DNA from: Polytrichum commune
Taxonomy: Eukaryota; Streptophyta; Polytrichopsida; Polytrichales; Polytrichaceae
DNA length: 64,000 bases
NCBI GenBank assembly: GCA_950295325.1
Contig: OX485803.1
Span: 15,626,001 to 15,690,000 of the forward strand
Direction of reading: 5' to 3'
Position numbers and translations under genes: made by a program. This document shows, piece by piece, positions 1-64,000 of this stretch. Within the stretch, counting starts at the first letter, position 1. Each line of letters begins with the position of its first letter. The notes below the pieces were generated by a model. The model was not told the origin of the DNA. It did no database searches and saw nothing but the letters and a program-made list of their open reading frames with translations.

Positions 1-944
1 AGACCAACCTTGTTTTTTAGGCAAACAAGGGCTAAATTAAAAAATCTATAATTAGGAATAAAATGTCATGCCACTTTTAATGGATGAAATCTCTTGAAAC
101 ACCCCTAAAAATCATAAAAATTGGATGAAACCTCCAAATCTAGGATAAATATATCAATATATTAAATGAGAATTTGGGATATTATTCATATGTGGCTTCA
201 TCACTCCAAATGATTGTTGCTATTTTAGCTTTCTTGATAATTTGACCAAAAAAAGGGTTGGCTTTAGAATGCATCCTATTTCAAAATTATTGTGTCAGAG
301 TTATAAGAGGTAAGGTAGAAAAAACAAAAAATGGCGAATGATCACTATTGGTGCACTAGACTAGGAGTAAAATGATTCTCATGTGGACCCAAAATGGTCA
401 ATTGTAAAAGTGGTGGCCCAACAAGGTTGCAGTGATAGGTTGGATAGGTCCCGTTTCACGCCACTTAAGATCACTTCTGGGTGCCATTGAGTTAACCATT
501 TTACGTGTATTCTTAATAGTAGGATATTTTGATGCTAACATCATGAAGACTGTACTACACAAGTAGGAGGTTTGACTTATTTGCCTCTTTGGGAAAATGC
601 AACTAATTGTTTACAAGGAATAAAATTACGAAACAACTTGCTTTCCTCGTCATTTCATCTCCTCTATCTCTGAAAAATATTACACAAATTTCAAGCCAAT
701 CTTTCTAGCCGAATCAACTTATTTTCACCGTTTTCCGTTCTTCTTTCTTACACTCACATGCAACGATTCCCTCTCGCCGGATTATACTATACATTTTTCT
801 TTGTGAAAGGGGATGTCGTGGTGCTCTTTTGCTTGCATGCACCCCTCCACTAAAAGTAGGGTTGGAGGCGGTCATGAAGTGGAGTGGTGGATGTGCTCTT
901 AGTTTAAAACCTATTACACCATTACAAGTATATTGGCAGTGATG
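1..944. other. Non-coding, no gene seen
   Basis: This stretch is AT-rich. The only open frames are short and unbiased, and I see no repeat boundary or splice-bounded exon. Confidence 0.5.
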
Positions 945-1105
945 TGGTACACGCACTTGGTGGAGGAACTGAAGAAACTGGAACCCTAAAGAATCATGTA
1001 AACTTATGTATGTTTTAGCACTTTGAGTTTTGGTGCTGCGTTTGACGATTGAGTGCTTGGGATTTTGCGGGGTTTTGCGGTCGGGAGAAGAGCGAGCTTA
1101 TGGTA
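945..1105 (+). repeat. Orphan duplicate of the YIF1 promoter/leader
   Basis: This segment aligns with the region just upstream of YIF1 (about 3436-3590). Shared blocks occur in the same order: a GTGGNANACGCAC block, GAAGAGACTGGAACCC-like, a TTTTGAG/GCTTTGATGATT stretch, GAGTGCT(T/C)GGGATT, and GGTCGGAGAAGAG. The two copies are directly repeated about 2.5 kb apart and are clearly diverged. Similarity stops near 1105, before any YIF1 coding sequence, so only the leader was duplicated or retained. Confidence 0.7.
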
Positions 1106-1259
1106 TGTGGGTGTTGTTTGGTTAGTTTTCTTAAGCACATGCCTATATTTGATTTGGTGTGTGGTGAGGTGAGGATCAAAGAGCAAACATCATAAGGACA
1201 TATGCTTAAAAGAGATTGGACTACATCTTGCTCGAAATTTAATTCTCGACATAACTAAG

Positions 1260-1290
1260 CCCCCCCCCCTCCCCTCTCCCCCCTCTTCCC
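1260..1290. repeat. C/T low-complexity tract
   Basis: A run of C interrupted by single T residues. No other signal is attached to it. Confidence 0.9.
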
Positions 1291-1689
1291 GGGTCAATGC
1301 ATTGGAACCTAACTCGTATATTTGGGAGGATTTATAGTGATCTCCTGCTTAAGTATGCATTTTGATCTCCCCACTCATGGTACTAGTTGCAGGAGCAAGA
1401 GGCAGAACACATATCCCATCAATGAAAAAGTTGGAAACAACGTTCACACTCCCTATCACAAAAATCAAAAACACGTTTAAACAAATTAACATAATTGCCA
1501 CACAATATGCACATTCCATATTAGTCCACAAACGAAGGCTAGAAAATCGACAAACTATTAATGATCTCCAAGACCTCTCATAAATAAATAGAACTCCCAA
1601 CCCAATACAGATCCCCCCCACTAACTACCCCAAACAAGGCCCATACATAATAACCGGCTACTAAAATTTACTATTGGTTACTAGATATA

Positions 1690-1815
1690 GTGTCTACGTC
1701 CTGCAAAGGGCGAAGTAGTTTTACATCTAACGCCATTGCCGTAAGGCATGGCCTAGGTAGTTCTACGAACAGACACTTTATTCACTCCGGCCTGCTCCGG
1801 AGACCGGAGTTCTTC
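1690..1815 (+). mobile_element. 5'-truncated SINE (same family as 7816-8191)
   Basis: This matches the 3' half of the SINE at 7816-8191. Shared parts are a TAGTG start, the GGCAT...GGC block, then ACGAAC(A/G)GACACTTTATTCAC and CCGG, and the final ACCGGAGTT. The tail here is a TTC repeat rather than CTAT. No tRNA-like promoter boxes are present, so this copy is truncated. Confidence 0.6.
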
Positions 1816-1881
1816 TTCTTCTTTTGCATTTTGAACCGGAGCCATTGGTGCACACTTTGCAGATTTCCATCAAACCAAAAG

Positions 1882-2372
1882 AAATGAATGATTTGTTAAA
1901 TATCGATGATGCAAACAACGAAACATATTGTGTTGTTATGTTGGAGGACGTTGATGAAGTTTTGGAAACGATGCGATCGAAGAAGAACCACCTATTGATG
2001 ACGAATTCTAGCCTATCGAGACAATTGTTGAATTTGAAAGTGCTACTAACTTCAAAGGTTTTGAAGCTCTAGACATCATTGTCTTCGACATGGACAACCA
2101 ATTGCTTTGCTCTGATGTTCAAACAAAAGGTGGACATGTGTACGATGAACTGTAACAATTGTTTGAGATGTTTCACTGAAACGTTAACAAACTGACATTG
2201 AATGTCAAGTGTGTAAAAAATTCATGCGTTCGTGGCAAATGACTTTGCATGACATGTTCAAACAATAAAGGATGAACCTTGATTTTTGTCAAAAAAATTG
2301 CGCACTTAACAAGGATGCGTACTTAAACGGGTGCGTGCTTAAGAGGGATATTACTGCATGTATTTAGTTAAA
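1882..2372 (+). mobile_element. Decayed pogo-like element, 3' end
   Basis: The right end (about 2310-2372) is homologous to the reverse complement of 33028-33095, the terminal region of the pogo-like MITE, including the CGTACTTAAACGGG and ATTACTG blocks. Just inside it, 1882-2130 holds an acidic coding relic that changes frame once and has an in-frame stop. The arrangement fits the C-terminal end of a transposase next to its terminal repeat, but the protein is too short to identify. The left end was not found. Confidence 0.4.
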
Positions 2373-2660
2373 GGAATCAACGATCATGCACATCACTAAT
2401 TTAATGATTTGGTTATGGTTATGATTTATGCACATCACTAAAGAACTTTGCAAACAATTTGTTGGACCATATGACAATTTTTGAATGAGGGGATGTCTTT
2501 GAATGTGTGGTTTACCCTAACTTTGAGTGGATTACATCTAAAATACATCCATTTTCACTTGGGAACTACTTGGGAACTTCACTTATCATTGGGAACTCAA
2601 TGATAACTAGGTTCACTAGTGTAGAATGAACGTGGTTAGGGTTAGAGTGACCCAGGGCAT

Positions 2661-2943
2661 AAATTTGAAGGGTTGCTTGTATTTCATAGGGAAGGGTAAC
2701 TCAAAATTTTCCCTTTCAAAATGAAGGGTTACCTCAAAAATTGCCCTTCATGTATGTATTGAAGTTTTTGTTGAAAGTGCACATTATCATGTTTAATTTT
2801 TTTTTGAAGGGTTACTTTTTTTTTGCCGTTCATTTTGAAGGGTTTATAGAAAATTAACCCTTCCTTTTTGAAGGGTTGCAAAATATTTTGAAGGGAAAGT
2901 GAAGGGCTGGACCCTAAAATAAGGGTAATAGCCCTTCAAATTT
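2661..2943. mobile_element. Short inverted-repeat element rich in TTGAAGGG
   Basis: It is bounded by a perfect 12-bp inverted repeat, AAATTTGAAGGG, at 2661-2672 and 2932-2943. Inside are many copies of TTGAAGGG or its complement. A second, longer copy lies at 44743-45280 with about 90% similar ends. The two copies differ by an internal block of roughly 255 bp. No coding frame is present, so it is a non-autonomous element. I could not fix a target duplication. Confidence 0.7.
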
Positions 2944-3435
2944 ACTCCTTGGAGTGACCTCTTGCCTAGTATGTTGCCTTGTACACGGGTGATATAATAT
3001 CATCAACATCTTGATGCTAAACGTCATGCATCATTGTTGTCTAGTTTCTTATTAGAGAACTGTTTATATTTTGGTGTTCATGATATGATTAGTTTTCAAA
3101 AGTTAGCAGGGAATTTAGATAAGATGACAGTTGCTAACTTGGGTAGGCAACACCGGAGATCTTTGGACTCCTATTTCAAGAGTTCTTGAGAATATTTGTA
3201 TTTGTTTGGAGTTAGAAGTTATTATTTCATACCATCTATATTTCTTAAACTTGTTGTATATATTTTTAAGCTCATGTTACTTATGTTTTTGTATTCCCTC
3301 AACAATACGACAACTTTACGCCACTTGTCATATTAATATGAAGATGGCACCCTTGATAATATGACTTTTTTTGTGTTTCCCAAACGTGTCATACTAAAGA
3401 GGGAGAACAGTATTGGTTGGGGGGGTGTCACGTGG

Positions 3436-3655
3436 CAGACGCACATTCGTGGAAGGGGCGAAGAGACTGGAACCCGACGAAATACTAGGTGTGTAGTTTT
3501 GAGCTCTTGAGCTTCGGTGATGCCTTTGATGATTTTGAGTGCTCGGGGATTCTAGGGTTTCGTGGTCGGAGAAGAGTGAGTTAGGGTTTCATTGCGAGGA
3601 GGAGATCGGAGAGAGCATTCTGAATCGGTGGGAGGGCAAGGGATCGGCGGCGGCG
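3436..3655 (+). promoter_or_regulatory. YIF1 promoter-proximal region and 5' leader
   Basis: The region leads into a GC-rich leader with GGCGGCGGCG immediately before the ATG at 3656. It carries ACGTG at 3430-3434, an ACGT-core element. Its upstream half is the segment duplicated at 945-1105. The reading frame is open upstream of 3656 but lacks an ATG, so that part is taken as untranslated. Confidence 0.5.
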
Positions 3656-4423
3656 ATGGCGAGGCCGCCTCAACCATCTCCGCCACCAATGGGGATGAAC
3701 AATCCCTTGAACGAAGTATTTTATGGCGCCAGCTCCGGCCTACTGGGCACGTATCTTGGCAACAGCAGAGAGTACGTGCAGAGCAACGTGAGCAGGTATT
3801 TCGCCACGCACGACATCCAGTATTACTTCCAGGTGACCGATCAGTATGTTCGGAACAAGATCAAGGTGGTGTTATTCCCGTTTATACATAAGGGACATTG
3901 GACACGAGTGGCAGAGCAAGTGGCAGGGGGGTTGAAGTATAAGCCACCTCGACATGACATCAATGCCCCGGACCTTTATCTTCCTCTGATGGCATTCGCG
4001 ACCTATGTCATTCTATGTGGCCTGACGTTGGGGATGGCTGGGAAGTTCAAACCTGATGTCATGAGTGCTCAATTTACCAAAGCATTGATTGGCTGGGCAG
4101 CAGAGACTATACTGTTGAAGTCTTTTTTGTTTGCTTTAGGAAGTGGAGATGCTCCGACTTTAGATGTCGTAGCGTACGGTGGTTATTCCTTCATTGGGGT
4201 TTCGCTCTCTGTTTTGTCTCGGATGGTGTGGAGGTATGCTTATTATATCATATTGCCTTGGACGGCTTTGTGTATGGCCAGCTTTCTGGTGAAGACTATG
4301 AAGAGGTTGTTGTTTGCAGAAGCTAGGAGATACGATAGAGATTCAACTCGGCATCACTACCTTCTCCTGTTCATGGCTGTCCTCCAGTTTCCCTTTTTCT
4401 GGTGGTTATGCAGTGTGGTGTAA
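3656..4423 (+). CDS. YIF1: YIF1-type Golgi/ER membrane protein
   Basis: The product is 255 residues and belongs to the YIF1 (HRF1) family. These integral membrane proteins pair with YIP1 and act in vesicle traffic between ER and Golgi. A proline-rich cytosolic N-terminus (to about residue 15) leads to the family-typical segment NPLNEVFYGASSGLLGTYLG. The soluble part also has the KVVLFPFIHKGHWTR stretch, and PDLYLPLMAFATYVIL opens the first of about five membrane segments. The chain ends in a hydrophobic helix, LLFMAVLQFPFFWWL. The length is close to plant homologues. The ATG at 3656 was chosen because homologues start near the proline-rich segment and the context GGCGATGGCG is strong. The gene is uninterrupted over its whole length, whereas I recall introns in angiosperm homologues. 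A retrocopy is therefore possible, although the frame is intact and a leader is present. The protein assignment is secure. Confidence 0.93.
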   Translation: MARPPQPSPPPMGMNNPLNEVFYGASSGLLGTYLGNSREYVQSNVSRYFATHDIQYYFQVTDQYVRNKIKVVLFPFIHKGHWTRVAEQVAGGLKYKPPRHDINAPDLYLPLMAFATYVILCGLTLGMAGKFKPDVMSAQFTKALIGWAAETILLKSFLFALGSGDAPTLDVVAYGGYSFIGVSLSVLSRMVWRYAYYIILPWTALCMASFLVKTMKRLLFAEARRYDRDSTRHHYLLLFMAVLQFPFFWWLCSVV

Positions 4424-7400
4424 GTTAGCAGGGTTCCCCTGGTAATCTTGTACAGTTTGTACACTCATTTTAGATGTCCACGTTAATTTTGTACAATTCA
4501 AGACACGGGTCTTTTGAAGACCTTTCTTATGCAAAGGAATCTACCATTTTGAATTCGCACTTGTTTACCTATCTTAATGATTTACTGATTTACCTCGACT
4601 GATCCCTTGGTAGCTGGACCATCTTTGATAAGGGTAGTTTTGATATGAGGCAGTTTTGATACGAGGCAGTCTCAATTTCTATTTTGCACCACTTGAAGAG
4701 CCCTTATCAAAATGATGCAGTTCCGATAACCATTTTGATATGAGGCAGTTTATGGGTTATGATTGCAAGCATGTCTTGCAACAAGAGTCACAATTTGAGA
4801 AGAGTATCTTGAGGTGGTTTCCATGTGATGCTATATCCAGACGATCATGAACAAATTGGAGTTCCTGGGAGGTGTAATGTTCCTCACAACAGAATGTTAT
4901 AACCTATTTGAAGATGCTGGTGTGAATCTTGCGTTTGAGGCTATTTAGTTTGAGAAAGCTTTCTACGAAGAGTTAACCATGTGGAATTGCTGTGAGGGCA
5001 TGGTATAGCTGATATTTGGCAAGCTTGGCCTACAATGAATCTTCTTATCTGCAGATGCTTGCGTACTCACCAGGTTGTCGAGAAGCTGGGTCTAAGAACT
5101 GTCATTATAGACCACCATTGTCACCACGAAATAGTTGATTTTTCTCAATTTAGGGTTATGTGTTCGAATGGTGGTTACTTCGATTTCTACTTTCCTTTAG
5201 GCATGAAGTAGGAGCCTCCAGCATGCCAGTTTTTTCAAATGTTCTGCACTTAATTTGGGGACCAGTAATAGATCATAACAATCTCATGAGGAGATTGTCA
5301 CCTGGTTGTACTTGGATGACTTCAAGTGGAAGAATTAGCGCTTTAATCACTCAAAATTAAAGAATATTCTACTCATTGCAAAAGCATCAGTTACCAGTTT
5401 AAATCCACATTAGAATTACAAAGAGGAATCTTTGTTTTATAATCTACCTCATGTCCTTGTCATTCAATTTTTTTCTTCTTCTAATTGTTTCCTTTTTCTT
5501 AAGAGAATGAAGAAGGTCAGACAGATTCCCATTTTCGGAGATCAAGTGGTGGTGATACTGATTCTTTTGTGCATTCATGCACGTAAATCAGACTCTACTA
5601 CTATCATCATCTCTAACAATAAATCTGCAGCTGGAATACTATTCTCTTGAAAAAAAGCTCCCATTGCTTGGATTTGGCACAGATGATTCCAACAGCCTCT
5701 TAGTCATTTAATCCCGTTCTGCTACCTGGGACCTTATGAGTTCATCAAAATTCTTGATGTCTGTTTTGCATTGTGTCTAGGACTACATTTGATCCATGTT
5801 CTTCTCAAAGGAACACATTGAGGTGATGTCAGACACTGCTCCTTCATTATGGCTGGGTGGATTTCTCCTGCTCTCAACAATTGTAACTACCCTAGTAGCA
5901 GATATAGAAACTGCATTGTCCATTCTAATTTCGAGTTGTTGTCCTGGAAATGACAGTAGGCCTACTTGAAAAAGTTGCAATTTGTGGCACCAGTTGTGTT
6001 AACATGTTATGATATTGGTTGCACTGACTCCAATCTATTAATTGGCAGTCCTGCAGACATATCACCATCTGGCAATTTAAAGTGAACTGGAGAAATGAAC
6101 ATCTGTCTTTTAGACTACTGCTTATGTATGGCGATAACATTCATACTAGTCACACAGACGATAGTCTATAAAACCACAAAAAACAATTTCACAAGTATGG
6201 GGTATTGTTGGACATTCATTTCTGATTCTACTTTCTTCGACCCTTTCCCAGCATGAAGGTCTAGGAGGAACTAGGAGTGATAGAAATCCATCCTTTGGCT
6301 TACTCATTTGTTAACTTACAATCCTGTATAAGCAATGCAATTTCTAGAGGACAAAGTAGGAGACTTGCAATCCTCCATGCAATGTCATTACATTTTCACA
6401 AAGTGTGTACGCACAAAATTGACCTGCCTTCTTTTCTTGTGATTTTCATCACATGTTGCATCCCCCTGGACGAACTTGGGAAACTCATTGAAGACCTTCG
6501 ACAAAAAAATTGTTCAATCATAGTGGGAGACAATTGACCAGTATTGTCAGCTCATATCTCTCTTTCTGCTTATGTCAAGAAGCTAACCACTGATTTCTCC
6601 TTTTATGGAATTACGCTTGCAGTCTGACTCATATCCAAGGAGTGCCATGAAAGTTGAGAGATGTTAAAGTGTAGAAGGTGAGATGTAGCTAGACGCAATT
6701 AAGTTTCAATTTTTTGAAAGATGGGAGGGCCTGATTGAAATTGAAGCACATATTCAACCACATTTGACTACAGTAGTTCTTGATTTGGAATCAACCATCT
6801 GGAGTAAATTTGCATTGCATATCTAAGTTGAGGCGGTTCATGAATTTTCAAAATGGCTGGGTTGGTAATATGGTTCGAATGATCATCTTCAGTTGGATAA
6901 TATGGTGGTGTTGAATGCCTTCTAATGGTGTGCAGATTATTCTTACTGCCTTACAGTTTTGATAAGCTATGCCAAATGTGTATTGGGTTAATCCTCAATG
7001 AAACTGAAATTGATTTGAAAGTCAGGGTCAATTGAGGTGCAATTGACCTGAGGCCACCTCACTTGGCTTGAAGATTCTTCTATGTTTCAAGAATAGGTAG
7101 GTGCCTGTTAGATTTTCTTTTTAATTTGAAGGACAGTGGTGCTTTCAAAGTGCATTTGATGCTTGTAGAATGCCTTTTAAGACTTTAGCAAAGGGGCCAC
7201 CTTTCTTGCCTGTGGGTGTTGCCCATTGCAAGTTAGCAATCATCTTCAATAGATTAAGTTTTAATCACCTCCAAACCGAATATGCTTAAAAAACGACATT
7301 CAAATACAACACAAGGGATACCCACCATCTGGGTAATGAAACTTGATGGCTTCTGGAATAGGAACGTGAAATCCAAATTTGGGAAGTCAAATTCTCAAAT

Positions 7401-7470
7401 GTAACTATTCTAATTCTATACAACACTTGTTATTCTCATCCATTATGTCACCAAATTTTGGAAAAACAAG
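4424..7470. other. YIF1 3' flank and gene-free DNA
   Basis: The 3' untranslated region begins here. A small local repeat with the theme TTTTGATANGAGGCAGTTT occurs three times between about 4635 and 4750. The rest has only short unbiased open frames, and I see no splice-bounded exon. Confidence 0.5.
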
Positions 7471-7477
7471 ATTTTCA

Positions 7478-7700
7478 CGACACTGTTTATGGTATTTAGT
7501 GTCATTTACTACTCAGAGTTACATTATGCTATAAATTTTAGTTGTAGATCTCATCTTTTACCAACAAAAGTCAAATTGGTTGATTGGATACCATAAAACA
7601 TCAACATCTTTACTTAGTAAAATCCTACATTAACAATAAAATGTTATCACAATGTGTAACTTTGAATAGTATGTGACACTAAATATCATAAATGGTGTAG
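7478..7700. mobile_element. Foldback MITE with TTTAGTGTCA arms
   Basis: The arms at 7478-7523 and 7655-7700 are inverted copies, about 80% identical over 46 bp, sharing the core GGTATTTAGTGTCA. Weaker similarity outside the arms suggests the full element may span about 7448-7742. There is no coding capacity. The TTTAGTGTCA core recurs near 14090, 14375 and 16310, so it is a family. Confidence 0.7.
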
Positions 7701-7803
7701 CTGCCCCATCTTGGGGACTTCAACTTTGTAACAAATTGGTGCTTCTCAAATTTTGTTGTAATGAAGATATTTGAATTTTCTCATATCGAAGACGATATAC
7801 AAG

Positions 7804-8203
7804 TCATCGATCATGAAGGCACCACGGGCCTTGGCTTGGTGGTTAGGGCTCATGGCCCCCAATGAGGAGGTTGTGGGTTCTACTCCCCATGCCGGCGTGG
7901 TGCTCACCACCTTAGTCCACCCAACCATGGTGGGGGGGGGGGTCCTTGGACCTTGTTGTATGGGTACCTCAAAGCCCTTTGGGGGGATACCATGTCCAGT
8001 ATCTTCAAGGCACTAGTGGCTAGCTAGGAACTAGTATAGTGTGTCACTATAGTGCCCATCCTCGAAAGGGGAGAGTAGTATTGCCCCAATGTCCCCTTGT
8101 CCAGTGGGCATCGGGTCATTGACATTACGAACGGACACTTTATTCACGCCGGCCCCTTGCTAAAAAAGGGACCGGAGTTTCTATCTATCTATCATCGATC
8201 ATG
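7804..8203 (+). mobile_element. Full-length tRNA-derived SINE with 12-bp target duplication
   Basis: The element spans 7816-8191 and is flanked by identical TCATCGATCATG at 7804-7815 and 8192-8203. An RNA polymerase III A box, TGGCTTGGTGG (7832-7842), and B box, GGTTCTACTCC (7876-7886), sit about 44 bp apart, as in tRNA genes. The 3' end carries a short CTAT repeat tail. The body has no open frame of note. Exact duplication of the target indicates a comparatively young insertion. The 3' half is shared with the fragment at 1690-1815. Confidence 0.88.
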
Positions 8204-8724
8204 GAAACTGTTGTTGAGAGTGGGCTCAAATGTTCATGATGTCAAAGACAATATGAAAGTTCCACATAGGGTTGCATCTATGAAACTGTTGACTACATTA
8301 TTTTGTCTAATAAGTGTGTATTATCATTTGGAGTTTTGCAGTGCTATAACATGTTACCGAGAATATCATTTTTTTACCCAAATAACATAAGTAGATAGTA
8401 TCCACATTAGAAGAATATGATGTAACTTAGTTGGTAAAAAACAATAATACTGGTAAAAAGTTATAGCAACATGGAACTCCAAATGGTAACCCACACTAAT
8501 TAGACAAAACAATGTCATGCTTTTGCAATGAGAAAAATATGCTTTTAATTAAGTGATGATGCCCTTCCAATATTCCTTCAGGGTATTTCACCGATCAAAT
8601 CCAAGTACCGTAGCCTAACAAAGCCTCCCTAATAACTTGTTGGACTTTTTAAAGTGACTAACCAACTTAATTGATTGAAAACAAGGTCATTCCTCTCTCC
8701 AAAAAATGCTATGCAAATGCCCAC

Positions 8725-8940
8725 AGAGATCTTTGAACATAATCGGTCAAGATCCTAGTATTTTCCAAGTCCAACCAGTTACATGTTGACATCTTGTGGG
8801 TTTTCTTTATTAATTTTGGGTATATTCTCTAAATTCACCTAAAATGAGCGGTAATTTTCTTGAAGTCTTGAACTTCAACCAGTTATTTTTCAAACTCAAT
8901 CGGTGCATCTGAAACTAGCAGTCGGTGCTCCCATTCATTG
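8725..8940 (+). repeat. Decayed copy of the 11745-11962 MITE
   Basis: This is about 210 bp, directly repeated at 11745-11962 with roughly 75-80% identity. Shared blocks include AAGTCCAACC, TTACATGTTGACATC, GAAGTCTTGAACTTCAA and CGGT(G/T)CATCTG. The terminal repeats visible in the other copy have decayed here. It lies directly beside the element that starts at 8954. Confidence 0.7.
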
Positions 8941-8953
8941 CAGCCAACACTAA

Positions 8954-9485
8954 GGGCCGCTTTACACTTAGAGGCCGGGCCAATTCGTTGTGTAAGAGGC
9001 TTGAAATCCTCATTTGTGATTGGTCAAAAGGCTCAAATCGGCCCCAACCCCTTTACATCTAGAGGCCGGGCCGATTTGGTGGTATGATTTTTTAAATTAA
9101 AAAATGTATGTTATGACACGGCCCGAGCTCGTTGAATTGGGTGCACCCAAAATGGAAGGCCAATTCTTGGCCTAGAGGCCAATGTCATATTCCACTAAAA
9201 AAATCTTCTTAAATAAAGTATAATTTTTTAAAGTGAACTAGATCCATTGGATTATGTGGAATCTAAAGGCTCTATCTTAGATTATGCTACATCCGTTGGA
9301 TTAGGCTAATTTTTTTGAATAAGCTTGGCTTCTTGGCCCGAGGGCCTTTACATATGGGAAAATTGGCCCCCGGTATAATCTTATTATAATGTGTAGTAGA
9401 GGCCGGCCTCCAACCCAAAAAAGGCTGAAATTTTGTGCAATCGGCCTCAAGGAAATTGGCCCGGCCTCTAGGTGTAAAGCGGCCC
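8954..9485. mobile_element. Tourist/Harbinger-like MITE
   Basis: The element is 532 bp with terminal inverted repeats of about 33 bp starting GGGCCGCTTTACAC. TAA target duplications lie at 8951-8953 and 9486-9488. A GGGCC start and a TWA target site are typical of the PIF/Harbinger superfamily. Subterminal motifs CTTTACA and AGAGGCCGG(G)CC are repeated inside. It has no transposase frame. A distinct element of the same type lies at 15483-15948. Confidence 0.85.
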
Positions 9486-9638
9486 TAAATGGTGCCCTAG
9501 GCTTGTAATCACAAAGTAATAATAAATAGCATTTGTGAAATGTGATGCATAATAAATAGCAGGATGAATGACAGATGAAGTGACGCATTGACTATCTAGG
9601 GATGGATGAAATGTTATATGTAAGGGGCTTCTTTCGTA

Positions 9639-9656
9639 GAACCTTCCCGAATCTTC
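9639..9656 (+). promoter_or_regulatory. Heat-shock element
   Basis: The sequence GAAccTTCccGAAtcTTC contains four perfectly alternating GAA/TTC modules with two-base spacing, the binding site for trimeric heat-shock factor. It is about 145 bp upstream of a TATA-like sequence and 520 bp upstream of the small heat-shock protein ATG. Confidence 0.85.
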
Positions 9657-9800
9657 TTATTCCATCATTCTACACTCTTCTCAACTCTTCTTGAATACGT
9701 ACTTGACTTCCAAGCTTCCCAAGCTCCGAGAATCGACACGAACAATCTGTCGGTTTCCAGAGAATTCTACATTCCTTCTTCGTCTCGCCTCTCCTAATCT

Positions 9801-9806
9801 TATATA
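9801..9806 (+). promoter_or_regulatory. TATA-like box of the small heat-shock gene
   Basis: TATATA follows a pyrimidine-rich segment. With the heat-shock element upstream, it would place transcription start near 9830 and give a leader of about 350 bases. This is positional inference only. Confidence 0.4.
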
Positions 9807-10177
9807 CTGCATTCATGGCCTCCGCCTTGGTCATTCGAAAATCAATCTTCTTCTACGCATCATTCTGAGTTGCTTTCCCTGTCTACCTCAATTCAGTGCT
9901 TCTCGATAGAGATCGTGCTTATTAGATTAATAGCAGATAGCGCTCCTGAGGGTTTGAAAGCTCGATTTACTGTTTTGAGATAGTTGTAATTGTGTTCTGC
10001 ACGTTGGCAGAACGTGGTGACACTGTCCTTGTTCGTATTTACATCCATTTGATTTCCTTAAATCACTGCGGCTTCCAGAGTTTGATTGTGCGTAAGTGGT
10101 CTTGAGCGCTTTTTATTCGTCTTGCATCGAATTGGGTATCTCGATCAGTCAGGTTCTTCATATTTGTCGAGTTATCG

Positions 10178-10699
10178 ATGGCACTTGCGCCGTTCTTTGG
10201 CAGCAGCCGGAGCAACAGCCTGTGGGACACGATCCCTGACCCCGTGCAGGCAATGGCGATCTTCTTCGACGAATCCAGCCCTGCGAGCTCCTTCGCGCGG
10301 GACGCCCGTGCGGTGGCCAGCACCAACGTGGACTGGAAGGAAACTGCGACGGAGCATATCTTCAAAGCCGACCTGCCGGGCTTGAAGAAGGAGGAGATTA
10401 AGGTGCAGGTGGAGGACGGGAGGATTTTGAGCATCAGCGGCCAGCGAAGCAAGGAGGAAGTGCAGAAGACGGACACGTGGCACCGCGTGGAACGCAGTCG
10501 CGGCCAATTCATGCGCAGGTTCAAGCTCCCCGACAATGCCAACCTGGATCACGTGACGGCGAAGGTGGACGACGGAGTTCTCACCATCAAAGTGCCCAAA
10601 GTCGATGCCAAATCTTTACAGCCCCGGAACATTGAGGTCGGAGGGGAACAGGGAGGCACTGGTCAAGCTTCAACATCGGCAGAGGCGGGGTCGTCATAA
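10178..10699 (+). CDS. Class I small heat-shock protein (HSP20, alpha-crystallin domain)
   Basis: The product is 173 residues, a cytosolic ATP-independent chaperone that binds unfolding proteins as an oligomer. The N-terminal arm starts MALAPFFG and includes SLWD, as in plant class I proteins. The alpha-crystallin domain runs from about residue 50 to 145: VDWKETATEHIFKADLPGLK, then EEIKVQVEDGRILSISGQR, the conserved WHRVERSRGQFMRRFKLP region, and GVLTIKVPK near its end. A short tail carries the I-x-V anchor motif (IEV), followed by a Gly/Ser-rich end. It is intronless, as usual for this family. The ATG at 10178 matches the family start. Heat control is indicated by the element at 9639-9656. 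The assignment is secure; class I follows from the domain sequence. Confidence 0.95.
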   Translation: MALAPFFGSSRSNSLWDTIPDPVQAMAIFFDESSPASSFARDARAVASTNVDWKETATEHIFKADLPGLKKEEIKVQVEDGRILSISGQRSKEEVQKTDTWHRVERSRGQFMRRFKLPDNANLDHVTAKVDDGVLTIKVPKVDAKSLQPRNIEVGGEQGGTGQASTSAEAGSS

Positions 10700-10946
10700 A
10701 TTGGAGGGGACATGATATGGATGACCTAAATCCGTTCAGGACAATGTTGCAGCTCCTCAAAGCGAATTTATGTTCTATATATTGGTGTTGAGATCTGAAG
10801 TGCAGATAACCTGAGGCATTCCGTTCCGCACAATGTGGTTCTACCAGAGTAGGTATCTGAAGTTGCTGTTAAGAGTTTTGTGAAAATGAGAGAGGGTTTT
10901 TGTGTGTGTAGGCGGAACTTATATGTACATTTGAGAGGAAACTGAT

Positions 10947-10952
10947 AATAAA
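10947..10952 (+). terminator. Polyadenylation signal of the small heat-shock gene
   Basis: AATAAA lies about 250 bases after the stop codon, a normal distance for a plant 3' untranslated region. Confidence 0.55.
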
Positions 10953-10959
10953 GGTTACT

Positions 10960-11740
10960 TAGCCAGATCGATTTTCACTTCTGAATTGTATCTCTTTCTT
11001 TCATGTGGCTATGACAGAACAACTCAGTGTTTAACAGATGTCAAATGCTTGATAGCACAATCCACATCCACCGCAACATAGTGAATTTCCAATTTTACTC
11101 GTTTGGGTCTGCAGAGAGAACATTCTTGCCTAATGTTGAGTATTACGTCCTTTTGTAAGCTATGGAAGAAAACTATTAAATGAAAGAATTGGTCCACTAG
11201 TCAGCAATGAAGGCGTTCTTGTTTTGGAATTAGTAATTGTAGGATTCTCGTAAGTGCTTGCTTCAGAAAAAGGCACGGACCAGCAAATGAACCAAAATTT
11301 TCAACAGAATGACCAGAACGTGTAGATTCCAGAACCATGACATACCTGGACTTTAACTGTCTATCTGGAACCAATGGAAAGACAGGATCTTCTATATTGC
11401 AACCAAACTATGTACCCACACTTGCAATTTGACGAGGATGTATTCTGGCAATGTCTTATCTCTCTACTGTTATACCTCCCACGCAATAACGAATGCTGTT
11501 TGGCTTTCTGCATGAAGACTGGATCAAATTCTCATTCTAGTATTCGACATTCACCATGTTCAACTTGAGCAATTTACCCATGTCGAACTAAATTACAACG
11601 TTTCTTTCTTTTTGTGTTGCATTTAAATCTCACATCAATCAAACAACTGAGACTTGGCCCATCCAACTATCAAGCCAATCTGTTGCATAACATCTCAAAT
11701 ACTTGTGACGAATGTGCCATGGATTTAAACATGACTTACC
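10960..11740. other. Non-coding, no gene seen
   Basis: Only short unbiased open frames are present. I see no inverted repeats or splice-bounded exon. Confidence 0.45.
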
Positions 11741-11744
11741 CAGT

Positions 11745-11962
11745 GATCGGGGAGATTTTTGGGCATAATTCGTGGAGATCCTATTGTTTGCAAGTCCAAC
11801 CGCTTACATGTTGACATCCTTCGGTTTTTCTATATTAATTTGGGGTATATCCCATAAATTCCTCTAAAGTGATCGGTAATTCTCCTGAAGTCTTGAACTT
11901 CAATCGGTTATTTTTTAAAGTCAACCGGTTCATCTGTAACTAACTGCCGGATCTCCCCGATC
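11745..11962. mobile_element. MITE with GATCGGGGAGAT termini
   Basis: A perfect 12-bp inverted repeat, GATCGGGGAGAT, bounds 218 bp (left 11745-11756, right 11951-11962). A diverged direct copy lies at 8725-8940. The interior has no coding frame. The target duplication is unclear. Confidence 0.7.
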
Positions 11963-14019
11963 ATTGAACTAAACATATGTACCAGCGGGGTTTTCTGCTA
12001 TGGAACATGCACCCCAGGTCTGTGCAATTTGCAAACATTTTTGGCAGGCAACTGTTAACAAAGATCAACCCTGCTAGAAGTTTTGTCAAAGTGTGCAGAA
12101 CGAAGAAAGCCATGAATGAAAACATTGGCGTTACGTATCAGCAAAGACCATTGCTTCCTAACAGAATTGGATATAAAATTTGTGGTATGATTGGTGAGCT
12201 TTCAATTGCTGCACTTCATCATCTCTTTTCTTACTTACGCCTCTTCAACTATGACATGTTCTTGGTGAATGTATGTCGCCGAACGTCCGCATGCTGAATG
12301 CATACAATGTCACTGTGACGTATTGATAGGAGGGTGTTCCCAAACAGATCTGATGTTGAAACACTTTACTCATAAATTCTGCACTGGTCAAATATATATT
12401 TACTGAGTGTATTGCCTCCAACAACAATTCACGTCAAGCCCTTGAGGTTCATACATCATTATGCACGAATGCCCAAACTTGGTTGTTGGAGGTAAAGTAT
12501 GACAGTGCCACTAAAAGTGTCATGCATCCTAATAGAAGTCAATTCCTGGGCAGAGCTGTTGGGACAAATTGTTTGTGATACTGAAATGGTTGTAGGTCTT
12601 GGTTTAGACGGATGAGGAGTCTCATAATAGCAATACACATCAAGACCTGCTTGAGCTCTTATTCGCCACTTTGTATAATATAAAGTCTCACTATAACAAA
12701 GCCACATACCTTACACCTTGCGAATGAATGAGATCACCGACTCCGGTCACCTGATCACTAGACGATGATGAAACTCGTTTTGTTAGAAAATCTGGTCTTA
12801 AGTTGTACTATGATACATGAATTACTCTACCGAGGATTAACGGCCTGCCATCTACACCAACTAAGAAAATGTAGCATTTTCAGAAGACAGATAGGAAGTT
12901 TGCAACCTCCTGGGTTAGCTTTTTGGAGAATTCTTTTGAGGATTGTGGAATTCAGAGATAGAGGTCTCTAGGAAGATGTGGCCTTCCTTATGGATTTGTC
13001 ACAAGCCATACAGAGGAAGGCTTGCTTGTGAAGGGGCCTTCCATACACATTCCTTTGTGAGCGTTTTTGTAAGAGTTTTTCTATATTCACGATTCTGAAA
13101 GGTGGATCAAGGTGGCGGTGAAAAGACAGACTGCAGCGGTAGTGATGCATAATTCTGCTCTCAAACGAATTTATGTTCTACGAGCAATCAAAATCCTTCA
13201 CAAGGTAAGTTCAATTCATGATTGGCTTTTAGTCTCTTGTCAATGTTGTCTATTCCATACGTTTGTCTATGTTTCGGAAAGTGCAGGTTCAACTTGTTCA
13301 TGCACGAGATTATGCCGGATGTTTGCTGTTCCAATTCTTCTCTGATCTCAACTATGCAAACTGAAGTATAGTTCACAATCCAGATATTCAATTTTTTGTA
13401 TTGAGCAAGCCCCAAAAATTAAGCACAGATTAGTTGAAAAGCTTACTCTTTTACTGGGAAGCTTCAACTCACAACTCATAGGCTCTTAATTCTGCCGTGA
13501 AACGACATATGGGTTTGTGAGATATTGCTCTGCAGTTCATAGAGAGGAACCTACTTAGAAAAAATGAATCTCTTTCTTTGATATCTGTGGTTTAATTCTT
13601 GATTTCTTTCGGATATATCTATATATATATATATACACACACATGTTGATTTATGTTCACAGAAATGCGTGCCGTCCCATCGAATTGATTTTTAATGACA
13701 GGTGTAGCTTAAGGTTGTCAGTCTGTAATCAATTTGTGCTGTTTGATGCAAAGTGTTGTTTTAAAAAATTGAAGAAGGAACATTCTTGAAAGAACATTCG
13801 ATAAGTTCTCTAGGAAAAAGGAAAGATTGGTACTTGCCAATTCCATTGATGCAAGTCTCCTTTTCGTTTTGTCCCCTTTTCCTTTGTTCTCACTTTAAAT
13901 GTTTTCTTTAGGGATTAAAAAATTCTTCTTAGTTCTAGTCTAATGCTATGTCTCTATGAATCTATGAATGACCATGTAATGCATTTGTAATTTTCTCAAA
14001 TTCTGATGAACTTGAGAAC
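11963..14019. other. Gene-free DNA with a TA microsatellite
   Basis: A TA/CA microsatellite lies near 13615-13645. The remaining sequence shows only short frames on both strands, none with recognisable protein similarity. Confidence 0.45.
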
Positions 14020-14021
14020 TA

Positions 14022-14408
14022 CACTAAATGTGATATTTAGCGTCACCGATTCTAATTGTCTTGCTCAATACGAATTGTAATCCGCAGTATAGTGTCACCG
14101 ACACTAAATGTTAACCCAACATTATTTGTCATTCATTTGTAATTTCTTTTCTTTTTTTGGGAGGGGGGGATGAAAGATTTACAGTGTTGCAATTACTCTC
14201 CCTTACCAAGTGATTTTTTCATTCAAATTTCAATCATCCATGACAATATTTCATCACAAGTTGTTGATAAGACAAGGTAGGGTTTTGTCCAGTGGATGAA
14301 CTCCTCCATCATCCATGACAGTATTTACAGACTCATTCATAAGAAGTGTCATCCGAAAAGTCACCATAGTGACATTAAATACCGTATGACACTATGTCAT
14401 ATTTAGTG
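14022..14408. mobile_element. TA-target MITE with CACTAAAT termini
   Basis: The element is 387 bp, begins CACTAAATGTGA and ends in the complement of CACTAAATATGA. TA dinucleotides flank it at 14020-14021 and 14409-14410. The TTTAGTGTCA family core lies inside. TA target choice and short AT-rich repeats fit a Tc1/mariner-related MITE. A second element with the same termini is at 42407-42651. Confidence 0.72.
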
Positions 14409-14410
14409 TA

Positions 14411-15479
14411 GTAGGTATCAATGTACGGGGAGTACCGAGGTTTAGTTATGAGCTAGCCGAATTTTTTTGGAGATTTTCGAATGGGTTCGCAATGATTGGG
14501 ATGAGGTACTGATGTAAAATTGTCAAGGTCAGAAATCGACCGGTTCATGGGAGAATAGACCAGTAATATGGCCGGTTGAGGCATCATGGTTTGGGATATT
14601 CACTGCGAGGAATTTTTTTTATTCTAGGCAAGTAGCTGAAGGGACTAGGGATAGGGCGGAAAATTTTATTAGGGTAATACTAGAGTCATAAGGTCAAAAA
14701 CCATGGAGGCTAATTTATGGTTGGTTCCGTTGTCAGTGGGCCGATTAGGGTTTTGAGGCTCTAAGCAACCATGGGCCCTCTCTCACGACCATAAGAAGAG
14801 TTTGAGCCCCTTGGACAAAGTACCTCACTCCTCCATTGGGGTTTTACTCTCTACCCCATTCCTGCCCTAAGCTTCCACTTCTGCTCTTGTGTTTTCAATT
14901 TTCTTTTGTAAAATAAAATAAAAAATAAAAAACCCAACTTACTATATATTACTTCACAGACATACCGAAATAGAATTTAGAAAATTAGAAAATTACTGAA
15001 TGGTAAAGGTAAATGTAGGAATTTTAGCCGAGAACAAAAACTGGTTTTCGAAAAAAAATTCCAAATCTCTTTATAATACCAATTTTTGTATAGAACTCCC
15101 CGGATTGTGGTAGGTATTCTTGTGTGGTGTTTGGATTCAATGTCAAGGTGTTTGTTACTTTCCTATTCTTGTCCCATTTTGTCAATTTCTATACCCTAAT
15201 TCAACAGACTGCCTAATTGTTGAAAGTGATGTTCCACTTTTGTATGAAGTCAATGTTGATAAAAAATTTAATCAGGATTCTCTTCAAAGCAGGACATAAG
15301 ATTGCTCTTGTAAGCTTAGTTCTTGAGAGGCAAGTGTTCTCTTTCATGCCACAATAGGTCAAGCATGAGCGTTTTCGACAAATGAAAGTGTGAATTCCAA
15401 TTCTAGAAAGCACTACACCGCAATTTTTCAAAATATGAAAAATTGAAGAGAGGTTGAATATGTTTTGAATGTGGCAGGG
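14411..15479. other. Non-coding, no gene seen
   Basis: The stretch contains A-rich simple sequence near 14905-14930 and repeated CCGGTT words near 14530-14580. No exon-like frame is present. Confidence 0.45.
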
Positions 15480-15482
15480 TAA

Positions 15483-15948
15483 GGGCCTTTTTACACACGA
15501 GACTGAGAGCCCGTGACCACTACACTTCAAGCACTCTCATTGGCGGGAAAGGCGGAGCCGGTCCAAGTTCGGTTCACACTACGCTTGAGGGACCGACAGA
15601 GTATGTGAATGCAAGATGGATGTAAAGTCTACATGGGTTCTTACATGACATCGAATGGATCATGTTTCATGGTCACTTGGACTATTCTCAAAAACCACCT
15701 CTTGGAGGTAAGGCCTAACAGAAAACCGTTGGTTTATTCTATTTTATCACGTGTGAGGACCCACATGAATAGAAATTCATCGAAATAGCATTTGGTTGAG
15801 GGCCCGGTCACATATGACTTCACACTACACTTGAGGGTCCGTGACCACACTACATGATTTTGGAGATGTCTTGGGATGGCCTTACGACACTTTCTTTTGG
15901 GCTCACAATTTCATGGTCACGGCTCTTGGCTCGTGTGTGAAGTGGCCC
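15483..15948. mobile_element. Tourist/Harbinger-like MITE, second family
   Basis: The element is 466 bp. Its ends match as inverted repeats: GGGCCTTTTTACACACGAG against GGGCCACTTCACACACGAG. TAA target duplications lie at 15480-15482 and 15949-15951. The motif TTCACACTAC(G/A)CTTGAGGG is repeated internally. It has the same target and GGGCC start as the element at 8954 but a different interior. Confidence 0.83.
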
Positions 15949-15951
15949 TAA

Positions 15952-18900
15952 GAAGAAACTCAGAGTTTGGTAGGTGAACAATGACCTTCAGACTCTTTCT
16001 TTTAATGTTCAACAATAAGTATTAAATTGAGTATTAAAACCAGATTTATGAATGACCATATTGATGCACAAAATATTGTAGCGCTCATCCCTAGTATGTA
16101 CCAGAAATTCCAATTTCAAGTTGTCAAAATGTGGCAAAAATGTTCACAAGAACAGATAATATGAACTGGGATATGGATAGAGCTCCATATGAATCAAAAG
16201 AAAACATTACAATACAAATGAGAGCTGAAAGTTCAAAATTATTCATGAATAAAAATTCCAAATACATAAGACTTTATTAATAAAATAGAGTGACATTACA
16301 CCGTTAATGGTATTTAGTGTCACATGCGTAATAGTGTCACTTACCCTATTTTGAGGCATATGTTAGGTTACACTGGTGATTGACAACTTCACCATAAGTG
16401 CCACCTCATGACACTTGGTGTTCAAGTGCGCTTACTAATATCTTGGCATGAGCATGTTCAATAGTGTTATGAAGCGCTTGCCTGTGTTATACTGTGGTCT
16501 ACAAGTTGACTAAAGTGTACACAAATGAGAGTTGCCATTACTATGTTGAAGAATATCTCCCTCTCGGGGGGTGTACTCATTGTTAAAAGTATGGACCCAC
16601 ATGGGTGCATAAATGGGGTATTAATTGTGCCTAGGGATTACAAATTATACATCAAGTACGGGTGTTATTTATTCTAGCTTTGTAGATATACTAGGCATAT
16701 TATTCATATAATCCTAGTTATATTTTTCTACTTTTAGGCCCATAGTGAATTATAATGAAGTGGATCATCTATAGGAGGTTCAAATGAATATTTCATCCAA
16801 TATGTGAACCGCATTCACAGATGAAATTTAAGGTTTAGGATGAGAGGGGGAAGTCCACTCTTTGGAAACCCTAAAGGTTTCTCATTGTGGAGCTTGCATG
16901 TGGAGTGATAGTGGAACTCGTAGGTGATTTTTCTTCACTTCTTTTTTTCTCGTGGTTGCTTGTTGTTCTAGTAATGAGATTGTTGCTACAAATTGTGGTG
17001 TTTTAAGGGCCATTGTAGTATTAACATTTGGACGTCGATTTATGGTGCCCATCTTCATCTTCAACATGAATAGTTTTCGGCCATTGCCTTACCTTTGCTT
17101 TTGCATTATTACTTGCACCGCGTTTCGGTTCAACCGTGTGGATTGGTGTTTTGTAATGACAACCATCGCCTGCTTTTGTTCATATTGAATATGAGAGCAG
17201 GAACAGTATATGTCTTGTCAGGGTCATCGGCTCCTGCAACTTCCAATCTTGTTATTCAAGTGTGACTCACATTGTCCAAGAATAGGCTCACTAGAATTAA
17301 ATATGGTATGTTGTATGTCAAATCTAACGTTTGACTATCTAGAGTTGGGGGTAATGATTATTCATTGAAGTTGGGATGTGGTTGTGTGGTATTGTTTATC
17401 TCTCAAGGAGTAGTTGAAAGATTCAATAAAAAAAGGGGGGGAAATAGACAAGTTGGTCAAAACATTAACCATCAAGACTTGGTACTTAGGAAGGGTCTAT
17501 AGGATTTGCCACAAAATTGGCAATAGATGGATTGAATATCGACAACCAATCGACCTTTTGGACATGCCTCCCAATATGGAAATAGGGTTATGTTGGTATC
17601 AAAACAAGAAATGGGTCAATGTGGACCTGTGATTTGATGGATCATTTATTGGTAGAGTTAGAAACCATCATTACATTAGCTTTAATAACTTAAATTGTAG
17701 GAACAAATTTGTATGAGTTGCATCTAATGGATGAACAAGAGTTCAATGATAAATAAATATCTCTTGCTAAGAGTATTTTAGCCACATTTTTCACATAATC
17801 TTTTTGGCGTATACACATGATTGGGGTCTAACTGATTTATTTATTTTTTGACTTGTCTATGTATTCAAGGGAAAATTTTAGCTATACATTTGTACGTATA
17901 TCATTTTTATGAGGGAGAAAATTTTGTATATTAGGGCACCCCCAAAATCTCCCTCTTTCGTACTAAAATGTAAACACATGACACTTGTCATTAGTACGCT
18001 CAAAAAATTCTTCCCATTGCATACTAAAGCACAAGACTACCATCTACAATATCCCACGATGCCACTCTAAATGTCATAATGTAGACAAAAGTTTCACTTA
18101 AAAAAGTATGTCATGTTGACGAATGGAATCATATTGGCAATTAGAGGGTGCGACACTTTGAGACCTCTAGGCATCTAGTTTAGGCCCTTTGCAAATAATA
18201 TGTGTGATTATATATATATATATAATATAATATAATATAATAAATATTGATGTCATTGTGAATAGACCATCATGTCTATTTTTGAATAATTAAATAATTA
18301 AATATCTTGAATGATAAAATTTCTTAAAAACAACTTCCGTAAAGGGGTTTTGGCAAAAGAAACAAGCTAGGGGTTGGAAAAATTGATCCGGACATAACAT
18401 TACTTAATTGATGAGTTGTGTTCATAGGCCCTGCAGTAGATTCAAGAATAAAGCCTTAGGATGCCAAAATCTTAATGATTTAAACTGAATGTGAAGTTAG
18501 GGCAGCTAAACACAACTCATTAGCTGAGTGACATTATGGGTATGGGCCATTTTAATGAAAGGCCTAATGTAATTCATGTCATCCCTCTTTACCCCAATTT
18601 TTTGACCTGATAAATATGAAATCCTTTGAACATGCCAATGATGTATACTTGTCTCCCATTGAAAGGTTCCAAATTTATCCCAAGCATATATGCTCACAAT
18701 GATTTCATTTGTGGGTTTAATATTCTCTTTTGTCATACAAGTACGTGGAAAGCATATATCTATCTATCTATCTATCTAAAGATTTCAACATAAAGGGTGA
18801 ACATTCAATTACGGGTAATAAGGTGGAAGACATAGGAGCATATGTCTATGTTGATGTTCAATTACATATTGAATGGGACGAGCATTAAACTACAACTCAA

Positions 18901-19255
18901 CGCCAATTATGGGAGTGGTGTTGTCACTCTTGACTGCACAATGTGTTTTGCATGGGATACGGATGTGCATGACAAATATTAGTTGATCTTAATGCATACA
19001 ACATAGAGTGTGAAATGGAGTGTCTACAAAATGCTCCTATTGGTGGCCTCAAAACATAGCCCGAATTTCAACTTTAAGTGTTATGTGAAACCCAAGCTAA
19101 ACAAAACAGCTTTCAAGTATATTTGCTTATAAAGAGATCAATAGTTTAAAAAAATGTCCCTTTTGAGAAACAAATCATAATTCTACAACTAAGGGAGGTC
19201 CGAAGAATGTGTGTTTATTAGCCAACACGAGCATTTTTGTGAACCTTTTGTACAC
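15952..19255. other. Gene-free DNA with microsatellites
   Basis: The stretch includes a TTTAGTGTCAC relic near 16308, a TA/TAATA microsatellite at about 18211-18245 and a CTAT repeat at about 18758-18777. A 72-codon plus frame at 17414-17632 has a protein-like composition (Trp and Tyr rich), but I cannot assign it to a family and would not call it a gene. Confidence 0.4.
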
Positions 19256-19257
19256 TA

Positions 19258-19780
19258 ATGCCCCCTCCCCACCTGACTTTAGCTAAGCCTGAAAGTTGGT
19301 TCTAAAACATGGCCTTCACACCATCGACATTATCTAGAGCTGAGCCTAGTTGGCAAATGATGTGGCATGGCTTAAAAGTGGAGGCTTTAATGTCTCAAGC
19401 ACCGACCCTCCCATCGGTACCTAGACATGAGACAAGAATATAGGACCTTTAAAGGTGTCGCCTCCTGCCCTTGTGATTGGTTGCTTTTAGTCTTCTGTAC
19501 GAGGGCACAAATAGCTCCATTAACAAAAACCGATGGTAAGATAGATGAGTAGTAAGGCATTTGGGGATGGGACAAAAACTATCCAACATTTCATTGCTTG
19601 GTAGATAAAACAATGAACATGTGTGAAAGCTACTTAACTAAAAGCTACTTGAAAATCTCCGGACCAAGTTCTTGTAGGTGCATTGGGAGAGCCGGATGCC
19701 TCTGCTATAACCGAGGGAGCTTTACCCCGGTTTTAGGAAAAGCTTTGGTTATTTGGTAAAGTCAGGTGGGGATGGGGCAT
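19258..19780. mobile_element. TA-target inverted-repeat element
   Basis: The element is 523 bp with terminal inverted repeats of about 25 bp starting ATGCCCC(C/A)TCCCCACC. TA dinucleotides flank it at 19256-19257 and 19781-19782. There is no transposase frame. It fits a Stowaway-like (Tc1/mariner) MITE by target site, although the terminal sequence is not the classic one. Confidence 0.75.
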
Positions 19781-20006
19781 TACTGTGTGATACACTATTC
19801 ACAATAGGTAAAAGCAACATGAAAAACAAAGTTAGATCACTTTGCAGGGCCACAAACATGAGCATTTTGTGGAGATTCCATGTTCCGCTTTTGTGACAGT
19901 TCCTAGTAATTGTTTTTGTGCCGCATCGTACTGTGCGTTGTATACAATATCATCAAGTGGCCATTGATGTCTTTCACCTTTGGGCCCTCTTAGGTGGGGT
20001 TGCAAA

Positions 20007-20029
20007 GATATATATATATATATATATTT
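20007..20029. repeat. TA microsatellite
   Basis: An uninterrupted TA repeat followed by a T-run. Confidence 0.95.
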
Positions 20030-20394
20030 TTCCTACCAAAACAAACCTTGCTTTTGATTTCACATGATTCGTCACTCACGTTTCCACTATCACTGTATGT
20101 GCTTTTTGTTATTTGTGTCCTTTTGGACTTCATGGTAGTCTATCTTTGTACATACAAGCATTTGATGCAGAAATGGTTTGTTAAAGGTCTACTATAATTA
20201 TATGCAACGTATCCTGATGAATGCACTCGATCATCATGCAACTTGATGAATGCTGGAAGTTGACATTGTTATTTTCTTCTTGCAATTGATTTTTTAATTT
20301 GTGCCAAAAGAAGGAGAAGAAGAAGTTGACATTGTTGCATAATACAAAAAGTTTGATTACATGTAAAAGGAAAATTCATACTTGGTGACGTAGA

Positions 20395-20530
20395 CCGTGT
20401 CAAGGATTGAGTGTGCCAAGTTTGGCTTAGACTTTGGTGGTTCGATTCCCGCTGTGAAATTTTCTCTTTACTTGATGGAAAAAAGCTAGCTAGGTAGGTA
20501 GGGAGCCAAGAGCCCACCCACTGCAAGGTG
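20395..20530 (+). mobile_element. SINE-like fragment with a perfect B box
   Basis: GGTTCGATTCC at 20439-20449 is a perfect RNA polymerase III B box. Downstream, TGTGAAATTTTCTC, TTTACTTGATGG and AAAGCTAGC match a fragment at about 24305-24345. No clear A box was found. The two partial copies show a second SINE family, unlike the one at 7816-8191. Confidence 0.5.
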
Positions 20531-20539
20531 GACAATATA

Positions 20540-21200
20540 TCCCACCTTGCATCTAAAGGATTCTTGAGTAGGGTAGGGCAACGGGCTCAAAACCACGTCA
20601 GATTGCCCGAGATTGGTTATTATTACTGTTATTAGGCCCCTCTCCTATAGGGATTCACTGCATGGCTCATAGAGCCAATTTGGCTTTGCGAGCTTTGAGC
20701 AACTCCCCGTTATATCAAGAATGAGAGCCTTGTGAAGAGCTTGAGTAGCTACTTCAAATACAATCCAAAGCGTCATTGAGAGTTCACACATCTTGTTGAT
20801 ATCATGGAAACAAAAGGCAAGATTATATTAAAAAATGTTGGCACAAGATGGGATGTCATTGTCGCCACTAGTGCAACATGTCATGCCAAAGTATACGCCA
20901 CTACACATGAAGATGCACCCAAACAACCGCAACACTCCATCAGCCAAGGCAATTTTGGATTTTTTAAGATTTTGAAATTTATGTTTTAGTAGGTGCTCAC
21001 CTCCTTCTTTCACATGTGTTTTTGACTTGATTTGTGGGCTTTGTGCATGTCAACTTTAAACTTCTCTCAAAGTTGTCGTTACTTCTCGGATTGGCATCAT
21101 TGCTACATGTGCTAGAGTCCCTAGGCTCTCTCATGAAGTTTGCTCAAAGCGAAGATGTATTTAGTAGTGATATGATCATTGTTGTCAAGGTTTGTCAAGG
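20540..21200. other. Non-coding, no gene seen
   Basis: Short unbiased frames only. No terminal repeats were recognised. Confidence 0.4.
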
Positions 21201-21214
21201 CTAGAGCTTTGTAT

Positions 21215-21872
21215 CAGAGTTCGGGAAGTTTTTGAAGCCTTAGTGGCTAATTGCCGGTAGTTGCTACGAAGGGTCAGATTTTTTCCAATTTACATTGGCA
21301 AGAGCCGGTCTTTTGTAAAATCAATCGGCCCATTGCCTATATTTTCATATTTTCATTGGCCAATATCCGATTAAATGGATTTCATATCGGCACTAATTGT
21401 TTAAAAAATGTATGAAAATTGATTAGAAATCATTTCTTAGTACAGAATCTTGAATAAGTGAAAAGAAAGGCATGTTCAAAACTTTAGATTTGAAGAGTTA
21501 ATATCCTTGGCAGGAATTGAATCTAGCAATGCCTTCACCGCTTGAAGGCCAAGGGTATCCCAATTCTTCATAGAAGCAATTGGATTTGGTCATGGAAAGG
21601 TTGCATAATTCAAAAAGTTTAAGGTTTAGGGTACTTCCTCAAGTGCATCATCAGATGCCCCAGACAAATAGCGCTCTGGATGCTTCCGGCTGAAATCCAG
21701 TAACTCACAAGAAGATTCGGCTACATTTCCGGGACATTTTCTGGTCCATCGGCTAATTGCCGGAGGATTGAAATTACAGTCGGATTGCCATCCGATGGTT
21801 GGAAATTTGGACTGGCCATGAGGGGAAATCCGTCGGCTAATAATGAACTAGCCGTCGGTTTTCCCCGAACAT
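21215..21872. mobile_element. Mutator-like non-autonomous element with 10-bp target duplication
   Basis: The element is 658 bp, flanked by identical AGCTTTGTAT at 21205-21214 and 21873-21882. Its ends carry an imperfect inverted repeat, GTTCGGG(G)AA. The interior is rich in TCGGCTAATTGCCGG-type words. A 9-11 bp duplication is typical of Mutator-like elements. There is no coding frame. Confidence 0.68.
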
Positions 21873-21882
21873 AGCTTTGTAT

Positions 21883-24009
21883 ACTTGGTATGTTGACCAA
21901 GCATCAACCTTCCATACTAGCAACTTTTGAAGTTTCAAGGGCTTCTTGAACTGCTTACTAATATTGACTGGTTGGTGGGAGTGCTAGTTGGTGTGAAGGT
22001 GAACATGAATGTCCAAGCCAAAGACTTGTTGGTGTTGTTGTACAAAGCGCAAATCTTTTAAACATAGCATAATGTTAGTTTAGATTTTTAAGTGTTAGTA
22101 GAGAGAGTAGATCATATTGAAGGTAGACCATAATGTTCATCCCAAGGGTGGACTCTTCATACAATGTGCAAACTAACATGAGTGTAAGGGGTATTATTTT
22201 AGGCATTATTGTACATAATATACATAATGGAGAGGTATTATTTTTCTCTACTGTGTACATTTAGAAAGGCTATTAAGAATTTGAAGTAAATGTAAATGTG
22301 CAAAAGGGCCCCTGAGGTTTAAACTAACACATTTCTTTTTGACAATAAATGTATTAGTTTCATCTGATTCACGGTTTCATCCATTATTGTCACATGGTAA
22401 TAATCCTCAATGTCTACCTTGTCCATTCCTGTTACGGTTTGCATTTGGGTTATAGGTTTTCCAAAATAGAGGCTTTTGGAGCACTCATGGGCTCCCTTGA
22501 GATTTTGTCTTTTGAGATTTTCGTCTTTGTTTGTTTGATGCAATTGTTGCGTTACATGATATGGATGAAAAAACATTCAATTACTTTCTCATTGGAAAAT
22601 GAAAGTTGGATATTGTAAGTAACCAAGGCCTACTTAATACATGACTTGTAATTTGTATATGTAGTTGAGGCCTTTATCACATTAATTTGAAAAGCTTATT
22701 GTAAATACATGAGTCCATTTTCTAGCATGCCATTAGTACGTATACATTTGGTTTTCTTTGTAAACTTCTTGTATGTAAGGGGTTTAATTTCATAGTGAAC
22801 CATGCACGTCATTTAGGTATTCAATGAAGAGTCCACCCTCATGATGTTCGTATAGTGTTTTGAAATTTGACATGTTGATATAGTAGAAGGATAAAAGGTG
22901 ATGAAACCTTGGCCAATTTTTTATTTAATAATAAACATTGAAAAAACATTTTCCCTTTCAACAATATCGCTTATTGGCTGCAAAAGTTGTGAGTACGATA
23001 ATAACCAATTAATCTCTTTGATTTAACTCTTGATGTTCTATGCGGCCATAATCTAGTGTTGAGCAGTTCACTCTGACCCCTTTGACACTAGTTCGGATGG
23101 TTTCTTAATTGGTTCAGCTATTTCTTTTGTTCATGTTCAAGTCTGCTATGTTTTGCCACGTGGATAATTTTGATTCAACAAAACTAGCTATTTTAAGTTA
23201 ATCAAAATACGAGAGTGTGCTTTCAACTAGCTTACTGTTAAACCAGTCTACAAACCAAAACTTGACATTTGTCACCTCCGTGGTTTAGTGGCATCATATC
23301 CTAAACATGTTTTTTTTGTTGATCTCTATGTGCAAATCATTCCCAATTGGTCTAAAAAATTCCATGGCAGTCAAGTGCAACATGTCCTAAACATCTACCG
23401 TTGGAATTTTAGTTGGACATGTATTGGTGGGTGTAAATCCATGTGGAAGGTGCGCAATTGTGGCATTGTTGCCTCAAATTGCAAAGCTTCCCAAAAAATC
23501 ACAAAATAATGGTTTCAAGATTTGTGAGCTGATATGAGTAAGTATATTTCCCTCTTTTGAACGAGGGTAACATTTTGTCATTTGGAGATGATTTGTGTGA
23601 AGGTTTGATAAAAAAAACCAACCCTGATTTAATTTCTGAATTGCTACCCATCAAGACCATTATTGACTTTCCTATTATAATGTCCCACATAATACAACTT
23701 CATCGTATAAAATCTGGACTGTGAGTAGTCACCTCTAACCTACAAACATCTACACAACTAGTGTTCTCAAAAACTTGCAGAACTTCATCTACAGTTGCTA
23801 AAATTGAGGTCACATTTTTTGGACAGATTTGAGGGAAATTGGGTGTGGGAAGTTAGGGGTTAAGCAACTGGGACATAAAATCATTGAAATTTTACCCTTG
23901 GTAGTCAATAAACACTCTTCATGGTTCTTGCCAATATTTACATTGGCAGGAAAAGGCTTGAAGCCAACAACCATGGTCTTATCCCCCTTTGTAGCCACCT
24001 CATTTGAAG
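21883..24009. other. Gene-free DNA
   Basis: AT-rich, with short frames on both strands and no domain-like translation. A word of about 20 bases near 22140 recurs inverted near 22830. Confidence 0.4.
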
Positions 24010-24013
24010 GAGG

Positions 24014-24135
24014 ACTTGGCCTTCATAGGGCTGGGATGAACCAACCCGTACACTGGTTCCTTGGAGGCAAGGGTTTAGGCATCCAACAAGGAACGAGTGT
24101 ATGGGTTGGTTTGCCCAAATCGCCTTCATAGCAGC
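24014..24135. repeat. Foldback hairpin
   Basis: The arms at 24041-24066 and 24083-24109 are inverted copies, about 85% identical, starting CCAACCC. They are separated by about 16 bp. Weaker pairing extends outward. This explains the mirrored open frames on both strands here, which I do not call as genes. Confidence 0.7.
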
Positions 24136-24304
24136 TGTTATCTAGTAATAAATGAGTCGAGGCCGGAGGCCACCCAGTTACTTCTATCATATTGAAGGAA
24201 GAAAAAAACAAGCCTGGTCTAAGATGACCCTCAACTACTGGATGATATATGTAGTGGCGAGGTACCCAAAACCATATTATGCAGTGCTTGGCATTTCTAT
24301 TCTT

Positions 24305-24350
24305 GATTGTGAAATCTTCTCTCTACTTGACAAAAAACTAGCCAAGAAGC
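24305..24350 (+). mobile_element. Fragment of the 20395 SINE family
   Basis: TGTGAAATCTTCTCTCTACT followed by TGACAAAAAACTAGC matches the post-B-box segment at 20395-20530. The promoter-bearing half is missing. Confidence 0.45.
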
Positions 24351-26087
24351 CATATGCCTCCTCTGTTCGAAAAGAAAAAGAAGGAAAAAAAAAAAAAGGA
24401 AAAGGAGAGGTTGATGTGGATATAGTTACATCCCCAAAGATACCTAGTCCAAGGTCACTCAATTTGACCTTCGTATGTATTGGCTCATGGTCAGTTTTCC
24501 CAATTCTAATACTCAATCTCAACCACACGTTGTAAATGATACATAGCATTACTCAGCTTAGCCATTGATGGTTTACCTTAGTGAAGGATGTGCCAGAGGC
24601 TAGAGCTGAGGTACTATGCATACTTAAAGCATAGGGGGAAGAAAGAATGCTAATGAGCATACATTGAGGATAGGTTGGGAGAGTCTACAGAAAAGTGGAA
24701 ACATTGAATGTTTGTTAGTGTTGATACATACCCTGATTATTTGCAGTTGGTTTCGTTTTCAATTTGTGCCCCAAAAAAAAAGAAAAAAAAAGAAAAAAAC
24801 CCAGATTAGTCTGACAAATAAAAGTTTCACCTTCAGGTTTCTTTTTCTTTAGAATTTCTTTCTTTCTTCAACTTGGTGTTGAGCTATTTTTGCATCCTTT
24901 AAGAATACGAAAGGAATTACCAAGCATGAGATTTGGAGAAGGCAATTCAATCAAAGTGCACAACATATTGGTATGCCATGCGCAAAAGTTTGTTTCTGTT
25001 TGGCGTGGCATAAATTGACATTATCAAGCCTTGGTAGATCATGAAGAAAGTAACACTATATTCGTTAATTGGAGACTTTGGAAAGTCTCAAAATAAAATA
25101 CACCCATAGTTTGGGATATCAATATTGTGAGCATAGGGAACATCAAGAACATCAAGAACATGACGGTTTACAAACTCACAAGCAAAGAATATTCACCTTC
25201 CTAAATATAGAAAGTCTATAAATTATGATCAAAACATAACATACACGTGGAAAATAGCAATTAAATCCCCAAAGAGATGGGTTTATGTCCTCGAGGAGTG
25301 CACTATTCATTAAAACCAAGAATCACGTACGTGCATGCCCCTTATTAAAACACCCTTGTATACATTTCATTTTTGCTAAAATCAAGCAATATACTTACAA
25401 ATCTCGTTGCTTCAAAATACATTTCCATACGTACACAAGGGTCCAAAAACAAATACAAAAATTGTATATAACATGTGTACAAATGTTTAGAAATGCAAAA
25501 ATATGGCCCTATTATATGTATAATATCAAATCATGGATTTTTAGTTATAAAGTCGTTAAAAACTTTTTCATCACTTGGATAAAGTTCGTACGTGTTTGTT
25601 TCAGCATCATACGTCAAATTGGCCAAAGCAATAACCGCATCCAATTCTACCATAATATGATATGTGAGATCATAACTCCAAATAAGGTCGTTACTTAGTG
25701 GATGAAAAAACGCATGATTCTTGGTCCATGTCTGACTTGAACGCGTAAACATGTAAACCCGTACTTTACATATATTTTTCTATAGCCTTATCTCCAGCCT
25801 CATGTATATCTACTTCCTGCTTAATAGCAATATGTCTCTTGTACGTACATTTTGTACATGCTTGTTCTAAATAATACCCCTTTTGTGCACGCACATGTAT
25901 ATTTACAGTACTTGAACAGTGCACTCCCTAGGTTTATGTCATTATACAGTCTAGGGTGTGTATCCCATATATAAGGGTCTTATTGAATTGGATTGCACAT
26001 CCCAAACGTACTTATAAATTTGAATGTATCCGCAATAAAACCAAGTCTATGAACTGCCCCTATTTTCCACATTAAGTCCAATCTACG
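24351..26087. other. Gene-free DNA downstream of the broken transposon
   Basis: Contains A-rich simple sequence (24360-24400 and 24770-24800). A minus-strand frame at 25531-25752 ends in an acidic, protein-like segment containing ELDAVIALANLTYDAETNTY. It may be an exon relic, but I cannot identify it. Confidence 0.35.
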
Positions 26088-29000
26088 TTATGTTTCCCCA
26101 TCTCCATCTTCCTCTTCATATCCGTTATCGGCGTCATTTTCCGTAGCTGCAATACGTGCCAAGTTGTCCTGGGCAAATTCTATATGTTTTTGGGGGATGG
26201 TCATTGTTTTCAATTTGGAACCCTTACGCAACTTCCAAGCACAGAGGATGGTATCCATGTTTATCCAAACCGGTGCGTATTCTGAGTCCACTGTCCACTT
26301 GAAACATTTTTTGGTGTCTCAACCTAAATAGGTGTGGAGCACGTTGTAGTCTTTGCCGCTTAATCAACAATAACCCACTTCAATTTGACAAAAGTTGGGG
26401 CTAGTTCGAACAAAATTAGGTGAAGAAAATGCTTTCACCAACCAAATTGGTTTGGGATGCTCCTCATCTCTTGCACGTACAAGGACATATAACCTTCGTG
26501 GTATTCAACACCCGCATGAAACAACGGAGCCGGATGATTGCGCACATGGCCAACGTAATGCTCGTCCATTGCGAACTCTTCACAGACCTCTCCATTGTTA
26601 AAGAAGATGGCGTTGGACTCCACAACTATCAATCGACTTTGTGACAAAAATCCTTGTATCAAAGTCGTACGGGTGACGATACCAAGTGTTGTCAAGGCCG
26701 AGCGAATGTGATCCCAATCTCGGGGGATTCACTCCCTCTTATATTTTGCATACATGTACGTTCAGGACCTATTTATTGGGGGCTATTTACCTTGCAAAAA
26801 ATATTATAAGGTATGGTATTCTTCAAAATAAAGGTGTGATGGTATTTTACATGTAATCTTTTTTCATTATTTTAAAACCCCCTATATTATATGTAATTTT
26901 TTTACAAAATTTATCTATAATGAATATATTAGACCCTATTTTTATCGCACGTTGTTCTACGATTTTTGCCAGTGAACCCCCAAGATCCCAATATGCGATC
27001 AACAGTACATGAGTATCCCAAACACGTTTGGTGATATCTTCCACACGTAATTCATTCCAATACTCAATGAATCCGGATATACCTTTGATGATTTCCGGCC
27101 CATTCTTCATGGGGTCGGGTTTGTAAGGCTTTGGATCCCCATCCGGGAACATACACTTCCCATCCTTGTCTTGACGCCACACCAGTATACCATCCTTCGG
27201 GCCCTAATTAGGGGATGTGCAAAGAAGCTTGAATTGCATGGTAGAGACACCATCATCCCTTATATAAAAGTGGAATTGTTGTGCTCTGGTATGTTCGACT
27301 AAACGCTCCACTCCTTCAACATGTATGGCTTGATGAAGGCCTTGAAATTTGGTATTTCCTCAATCAAGTGCGGGATCACCGGCACATTGTCCAAATCCAT
27401 GTATGATTTCATGAGAAATGGTGTGATGGGAAAATCCTCTTTGTGCAACTTTATTCTCCAACGGCCGAATGACGCATCAATGTTTTCGTGCGTGTGCCCC
27501 ACCATCAAGAAAGACACAAACACCTCATTGAAGATGTTTTTTGCCATGAACAACGACCTAAAACAAAATACGTATTGACATTTGTTGTCTTTAGCATAAT
27601 TATCAAGTTGAACGTGGAGAGTTGGAGGCAATGATTTTGCTAGAGTGGGTTCTCCAAGTGGTTCCGGCAATGAAGACATACAAACCTCCTTCCCTTGGAG
27701 CATTGCCTCATAAAGGCGTGTCATTCCATAACCATAAAAAATGGCACGGGAAGAGCGTACCGGTGGTTTATCAAGATCGCACAAGAGTTTTGCAAATGAA
27801 CCGACCGTGTGGTTGACATCTCCAGGGTAAAAGTCCAAATTATAATGGGCATATTTCATGTCCACATGGCTGTGGACAATCATACATAAAAAAAACAAAC
27901 GATGCATGAACAATAATAATATGAAATAAATATTATGCAGATGATGAAGTTGAACATTTAGCAAACACACCTAACGCAAATTGGAGAACCCTTCAACATA
28001 CATTTCAGATTCTCTATGAACCTGTGACAACTTGAAGAGACCATCTGTGGCCTTTATTTTGCGTGCATAGCAAAGGCATGCGGCCTTGGCATGGTTCATT
28101 TTATCATGGATGATTGTTAGAACCTCCGCATGCCTCATTATGGATAGTGCACGGTTCTTGTAGTAATCTTGACGATGTGCCTCATGGTTGTTAACATGCT
28201 CAATGTATTTTCTCTGGTGTCTAGTATGAGATTCAATGCCTATAGGATGGTCGTCTCGAAGACCTTTATATTTCTCACACACCGTACACATGGCAAACTT
28301 GTCCCTAGGTCTCTTCAAAATGTATTCCGCAAACTTTTGGTTTTTAATTACACTCAACTTGAACAAAGAAATGGGCCCACATCTCGCTGTGCGGCCCACT
28401 TCGTTGGTGTCCGTTAAGGTGTTATTCCATTTTGTGCCCATGGGCAACACCATTTGAACAACTTTCTCCCCTAATGACAACATCCTGGTCTTGTGGGCAT
28501 TGCATCAGCCAATGACACTATGATGGTGGAGAGTGTCGTGGAGGCTTGGAGTGTAGCCTCCTTAGGTTTTTTTGTGCCAGAGTTGTCATGTAATTGAGAG
28601 CAGCGACCCAACGAAAAATACTTCCGAAACCTATAATAGTCAACCTTGGAGACTACGTGGATGATATACCACGTTGTGCAACACACTTCCACACTTTCAA
28701 GGGTCACCACCTTATGGCTATGAGTATCAATGTGCAAATTTTTGTGGACCTTGATTTTTTTTTGCCGACTGCATACAAAAATCTGCAAGCCAGATATCTT
28801 GACACAATTTTGTTCGCGAGGAAAAAAATTGCAACATTTCCTCGCGCAACAATCATTTGCAGACACGAGACGAATAGATTCGTCTCCCAATATGCGATCC
28901 CACCGACGCCCCTTATCTCCACGAGACACGCAACTAGAATCGTTTCTGCGTAGACCTTTGCGATGACGCATTGTGGCCAATAATGCGGACTGCGTTTGTT

Positions 29001-29484
29001 TATGTCGCCGCACATGATCCCACAAGCCTACTCCTTCATGGAGGACCCGTCGAACGGGCCATCGACGTAAGGAAAATCTCCACGTCAACGGAATCTCAAA
29101 CGGAAACAAAGAATTAAAGATTCACACGCCGACATCGTTGAGACCAAGGGGTTGGCATCAACACATTCATGGCGATTGGAGTTCCGACATGTATGCCATT
29201 TGCCACCGGACACCAAGCTTGTTAAGTAGAACAACATCAAATTCCACTTAATGCTCCCTCCCGAAATCGGCACACAATGGAATGCCATCGTGGTCATTCC
29301 CGGAATGATGAGATTGTTCGTGCACTTCAAATGATTCATTGGAGGATGTATCCACAAACACACCCACCATGTTTGTCTCGTCAGTATTGTCAGTTGATGA
29401 CGGGGACGAGAGTTCACATTCACTATCTGATGACGATACATTTGTTAACAACTCAAAGGCACTATCTCCTACATCCACTGCCAT
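26088..29484 (-). pseudogene. Broken copy of a DUF7869-like DDE transposase
   Basis: The pieces align in order with the intact gene at 37155-40408. 29484-29248 is the acidic N-terminus. 29109-28474 is the Cys-rich region (CCARKCCNFFPRE) and the helical VVSKVDYYRFRKY segment. 28459-27971 holds the IIHDKMNHAK motif. 27970-27302 holds HVQLDNYAKDNKCQYVF and VGHTHENIDASFGRW. 27182-26847, 26695-26435 and 26291-26088 form the C-terminal third. The candidate acidic residues survive, but the frame is broken by shifts near 29100, 28480 and 26430 and by unresolved intron or gap regions near 27900-28000, 26700-26850 and 27185-27300. The first exon is preceded by a plausible acceptor (TTTTTTTAG). Divergence from the intact copy is large, so the two are not recent duplicates of each other. 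Confidence 0.85.
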
Positions 29485-29489
29485 CCCAC

Positions 29490-30005
29490 CTAAAAAAACA
29501 ACCATGGAATGATCAACCACACAACCAATGCAATGCATACAACAGTGGACACACTCTCTATGTATATAACAATACAATGTTATGTGCAAACAATCCATAT
29601 TTTTCCATTCCAATGGACATGGGCATCTCATGGTGTTATTTATTATGCATAGAGGACGTTGAAATGATTTGTTGAGTAACCATGGAGATGGTTGCACATC
29701 AATAAAAGACATGATTTTCAAATATGTTCATGAACGCGCAGTCGTAAACCCATCCCATTTCACAATTAAATGTGGAGGGGACAAACGACACGTGATTTTT
29801 AGGATCACACATACGTATACTTACAACGGTGTCCAAGAACAACACATATGCGTATGGGAAAAGGTTGAAATATATGGATGAAAGCAATCTCAGTTGCATA
29901 CACAATCGACAAGATTTATGTCAATCAAAGTTACAATACAAAAAGAGTATGACTTGGGATATACGAATGGCCGTTCGTATACCTTTCCATAAATATTTGA
30001 GGGTA
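29490..30005. other. 5' flank of the broken transposon
   Basis: No separate gene seen. It would hold the leader and left end of the transposon at 26088-29484, but no inverted terminal repeat was found. Confidence 0.35.
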
Positions 30006-30007
30006 TA

Positions 30008-30560
30008 TTTACGAATGGCCATTCATATGTTCTAGGCCGTACTGTCTATGCCAACTAAAACATGGACTCTAGCAATTGTAGTATTTATTGCCATCCGTTC
30101 ATAAACGGTATGATATCGTATGTGTATTTGGGACAAATAGGTGCGTTTGGGACATATGAACGTCCGTTCGAGAATATTTACATAGTTTATTTACGAACGC
30201 CCGTGCATATCTCACGATGACACACTGTTTATGTCTATATATAGATGTATGTATATGTCTGGATGTTGCTAGATGCAATCCATACTTCCAGGTGGTATTT
30301 ATGAATGCACATTCGTAAACTCGACCATCTCATGTGTATTTTGGGAAAATGAATGTGTGTGCGACATACGAACGTCTATTCGTAAATATTTGGATGGCAT
30401 ATTTACGAACGCATGTTTGTATATTCCTATGCCATATTGTTTATGTCTGCATAGAAATATGTATATGTATGGATGTTGTTGGATGCATAAACCATACCCT
30501 CGGGTGGTATTTACGAACACACATTTGTGAACTCTTGACCATCCTGTGTTTAGACCATTA
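30008..30560. repeat. Tandem repeat, about three copies of 180-213 bp
   Basis: Units start near 30015, 30193 and 30406 and share TTTACGAA(C/T)GCCC-like starts, TGTTTATGTCT, ATGTATATGT and GGATGTTG(C/T)T(A/G)GATGC. Each unit holds short inverted words of the type ACGAACG..CGTTCGTA. It lies just outside the broken transposon and could be part of its end or an independent satellite. Confidence 0.7.
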
Positions 30561-31890
30561 CTACAAATGCGTTGATTCTACCTTAACGATCGCGCATTTG
30601 TAAAGCTCTGGTATAAGCGGCAGTATATGCGGTAGATGTAGGTTGTTCCATACTTGGGGAGTGTATAGTGGACGCATAGGAAAATGGCTTGAGCGCACTC
30701 TAATAGGTCTCTAGAGCACGCATTAGGTGTCTACTAAAAAAAAAAAAAAAAAACTTTAAGTACTCCTCTAGGGTGGTTCCAAATCCTTTGGATTTTTTAA
30801 AAAAGGATTCCCGCTACCTACTTTGACCTAACAACATGTCATTCTATCTATGTGGAACATCCATGACGATATGTTAGGAACATGTATGGCATGCACACAA
30901 TATACTAAAAATATGTACATCGGTCACACACCTTAGGTGTTACTAAGGTCTAACAAATACACACACACACACACACACACACAATGAGGTAAGAGTGGGT
31001 CAAAATTGGTTGTGGAGTCCCCTAAAATTATAGGTATCAAATGATTCACATCAAAACATGCCCGTAATATGCTCACCAAGTGCGTGAACACCAATAAAAA
31101 GTCGGATTAATCCAAAATGGCCTATAAGGTAGATAAAGGATATGAATTGAAACCATACCTAGGTATAATTCAGGTCTTAATTCAAATGCAAACCCAAATG
31201 TGGAAAGATTAAATCAATCCAGAATGTGTAGAAAGATTGAATTAATTTGGAATGGTGCATAAGATAGAGTAAGCATGTGAATTAAAACCAGGCCTAGGTC
31301 CAGTCACACTAGTAATTATGTGTTTTGTATCCTACAAGAAGTAGGTGCATAGCTAAAAGTGTTCATTTAAAGTCAAGTCTTAGGACATGCACGTCATAAT
31401 AAGATTAAGTATGAATTATGTGATAAAAATGCACTCAACACTATTAAGGTGAAAGGGGGAGAACTTCAAATTTCAATTCTAACGTAAACCAAAGTTGTAT
31501 CTTAAATCCAATTTTGAATCTTGAAATGACAATCGGCATGATTCTCAATTATAGTTGTTATTAAGCAAATGAATCAATTCCCAATCCAACCAACATCGGT
31601 AGACCAGATGGACATAATTGCAGACCACAATGTGGCCATATATAGGAAAAGTTGGTAAGATCCAAATATTTAGGGATGTAGGATTTAGGGTTTGGTGTTA
31701 CGGTTTAGGGTTTGTGAAAGTTGTGCATGTATGTAGTCAATACAATAGATTACACACACAAATAATCTTGACTACTCAAAAATCCATATCTCAGTAACTT
31801 AATTTATGCGTAATGCACATTTGATACTAGGCAAACATCTGACCACATGGCTCAAATGCACTAGTTCAAGTTCAATTTAAATGTTATACA
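30561..31890. other. Gene-free DNA with a CA microsatellite
   Basis: An AC repeat lies at about 30960-30983 and an A-run at about 30736-30753. A direct duplication of AGATTGAATTAATTTGGAATG-like words occurs at 31200-31260. No exon-like frame is seen. Confidence 0.45.
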
Positions 31891-32070
31891 AATGTTAGTT
31901 CAAGTTGACACCTAATTAAATGAATTGACAACCTATTGGAAATTGAATTGTCATCCAGGTCTTGTAAGAAACAGGATACCCCCCCCCCAATCTCAAATTG
32001 GGTCCTTTACAAACTTCATAATTATTTGAGGAACTATTGAAGAGCTTGAAAGATATTTCATTCTTAAAAA
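31891..32070 (+). repeat. Left arm of a 4.3-kb-spaced inverted repeat
   Basis: This arm is homologous to the reverse complement of 36003-36208 at roughly 75-80%. Landmarks are TTAGTTCAAGTTGAC, TAATTAAATGAATTGACAAC, a C-run followed by AATCTCAAATTGGG, and ATAATTATTTGAGGAAC. The other arm has a small insertion after the first block. Confidence 0.75.
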
Positions 32071-32464
32071 CACTTTATTCTAGAATACGATATTATGAAC
32101 ATCCTTGGGGGTGGATTCTTAATTGAATACATGTTAAATGACGTACATTGTTCACTATGATTTTTTACTCCCTATTTACAAGATGTTTACAAGGAATCCG
32201 AATGTAAAGGTACTAAGGGGGTGCGGCAAAAAAAAATCATATATTAATACTAAACTCTTCAAATTAATGTGATAAACGCCTCCACTACATACACATATTA
32301 CAAAGCATGAATGAAACGTGCCTTTATTACTTATACATCCAACCTTCATTTTCATTTGAGAGAGTCGTTGAACATCTTTCCATCATAACAAGAATGGACA
32401 AGGTAATCATGTATGACTACCTCCACAATATGACAACAATTCATATATCGTGACTTGGATGAAA

Positions 32465-32715
32465 CCAACACATTTCAGCGTAAAATATCCCATCCCATCT
32501 CATCCCCTCATCTCATCCCATCCATCATCCCTCCCATCCCTAGCCCATCACATGCCAACTCCTCATCCCCTCATCCCCCCATCCACATATCCCCCTAGCC
32601 CATCCCACCCCATCCCCAACCCATCACATGCCAACTCCTTATCCCCCATCCACGCATCCCCCTAGCCTATCCCACCCCATCCCCCATTCCCCATCCCATC
32701 ACATCCCAACTTTCC
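32465..32715. repeat. CATCCC low-complexity satellite
   Basis: Degenerate CATCCC repeats, with a larger duplication of about 95 bp containing CCCATCACATGCCAACTCCT. The long frames here come from the repeat and are not called. Confidence 0.9.
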
Positions 32716-32896
32716 CAGTGGGAAGAGGCCACATGGCAACCAGCAACCTCCTTGCGTCCCTTCCTCTCCTCTGCTCATTGTCATTTGGAGTAGAGAGAGG
32801 AGGAGCGGAGCGTTGAGCAGATACAAAGTGAAGCTCTTGCTGTTTTTAGTCTCGCATTTCTCATATTAGTTTTGTTGACGCAAGTGTTGAGAGTTT

Positions 32897-33021
32897 GAGA
32901 TTTCCTTTGAGAATTGCAAGCTTGAAAGTAGAAAACTCAAGAATTAGAAGCTTGAGAGTTGCAAGCTTTAGAGTAGCGAGCTCAAGAGCTACAAACTTGA
33001 CAATTGCAAGCTTGGGAGTTG
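32897..33021. repeat. 15-bp minisatellite
   Basis: About eight degenerate copies of a 15-bp unit close to GAGTTGCAAGCTTGA. The repeats keep frame because 15 is a multiple of three, which produces a KLATL-type open frame on the minus strand. I regard that frame as incidental. Confidence 0.85.
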
Positions 33022-33027
33022 CATGTA

Positions 33028-33435
33028 TGGTAACCTCCCGCTTAAGTACACACCCGTTTAAATACGCATCCCGGTTGAGTACGCATTTTTTGGCAAAAAA
33101 TTTAGGCTCCAAGGTTTATTAGTTGAACATGTCGTGAATCGTTATTTGGCGTAAGTTTTGAAGTTTTTTGCATTTGGCTTTGAGGCCGACCCCTCGGATC
33201 TTGCTCTAACATGATTCAAATGATTTCTTAAGGTCATCGAATGTTTCCTCTGCTTCTGCTTGAACTTTAGGGCAGAGCAGTTGATCCTCGATGTTGACAA
33301 CATGCTTATAAAGAGAGTAAAAACCCTAGAATATAACTCCGTTTTCTAAGCCAACATTTCTAAAGTACGCACCTTCCAACTAAGTACGCACAAACTGCGC
33401 AAGCTCAAGTTGCATACTTAAGCGGGAGGTTACTG
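33028..33435. mobile_element. Pogo/Emigrant-like MITE
   Basis: The element is 408 bp. The right end read inward is CAGTAACCTCCCGCTTAAGT and the left end matches with a TG start. TA flanks lie at 33026-33027 and 33436-33437. The terminal CAGTAA-CCTC and TA target are the signature of pogo-type elements such as Arabidopsis Emigrant. Internal ACTTAAG/GTACGCA words repeat near both ends. A related terminal fragment is at 1882-2372. Confidence 0.75.
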
Positions 33436-36002
33436 TACATCATAGTAGCTGCTAGGGTTTGCATATAACATGCGAGGGCTTGAGAGTGTGAGGGAGGATT
33501 GAATGGTGCAAGGGTGCATTTCAAAGTCAATTGATAGTACATTTGTGAGGCGTCCCCCTGTTGTAAGGGGTACCCCACGGGTGCTGGCCAACTTTGAAGA
33601 ACACCCTCCTCATCAACAACAACCTTGCCAAGAACGTTCTCAACCCCTCGGGTATTTTCATCTTCCCTTACTCGTGGACCGGCAATAGGAATGATACATT
33701 TTTGTTCCATACTAGGCTATCACCTTACCTTAGAAGGCTTGTGTGCCATACCAAAAGCATCCTGGATTTTGTTATGTCAAATCCCATCAGCAATGTGGCA
33801 CTCAACCCCTACGATAATGTATATAGGAGCATTGTGCAGCTCGCAAAATTCAATAAATTCATTTAAAATATCTCCATGCATGTGGTTGTGTCCATGTGTT
33901 TCACATATCGAATGTTTGTTCCATATTTGGATGTTGTTTTTGTTGCCCATAGTCTTCCCCGCTGTGTGATACCCATGTCCTTGACGGCCCTTCATGTCCC
34001 CCCTTGTCCCCTGGCTCCCCTTCCCGCGGCGTGACGGATTCCCAAATCCCCTCCCTCTACCAATTCCACGGGTAGGTCACTCTAAGGCATTTTTGTGCAC
34101 CATGTGCGGCTGGGGGTTTTTTGTTTTGGGGTTATTTACCTTCAAGGGTTGAATTAAAGCCTCCCTATAATTACTTAAATTTCAAAAATGGCCCATTTGT
34201 TTGCACCCTTCCATTACTTATATTGTCCAAGTCACTGTAACTTTTTGTACTCTATATTCCATTTAAGTAATAAAAGCTAATCTACTTCCTAACGCATTAA
34301 GGAGTGTTAAGGAAAACCATGGAAACAAAGAAGGGTGCAAACAATAATATCATTGCAAACAAAGTTATGAAGAAAACACATAGGAGACCATAGCAAACAT
34401 ACTAAACATACCTTCTAGGATCCTTATCTTCAACCCCTATATTAATTTTACAAAAAAATAATGGCCCACATTTTATGTCCATCTAACTTACTTATAATGG
34501 GATTGTCTACATTTAATGGCCCCTTCATTATTTGGAATTCCTTTATAATTTTTGTTTCAAATGATTTTAATCCTCTCTATATTATGCCGCATGTCGTTTT
34601 TAAAATGCACTAAGTGACCTACCCGTGACCAATTCCTAGTGGTGGATGCAACCTTGACAGTGGATTACTCCTGGGATGTCAGCATCGACAACAGCGTTGT
34701 GAACAACCCGCCCCCCAGAGTTGTCGCCCACACGTACAACCCGTCACCTTCTCCCCTCTCCAAGGAGAAGTGAACGCTCGTTCGGTGCCGACATGTGTCG
34801 CCCTCAAGGGACGCTGACGTTGCTTATCGTGGGCTGAGCCAACATCCCTGCATGGAAGCTCCCCGGTGAGACCCCTCCCCCATCGACTCCCTTCCTCCTC
34901 CCGCAAACTCCTCCGCGATCGTTGGCCCTCCATGCCTTGATGTCCCCCCCATTATCCAACAATGCAACAATTCAATCAACTCCGGATGCTCCCATCAGCA
35001 CCCCGCAGTGCCAATCGTGCCCGCACCGACGTCTCCAAAGCCAAGGTGCCCTTCTTTATCCCCTCCTCCTTTTTCACTGTTGTTTTTCTTATCTTGCATG
35101 TGCATGCCGTGCACTTTACGAGCGCCCGTCCAAACGGCCCCTCATTAATTTTCCACCCCATTCTTCCTATGGTGTTATTTCACAGGTTGCTCCGTGCTCG
35201 CTTGGTGGCTGGCCCTCCTCGACTTCCTCATTGGATAGGCACGCCCTCAAGGCCGCATCTTCCGAGTCCAATCATTGTTTGGCCCTCCGGAGAAGTGCAA
35301 GACATTCTCTCTCGTAGACGCCCTTGTATTCCACTTACAATACCACTTTGTACAATTCGGGAGCGCATCCGGATATATGGAAGAATGACACATATTCCGG
35401 GCCAGTCAACAAACATGGCTACAACTGCAGTCTGGAGATTTTCAGAGCCATGGAGGCCGCGAAAAACAAGGACTCGGCTACAAAAAATAAATAATGGGAC
35501 TAGAAATGTCTACAGACTCCCTAAAAGCTTGTAGGGGTAGAACATAATGCTTGATTATCTATATTATTTGAAGTTCTTCAAGACATTGATGGTATTTCCA
35601 TTATATTTGTATTTCAAAACCATTGAATAGATTTAATTTCCAATCATTCTCTACGTCTTCCCTTCGATTGGCAACGATATCTCAATTCATATGCAAATAT
35701 TGTCATATATGGTTCACTTTTTTGTTCACTTTGATGCATTTATGTCCGATAATTATATCCAAAACTATACATATGGGATATTTATGTTGTCATCACTAGT
35801 CCAGATTTGAAAAGCAAGTCCTTGAATAGTCTCAAAATCATCAAAAGGTCTCCGATTACCGAATATAGTGTTAAGTATGTTGATTTTGACAAGTGAAGGC
35901 ATGATGAAATGTTCCATTTGTTTTGTAATGTCTCTTACCAAAAATCTCAATTTAGAATTCAGGCAAATAAAAGTTTCACTTTCAAGTTTTGGATAGCAAC
36001 CA
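33436..36002. other. Unassigned segment inside the inverted repeat pair
   Basis: Several medium frames exist. 33594-33866 (+) reads as a Phe/Tyr-rich protein-like segment. 34962-35534 (+) is long but compositionally unconvincing, and 35765-36037 (-) is short. None shows a recognisable domain or splice-supported structure. 34640-35300 is noticeably GC-richer than its surroundings, which may mark a separate insertion. Confidence 0.35.
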
Positions 36003-36208
36003 CATTTCATGAATAAAATATCATTCAAGTCGTTCAATGGTTTCTCAGATAATTATCAGCTTCAGATGGGTCCCAATTTGAGATTGGGGGGTCTATTTTT
36101 TTACTAGAGATGGAGGAAAAATCAATTTCTTAGTGGTTGTCAATTCATTTAATTACGTGAACTATAGGGAGGAAGCACCACTTCTAGGTCAACTTGAACT
36201 AGCATATG
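36003..36208 (-). repeat. Right arm of the 4.3-kb-spaced inverted repeat
   Basis: This is the inverted counterpart of 31891-32070. Read on the minus strand it shows CTAGTTCAAGTTGACC, TAATTAAATGAATTGACAAC, a C-run followed by AATCTCAAATTGGG, and GATAATTATCTGAGAAACC in the same order. Confidence 0.75.
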
Positions 36209-36630
36209 TATAGTTCCTAGTGGTGAGTGTGAAAATGACCCCAAATAAGTTAGTTGTTACAACACTTAATCGCTTGAGAAATGGAAGGCGGTGGAAAACA
36301 ATTGTTTCTCCAAATATTAGAGAACAACCTCCTCCAAAAAGACTTCTCCTTTTACACACGTTCAAAAACGTTGATTTCGAACATATGTGGCCTCCATAGG
36401 AGGCAATCACAAGCGTGCATTGGAGCCATGTGGTTGGGAGTGTTTCACATTTGACATGACGTGGATCCTTTTTTTTTTTTCTCTTTCCTTTCAGGCATGT
36501 GAGAGGGATAATGTTGCTAATGAATCAAATTTCACAATGAGCATGGATAACATCATATTAAACATTATGGGACTTTTGGGAGTCCCAAAATTACAAAACA
36601 TGTACATTTTGACCAAAATTCTACGTGGGA

Positions 36631-36716
36631 ACGTGAATGGGAACGTGCATGGGAACTTGCCAAAGATTATGTGCGTGTGTATGGGAACGTAGGAACACGG
36701 GGGGGGGGGGGGGGGA
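36631..36716. repeat. GGGAACGTG short repeats and a G-run
   Basis: Three to four copies of TGGGAACGTG(C/A)A-like words are followed by an uninterrupted run of about 18 G residues. The G-run could form a quadruplex. No gene is attached. Confidence 0.8.
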
Positions 36717-36819
36717 CTCAATTGGGAACCTCAATACGAGGAGTATGGACGAGATTGGGGAACTTCTATGGGAACCATGGCACATGGTTGGGCCATAACG
36801 TTCGCCAATGTACACCACT

Positions 36820-37154
36820 TACACACGATATTCGTGATATTCATAAATAGTTGCGTGCGTACAAATTTTCATAGCACATACGTACAGTGTCCCACCGCAC
36901 ATGTTTGAAATTGCGGGGAAGTTAGGGTTTAGGGTCCCTACATTGAGGTCTGAAAATCCATACATTAATGGGACCACACCATGCATGATGATATGACATT
37001 GGTTGAAATTTGCACATATAGCAATTAAGGCCGTATCGACAAAAAAATGAGATGTTTGGTTCCAAACGTACTGCCCTATCACCTACCGCAGATCACTAGG
37101 GTCTTGACACTGGCTCATCTAATCCCGTATCACCTTCAATTCCAGTGTCTTTGA
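36820..37154. other. 3' flank of the intact transposon
   Basis: No separate gene. It would hold the 3' untranslated region and right end of the element, but I could not find a terminal repeat matching the 5' flank. Confidence 0.35.
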
Positions 37155-40100
37155 TCACCGGGATGCGCGTCCCCCAGATTTACGTCTACCACCTCCATGT
37201 CCACGGCCCCCTCGATGCCCACTAGACTCCCCGTCGTCCCACCCACCCTCCCTGTTCCCACGCTCGGCTGTTGAACACCGTCGAAGATTATCTTTGGCAA
37301 AACCAATTTGCTCTGCTGGGATAGTAACCTTTAATGGCTCCACATCTTCCTGTGCTGGCAGAGGCCAGGCTGCCAAAATGCAATCGATCGGCTGCCAGTC
37401 GGAAACGGAGTATTTCAAATCTCGTTTCCACTTGAAGTTTGGGTTTGAATCCCAACCATTCCATTTCTTTGAAAGGTCCCTCGCGGTTGAAGTGGGAGTG
37501 AACCACTATACAAGTATTTGACGTGGATGATCTCCCGTGACCGCCAAGTTCGGTACAGACACAGCCCGGCATACCCAAATGGGTCTACCTATATCTTGTT
37601 CTTGGGGACGCAATATTAGCATATGCCCCTCGTGCACATTCTCTGCGATGCGAAAAGCTGCTGCAGGACGAAGGTTTGCTGGACCAACATAATGGTCGTC
37701 CGGTTGGTGCTCTTCCCGAAGCTTTCCGTTCTGCAAGAAGGGATGTGCATCTGCTTCGACTCTACTTCGTGGCCAGAATCCCTCGCATAATGGCAGCCCA
37801 ACAGTGTATACGTTTTTGAGGGGTGCATCTAATGCCTCCTTCACCCCTATCCAATATTGCAAAATATGCATGTGTGAACCCATATATGCTCCTGTCGTGT
37901 CATGGTCACATATTGATTGCCAATAGTCAATGAACCCTTGCAATCCCACAAGAACCTCCTCCAGCTTGGCCATACCTCGCAGTGGTGCAGGAAAGGGGTC
38001 CCCGGATGGAATACATGGCTCCCCTTTTATATTTGATTTCCACATCTTCACACCGTCTTTGGGCAACCACTCCCCATGCGTGCTTAGCACTTTGTATTGC
38101 ATAACTGACCAACCATCATCTCGGACATAGAATTTGAACTGTTGAGCCTTGGTGTGCCCAATGAGTTTCTCCTTACCACTTGGGATATGCTCGCTGACGA
38201 ATGTTCTCCAATCTGGAAGTTCCTCTATCATGTGTGGAATGACAGGAACCTTTTTCATGTCCATGTATGATTTTATAAGAAGGGGTATAGTGGGATAGTC
38301 GTGTTCACGCAGGTCCATACTCCACCTTCCAAATGATGCATCGATGTCATCATGGGTGTGGCCAACCAATAGATAAGATACATGTACCTCCGTGAATATT
38401 GCTTTCGCCGTGAGCATAGACCAAAATGCCTTTACAAACCTACACTTGTTGTCCTTCCAACAATTATCAAGCTGAACATGCAGAATGGGTGGAAGAGGAA
38501 TTGCAGGTGTGGGCTCCGTGGGTGGGGGTTGTAATCCTCCCAAACATACATCGCTCCCATTGAGAACAGCACAATACAGAGGTGCACGCCCGGAACCATG
38601 AAAAAGACGTTGGGATGATGATATGGGAGGTTCCTCCAAATCGCGTAAAAGTCTCGCGAATGAACCCACAGTATGGTTGCAATCTCCAGGGTACATGTCC
38701 AGTGCATAGTGGGCATATCTCTCATCTCCATGACCATGGGCCATCATGCCTGTTACAGAAAGTGGTAGCTTTGTAAACATATCGGTGTCTTTGTTCTTGG
38801 AAGCAAAGCAAGGCGATGCGGTTTTGCCATGGTCCATTTTGTCGTGGATAATCGTCAACACCTTTTGGGGATGCTCAATTGAAAGAGCCCTCATGCATCG
38901 GTAAGCGTTGCGAGCCGATTCTTGTTGTGCTAGGTGTTTTTCCAATTGTTTCGAAAACCCTGTGTGTGCGGCTGAACCTTTCACATGTTGAAGTATAATT
39001 GCGGACAACGAATCACACTTCCCACAACGCGCAAAATTATCACCAACCCTCTTCTTTATGTAGTGCTTAAAGTAGGTATTTCGAATTTTGCTCAGAGTTG
39101 AAATAGATATTGGGAGCACTCCGCATTTGTCATTCACCTGCCCATATAGTATTAGTATAACATTAATAATACTTCACATGAACCATGAACCAAAGTATAT
39201 GAAATACGTTCATAATTGCCCCCTCGTGTCTATTCATTATACACAAACCCAACTCGATTGAATGTTTGATCTCCACTGTCAATGCGGGTAATTGGACTAT
39301 ACCAATTGCGTACCTCATTGATTGTAACCAATAACTTCTTCCATTTGGTTCCGCGAGGCAAGACCATTTCTACAACTCGTGTACCATTTGGCAATGTGCG
39401 AGCCTTGTGAGGCATCATATCTGCTTTGTCTTCCAGTAGTGTCGAAAGTGTGGCTGTAGCTTGCTGAGTGGATGTTCGATTCCTTTTCTTATTTAGGTTC
39501 GCATGATCGCGTGGACGCATACCATTCTTGAATTCCGACCGGTTTCTGTAGAACGTCGTTTTCGAGACGGCAAATATGTGTCTCCATGCCTTCTCGCAGA
39601 CATTGCGCCCACTCAAGGTGACGACCTTCGTTGAACTTACAAGTAGTACATGTAATTGGCCATGGACTTCGAGTTGCTTAGCATGTCTCATCCGTGGCGA
39701 ACAAGTGTAGAACTCCGTTCGTAGCGCAAGTGCCTCTTCCCTGGGAAAATATCTAGTGCACTCCCTATCACAACACACGCTAGCAGATAGTTGGTGGATG
39801 CTATTATTATTGAGAATCTGTGATTTCTTTGTCGGTCTGTTCTGCGGCGTCGTGCGTGATGTTACATATGCCCTCTTCCCCTCTTTCTTCCGTCTTTCTA
39901 GCAATGTGTTTTGCACACGCAACCTGCGTGTGCTCACTAGGAGGTGGTGTGCAAGTGTATACCTCTGTTGGAAAACCCGATCAAGAGGCCATATTCGCAA
40001 GGAGAACATCCATCTCATGTCCATCATTCCCTCTAATGGCTCCATAATAAGCACACCAACATTGTCTATTCCTAGATATTTGTCTTCAACACAATCCATC

Positions 40101-40408
40101 GGATTGACGTTGCAGCAAATTCCTTTTGCCACATTTTGTCCACTCACATTTACAAGCATAACAGGAATATGCAGCCATTCCTCCCTTCTCAGCCCGTTGC
40201 AGTCTACATCAATATCCTCTATGCCAGCATCAGTGTCGTCTTCCGTGAACACCGCTTCAGATAGTGAAGATCCCTGCATCGTATTATCATGTAAGTATGT
40301 TTGCCCGTACTCATGTCAGATACCACAATATGAAGTTACATCACATTGCAAAGTGGGGCAGTAACTGACCTCCTCGGAGCTCAAATGCTCTACTTCAGGT
40401 TGCTCCAT
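37155..40408 (-). CDS. Intact DUF7869-like DDE transposase (four exons)
   Basis: Proposed exons on the minus strand are 40408-40370 (tentative), 40273-39314, 39137-37575 and 37505-37155, all joined in phase 0, giving about 970 residues with no stop or frameshift. The 176-bp intron 39313-39138 has GTACGC, a TACTAAT branch motif and a CAG end. The 69-bp intron 37574-37506 has GTATGC and TATAG. The protein has an acidic N-terminus, a CCDREC cysteine motif near residue 180 followed by FPRE, a VSKTTFYR helix-turn-helix-like segment, then IIHDKMDHGK (about 429-438), LDNCWKDNK (about 556-564) and VGHTHDDIDASFGRWS (about 591-606), and a basic Gly/Arg-rich tail. The last three motifs are hallmarks of the DUF7869 family; treating their aspartates as a DDE/RNase H-like triad is inference. 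It probably moves its own element. The broken relative lies at 26088-29484. Confidence 0.85.
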
Positions 40409-41020
40409 TGCCCTGATAACAACACATAACTTCATTAACCATATTATTGTACCGCCTACATAAAGCTCTATTACATGAGAAGTATACACGAATATGGAAA
40501 CCCATACCCAAATATTAAAGCACAACACTGGGCGTGGACATTCAGTAGTTTAGGCGAACATTGATCAACAATAACAAATACAAATCATATTTTATTGACC
40601 ATGATCAAACAAATACACATCATATTTCAGTATGCCTTCATCATGGACCAAAGATATTGATGACACTTTAGTTGTTCAAGTGGGTGACATTTATAGAGGG
40701 GTCCCCACGAAATTATGTCCCTGCTTTCGGAATTCAATGGGGCTTTATCAATACTGATTACACTGCGACCTTGACAATAGCAATTAAAGGAGCCCAATTG
40801 AATACAAGGATATTAGACACTATGCTATACGCGAAGGTTAGTATCATTGGAACCTATTCAGAGCACCGATTATAGGTTTATGACAATTACGCGTTTATCC
40901 GTCTTGTAGATTGAAGATGTGTTCGAGGATGTAAATACCGGTGGCCGCCCTTCACAACACTTCATTATGTTAAAGGATGAGCTACACCTACACCTACACC
41001 TACACCTATTAATGGATTAA
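40409..41020. other. 5' flank of the intact transposon, with an ACACCT repeat
   Basis: CTACAC repeats lie at about 40983-41007. Nothing else is recognised, and the transposon's left end is not visible. Confidence 0.4.
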
Positions 41021-41025
41021 ATGAT

Positions 41026-41386
41026 TTCCTCTCGGCGGAGAGGAACTTGGCGTGGAGATTCCTCTCGGCCGAGAGGAAACTTCTCTCCATGGTCTTTACA
41101 CCCCGCGGGCGCGTGACTAGGACTAGCGGACCATGTCCACTTGCTGATCACATGGAACCATTCTCCACTTCAGTCTTCAAAGTTCTCATTTGGATTTAGG
41201 TTGGAGCGTAGTTTGGTGCCGTAACTCGGATATCGGTTCATCCCGCGTTGCCAGTTCTGATAACAAAAAATGGCCCAATTGGAGCTCTCATTCGGTGCCA
41301 GGGTACAGGGTGTCGGGTTTCCTCTCGGCCGAGAGGAAACTTGGTGCCAGGGTGAAGGGTGAGTTTTCCTCTCGGCCGAGAGGAAA
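41026..41386. repeat. Four palindromes of the TTCCTCTCG family
   Basis: Copies lie at 41026-41045 (arms TTCCTCTC with a 4-base loop), 41059-41078, 41318-41339 and 41365-41386. The last two are perfect 22-bp palindromes, TTTCCTCTCGG|CCGAGAGGAAA, and sit in a 47-bp tandem duplication that also repeats GGTGCCAGGGT. The same palindrome recurs at 46.8-50.0 kb, which ties this segment to the large plus-strand gene. Confidence 0.85.
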
Positions 41387-41389
41387 CTT

Positions 41390-42404
41390 GGTGGCAGTGT
41401 TCATGAGGAAAAAAGGGCTATGTCAGCTGGGCCGTACAACTGTACGGCTGCCATGTGGATGAAGTTGTACGGACAATTGATCGTAGGATCAACGGCAAAA
41501 GAAAACATACACTACTTGGACCGGCACCTGTAAAAGAGAGCATGTGTTGGGTTCTAAATGCGTGTAGTGTCGACAATGAGAGGTATGGAAATGCCTCAAG
41601 AGTGAGAGTCGGAGACGGTTGTGGGTATGGGCCTTATATAGTAGATGGGAGATTGGTGGTTTTGAAATAGACGGGATCCTCTCTTGTACGGAGAATCAGC
41701 AGTTGAGGAGGTGTAGAGAGAATGATTGTTTGGCGAGTAGATGTGCTTTCTAGTTGATAGTACATATAATGTACATTCTACACTACCTTCCATTGAATGC
41801 GACTGATCTCAAAATTTCGAATTTAGTGTACATATATCCTCTCCAATGTGTTCATTGATTGTTGATCGTGGTCTAGTGTGATGAACTCTCAATCCCACTG
41901 TAGTCCAATCTCCTATAAACATGTGCCATTATGGTATTTGTTCTTTCACAATCACCGAACCACGCACCGACCAGTGGGCCATGGTGGCAGCATGCAATAT
42001 TTAGTAAATGTCAAAAAATTTACCCTAAACCCTTAACCAAAAAAACGGCAAGATGAACCATCATTAATATCCATGGGCCCACTATATAATTGCACTCAAA
42101 ACAATGTGCCATTGATATATGAATTTAAGACATTAAAAGGTAGAGTGGAAAAAAAGGCTAACCCCAAACCCTAAACCGTCTTGGAGTGTGAAACTAAACA
42201 TTGTTGTAACTTAATATCATGTCACACTTGTCTGTAGCAAACATGATCCAGTGGGTGACTTGTGGCGAATTCCAAAAATGTGGGGTCAATTGCCATTTCG
42301 TAGATGCTTCCATGTTAAGTTCTCTGTTTGTTAAAATTATGAAAACAATCACTACATTGATTACCCAAATTGGTGAGGGATGGCTAATAGTGTTGTTGGG
42401 AAAG
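41390..42404. other. Non-coding, no gene seen
   Basis: Short frames only. Two telomere-like AAACCCTAAA-type words near 42025 and 42165 are isolated. Confidence 0.4.
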
Positions 42405-42406
42405 TA

Positions 42407-42651
42407 CACTAAATAGGATGTTGAGTGTTTAATACACTAAATGAGAACAAATACACTCAATATCAATAACCATTAGTGTTAGTAAAGATATGGGAAAAAT
42501 TGGGATATAATAAGGGATGTGGTAGTCGGGAAGAAAGCGGTACATTTATGTCCAGCACTAATGGTTAAATAATTGAAAATTAGTTTTGAGCAAGGTAGGG
42601 TGGTGGTAGCAAACCCCAAATATAATCAAACACTAAATATCTTATTTAGTG
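42407..42651. mobile_element. TA-target MITE with CACTAAATA termini
   Basis: The element is 245 bp with inverted termini of about 26 bp. The left end is CACTAAATAGGATGTTGAGT and the right end read inward is CACTAAATAAGATATTTAGT. TA dinucleotides flank it at 42405-42406 and 42652-42653. The same terminal type occurs at 14022-14408. Confidence 0.8.
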
Positions 42652-42653
42652 TA

Positions 42654-44742
42654 GTGAAGGTGATACTAAAGTTCTTTATGCTAGGGATTTAGTGGCAGCA
42701 ACAGAGCTAGGAAGCATTGGTCATCGTGAGTAATATTTATAACATCATTATTCATTTAAAGTATTGGCACTGTTCGTTGACAAGCAATGTGTTTGCATAC
42801 GAAATGTTTAATCACACTACTAGCACCTTGGAGCACGCACTAATTTTCTCAAAATGAGCATGTATTTGTGAATTCAAAGATGTATGTGGAGTTTTAGAAT
42901 GAGTCTTCGTATTATTATAAGATAGCTATGTCCAATTTTGGTTCCTTATCTTAATCAAACACCTAGTATATGTCAGTGATATGTGGTTTGATGTGGCTCC
43001 AAGAATGGATAATAAAAAGGAGCTTTATTTTAAGGTATGAGGAGCCAAAAAGCTCGCGATGGGACTAGAGGTACATGTTGTCAAAAAGGCTAATTGCGTG
43101 GAGTACTAAAGCACAAGGGCGTCTACGAGATAGCGGCTGATATCAACTTTATGATCCACTCGGAAAAAGACTTGAGAGTACTATGATCTAAAATAGGGAC
43201 AACGGTCAAGATCATCATATAGTCTCCAAAAATGATTAAGAAATGGCTATATCATGACTTGGATAAGGTAACCACTTGTTTCATATCCAACGATAAGTGG
43301 GTGCAGAGGTAAAAAATGTCCATATAAGAAATGCTTAACTTAGCTCACTTACTTATTGACTTTATTAGTTTTTTCGGTAGCTATGATCTCATAATTGACA
43401 TGATTAAGTATGCCTCCTTGATGCCTTTGACCTTGAAATGTGAGTGTATCTAATCCAGTATAACACCACAATGAACCCACAATATATGTGTGAAATAGTG
43501 GAAGGGCAAGATTTAAATGAGATGCATGAAAATGGGAAAATGTTTAATGCACAGCCACATTTTAAGAACTAAAAAGAAAAGAGGATGTGGACCCAAGCAA
43601 TGGGAATCATTACTAACCAACTAGATGATGGTCTCCATAACATTATTTAGTTGTTATTGAGTGTTCCGTTATAATAATAGTAGGGCTCGGGGCAATCACA
43701 CCCCCCTTCCATTTCGTTATCGCGTGCGTTTACCGGGTACGCAACTCCCGTATTATGTGGCCCTGATTATAATCACTTACAATGCGTTTTATTCCAATAT
43801 TGAGTGATGCAATTTGTTTTAATGTAGGAACCCCTTGTGGCCCTTCTAACAGAGGATCCAAAAATGTAATTATATGTATGAAACAAATATGTTTTGAAGC
43901 ATATGATTGCATTGAAAACCTGATTATTTGGTTTTTTTGATACATGTACCATAGGTCAAACTACCCAACTTTTTGGAATTTTTGATAAAATTTCAACAAT
44001 GTGAACGACTTATAATTTTCATGGCAGGCAACTAGTCGTGGTTTATAATTCTAATTGGAGGCAACTATTCAGGTGGATTTTTAGAACTATGTGTAGGCAG
44101 TTTTTTTCTCATCTCATTTTATTTAATTTGGTCTTCAAAAAAATGAGGGGTTGATATAAAACTATTCCCAGTAGGCAATGTTGAGAAGGCATAATTTGAA
44201 GCATCACATCCGATTTAATGAATTCTTCAAAACCAAGTGCAGCCTTCATGTAACAGGTGAGGCTATATTTACAACGTTACAACATTACACCATGATTATA
44301 GAGACATGGATGCATTAATGATCAAAGTCGGTTCAACATTTTCCCATTACCATTTTGTAGATGTGATTTTTCCACTCACAACGTGAACTTTGGCCCAAAT
44401 ATTATGAGTTGCATGGCATGGATTTTAAAAGAGACATGTGCCCAACTTGGAGGTCATGTCATCATAATCAAAGTGTTGTAAGGTCAAGGTTTTGTGTGCC
44501 AAAAAAAACTATGTGTTACAACTTAATGTATTTCAAGTACCTTCTCTTGCATATTTATCATATGTTCTTAAAGAAAATCTGTTTTGTGTGTTTATTATAG
44601 TCAAATTTCATGAAACAGTTTGGCACGCATATGGAAGATTTACTCATCACTAGTAATGCTTCTTATTTGAATGAAATACTTATGTTTTATAAAGATAGGT
44701 TGAGATAATTTGAATGAATTGCTCATGTTTTATAAAGGCAAT
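42654..44742. other. Non-coding, no gene seen
   Basis: AT-rich with short frames only. No terminal repeat or exon-like segment is recognised. Confidence 0.4.
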
Positions 44743-45280
44743 AATTTGAAGGGTTGCTTGTATTTCATAGGGAAGGGTAACTCTAAATTTTCCCTTTCAA
44801 AATGAAGGGTTACCTCAAAAACTGCCTTTCATGTATGTATTGAAGTTTTTGTTGAAAGTGCACATTACCATGTTTATCATTTAAGCGACGTTGAAAACTA
44901 TAAAACAAGTAAGACCAAAGAACACACATGGTTAAAAGATAGAACTATTTCATTAATGAAACATGGATGTTTGAGTACAATAAAACGGTAATGACATCTC
45001 AACATATTGATATCAATGATAATGTCGAGGACAACAAGAAAGCAGTAGTATAAAGATGTAAGAAACTCACAATCTAAATCGCGTTTGAAATCTTTTATGA
45101 ATCATTCATGCACCTCTCCCAAATATCTTTAAAATCAAGAGACTCCATAGGAATCTTCGCCATACTCCATTTTGAAGGGTTTAATAAAAATCACCCCTTC
45201 TTTTTTGAAGGGTTGCAAATTTTTTTTGAAGGGAGTGTGAAGTTCTGGACCCCAAGAAAAGGGTAATAGCCATTCAATTT
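44743..45280. mobile_element. Second, longer TTGAAGGG element
   Basis: The left 135 bp and right 120 bp match the element at 2661-2943 closely (about 90%). The inverted ends are AATTTGAAGGG and AATTGAATGG. An internal block of roughly 255-290 bp is absent from the other copy. Either this is the longer parent form or it carries an insertion. It has no coding frame. Confidence 0.72.
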
Positions 45281-45599
45281 TTGTCCCTGCTTTATATCAT
45301 GGTGCTTGCATAATAATTTATCTATCACTTAACAGACGAGGAATTGCCAAAGCGCAAGAAAATAAAATTGTAAGACAAGATCCATGTTCAGGGGTCTCTT
45401 TTGAGGTATGAAGCCCGCCTTTACATAAATATATATAGGTTTGCCTATGTGCCCCCCCCCCCCCGGTCCAAACGTACTCTATCGACACATGTCGATTGGA
45501 GCTCCCCTACACGGGCTATTAGTCGGTATAGAGGGTCATCATGGGTAGGTGAGATGATCTTGGCCGTTTATAATGACGGCTCAATGTAGGCCGTCGATG

Positions 45600-45868
45600 C
45601 GGGCCACTATCCGAGGCCCCCGGGTGGAGTCCCTTCGGAATCATTGCGCCTTTTCATTTGTGGCCGCACCTCCTCCCTCCCCTCCTCCCTCTCTCCCTCA
45701 CTCCAACTCTCTCCTTCTCTTTTCCTCGCATTTCCTCACATTTCCTCGCATTGCCTCACATTTCCTCGCCTCATTGCATTTCCACGCAATCTCCCACTAC
45801 TCCAGGTTTGGGCGCGGAGGTGCATATCCAGCGGCTTTGGAAATCTTCGGCGCGCCTCACAACTTCTG
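45600..45868 (+). promoter_or_regulatory. Candidate non-coding first exon of the large gene
   Basis: A CT-rich tract (about 45665-45790) with CCTCGCATTTCCTCACATTT words resembles a plant 5' leader. It ends at a strong donor, CTTCTG|GTGAGT, at 45868/45869. The next good acceptor before coding sequence is TTTATTTTGCAG at 48371, just upstream of the ATG at 48377. This gives an inferred first intron of about 2.5 kb that contains the palindrome arrays. Confidence 0.4.
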
Positions 45869-46077
45869 GTGAGTATTCCACCACTACACCAGATTTTGCT
45901 TAAAACTTCATGTTTGAATGTTGGTATGGAGCGATTTGATGCACATTCTTTGAGTCATTATCAGTATGTTTGTATGTGCTTTGAATCTGTTGGTCTTGTG
46001 CGATTTCTATGAACATCTGAAAATAACTGGTGCATCTCTCAAGTCAGATTTGTGCTCTCTCCACTTAGAGTATGTGT

Positions 46078-46345
46078 TTGAGTTATCTATCAGGTTTGAA
46101 TGTGTTGAGTTGTTGAAAGTGTTGAGTTGTTGAGTTGTTGGGTTGAATGTGTTGAGTTATCTATCAGGGTTGAATGTGTTGAGTTGTGTTGAGTTGTTGA
46201 ATGTGTTGAGTTATCTATCAGGGTTGAGTTGTTGAGTTGTTGGGTTGAATGTGTTGAGTTATCTATCAGGGTTGAATGTGTTGAGTTGTTGGTTGGGGTG
46301 AAGAAATTTCAGGGTTGAATGTGTTGGGTTGAATGCGTTAGGTTG
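46078..46345 (+). repeat. TGTTGAGTTG minisatellite
   Basis: Degenerate tandem copies of GAATGTGTTGAGTT, with a longer period including ATCTATCAGGGTT. It lies inside the inferred first intron. Confidence 0.9.
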
Positions 46346-46848
46346 CTGAAATATCTTGCTTGAATAAGTAAACATAGTATCTTCAATGTTCTGTTCCTCA
46401 ACTTCCTCAAATAATGGTGGATCTAGCTGAATATCAATGTAGCAATTGTAGTTGTAGTGGCATTCATCAATGTAAACACTAAACCCTAGAAAATAAACTA
46501 AGCAAATGTTCTTCTTTTCAATCTCCAGTGACTATATTGTATTTGCTGTTGCCGAACTAGTTCCAAAGTTTGTCTTTCTTCTGCGTTAATTGTTTGTGTG
46601 ATAATCATGCAGTCTCATTGAAAAATCACATCTTATTGCAAGAAATTGAGCCATTGCAGTCTGATAGAGCCATTGACACAATAGTTATGTTTTGGCATGT
46701 GCATTGATATCAATTGCATGAATTCAAAGTCGGTCTTTAATGCTTGATTCAACTCAATGTTACAAAACTCAAAATAGTGTCACAAAATAGTGTGGATAAC
46801 TTATCCCTCACACAAACCCTCCCTCAAGCACCAAGATGGGAGGGAAAA

Positions 46849-47321
46849 CTTCCTCTCGGGCGAGAGGAAGATTTCCCTGGGGGTTCGCATTTTCAGAGCC
46901 CCCCACCCTCACACTCACTCTTGAGGAGGGTGAAAACTTCCTCTCGCTCGAGAGGAAGTTCTCCCCTGGCCTCTCATTTTCAAGAGGCCCTCCACACCCT
47001 CACTCTCACACTTGAGGAGGGTGAAAACTTCCTCTCGCTCGAGAGGAAGTTCTCCCCTGGCCTCTCATTTTCAAGCGGCCCTCCACACCCTCACTGTCAC
47101 ACTTGAGGAGGGTGAAAACTTCCTCTCGCTCGAGAGGAAGTTCTCCCCTGGCCTCTCATTTTCAAGAGGCCCTCCACACCCTCACTCTCACACTTGAGGA
47201 GGGTGAAAACTTCCTCTCGCTCGAAAGGAAGTTCTCCCCTGGCCTCTCATTTTCAAGAGGCCCTCCATACCCTCACTCTCACACTTGAGAGTGAAAACTT
47301 CCTCTCGCTCGAGAGGAAGTT
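46849..47321. repeat. 91-bp tandem array, each unit carrying two hairpins
   Basis: Palindromes lie at 46849-46870, 46935-46960, 47026-47051, 47117-47142, 47208-47233 and 47296-47321. From the second copy on the spacing is exactly 91 bp, except the last unit, which lost 3 bp. Each unit has arms AACTTCCTCTCG/CGAGAGGAAGTT around CT, plus a second small hairpin, GGCCTCT..AGAGGCC. The unit length is not a multiple of three, so the frames through the array rotate and are not coding. Confidence 0.92.
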
Positions 47322-47340
47322 CTCCCCTGGCCTCTCATTT

Positions 47341-47870
47341 TCAAGAGGCCCTCCACACCCTCACACACTGACGTCTCCCTAGCCTACAATCCTTTTTCAA
47401 ATATTCAAAGATGTCAATTCTTCGAGTCATTTCTCTGTCAATATCGTCATCCTTGCACCAGGCAGAAGCACGTTTCAAATCAAGCTCATTGATGATCACA
47501 TTACAAAGAACTGGATACTTGGAACCAAGATGTGTAATTACCGACAATCTTGAGTATGTGCTGTGATGAATGCTTAATAGAGAAGTTTTTGATAGAGCTT
47601 GCGACTAAAATTACTTTGGTATGCAAACGTCTTCATACACTATTAATCGATTTTGCCGATTTGTGGTTGGAAAATGGCAGGTTCGTTATCTCAGACAGTT
47701 TCGCGAGTTGCGACTCCCTTGCCTTGAATTCAACCCTCTTTGCAAGGTACAAGTTCGACTTCAAGAAAATGATAAAGAAAAAGAGTGTCATTGTTATTTA
47801 CAACTGATATGTGATGTTTGTTCATCAATCCCTACTCATGGGGAGCGTGGGGACTGGTTTAATGTTTAAT
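47341..47870. other. Possible exon relics in the first intron
   Basis: A minus frame at 47341-47547 reads hydrophilic and protein-like (it includes DIDREMTRRIDIFEYLKKDC). A plus frame at 47621-47866 reads RYLRQFRELRLPCLEFNP and later CHCYLQLICDVCSS, with splice-like GCAG|GT and CAAG|GT steps. I cannot identify either. They may be relics of a gene captured with the repeats. Confidence 0.25.
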
Positions 47871-48006
47871 TAGTCTATATTATGTTAGTAAATCAAATAT
47901 GGATGAATGAATGCATGTCTTTTATTTTGTTTTTGGTTTCCATCAATTTAGAATGATGTGGGTTAGGTATTCGATGACAAACCCCTATCAACATGACAGC
48001 AGGAAA

Positions 48007-48247
48007 GGGAAAACTTCCTCTCGAGCGAGAGGAAGTTTTCCCCTGCGCTCACATTTTAAGAGCCCCTCCCAACCCTCACACGCAGACTTGAGGAGAGGGA
48101 AAACTTCCTCTCGACCAAGAGGAAGTTTTTCCTTGCACACTCATCTTATTAGCCCTCTCCTAGCCCTCACTCCCTAGACTTCAATCCACCCCTATCAACA
48201 TACAGCAGGAAAGGGAAAACTTCCTCTCGACCGAGAGGAAGTTCTCC
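48007..48247. repeat. Three palindromes of the TTCCTCTCG family
   Basis: Copies lie at 48007-48042 (17-bp perfect arms, GGGAAAACTTCCTCTCG), about 48098-48133 (right arm has one change) and about 48213-48247. Their central dinucleotides are AG, AC and AC, while the arms stay constant. The flanks share AGCAGGAAAGGG, so they derive from local duplication. All lie within 400 bp upstream of the first coding exon. Confidence 0.88.
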
Positions 48248-48376
48248 CTTGCACACTCATCCGTCACATTATGTAAACCCTATTTATCAACGTACGCGAT
48301 AGCCTCAAGGTGCAAGCTCTCTCAAACTTGCTTTATTCCACAAATACTAACCATTTCAATTTATTTTGCAGGTGAC

Positions 48377-49825
48377 ATGGACAAGGAAGTGCTATGGACA
48401 GACCTTGTTGGGACAATGGAAATAGGGCAGAAGGGTGTCTATTGGGAATTAAAAGACACTCACTTGAGACACTGGTCAATTCAGGTACACAGGAGGGACA
48501 AGGAATCTCCGTTAAAACTAATTCTTGCATATAGGGTAGGAAAAAATTGGATTCCAAACCCAGGAAACGCAATAACCCTGGCATCGGTCGGCGATCGCGA
48601 CCAGCTTAATGTAACGGTGCTCGAAGGACTCGAAAAACGCACTTTGTCCATCGATTGCAAAAGGCATAGATTTCACCTGGAGCCATTCACCCAATCAATC
48701 GAAATGCTTCCTCCTGTGGATAAAGAAGAGATGGAGAGAGTGATGGTCTCCGGTGTATCGAAGAAGGCAATTAACTTCCTTCTTGAAGCAATAGGTGATA
48801 TCAATTCGAGAGAGGCGAACGAAATGGAGGCGAACGAAATGGAGGCTCTGAGGATGCAAAAGAAGAAACAAGCGGAGACACTTCTGAAATCTAGGACTGA
48901 TGATGAGGGGAGTAAGAAGAAGAAACAAAAGAAGCAGAAACCCGATGATCAAGATGTTGAAGGAACAAGAGAGGTGGCAAAGAAGCCCAAGAAGGCTTCT
49001 GGTGAACTCGTTCCCTTGGCGACGCCTACAAACGCGACGCCAATTATGCAGAGCCATCCCCAAAAGACATCAGGTGCAAGGAAACCTCCGGCCTCAAAGA
49101 GGACTACTGATGAGGAGCGGAAGACAAAACCTAAGAAGGCGAAGGCTACGGATGCATCGGAAGAAACTCCACTAGTGCTCACCGCAACAGAGAGGGGCAG
49201 AGTCATCGCACATGGCGAGGAACCAAGCCTAGAGGAAGCTGCAGCAGACCGCAAGAAATTCGTCCAATTATTTGGACACTTATATCCTTTCGGTATCGAG
49301 AAAGTTTTTCATGTCCACATAAAGAAGATGTTGAGCGCAAAGTCTTATCAGGTTACTCGCCCATTGGATGATGCCGGAGTAGCTCTTATGAAGAACTACC
49401 TTATACAGACCCCACCAGCGTGGCCCCATCACAATCTATGTCTCATGCTGAAACTCAATAAGGGTGAAACATGGAGAGAAGGAATGACCTGGGACAATAT
49501 CAAGGACGGCAATTTTGTGATCATCAACGGTCAACACAGCGTGGCTGCTTCGAGGCAGATTATAGGGCACAAGGATACAGATCAAGCACTCAAGGATAAA
49601 TTGAAGATTTGGCCTTGTACGATTGTTTGGACCAATGATCCAAGCATGACAGTTCGTCTCTCCTATACTCTAAACAACTCTAATTCTTTCAACAAGTTCA
49701 CTCCTAGTTGGACAACATAGATTATGTACTGTCGTAGGGTGTGGGTGAAACTAGGGAGGCCCTCTAAACAACGGATCAACGCTGTGGGGACAACTATAGA
49801 CCCCAAAATGAAGGAGACATAGAGA
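48377..49825 (+). pseudogene. Large gene, exon 1: ParB-like domain protein
   Basis: The ATG lies six bases after an acceptor (TTTATTTTGCAG). Residues 1-140 form an unrecognised ordered region (VYWELKDTHLRHWSIQ). A Lys-rich disordered stretch spans about 150-290. From about 310 to 450 the sequence follows the ParB/DGQHR fold, with NGQHSVAASR at residues 384-393 where ParB has its GERR-type loop, then a KIWPCTIV strand and a helix with N-rich residues. Bacterial ParB proteins bind palindromic DNA; transfer of that role is inference. The frame has TAG at 49718-49720 and again at 49820-49822, but stays protein-like across both (MYCRRVWVKLGRPSKQR) up to a GTAAGT donor at 49826. Both would be CAG before one C-to-T change. 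Confidence 0.65.
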
Positions 49826-49894
49826 GTAAGTTTTCATACACCCACTCTCATTCCAACTTTTATTTTTGCACTCCCATATGTAGACTTCTCTCCC

Positions 49895-50000
49895 ATCCCT
49901 CAATCAAGGCTCAAGGGCTTGAGGGAGGTGAGGGAACTTCCTCTCGGCCGAGAAGAAGTTCCCTCACCTCCCTCAAGCCCTTGATCCCTGATTGAGGGAT
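49895..50000. repeat. 106-bp near-perfect palindrome in an intron
   Basis: The left arm is 49895-49947 and the right arm 49948-50000, with no loop. 50 of 53 positions pair. The centre is the family palindrome ACTTCCTCTCGG|CCGAGAAGAAGT. The outer arms contain GGGCTTGAGGGAGGTGAGGG and its complement. It lies inside the 278-bp intron 49826-50103. Confidence 0.95.
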
Positions 50001-50012
50001 AGGAGGATTCAT

Positions 50013-50042
50013 GGAACTTCCTCTCGGCCGAGAGAAAGTTCC
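50013..50042. repeat. Second intronic palindrome of the same family
   Basis: Arms of 15 bp, GGAACTTCCTCTCGG, pair with one mismatch around the centre 50027/50028. It is the last copy of the family seen in the window. Confidence 0.85.
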
Positions 50043-50103
50043 CTCGCCTCTACCCTCCATTCATAGTTACTTCAACTTGTGTTCTAACACTTTTCCATTG
50101 TAG

Positions 50104-51492
50104 AATTTCACGACAAGCATGGAGGCTTCATTTACCGCCATTGCTAGAGGGATCACCCACAATGACCTTAATGCCGAGCTGGCACTCATCATGGCAGATG
50201 ATGAGACCTCGAGGATGTGGAAGAAGGTATTTCAAGGACACGAGAAAGGGACCCATATTAACCCGGACAAACCAGGCTCCACCTATTTAGAAGAATACCT
50301 GGACACGTAACAAAAATAGCGAGCCCACCACAACAAGAAAAAATCGGCAACACCATTCGAGGAGAAGCCGTATGTTTGTAAGCCATTGACCAGGGAAACT
50401 TTCAGGGTGATGGCAGGCCTAACACGGCCCGACTATCTTCTGTGTGCGAGACGTATCCTCGAGGTGAGGCCTGGCGAAGAGGTTCCTAAAGTCTCTCTCC
50501 GTGCCACGAAGAACCACGATGTCATGACCTTGAAGTCGTGGTGTAATTTTAGGAAGTGGAAGAATATTCTTCTGCAAGAGTTGTCAGCACACGACCCAAA
50601 CGATCTTGGCATTTGGGGAAAGGACTCGGAGGACAATGAATGCCTTAATAGATCTATTTGGGACAAATTCAAAAGGGACCATGGCATCACGAAGGCCAAA
50701 TGGGTGAAGCTTTATCAGGTTGCAGGTGATGGTTGGCTAAATAAGAAGCGGTTGCCGAACTACAATAAACTGGACCCTACCCCGGCATGCTTGCGTTTGT
50801 TGCAAGAGTGGCTGCAAACACTGGTAGAAGAGAATCAAAGACAAGTGATCACTCGATATGTAGATTATAATCCTCTGAAGCGGAAGTTGGTGATTCCTAA
50901 TCAGGACAAGGTCGACACTGATTGACTCTCGAAGTTCACCATTATAGGGGGCTTCATCGACTTTAGATTCATCCCGGGGTGTGTCGATCAGCCAGTATCA
51001 TCGTCGGTGGTCGAGTCCTTGGTGAAGTATGTTGCGGACCCGGTCTGGGTCCCGGGCCTAAAAAAAATCCCCGCTTGGATGATTGTGTCCGATTTGCGCA
51101 ACCACCCCGCGGCTGAAGAGTTCATCTCCGCCTTGATTCGCAAGCACCCGGGGACGTTTCTGAACGTTCCGTCAGTTTATCTACCTTGTCACGCTGAGGA
51201 TCAAACCTTCAACAAGGAAGTAGATTGGCTAAGGACTATCCCTCTTTTTTATGTGGACTTCCTCACTTGCCGAAGTATCCTCCCACGCCACAAGCAGTTT
51301 CGATGTCCCATGATAGCGCCTGTAACTCGGCGTTACAATGTGAACCCGAAGGAATGGTCGGAGCTTTCATACGAAGCGAACAGAGGCGAGTTGCGAATGG
51401 AGGTTTACAACTCGTTTCTCAGCAACCTTGGAAGCTCGGGAGGAGTTGTGATAAATCTATTCGGCGGGTTGAAGCCTATTGCTGCCGCATTG
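50104..51492 (+). pseudogene. Large gene, exon 2: helical region and methyltransferase-like domain
   Basis: The exon is bounded by TTCCATTGTAG and a TTG|GTGAGT donor. One frame runs through, interrupted by TAA 50308-50310, TAG 50317-50319 and TGA 50923-50925. The first half is helical and charged. The second half (from about 50940) resembles N4/N6 amino DNA methyltransferases in a permuted order. VADPVW sits where the catalytic (D/N)PP(Y/W) belongs, followed by AAEEFISALIRKHPG, then GGVVINLFGGLKPIAAAL, which fits the S-adenosylmethionine-binding motif I. The catalytic proline pair is altered (PV), so activity is doubtful even without the stops. ParB-like and methylase domains do occur together in bacterial mobile DNA. 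The methyltransferase call is tentative. Confidence 0.5.
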
Positions 51493-51570
51493 GTGAGTAC
51501 ATACAACATCCTAAACCTTGCTTTTATTCGCAGGCTTGTTTATCTATTCTGATATTTTTCATGTATGCAG

Positions 51571-52752
51571 ATGAACGAACAGCATGTGTTCTCGTGCATG
51601 GACTCTAGCTTCATGCACACGCTTCCCGAGAAGATAGATCACGTCCGGCGACTTCGGGCTGTGGACTTTCAAGATGACCATGAAGCTGCAGGTGACAGAG
51701 ATGACCACCCTCAACCTTAGCAAGAAGCACCCCCTGCACTGTTGCTGGAGGATGTTTCGCGAGATCCGTCACCCGGTTTGGACATCGACGCCATGGACGT
51801 TGATAGAGACGAATCCGAGGGCGAGTATGAGGAGCCCGAAGATGACGACGACGACAAAGAGGCGCCTAGTAAACAGGATACAGAGGAGGCCTCCAGTAGA
51901 GGGGAAAGCGCCCATATGGATACGCAATCGGATGAATGCGAATCCATTCACACACAATCGCCACAACCACAGTCCGCTTCACCTATGCGCGGCAGGGTCC
52001 TGGAATTTGAAGAGGACGAGCATGTCACCTCTCTAGCGGAAGGTGACCCGGCCGAAGACCAGTATCGCGACGAGGATCACGAGGGAGATGCCAATGAAGA
52101 GCAAGATGCCGAGTACTCGGACCGTGAGGAGGAGTTTGAGGGAACGCTCCAGAGGGAGCTCGAGGGGGAGCTCGAGGGGGGCCTTGACGACGCACAAGAA
52201 GGGGCTTGCGAGGGAGCACAAGAAGAACGAGAGGTGGCTCAAGGAGAACATGAGCAGGCTCGTGTTCAAGAGGAGGCCGAAGGTGATGTGGCTGAGCTCA
52301 CACCCGAAGTGGCAACCACCTCCCGGCCTTCCACGGCGTCAATTGTGTCTGAGAGCGAAGAAGAAATGCCACCGCCCAGTGCCCCAAAATCCAAGGCCTC
52401 CAAGCGAGGCAAGCACAAGGACCGGCATACGAAAAGACATAGTTCTCGGGTTCCAGAGCCTGTGATAGCGGAGTCTGTATTGGAAGACAAGATTGTGGGG
52501 ATCTTGAGAAGCACACTGCCCAACATGCTGTCGGGCTTGCTCCAAGAAGCGTTGGGCCTGGCAAAAAATACCCCCCCTCAGCAAGTGCCAACACCAACAC
52601 CCATAGTGGATGTTGCAGTCGGTGCAGCCGAGCCCGAAAGGGTGGACGATCAGGTGGGCGCATCGCTCCCAGTTGGCGTGCAAGCAGTGGATGTCTCCTG
52701 CGTGGATGCAGCACCGACAACCATCGACACCTCCGACAAGGCCGAGGTCAGT
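51571..52752 (+). pseudogene. Large gene, exon 3: end of methyltransferase-like domain, acidic disordered region
   Basis: Acceptor TTTCATGTATGCAG, donor AGT|GTAAGT. The first 35 codons (QHVFSCMDSSFM) complete the motif I region of exon 2. TAG at 51718-51720 again sits where Gln fits (HPQP-stop-QEAPP). Beyond it the frame is open for more than 340 codons. It is extremely acidic with Glu-Gly repeats (EGELEGGLDDAQEGACEGAQ), then a basic Lys/Arg/His patch (KSKASKRGKHKDRHTKRHSS) that may be a nuclear signal, then a short amphipathic helix (LRSTLPNMLSGLLQEALGLA). No folded domain is recognised after residue 40. Confidence 0.6.
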
Positions 52753-53049
52753 GTAAGTATTCGATCCCCGTGAACATTTCAGTATGCAAGTTTTTCTGTT
52801 CAAGTGACTGAATCTCCACCTGGATGTTTGATCCAGGTCGGTGATGGCGCGGCATCTTGAAGCTAAAAGTGGACTAGGACGAGTAGAATAAATAGAGTTA
52901 GGGGTGTTGATTACCCGGAACTCCTCCCTTGTGGGGAGGAGATGCAATATGTTCGACCATTTATTATAAATAAAGTGGATTCCTTTGTCTAGCACATGTA
53001 CTTTCTAGTTTGCATTCAATTGTCCTTAATGATGTCTTGCAATTCACAG
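52753..53049 (+). other. Intron with an alternative terminal exon
   Basis: An acceptor-like TTTGATCCAG precedes a short phase-0 frame ending in TGA at about 52858. AATAAA-type polyadenylation signals follow at about 52888 and 52968. The gene could therefore end here in some transcripts. The acceptor AATTCACAG at 53049 allows the frame to continue instead. Confidence 0.4.
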
Positions 53050-53715
53050 GCTTGTCTGCACAACCCAGAACGAGTGGATGCATCACACACTGCAAATTTG
53101 TCTATTCAAACGTCACTAACCCCAATCGACGACGAGCACATCAACCCCTTGCCTATTGTGGTTCCCATACACACTTCGGATGCAGCGGTGGTCACCCGCG
53201 CTCCACCCACGGCCCCGTCACCGCCAGAACATCTGCAAGCTCAGGTTCCATCGCCGCGTATGGCACTCTCGCCGACTGGCATCAAACAAGTGGCAAATTC
53301 TACAATTAGTGACATCATTCAAGAAGTTATCCAAGTGCCACATTCTGCGCAGCCTCCACTTGAGCCCTCACCTTTGGAGGTTGTCGAGCTATCGCCGCAA
53401 GGTGTGGATGATGATGTTGCCAACGAAGAGGCTTCAACTCCACCCGTGGAGTGCCCTCAAACAAAGCCACAGTCACATGCGACGGCATCGACGAGTGCTG
53501 TCAATGTTATCCCATTGGACTCGTCGAATCCAGAAGCCACCATAAATGCTCCACAAGCAGTTAGGAGGTATTTGACACGTTGGCCACAAGGCGAGAAGGC
53601 TCCCCATCCAGTATTCAACAACGTTAGTTGCCAAGATTTCCGGACGACGCACAACAACCAAGACGATCAGAGACGGCGTGCCGACCTTCTAAAAGTGGTG
53701 CCTTCACATGTCAAA
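53050..53715 (+). CDS. Large gene, exon 4: Pro/Ser-rich disordered region
   Basis: The exon is 222 codons in phase 0, between AATTCACAG and AAA|GTAAGT, with no internal stop. The sequence is low-complexity (Pro, Ser, Thr, Glu) with one predicted helix (STISDIIQEVIQV), and ends in a basic segment, DQRRRADLLKVVPSHVK. There is no ATG near its start, which argues that it continues an upstream reading frame. Function unknown; probably a flexible linker to the HAD-type domain. Confidence 0.55.
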
Positions 53716-53831
53716 GTAAGTTTATTCCATCCAATGCATTCGTTAAAAGGCACGTTAGTTTCGATTGACATATGTCTATTTCGACCTTTTCACCTCCCCA
53801 TTTATTTAAATTCGCGTAGTTTTGGGTTCAG

Positions 53832-54143
53832 GCTCCACAGCATTCGATAGCGCCTTTGGATGCGCCTCTACCAAAAGACGTCGTCTATGATAAGCTATTT
53901 GTTTACGATGACACATACCCAAGGATCAATAGACCTTGCCAAGTTTTCACAAGGGAGATGGGAATCGCGTGTGCTAAAAGACTAATGTCTAAGTATCCCG
54001 AAGATCCTTCCCTAGGGTACTCTGAGCGATGGGAATTCAATCCAATACAGTACGAGGTATTGATCGTGGCCCATTTCTCCCTGTCGTTCGAGTTCGCCCA
54101 TACCACACGTGGTTTGGAGGACTACACAATGAACTACTTAATG
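53832..54143 (+). CDS. Large gene, exon 5
   Basis: The exon is 104 codons in phase 0 (acceptor TTGGGTTCAG, donor ATG|GTATAG), without stops. The translation looks like a folded domain (DVVYDKLFVYDDTYPRINRP, then REMGIACAKRLMSKYPEDP and FEFAHTTRGLEDYTMNYL). I do not recognise the family. It sits directly before the phosphatase-like exon and may be its N-terminal extension. Confidence 0.55.
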
Positions 54144-54209
54144 GTATAGTCCATCATGCCTAGGTTTGCGAGGTCATTCTATGTTTAATTTATATGTAGC
54201 ACATGTCAG

Positions 54210-55022
54210 AAGCTCACAGTGGGTTCATGTCGGCAAGCGCCTGCTGCTACACCCAGTCGAAGGTTCATTGTGGTGTTCGATTTAAACGGCATATTTTGCC
54301 ACTGTTCCCGACGTAACCCGGGTATGGTGACTGTGCCCACTTGGATAACTTACGATAAAGCACCGGACAAACCTCCGGCCTTGGTAGGGCCCAAGGTTGT
54401 CCTACCTAGACTGGGATACAAGATGTTTTGGTTGCGGATGTCCTCCATGTTTCATGTTTGCATATGGTCATCCATGAAAAAATCCACTGTAGACCTTGTG
54501 GTGGAGTATCTATTTGCCGGGGGCCCAAAACCCGCATTAGTACTTGGCCAAGAGGATTGCACCTTGTTCAAGGACATGTGGAACAATGTCGTCATGAACC
54601 CTTTGAAGCCAGAAGCTCCTTTGTTTTTGAAAAGTTTACTCAACAAGTTTTGGTGGCCGCCTATATCCTTCGATTCTGGAAGGATCACAGCTGCACCCTC
54701 CAACACCATTCTAGTAGACGATTGCCCTTACAAATCTGTTTGCAATCCGGACGAGTGTGGTATCTTTCCCAACCCATTCACATCCAATCGGATGCAAGAC
54801 GCAGACATGACAAAGGTCCTCCTTCCTTACTTTCAATCATTGTTCTACTCACCAATGTCCGACGCACGCGAATTTGTGGTCAGCCGTAGGTTTGGGCAAC
54901 AACCTGTACGGCATAACGATGCAGTCAAGGTGGCAATTTTGAAATCCAACGGGCTTGAAGAAACCGACTCGGAAATTGTAGAAAAGTTGCAAATCGATCG
55001 AATAGAAGTAGCAAAGAAATAA
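54210..55022 (+). CDS. Large gene, exon 6: FCP1/NIF-type HAD phosphatase-like domain
   Basis: Acceptor ATGTCAG at 54209, then 270 codons ending in TAA at 55020-55022, directly before GTAGGA. The HAD core is clear. Motif I is FIVVFDLNGIFCHC with the nucleophile Asp at 54279. Motif II is in the VCIWSSMKKSTVDLVVEYLF region. A conserved Lys lies in PLFLKSLLNKFW. Motif III is TILVDDCPYKSVCNP. Length and order match the NLI-interacting-factor/FCP1 domain that dephosphorylates nuclear proteins. The second motif I acid is Asn (DxN, not DxD), which usually weakens or abolishes catalysis. The terminal TAA fits the pattern of Gln-to-stop changes, because the next exon is open in the same phase. Confidence 0.72.
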   Translation, partial: KLTVGSCRQAPAATPSRRFIVVFDLNGIFCHCSRRNPGMVTVPTWITYDKAPDKPPALVGPKVVLPRLGYKMFWLRMSSMFHVCIWSSMKKSTVDLVVEYLFAGGPKPALVLGQEDCTLFKDMWNNVVMNPLKPEAPLFLKSLLNKFWWPPISFDSGRITAAPSNTILVDDCPYKSVCNPDECGIFPNPFTSNRMQDADMTKVLLPYFQSLFYSPMSDAREFVVSRRFGQQPVRHNDAVKVAILKSNGLEETDSEIVEKLQIDRIEVAKK

Positions 55023-55067
55023 GTAGGATTGTATGTCTAGTAACATTGTATTTTATGGTATCTTCAG

Positions 55068-55247
55068 CTTCCTCCTGCTGGGTACACACCATCCAGTTCC
55101 ACGCCATCAGCTTTTGCGTGCCCCACTTCGGGGCTCTCACGCGGTCCAATAGAGGCGAATCAAGTTTCAAAGTCGCACAACCCAATGGAGGTTTCACCAG
55201 TGAAGAACAACTTGCACCATGTGCAATGGACAGATGGATCAACTCTG
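55068..55247 (+). CDS. Large gene, exon 7
   Basis: Exactly 60 codons between ATCTTCAG and CTG|GTAATT, phase 0 at both ends and without stops. The translation is Ser/Pro-rich (PAGYTPSSTPSAF) and ends HHVQWTDGSTL. No domain is recognised. Its perfect phase fit is the main reason to extend the gene past the TAA at 55020. Confidence 0.5.
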
Positions 55248-55479
55248 GTAATTTATTATTGTGTCATTTATTATTATAGTGTCATTTATTGTTTCGACAA
55301 CGTTATTGTGTAAAGGTTATTGTAATATCAAACACACATTTCATTACCAATTCAGGGTCATTAGCATAAGTATACTTGAATCTGTATAAATCCAGACTCG
55401 CTTGAACGTGCATGTGTACGCAATTTTGGTTCAGTTGCTACCGCATATGCGAGTTATGAAATCATGATAAGTTGCAAAC

Positions 55480-55640
55480 ATATATATGTATGGGTGTATA
55501 TGTGTATATGTGTATGGGTGTATATCTGTATATGTGTGTGTATATGTGTATGGGTGTGTATATATGTATGGGTGTATATGTGTATATGTGTATGGGTGTA
55601 TACGTGTCTATGAGTGTATATGTATGCACGAGTGTATGTA
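55480..55640 (+). repeat. TATG/TG microsatellite in intron 7
   Basis: Degenerate GTATGGGTGTATATGTGTAT repeats. The open frame through it (CMGVYVYMCMGVY) is a product of the repeat and is not coding. Confidence 0.92.
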
Positions 55641-55684
55641 AATTAGTAAGCCAAATAAATGCGTGTCACTTTGTCACCGTGCAG

Positions 55685-56158
55685 GGTGTTGATCTCAATA
55701 TGGAACCCGCAGTGGAAGATTGTGCATCCCCTTGTGAAACATTGCCCGTCCTGCGCTCTATCTCTACACGCGACCACCAAATCTCCCTCATTGAATCAAG
55801 AGGCCCTAACTCAAGGGGTGTTCACATGTTACGTGCGGGATTGGCGAGCATTGGCAAAACTTATGACCCACAACCTATCACGACCACAGTGCCAATGATA
55901 CTTTTGAACGCGCAAGGTGCTGACTTCAATATGAAACCATTGGGACCACCTTCCACCCGCGAGCATCAAATAGAGCTTATTGAGTCAAGAGGTCCTAATT
56001 CAAGAGGCGTCAATCTATTGCATGCGGGGTTGGCTGACCTCGCGACACACACAGAGCACGGTCTGGAAACGGTTAGCCTCCCCTTGGAAGGCCCAAAACA
56101 CCACAATCAATGTGATGGACAGATGATTTGTCTGTACCCTAAATATGCTAGAAGTTAA
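55685..56158 (+). CDS. Large gene, exon 8: internal repeats of unknown function
   Basis: Acceptor CACCGTGCAG, phase 0, open to TAA at 56156-56158. Two repeats of about 60 residues are evident: RDHQISLIESRGPNSRGV followed by LRAGLA, and REHQIELIESRGPNSRGV followed by LHAGLA. Each is preceded by (V/A)D(L/F)NM(E/K)P. I do not recognise the family. The gene may end here, or the exon may splice out earlier to reach the exons at 56437-56613 and 57018. Confidence 0.55.
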   Translation, partial: GVDLNMEPAVEDCASPCETLPVLRSISTRDHQISLIESRGPNSRGVHMLRAGLASIGKTYDPQPITTTVPMILLNAQGADFNMKPLGPPSTREHQIELIESRGPNSRGVNLLHAGLADLATHTEHGLETVSLPLEGPKHHNQCDGQMICLYPKYARS

Positions 56159-56436
56159 ACAATCCCGTGACCAATTGTGCGGGCATTCATATGTGTACAC
56201 AATATTTAGTGCAACACTCAATATATAAAAGTGGCCAGACACTCCCAATACCCAACGCATTGTCTTATATCAAGTCGGTTCACATGTCAACCATGCTCTC
56301 ATTTTGCTTACCATATCCACATGCTTGTTTGCACCCAATGTATGGTTCTTGCTTGTCCTTCGTAAATCCATCATCGAGCACTCCCCCATGTATGGGTGGA
56401 ACATGTAGTGCATAAACGATACGGCGGAAGCTCCAT

Positions 56437-56613
56437 GTGAATGTTTTCATTCTGTCTTGCATAACTGCTTCATGGGAAGCTGCCCCTTCATGTAACCTAT
56501 TTGTCCTGCCCAAACTCTTCTGTGACTGGACACAACGCGTAGGGCGCCTTTGTCTTGAATGCACACTCCCAGAGGAACAACCCATGTGTGCACCATGTAA
56601 ATCCGCCCTTAAG
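56437..56613 (+). CDS. Candidate exon 9: cysteine-rich, zinc-finger-like
   Basis: An open segment with clustered cysteines (CNLFVLPKLFC, RLCLECTLPEEQPMCAPCK) that could bind zinc through CxxC pairs. It ends at a good donor, CTTAAG|GTATAT, in phase 0, matching the phase of the next exon. I found no convincing acceptor at its left edge, so the start given is only the first ATG. Confidence 0.4.
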
Positions 56614-57017
56614 GTATATATAGACACCCTATAACCGATAACGATCCCATCACCGACAAGTAGAGTAGCTCATAAACGCGCATGGCTTTACTAGAAGTCG
56701 TTATGAATATATATAAAACGCGAGGACAATATGACTGTGGAGGGGAAGTTGTTTCCCATAGATATTGTCGGTCATGTGTGAAGCTATGTGTTGGTTATGG
56801 GCTTTGACCGACTTTCGCACAAAGAAATTTTACACAATCAATTTTGAAAAAAGGGTCATTATTCATGAACCTTATTTTCCTACGCACAAAAAATAACTCC
56901 TCCTTGATATTCCAAGATATGCTATGCTGAAATGCTTAAGTTTTCGGTTATAGGTATTTGTACCTCACATGTTGAAGCGTTATTCACACTTGTTCGTACT
57001 ATTCAATGCCGTGTCAG

Positions 57018-57920
57018 GATGCCCCTCCCAACCCGGCCAGTTCCCCCCCAGCTCCCCAGCCAACTGGGTTCGGGGAGGTCATTGCGAGAATGCAAACAGT
57101 TGAACTGGAACGCCCGTTAGGCCTCCCAATGGAAAGGAGGAGTATGGACGACGAGTTTAACAACTTAGCTTCAGATATTGATGTGTGCATGGGACGGTTC
57201 ATGCAACTACAATCATTTATGACCACTGCTTTAGATAGATATAAAGGATGCCGCTTGGTTGGAATGGATGCACACATGCTTGGGAGATTGGTGGTATACA
57301 GTGCCGATATAGGGCTCACCATCCCACAAGTGGAGGCACTCCAACAACGTCTCCCAGAGTTGCACTTAATAGAGAACGATATGTGGGAAGCTACTCAAGC
57401 AATCGAGCCCCATTTAGATGACTTACTCCGCCATGATTCAGAAGACATGTTGAACCATGTCTATGACATCACGGATGAGAATCTCCCAATCACACCATTG
57501 TTGGAAGCCTGTCATATTGCCGATCCACAGAATGATGAAGGAGACCCAATGGAACCCACAATGGGGGAGCGTAACATTGATTACGAGTTTTACTACTTAG
57601 CATCGCAGATCCATGACGTAACGCGCGAGTTTATGGGACTACAGAGGACCATGACAACTGCTCTACAGAGATATACGGGCACTCTTTTGCTCGGCGATCG
57701 CATACACCGCCTTTGTATGTTGGTGTTAGCGGCAGAACACATTGGCTTTGACTCTCAACAAAAAGCCTATCTTGGGAGCAAAATACCGGACTTGGCTTAC
57801 ATGGAGAAAGTTACATGGGAGCAATCTCGGGAAATCAAACCTCACTTGCCAAACATCTTTGAGTCCATGGCCAAACAGGACTCCACAATTTGCGAAAGCC
57901 AAGGCACAAATGTAGAGTAA
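57018..57920 (+). CDS. Exon 10 or separate gene: two tandem helical domains
   Basis: An acceptor-like GCCGTGTCAG at 57008-57017 opens a phase-0 frame of 300 codons to TAG. An ATG at 57006 in the same frame could start it as a separate gene. After a Pro-rich lead there are two related domains of about 110-125 residues: MDDEFNNLASDIDVCMGRFM...LQSFMTTALDRYKG and IDYEFYYLASQIHDVTREFM...LQRTMTTALQRYTG. Each is followed by an H-x-L-x-x-LV segment and a W-E-x-x-(Q/R)-x-I-(E/K)-PHL motif. They are mostly helical by composition and no family is recognised. Confidence 0.6.
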   Translation, partial: DAPPNPASSPPAPQPTGFGEVIARMQTVELERPLGLPMERRSMDDEFNNLASDIDVCMGRFMQLQSFMTTALDRYKGCRLVGMDAHMLGRLVVYSADIGLTIPQVEALQQRLPELHLIENDMWEATQAIEPHLDDLLRHDSEDMLNHVYDITDENLPITPLLEACHIADPQNDEGDPMEPTMGERNIDYEFYYLASQIHDVTREFMGLQRTMTTALQRYTGTLLLGDRIHRLCMLVLAAEHIGFDSQQKAYLGSKIPDLAYMEKVTWEQSREIKPHLPNIFESMAKQDSTICESQGTNVE

Positions 57921-60900
57921 TTTAAGTTATGGCATGTTACAGGCATTTATAGCACAATATTCAATCGAGTGGACGCCTCCTAGCATAGAATTGGTGTTTC
58001 AATGAAGAGGATTGTGGGTGCAAACCTCCTGTTGTGTGACAGTCTATGCAAAAGCCCATTGGAAGCAAAGAGTATTTGTCTCGCATGGGCAGGTCCATCC
58101 AAAGTGTCCACGAGTTCCCAATGAGTTCCCAATGAGTTCCCCATGAGTTCCCCACATACATCCCAGAAATCCCAAAATCATCCTAAAGTCCCATAATGTT
58201 TAATATCGCGTTGGATAGTATCATTGTGCATTCTACATAAATTAAGGTAGTGTAACATGGGTTATTGAGTAGTCAAATTTTTTTTTGTGTACTATTGTAT
58301 TAACTTCTGTACATGCACAACTACCACATGCAATATCTATTGGTAGAGCATAAGAATCTCACTGCCAATTCAAGGATTCATGCAATGTCCAGAATTGTGT
58401 GCATTAGGTGTGCAATACACAATCTCTTAATCTTATCAACCTTTAAGATATGTGGCCCTATTGTGGCCCGTGGGCATGTCCAACTAGTATATTAATGTTG
58501 GTTGGATTGGGAATTGCTTCATCTGGTTAATAGCAACTATTGTGAATCATGAAGATTGTCATTTCAAGATTCAAAATTGGAGTTGAGACACAACTTTTTT
58601 TTTGAGGTCAAAAATGAAGTTTGAAATTCTTCCTCTTTGACCTTAATAATGTTGAGTGCATTTTGAGCACATAGTCCAGACTCCAATCTCATTATAACAT
58701 GCATGTCTATTTGACATCAGTCTTCAAACTACAAGCCTTGTCATATACCACTGGAATGTAGGTGTAAGATAACAAATTCATGTGTGTCAAAAATAGTAAA
58801 GTAACTATGTAAAATAAGGATAAAGTGTTATGGAGAGAGCATTTACTAACATGATTGGAAGGAGGTTTGATTAGGATAGAGAACACTATGTATTTTTGGA
58901 TAAGAATAAATCGCCTTCTTTGTTTTGGTGCTTCTTAATTATACTTTAACTATCGTAGAGGGAGATCTAGATGAGGTGGGATGTGACATGGTAAATCGAC
59001 AAGATTGGTATGACTACGCTTCCTCCAAAGTAGTGTTGGAGGGAGATGTCATGGCAATTGTGAAGATGCCCTAAGAAGGTAAGGGTTAAAAGGATGCAGT
59101 GGTAATGTGTTGGGGCACCCTAGTCTAAGACTCAAGTATAAATGAACACTATTAGCTCTGCACCCACTTCTCGTAGGATGCGAAACACGCAATTAGTATG
59201 ACTCCATGATCATCAATTGCCAGTTCCAAATCATGTCCGCAACTATTATGTTCCTTAGACCTTATATTAGTCGCGATATACAATGAAGATTCTTGAGCTC
59301 ATGGAGTAGTCATTAAGATCCCCCAATATTATGTCGACTATTGAGTCTAGAATAGTTAACACATTTTAAACATGTGTCCAATCTCCATAAAACGCATGTC
59401 TTTTTATTGTCCATTCTTAGATCCACACCTACCCAGACACTACTGTTAAGGAAAGTAACCGTCGAGAAAGGCCCGCCTACCTTACGAAGGTCAGGGTTAG
59501 GGTTGCAGCTGTGGTAACGTTGTCATGTGTGCGTTTGATTGAAGAAACGGCGGTTTGGAGCACTAAGTTACAATTTGTTGATGAGGAGGAATAAGTGGCT
59601 CAGTCACACTTGCTAGTTAATGGAGGATGAAGGAGGAGGTTTGCAGACAGAATTAGAAGCTGTGAGGGTTATGATTCGGGTGAGCTTCTAGACCGATCGA
59701 GGATATTGGTGTGCAGGCTGGAATCGGAGCCGATCGATCGGAATGAATTATGAGCACAAAAGGCTTGCGGACATCAATGCGATTCCAGCCACTAGGAGGC
59801 AAGATGACGGTACACGCATGTGGACGACCAGTGCCAAGACTGATCCAACCAATATTATCACGTTGCTTTGATCTGCTGCTGCCTGCTTTAGATTCCGGGA
59901 ATTATTAATGGAGCAAGCAGAAGGTGGCCTCTTTGAGTGTCTTCATTCATCGTGGTACTAGCCTCTAGGGGATGTCAGGTGCTCTTTAGGGGATGTTGCA
60001 GGATCATATACATTGTGTGTAAGTGTGCATTTGCAGCAGCAACAGTGGTTTGACCCACCGCTGCCCATTTTTGGGATTTTTTTTATGCCTACCGGCCGTG
60101 TCGATCGAAGGACATTCAACGCTACTCGTCTTCTCTTCTCTTCTACTTCTACTTCTACGGAATCCACCAGTCTGCTTCTTCCGTTCCTCTTTATGGATAC
60201 ACCCCATTCATGAGTACTGTTCTGGCGCAATATTGCAAAAAGTAGTTGTGGCAGTGTGGTGATGAATGCAGAAGCAGGCAGGAGCTTAACCGCAAGTGTG
60301 CAGTGCGAGACCGTTTAGTTAGTCATGGGGCAGAAAAATCTTTTATATCTAAAAGCATTAACCAAAGCTTAGACAAACAGAAACCCTAATACATACAGAA
60401 GTTGGTCGAAGGGTTAGTCACTTTATGTGCTTGGTTTATGTCGCATTTGGAACTGGTTTACGTAGTGAAACGGTGGTGGACGTAGATGCAGAGCCTTAAT
60501 GCAGGTTCGCCGTGGATCTAATTGCGAGTTCTCGAAGCATTTGGAACCTAGGAAATTAGTATGGGAAATTCCTCTAGCTCTACCTAAACACCAGTCAAAG
60601 GCCCAGGAACCCAGCAATTTCCCACTTTCAGGCTCCATTGAGATAGAGACAAGACAAGACAAGACAAGACAAGACAATGGGGTGCAATACCTCAATACAT
60701 ACCAGGGGAGCAGAGTTTTCATCAAAGTCTGAGGCAAATACAGGTTTAATAGTCAACTCCATAGCAGAAATTGTATGCTTCAGTAACCTCCTATTTGAGG
60801 GTAGTCCACCAACTACATAATTTCTGATGGAGGAAATTTTGCTGGAGGCTGAGATGTTGCAGCAGCACCTAGTTCTAAATATTGGATGACAAGCCTATTC

Positions 60901-61100
60901 ATTAAGTAATTGCCGTTTGTTCTGTGTTGAACATGTCAACCAAGCATGGAGTGCACTTTCATCAACCTCTCTTCATCATCATAACTGAATATACAAATCT
61001 TCTGGTGGAGCGAGCGACCAGCCGAACAATATCAAGTCGATCTGGGCGAATCACCACTTAGGGACCTGTTCGTGTCTCCGTCACAACTCCTCAACCCACT
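57921..61100. other. Gene-free DNA with short repeats
   Basis: Contains four tandem copies of CCAATGAGTTC-like words at about 58105-58157 and an AAGAC pentanucleotide repeat at about 60649-60676. Frames near 60013-60260 are open on both strands but short and unbiased. No gene is supported. Confidence 0.45.
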
Positions 61101-61104
61101 TGGA

Positions 61105-61690
61105 ACTGCTCTTGGTCTCTGCAACCCAGAGAAGAGAAATGCTTCACAGATCTCTCGAATGGTCGATAAGATCACCATAGTCTCCTTGAATCTTAACGAT
61201 TAAGCAGAGTTAAATGTAGAGATAAGAATGGATAGTCTGGCTGATGTGCAGGACATTGAAGGCACTAACTGTAGGGCACTGACATCATGCCAACATTGGT
61301 TCAGATAAGATTCTTTACTAAACTGAACTTCCCTTGAACTTTGCAACTCATAGAAGAGAAATGCTTCACAAATCTCTGAGTTACTTGACAAGATCGTATT
61401 CTCCTTGGATCTTATCCACTAACAGGAGTTAAATGAAGAAATTAGAATGGATAGTCTGCCTGATGTAGTTGAAGGTACCTACTGGAGGGCACTCACATCA
61501 CGCCAATATCAGATGATCTACACTATTCCGAACTGCTCTTGATATCCTTTGCAACTCACAATATAAGAGAAATGCGTCACATATCTCTCAGTTAGTTGAT
61601 AAGACATAATCTCCTACACTAACCGCGGAGTTAAGTGAAGAGATAAGAATAGATGCGGTTGAAGGCACTAACTGGAGGGCACTCACTCAC
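61105..61690 (+). repeat. Tandem repeat, three units of 210-223 bp
   Basis: Units start near 61107, 61330 and 61540 and share AGAGAAATGC(T/G)TCACA, ATCTCT, GATAAGA, GAGTTAA(A/G)TG and GAAGGCACTAACTGGAGGGC. They are diverged by roughly 20%. The last unit runs into the ACTC microsatellite. Confidence 0.82.
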
Positions 61691-61710
61691 TCACTCACTC
61701 ACTCACTCAC
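61678..61710 (+). repeat. ACTC microsatellite
   Basis: About eight uninterrupted CACT copies. Confidence 0.97.
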
Positions 61711-62274
61711 GCAGAGGTTAGTGTCTGATTGATGGCGGAGATGAATATGAAGGAGGAGAAGAAGTCGAAGGCGAACGTGCCATCTCGTGATGATGATTGT
61801 GTGCAGCAGGCCTGACAGAGGCTACTAGTTGTTGTTTCATCAGATCTTGTGCAGATCTCCCCACCCTTGGCGAGTGTGCAACTCACTAAAGGCTTAATGA
61901 TTAAGCAGTCTGCCGCCTGGCGGTACAGGCCCGGTACTGCCGTTGATCTACATTGAGGTGGCGGTGTCCATAGGCAAAACGACGTACTCTACCGTCCATC
62001 ATAGCCGTCTAGTTCCAGTGCTTTGACTTTGGCCCCTCATGTCCTTCCCTGTATCTCACCACAACATTGTTCAGATACTTACTTCTGCACAATCCGGATA
62101 CGAGCCCGATCCTTACCGCCCTTCATAACTGCAGTGCAGGACACGCCATTATGGCTGCTGCACTTGCCCTGTAGTACCTCCTGCACAACCAAGCGTCGAC
62201 CACCTCCAAATTATCCTCCACCTCCTTTAACTTAGCTGCAATCATCACCTTCGAAATTCAAGGCAGCACCATGC

Positions 62275-62820
62275 ATTCCAACTTCCTAAACAAGGAGAAG
62301 CTGAGCACGATCATCAGCTCAATGCATCAGGGAGAATATGGGCTCGAGGGAAAATAAGAAAGTACACGAGCATTTATGAAGGGTCCACAACCAAGAATAT
62401 CCCCTGATTGCAGTGGTTAGGTCGCAACTTCCTAATTACACAAGAAACTGAGCATGCAGATGATCAGCTTGCATAGCAGGGAGAAGAATATGTTCTCTGA
62501 AGAAAGACGACAGTACACTAGCATTTATGAGGGGTCCACAACGACGAGAAGTCCCAGCTTGCAGTGGTTAGGCTCCAGATAATTCCTAAACAAGAAGCTG
62601 AGTATGATAATTTTGCATATATATCAGGGAGGTGGGTTCGGAAGAAAGAGGACAGTACACTGGAATGAATTAAGGGTCCAAAACGAAGAATATCCCCAGT
62701 CTGCAGCGGTGGCTGCGTTCAGCTTCCTAAACAAGAAGCTGAGCATGATGATCTTGGATTTCAGGGAGATGGGTTCGGAAGAAAAGGATCCACAACAAAA
62801 ACATCCCCTTGCAGTGGTTA
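62275..62820 (+). repeat. Tandem repeat, four units of about 145 bp
   Basis: Units start near 62281, 62429, 62581 and 62723 with CTTCCTAAACAAGAAGCTGA. They share CAGGGAG, GAAAGNNGACAGTACACT, GGGTCCACAAC and CTTGCAGTGGTTAG. No frame is kept across units. This array and the preceding one lie downstream of the minus-strand gene at the window end. Confidence 0.85.
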
Positions 62821-62829
62821 GATTGCATT

Positions 62830-63677
62830 GATGACAGGGTTGAGACAATAATATTGTGCATGTGAGTGAAACTGATCATAAACATGACCGGCTTCTGCTC
62901 TAAGGTTAATTAGACCACTGCGATAGCTGCATGACTACTTTGATTACATGATTACATGGTCAATTACCTGGTAGCATTCAGATCAGAAATATCATCAGAG
63001 ATGTCATCAAGTGATGTTCCTGGAAGCAGGATTCCTATAAATGTTCAATCGCAGGTTCCCCAAAGTTGTAGCTTTGTTTCAACGTGATGCCGTCTGCACC
63101 ACATCACGCTTTTTGTCTATCTTTGAAAAAGCTCCCCAAGGTGGCCGTGCAAGAGTTAAAAATAGCTTCTAGGTATACAGTGCGCCTACGTACAATAATA
63201 TGAGGTCTCTGCAGCAGGAGACGCTTCAAAGAAACAGACTTGACGCCATTTCTAGTCTCGTTACAATCATTCAACGTTGAACAAACCAAACTCTAGAACG
63301 TAAATGTGGTATGGTGGCTGGCCAGGAAGATTCAGCTACATAATGGTCATGAATGAAGTGCATTACATAAATAAAGTGAATGAAAAGACCAAACCTAAGG
63401 AGCAACTGCGGACGATTGTGTTGACGCTTGAAATCGTAAACAATGACAACAGATGCACAAAAAATAAAGGCTCTGTAAATTTGATCAATGTTCCAAAAGA
63501 GCTTGGAACTGAAACGCAAAGGTTCTGAAGTCATGCATGGAATCTGCCAATGATGTACAAACTACTACCCTGTGGTGAGACGCTTAACGACATTCTAATT
63601 GAAGACTTCAGGTGTTAATCATGAAGAAACTAACTAAACTGTTCAATTGTACAACCGCCCATTGCCAAATTCATAAC
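62830..63677. other. 3' flank of the terminal minus-strand gene
   Basis: Probably includes its 3' untranslated region. No separate gene is supported, and frames on both strands are short. Confidence 0.4.
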
Positions 63678-64000
63678 CTACTCCTGAAAGTCCCACAACA
63701 CCATCCTCGGGCTTGGAACCTCATATTCATGGAGACGAATTCCCGTGGAATTCCCACCAGCAACGGGGCCGGTGAAACTTGTACTCAATAAGCCGTTGGT
63801 ACTAGTTACCGAGTTTGTGAATTGTCCTGCGTGGTTTGATAAAACATGTGGAGCAGTAATGTCGAGAATGGAGCCAGTACTTGTGCTAGACAAAGTCAAA
63901 GGTGCACTGAAGCTCCGGTAACCCAAAGTACTGTTGTCATGTAATCCTGGAGAATAGCCGAAGCTACCAATTCTGTCCAGTTTGCAATTCGCCCCATGAG
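63678..64000 (-). CDS. 3' end of an unidentified gene
   Basis: The frame is open on the minus strand from the window edge to TAG at 63680-63678, at least 106 codons. It is polar and Ser/Thr/Gly-rich (GYRSFSAPLTLSSTSTGSIL). It ends in a less repetitive tail, GIRLHEYEVPSPRMVLWDFQ, whose composition looks conserved and host-like. The 5' part is outside the window and may include a splice site. I cannot assign a family. Confidence 0.5.
   Translation of the reverse strand, partial: HGANCKLDRIGSFGYSPGLHDNSTLGYRSFSAPLTLSSTSTGSILDITAPHVLSNHAGQFTNSVTSTNGLLSTSFTGPVAGGNSTGIRLHEYEVPSPRMVLWDFQE

Follow-up and report, generated by a model that had tools for sequence, protein, structure and literature searches.

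What are the constant-arm palindromes that cluster near a ParB-like gene of Polytrichum commune, and to which part of the genome do they belong? An earlier note on this DNA had described about fifteen of them with a variable central dinucleotide. The window, that is the whole stretch of 64,000 nucleotides analyzed (contig OX485803.1, positions 15,626,001 to 15,690,000), was searched for the two arms, and 15 TTCCTCTCG-NN-CGAGAGGAA palindromes were found at 41026-50037, 10 of them perfect, confirming this description. All 15 have an exact left arm, a 2-base spacer (GC, GG, CT, AG and AC were seen) and the matching right arm; in the five one-mismatch sites (41026, 47211, 48105, 49938 and 50018) the mismatch is in the right arm every time. 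Allowing up to 3 mismatches in 18 gave the same 15 sites and none in the window outside this interval.

The window contained 44 arm matches with at most one mismatch, compared to a mean of 8.4 and a largest value of 19 in shuffled sequence. Perfect 9+2+9 palindromes numbered 11 (10 of the TTCCTCTCG type and an unrelated one at 28867), compared to a Markov-1 mean of 0.45 and a maximum of 2 in 40 runs. These counts, together with reversed-pattern controls that gave 0 sites for each of the seven palindrome versions described below, rule out a chance origin. A simple satellite was also dropped as the whole answer: one of the clusters in the window and some arrays elsewhere are tandem, the remainder are not.

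The palindromes sit within one copy of a 21.66-kb terminal-inverted-repeat DNA transposon. This copy (36549-58212, 21,664 bp) has counterparts at C3:52.817-52.839 Mb and at C1:76.769-76.791 Mb that share blocks with it at 88-98% identity and whose ends agree within a few bases. The left terminal inverted repeat is AACATCATATTAAACATTATGGGACTTT (28 bp, 36549-36576, plus strand) and the right one reads AACGCGATATTAAACATTATGGGACTTT on the minus strand (58185-58212); they are flanked by the target duplication GGAT at 36545-36548 and 58213-58216. The 4-bp duplications differ between the copies (GGAT in the window, AAAG and TACT), and were present in all three copies with both ends read. Inverted ends, target duplications and dispersed copies thus identify a transposon, which has many relatives in the 408-Mb genome. 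The Sola superfamily is defined by a 4-bp target duplication, and we take the element to be a candidate member.

A DUF7869 gene lies on the minus strand at 37506-40279 (ORFs 39230-40279 and 37506-39137; Pfam PF25273, E 6e-41 on the latter) and is the probable transposase gene of the element. In the relative L036 one 692-aa ORF spans both pieces, as judged by eye. The Pfam scan of the seven main ORFs found DUF7869 and NIF domains and no MULE transposase, and the literature search found no papers on DUF7869. The other genes are on the plus strand. The first coding exon of the ParB-like gene (48377-49825) carries a GQHS motif, and its splice sites were predicted from the sequence, with a 3' site TTTTGCAG just before it and a 5' site GTAAGT at 49826. 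It contains a stop at 49718-49720 that is common to L005; L008, L013, L014 and L020 read on. The second coding exon (MEASF..., 50104-51552) is broken in the window copy and more open in L002. Downstream are an acidic low-complexity coding stretch (51742-53850; ORFs 51742-52773 and 52996-53850), whose like comes after exon 2 in L011 also, and a NIF/FCP1-like phosphatase domain (54219-55022; Pfam PF03031, E 8.9e-10), which adjoins TTTGGGTCG palindromes in L020 too (E 5.7e-14).

The 15 sites form four clusters. Cluster 1 (41026-41385; left arms at 41026, 41059, 41319 and 41366) is upstream of the DUF7869 gene. Cluster 2 (46844-47364; 46850, 46938, 47029, 47120, 47211 and 47299) is upstream of the ParB-like gene, and its six sites share one 91-bp tandem array and so are not independent. 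Cluster 3 (48015-48240; 48015, 48105 and 48221) is just upstream of the first ParB-like exon, and cluster 4 (49938-50037; 49938 and 50018) lies in the predicted intron at 49826-50103. The palindromes had been described as surrounding the ParB-like gene; more precisely, one cluster is upstream of the divergent DUF7869 gene instead and another falls in the putative intron.

This arrangement bears on the possibility that the DUF7869 transposase uses the palindromes as accessory binding sites in transposition itself. A DUF7869 gene or DUF7869-like ORF adjoins palindromes in the window, in the 59% branch and in the TTTGGGTCG (by eye), CCACGGGTG and GGTGAGGCA elements, and rough candidates genome-wide were most numerous for DUF7869 (1492 vs 949 and 1088; 150 matches were scored). 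On the other hand, the distances from the palindromes of the window to the nearest ends are 4.5 kb and 8.2 kb, which places them away from the terminal repeats, and their clusters lie 5' of genes or within an intron. We regard this explanation as unlikely, even if it is the strongest of the alternatives. The TNPA sites of En/Spm (CACTA) are likewise repeated short sites, some of them inverted, that are bound by an element protein; those are subterminal, whereas the sites described here are internal.

We favor, with confidence evenly divided between it and all else, the view that the palindromes are branch-specific operator-like sites in a lineage of giant DNA transposons, recognized by a dimer of an element protein. 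To judge from the sequence, they would be bound by a protein, and this protein would be encoded by the element itself; as a symmetric dimer it would read the two 9-bp half-sites, the 2-bp center mattering less. The sites would then act on the 5' side of the probable transposase gene, on that of the ParB-like gene and in an intron of the latter. From this placement at the element's own genes we propose that the protein acts in trans to control the family that encodes it.

In relatives of the element the palindromes retain both their 9+2+9 format and their places, and the arms are replaced by TTCCACTCG, TTTCACTCG, TTACGAACG, TTTGGGTCG, CCACGGGTG or GGTGAGGCA. The seven versions have 284 (TTCCTCTCG), 236, 101, 2909, 9731, 819 and 155 exact sites, a total of 14,235. 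The branches read have three places in common: the 5' flank of DUF7869, that of the ParB-like exon, and the interval separating the ParB-like exons. A change in one arm is almost always mirrored in the other: among 140 sites in fetched sequence, half-site position 5 was T/T in 50, A/A in 87 and mixed in 3, and position 3 was C/C in 90, T/T in 46 and mixed in 4. The center is not free in every branch, since in the fetched loci it was AT in 46/46 TTTCACTCG sites and AA/TT in 14/15 CCACGGGTG sites. L013 has three half-and-half sites, L014 and L034 carry two palindrome types each, and ATCCACTCG forms are present in L032. The idea that DUF7869 elements lacking a ParB-like gene have no palindromes proved wrong, L036 having those of the CCACGGGTG type. 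The palindromes of L020 overlap open frames. No TTTGGGTCG palindrome was found in viral contigs, and prokaryote genomes (257 Gb) gave one, about 4 being expected by chance.

When one more clade was tested blind, a new palindrome was found, GGTGAGGCA, mostly imperfect: within 2 mismatches, 0/37 sites were perfect in L039 and 2/28 in L040, and a short way past L039 there are six perfect sites (C3:1640674-1641308). The symmetry might be mutational, with hairpins or template switching copying arm onto arm and tandem duplication spreading the product. Such processes are suggested by perfect palindromes that extend far past the core (L007, 94 bp; L013, 108 bp), and by the array 5' of the ParB-like gene, L008 having 4 units of it and L011 having 15 in copies otherwise more than 98% identical. 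They do not readily account for a 9+2+9 core in five unrelated arm groups (perfect in four, the GGTGAGGCA group being mostly imperfect), nor for its recurrence at the same places in branches whose proteins are about 25% identical, and we consider a mutational origin somewhat less probable still than transposase sites. Selection or copying of the palindrome itself, as the earlier note had supposed, is supported, with constraint showing between clades only; the expectation that arms change more slowly failed in close copies (8/234 differences in arms vs 51/1435 in flanks).

The association of the TTCCTCTCG palindrome with the gene was determined for the 50 of its 284 genomic sites that were listed, all on contig C1 and forming 8 clusters. 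A ParB-like relative was within 20 kb of 7/8 clusters and within 35 kb of 8/8, compared to null means of 0.08 and 0.13 (maxima 2 and 4), so that the outcome that would have counted against the earlier reading, an even spread with no link to the gene family, is not seen among the sites listed. Conversely, the CCACGGGTG palindrome was found first and led to the adjoining gene, whose domain is 25% identical to that of the window. The exons of L020, L008 and L013 are 66-78% identical to those of the window and nearly all their non-coding flanks are unalignable, the palindromes of L020 being the aligning exception. Flanks are not always lost, since in L027 a 2.1-kb match at 72% takes in the intron as well.

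The palindrome type follows the ParB-like exon tree. The upstream type required 2 changes over 20 labelled copies (minimum 6 in 300 shuffles) and the downstream type 4 changes over 23 copies (shuffle minimum 7). Among nine proteins, domain identity and half-site difference were correlated with a rho of -0.87, the pairs not being independent. Motif and element gene therefore diverge together, L013, L014 and L034 being mixed copies. The agreement with the tree does not point to the ParB-like protein in particular, since every gene of the element diverges along with the others. These results also bear on the readings that put a host protein, host silencing or hairpins in RNA in place of an element protein. 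Palindromes in introns could form hairpins, and transposon non-coding DNA is described as a silencing target (PMC10398659). No Rfam family matched in the window, however, and the arms differ between branches of one family within one host, tracking the element's gene tree; such differences would be superfluous if one host protein bound them all. We consider these host and RNA readings improbable.

The earlier note had compared the palindromes with bacterial parS sites. As in ParB-parS systems, clustered palindromes lie beside a gene with a ParB-like motif, GQH[S/T], conserved with a downstream N, and the protein might partition or pair an extrachromosomal form of the element. Unlike those systems, the sites belong to a transposon, have many sequences in one genome, and are spread across 9 kb, where they lie 5' of two genes as well as within an intron. 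The ParB_N profile (PF02195) matched 4 genomic places (contigs C10, C12 and C23), none of them within an element; no ParB match came from Pfam scans with the gene and its domain, nor did the PDB sequence search and structure comparison lend support. The comparison is thus unsupported and the parS-like explanation very improbable; ParB homology would rest on the short motif. Some of the proteins have DGQHS in their conserved part, which also recalls the DndB/DGQHR-domain proteins (NCBIfam TIGR03187), but the one match, in the fragment L018, was far below threshold (E 0.093, 12.5 bits vs a cut-off of 58.85). AlphaFold gave poor models for the two exons (mean pLDDT 40 and 52); Foldseek found no match at E 0.001 or better for the second exon's model, and no DNA-binding domain was recognized. 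A methyltransferase reading was suggested by the stretch 'NLFGGLKP' in exon 2 and was dropped, neither Pfam nor PDB supporting it. Relatives of the protein were absent from viral contigs.

The closest known system is that of the VANC anti-silencing proteins and their motifs in the VANDAL transposons, MULEs of Arabidopsis (PMC5735166, PMC10398659). VANC motifs occur in introns and upstream regions, form tandem repeats and evolve together; they are of 8-9 bp and arrayed in one orientation, and PMC5735166 contains no palindrome wording. The element described here likewise has short family-specific motifs in non-coding parts (the introns being predicted) and in tandem arrays, upstream of its own genes and diverging between families. 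It differs in its 20-bp palindromes and in its genes (DUF7869, NIF and the GQHS domain); an element protein with family-specific targets was shown there and is proposed here. The literature searched gave no description of this lineage of giant eukaryotic transposons; queries joining ParB, eukaryotic DNA transposons and palindromes returned nothing related by title and abstract start, those joining ParB, methyltransferase and transposable elements found no literature, and those on moss giant transposons with palindromes had nothing relevant by title among the matches listed.

Returning to the operator-like sites, the ParB-like protein is a plausible binder, at rather less than even confidence. 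The effect in trans would most likely be activation or shielding from host silencing, like that of VANC for VANDAL, a suggestion we make tentatively. Each main branch would have its own half-site, and site and protein would change jointly, so that there would be no cross-activation between branches. Put together, and just as tentatively, a diversifying protein with a ParB/DGQHR motif may use branch-specific 9+2+9 palindromes as a private address code that switches on or protects its own branch, with at least seven versions and more than 14,000 exact sites.

The DUF7869 elements, abundant in this genome, thereby gain a defined anatomy. Candidate protein-site pairs at graded divergence within one genome make joint specificity change directly testable, and if the proposal is true, the moss elements would be a second, independently built case of transposon self-regulation by private motifs.

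The earlier note's claim of fifteen palindromes in the window was borne out: ten are perfect and five have one mismatch, in the right arm every time. In all, 11 perfect palindromes of the 9+2+9 format (two 9-bp arms around a 2-bp centre) were found in the window, 10 of the TTCCTCTCG family and one unrelated, against 0.45 expected. No TTCCTCTCG palindrome was detected in the window beyond 41026-50037 with 3 mismatches allowed. Six of the 15 sit in the units of a single 91-bp tandem array, and tandem repeats of TTGAGTTG type (46072-46345; periods 27, 48 and 102) lie about 0.5 kb upstream of it.

The boundaries of the element were mapped by comparing the window with two loci whose ParB-like ORF is 96-97% identical to that of the window, in a genome of 407.8 Mb and 64 contigs that was judged eukaryotic by its gene structure and size. 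The common blocks run from 36549 to 58212 with 88-98% identity and break off at the same positions to within a few bases. Inverted repeats form the ends (left AACATCATATTAAACATTATGGGACTTT; right AACGCGATATTAAACATTATGGGACTTT, reversed), flanked by 4-bp duplications that vary by copy (GGAT, AAAG, TACT), and the element is a DNA transposon of 21.66 kb. The first gene from the left end is the DUF7869 gene (37506-40279, minus strand), a probable transposase, with four palindromes upstream; a palindrome-free stretch of about 5.5 kb follows, then groups of six and three palindromes, and the first exon of the ParB-like gene (48377-49825). Two more palindromes are located inside a putative intron (49826-50103), proposed because the sequence is splice-like and the frame of the relatives continues to the same point. 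After the second exon, from 50104, come a coding stretch of acidic, low-complexity character and, at 54219-55022, an FCP1/NIF phosphatase domain. The window copy is worn, with a stop at 49718 in the first exon, also present in locus L005, and a broken exon 2. The window also contains a further DUF7869 remnant, an older one (27299-27970; Pfam E 3.7e-29), near which there are only decayed TTACGAACG-like sites (29961-30403), each with 3 mismatches, as would be expected if palindrome upkeep ends at the death of an element.

The ParB-like ORF has relatives in at least 96 matches in the genome, some being pieces of one copy; this is a lower bound, since 94 of 949 candidates were scored. By identity they group at about 95%, 77%, 66-70%, 59% and 30%, and their palindromes were read, in part, at 26 further places (L001-L034). 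TTCCTCTCG was present in all three of the 95% copies read and in 7 of the 11 fetched 77% copies; the remaining four (L027, L028, L029 and, seen downstream only, L031) and the 66-70% copies L013, L014, L015 and L021 carry TTCCACTCG, the three 59% copies TTTCACTCG and the three 30% copies TTACGAACG. The relatives share the palindrome places, 5' of DUF7869 (where fetched), 5' of the ParB-like exon and in the interval that separates the gene's two exons; none was seen in some short fetched flanks, such as those upstream of L030, L031 and L033. The right end of the 59% branch resembles that of the window element, and plant-type telomere-like repeats (TAAACCC) occur inside one element of this branch (L007:6049-6089). 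Another recurring palindrome, CATGAGCTA-NNNN-TAGCTCATG, was found at loci of different branches (L018:905-928, L019:6-31, L039:3303-3326).

Exact sites in the genome numbered 284 for TTCCTCTCG, 236 for TTTCACTCG, 101 for TTCCACTCG, 2909 for TTTACGAACG (10-base arms), 9731 for TTTGGGTCG, 819 for CCACGGGTG and 155 for GGTGAGGCA, or 14,235 for the seven versions, and the reversed-pattern control gave 0 for each. TTTGGGTCG palindromes were absent from viral contigs and occurred once in the 257 Gb of prokaryote genomes searched. The association of palindrome and gene proposed earlier was supported by the 50 listed of the 284 TTCCTCTCG sites, all on contig C1 in 8 clusters, when compared with 16 ORF positions on C1. 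Six clusters lie within 12 kb of an ORF, seven within 20 kb and all eight within 35 kb, against means of 0.05, 0.08 and 0.13 and maxima of 2, 2 and 4 under random placement. Both listed C1 clusters of TTTCACTCG contain a 59% copy. Three listed TTTACGAACG clusters contain a listed ORF, and another two lie 35-39 kb and 1.6 Mb from one, but the ORF list covers 92 of 1088 candidates.

Further branches were also read. The TTTGGGTCG palindromes of L020 were taken to be those of a nested element. The neighbouring L035 has a different ParB-like gene of its own, with LIDGQHSVEAS, and an ORF that looked DUF7869-like on inspection by eye. TTTGGGTCG palindromes also extend through open reading frames next to the ParB-like gene (L020:8124-9774), where they read as repeated short peptides. 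L036 was picked from the genome's DUF7869 matches to ask whether such elements are without palindromes; it was ruled out as a palindrome-free element by its CCACGGGTG palindromes. Tracing these palindromes leftward led to a gene containing VVNGQHTLAAC; its domain shares 25% identity with that of the window, and palindromes lie both 5' of this gene and between its exons. Two DUF7869 loci, L039 and L040, were chosen as a blind test, and the prediction of palindromes held in part. In both, a new unit close to GGTGAGGCA-NN-TGCCTCACC forms 59-bp arrays, mostly with mismatched arms; among sites with at most 2 mismatches, the perfect ones number 0 of 37 in L039 and 2 of 28 in L040, and six perfect ones lie just past L039. 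A candidate ParB-like tail in L040 gave a weak BLAST match to L035 (E 0.002 within a set of seven sequences).

Among 140 window-clade sites in fetched sequence, where array units are not independent, the two arms agree at half-site position 5 (T/A) in 137 and at position 3 (C/T) in 136. In the fetched loci the centre is variable in TTCCTCTCG, TTACGAACG and TTTGGGTCG sites, AC or AT in TTCCACTCG, AT in 46 of 46 TTTCACTCG sites and AA/TT in 14 of 15 CCACGGGTG sites; because of these restricted centres, a free centre is demonstrated for some branches only. In a tree of 24 exon sequences, one clade unites the copies with TTCCTCTCG upstream (10 rows, 100/99) and another the TTTCACTCG copies (3 rows, 100/100). 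With rows labelled by the palindromes actually seen (near forms assigned to the nearest type), upstream type required 2 changes over 20 rows, where 300 shuffles gave a mean of 8.8 and a minimum of 6; downstream type required 4 over 23 rows (mean 9.7, minimum 7). The extra downstream changes come from L014 and L034, with TTCCTCTCG-type intron sites, and from L013, whose intron sites combine half of TTCCACTCG with half of TTCCTCTCG. Domain identity was correlated with half-site difference at rho -0.87 (9 proteins, six half-sites), with no usable p-value because pairs share sequences.

The earlier note had read the arms as kept where flanking sequence differs. Between close copies the arms changed no more slowly than the flanks (8/234 and 51/1435 differences, five stretches from two copies), and these copies may be decaying freely. 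The exons of L020, L008 and L013 are 66-78% identical to the window and nearly all non-coding flanks are unalignable, except for palindrome-centred matches in L020 and two pieces off the window's palindromes, one of 60 bp in L020 and one of 290 bp (86%) in L008. In L027 the intron is alignable too, as part of a match of 2.1 kb at 72%, and palindromes are at the centre of many short matches. Perfect palindromes of 94 bp (L007:4013-4106) and 108 bp (L013:6101-6208), both centred on the 20-bp core, suggest that the core underwent template switching or duplication in inverted orientation. In L008 the array 5' of the ParB-like gene consists of 4 palindrome units (3460-3715) and in L011 of 15 (2903-3971), in copies otherwise more than 98% identical, a sign of recent expansion or contraction.

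The identification of the gene as ParB was not supported, since profile matches were none or sub-threshold and structure prediction gave nothing usable. The motif's G, Q, H and A, and an N further on, are among the residues invariant in eight ParB-like sequences, a pattern that resembles ParB and DGQHR proteins. ParB_N matches were found on contigs C10, C12 and C23, possibly bacterial contamination of the assembly.

The palindromes look like operators of a dimeric regulator, because they pair 9-bp half-sites around a 2-bp centre variable in several branches, show matched arm changes, and occur several per gene, upstream of genes and in the intron. Such a regulator would bind the half-site pairs upstream of the element's genes and in the intron. 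An element-encoded binder seems likelier than a host protein, since the arms vary by branch in one host and track the element's genes. As these genes travel together, any of their products may be the binder; the ParB-like protein is the favoured candidate because the sites flank and extend into its gene in all branches with both read. On the model of VANC, an anti-silencing protein of Arabidopsis transposons (PMC5735166; PMC10398659), the candidate binder may have an activating or anti-silencing role.
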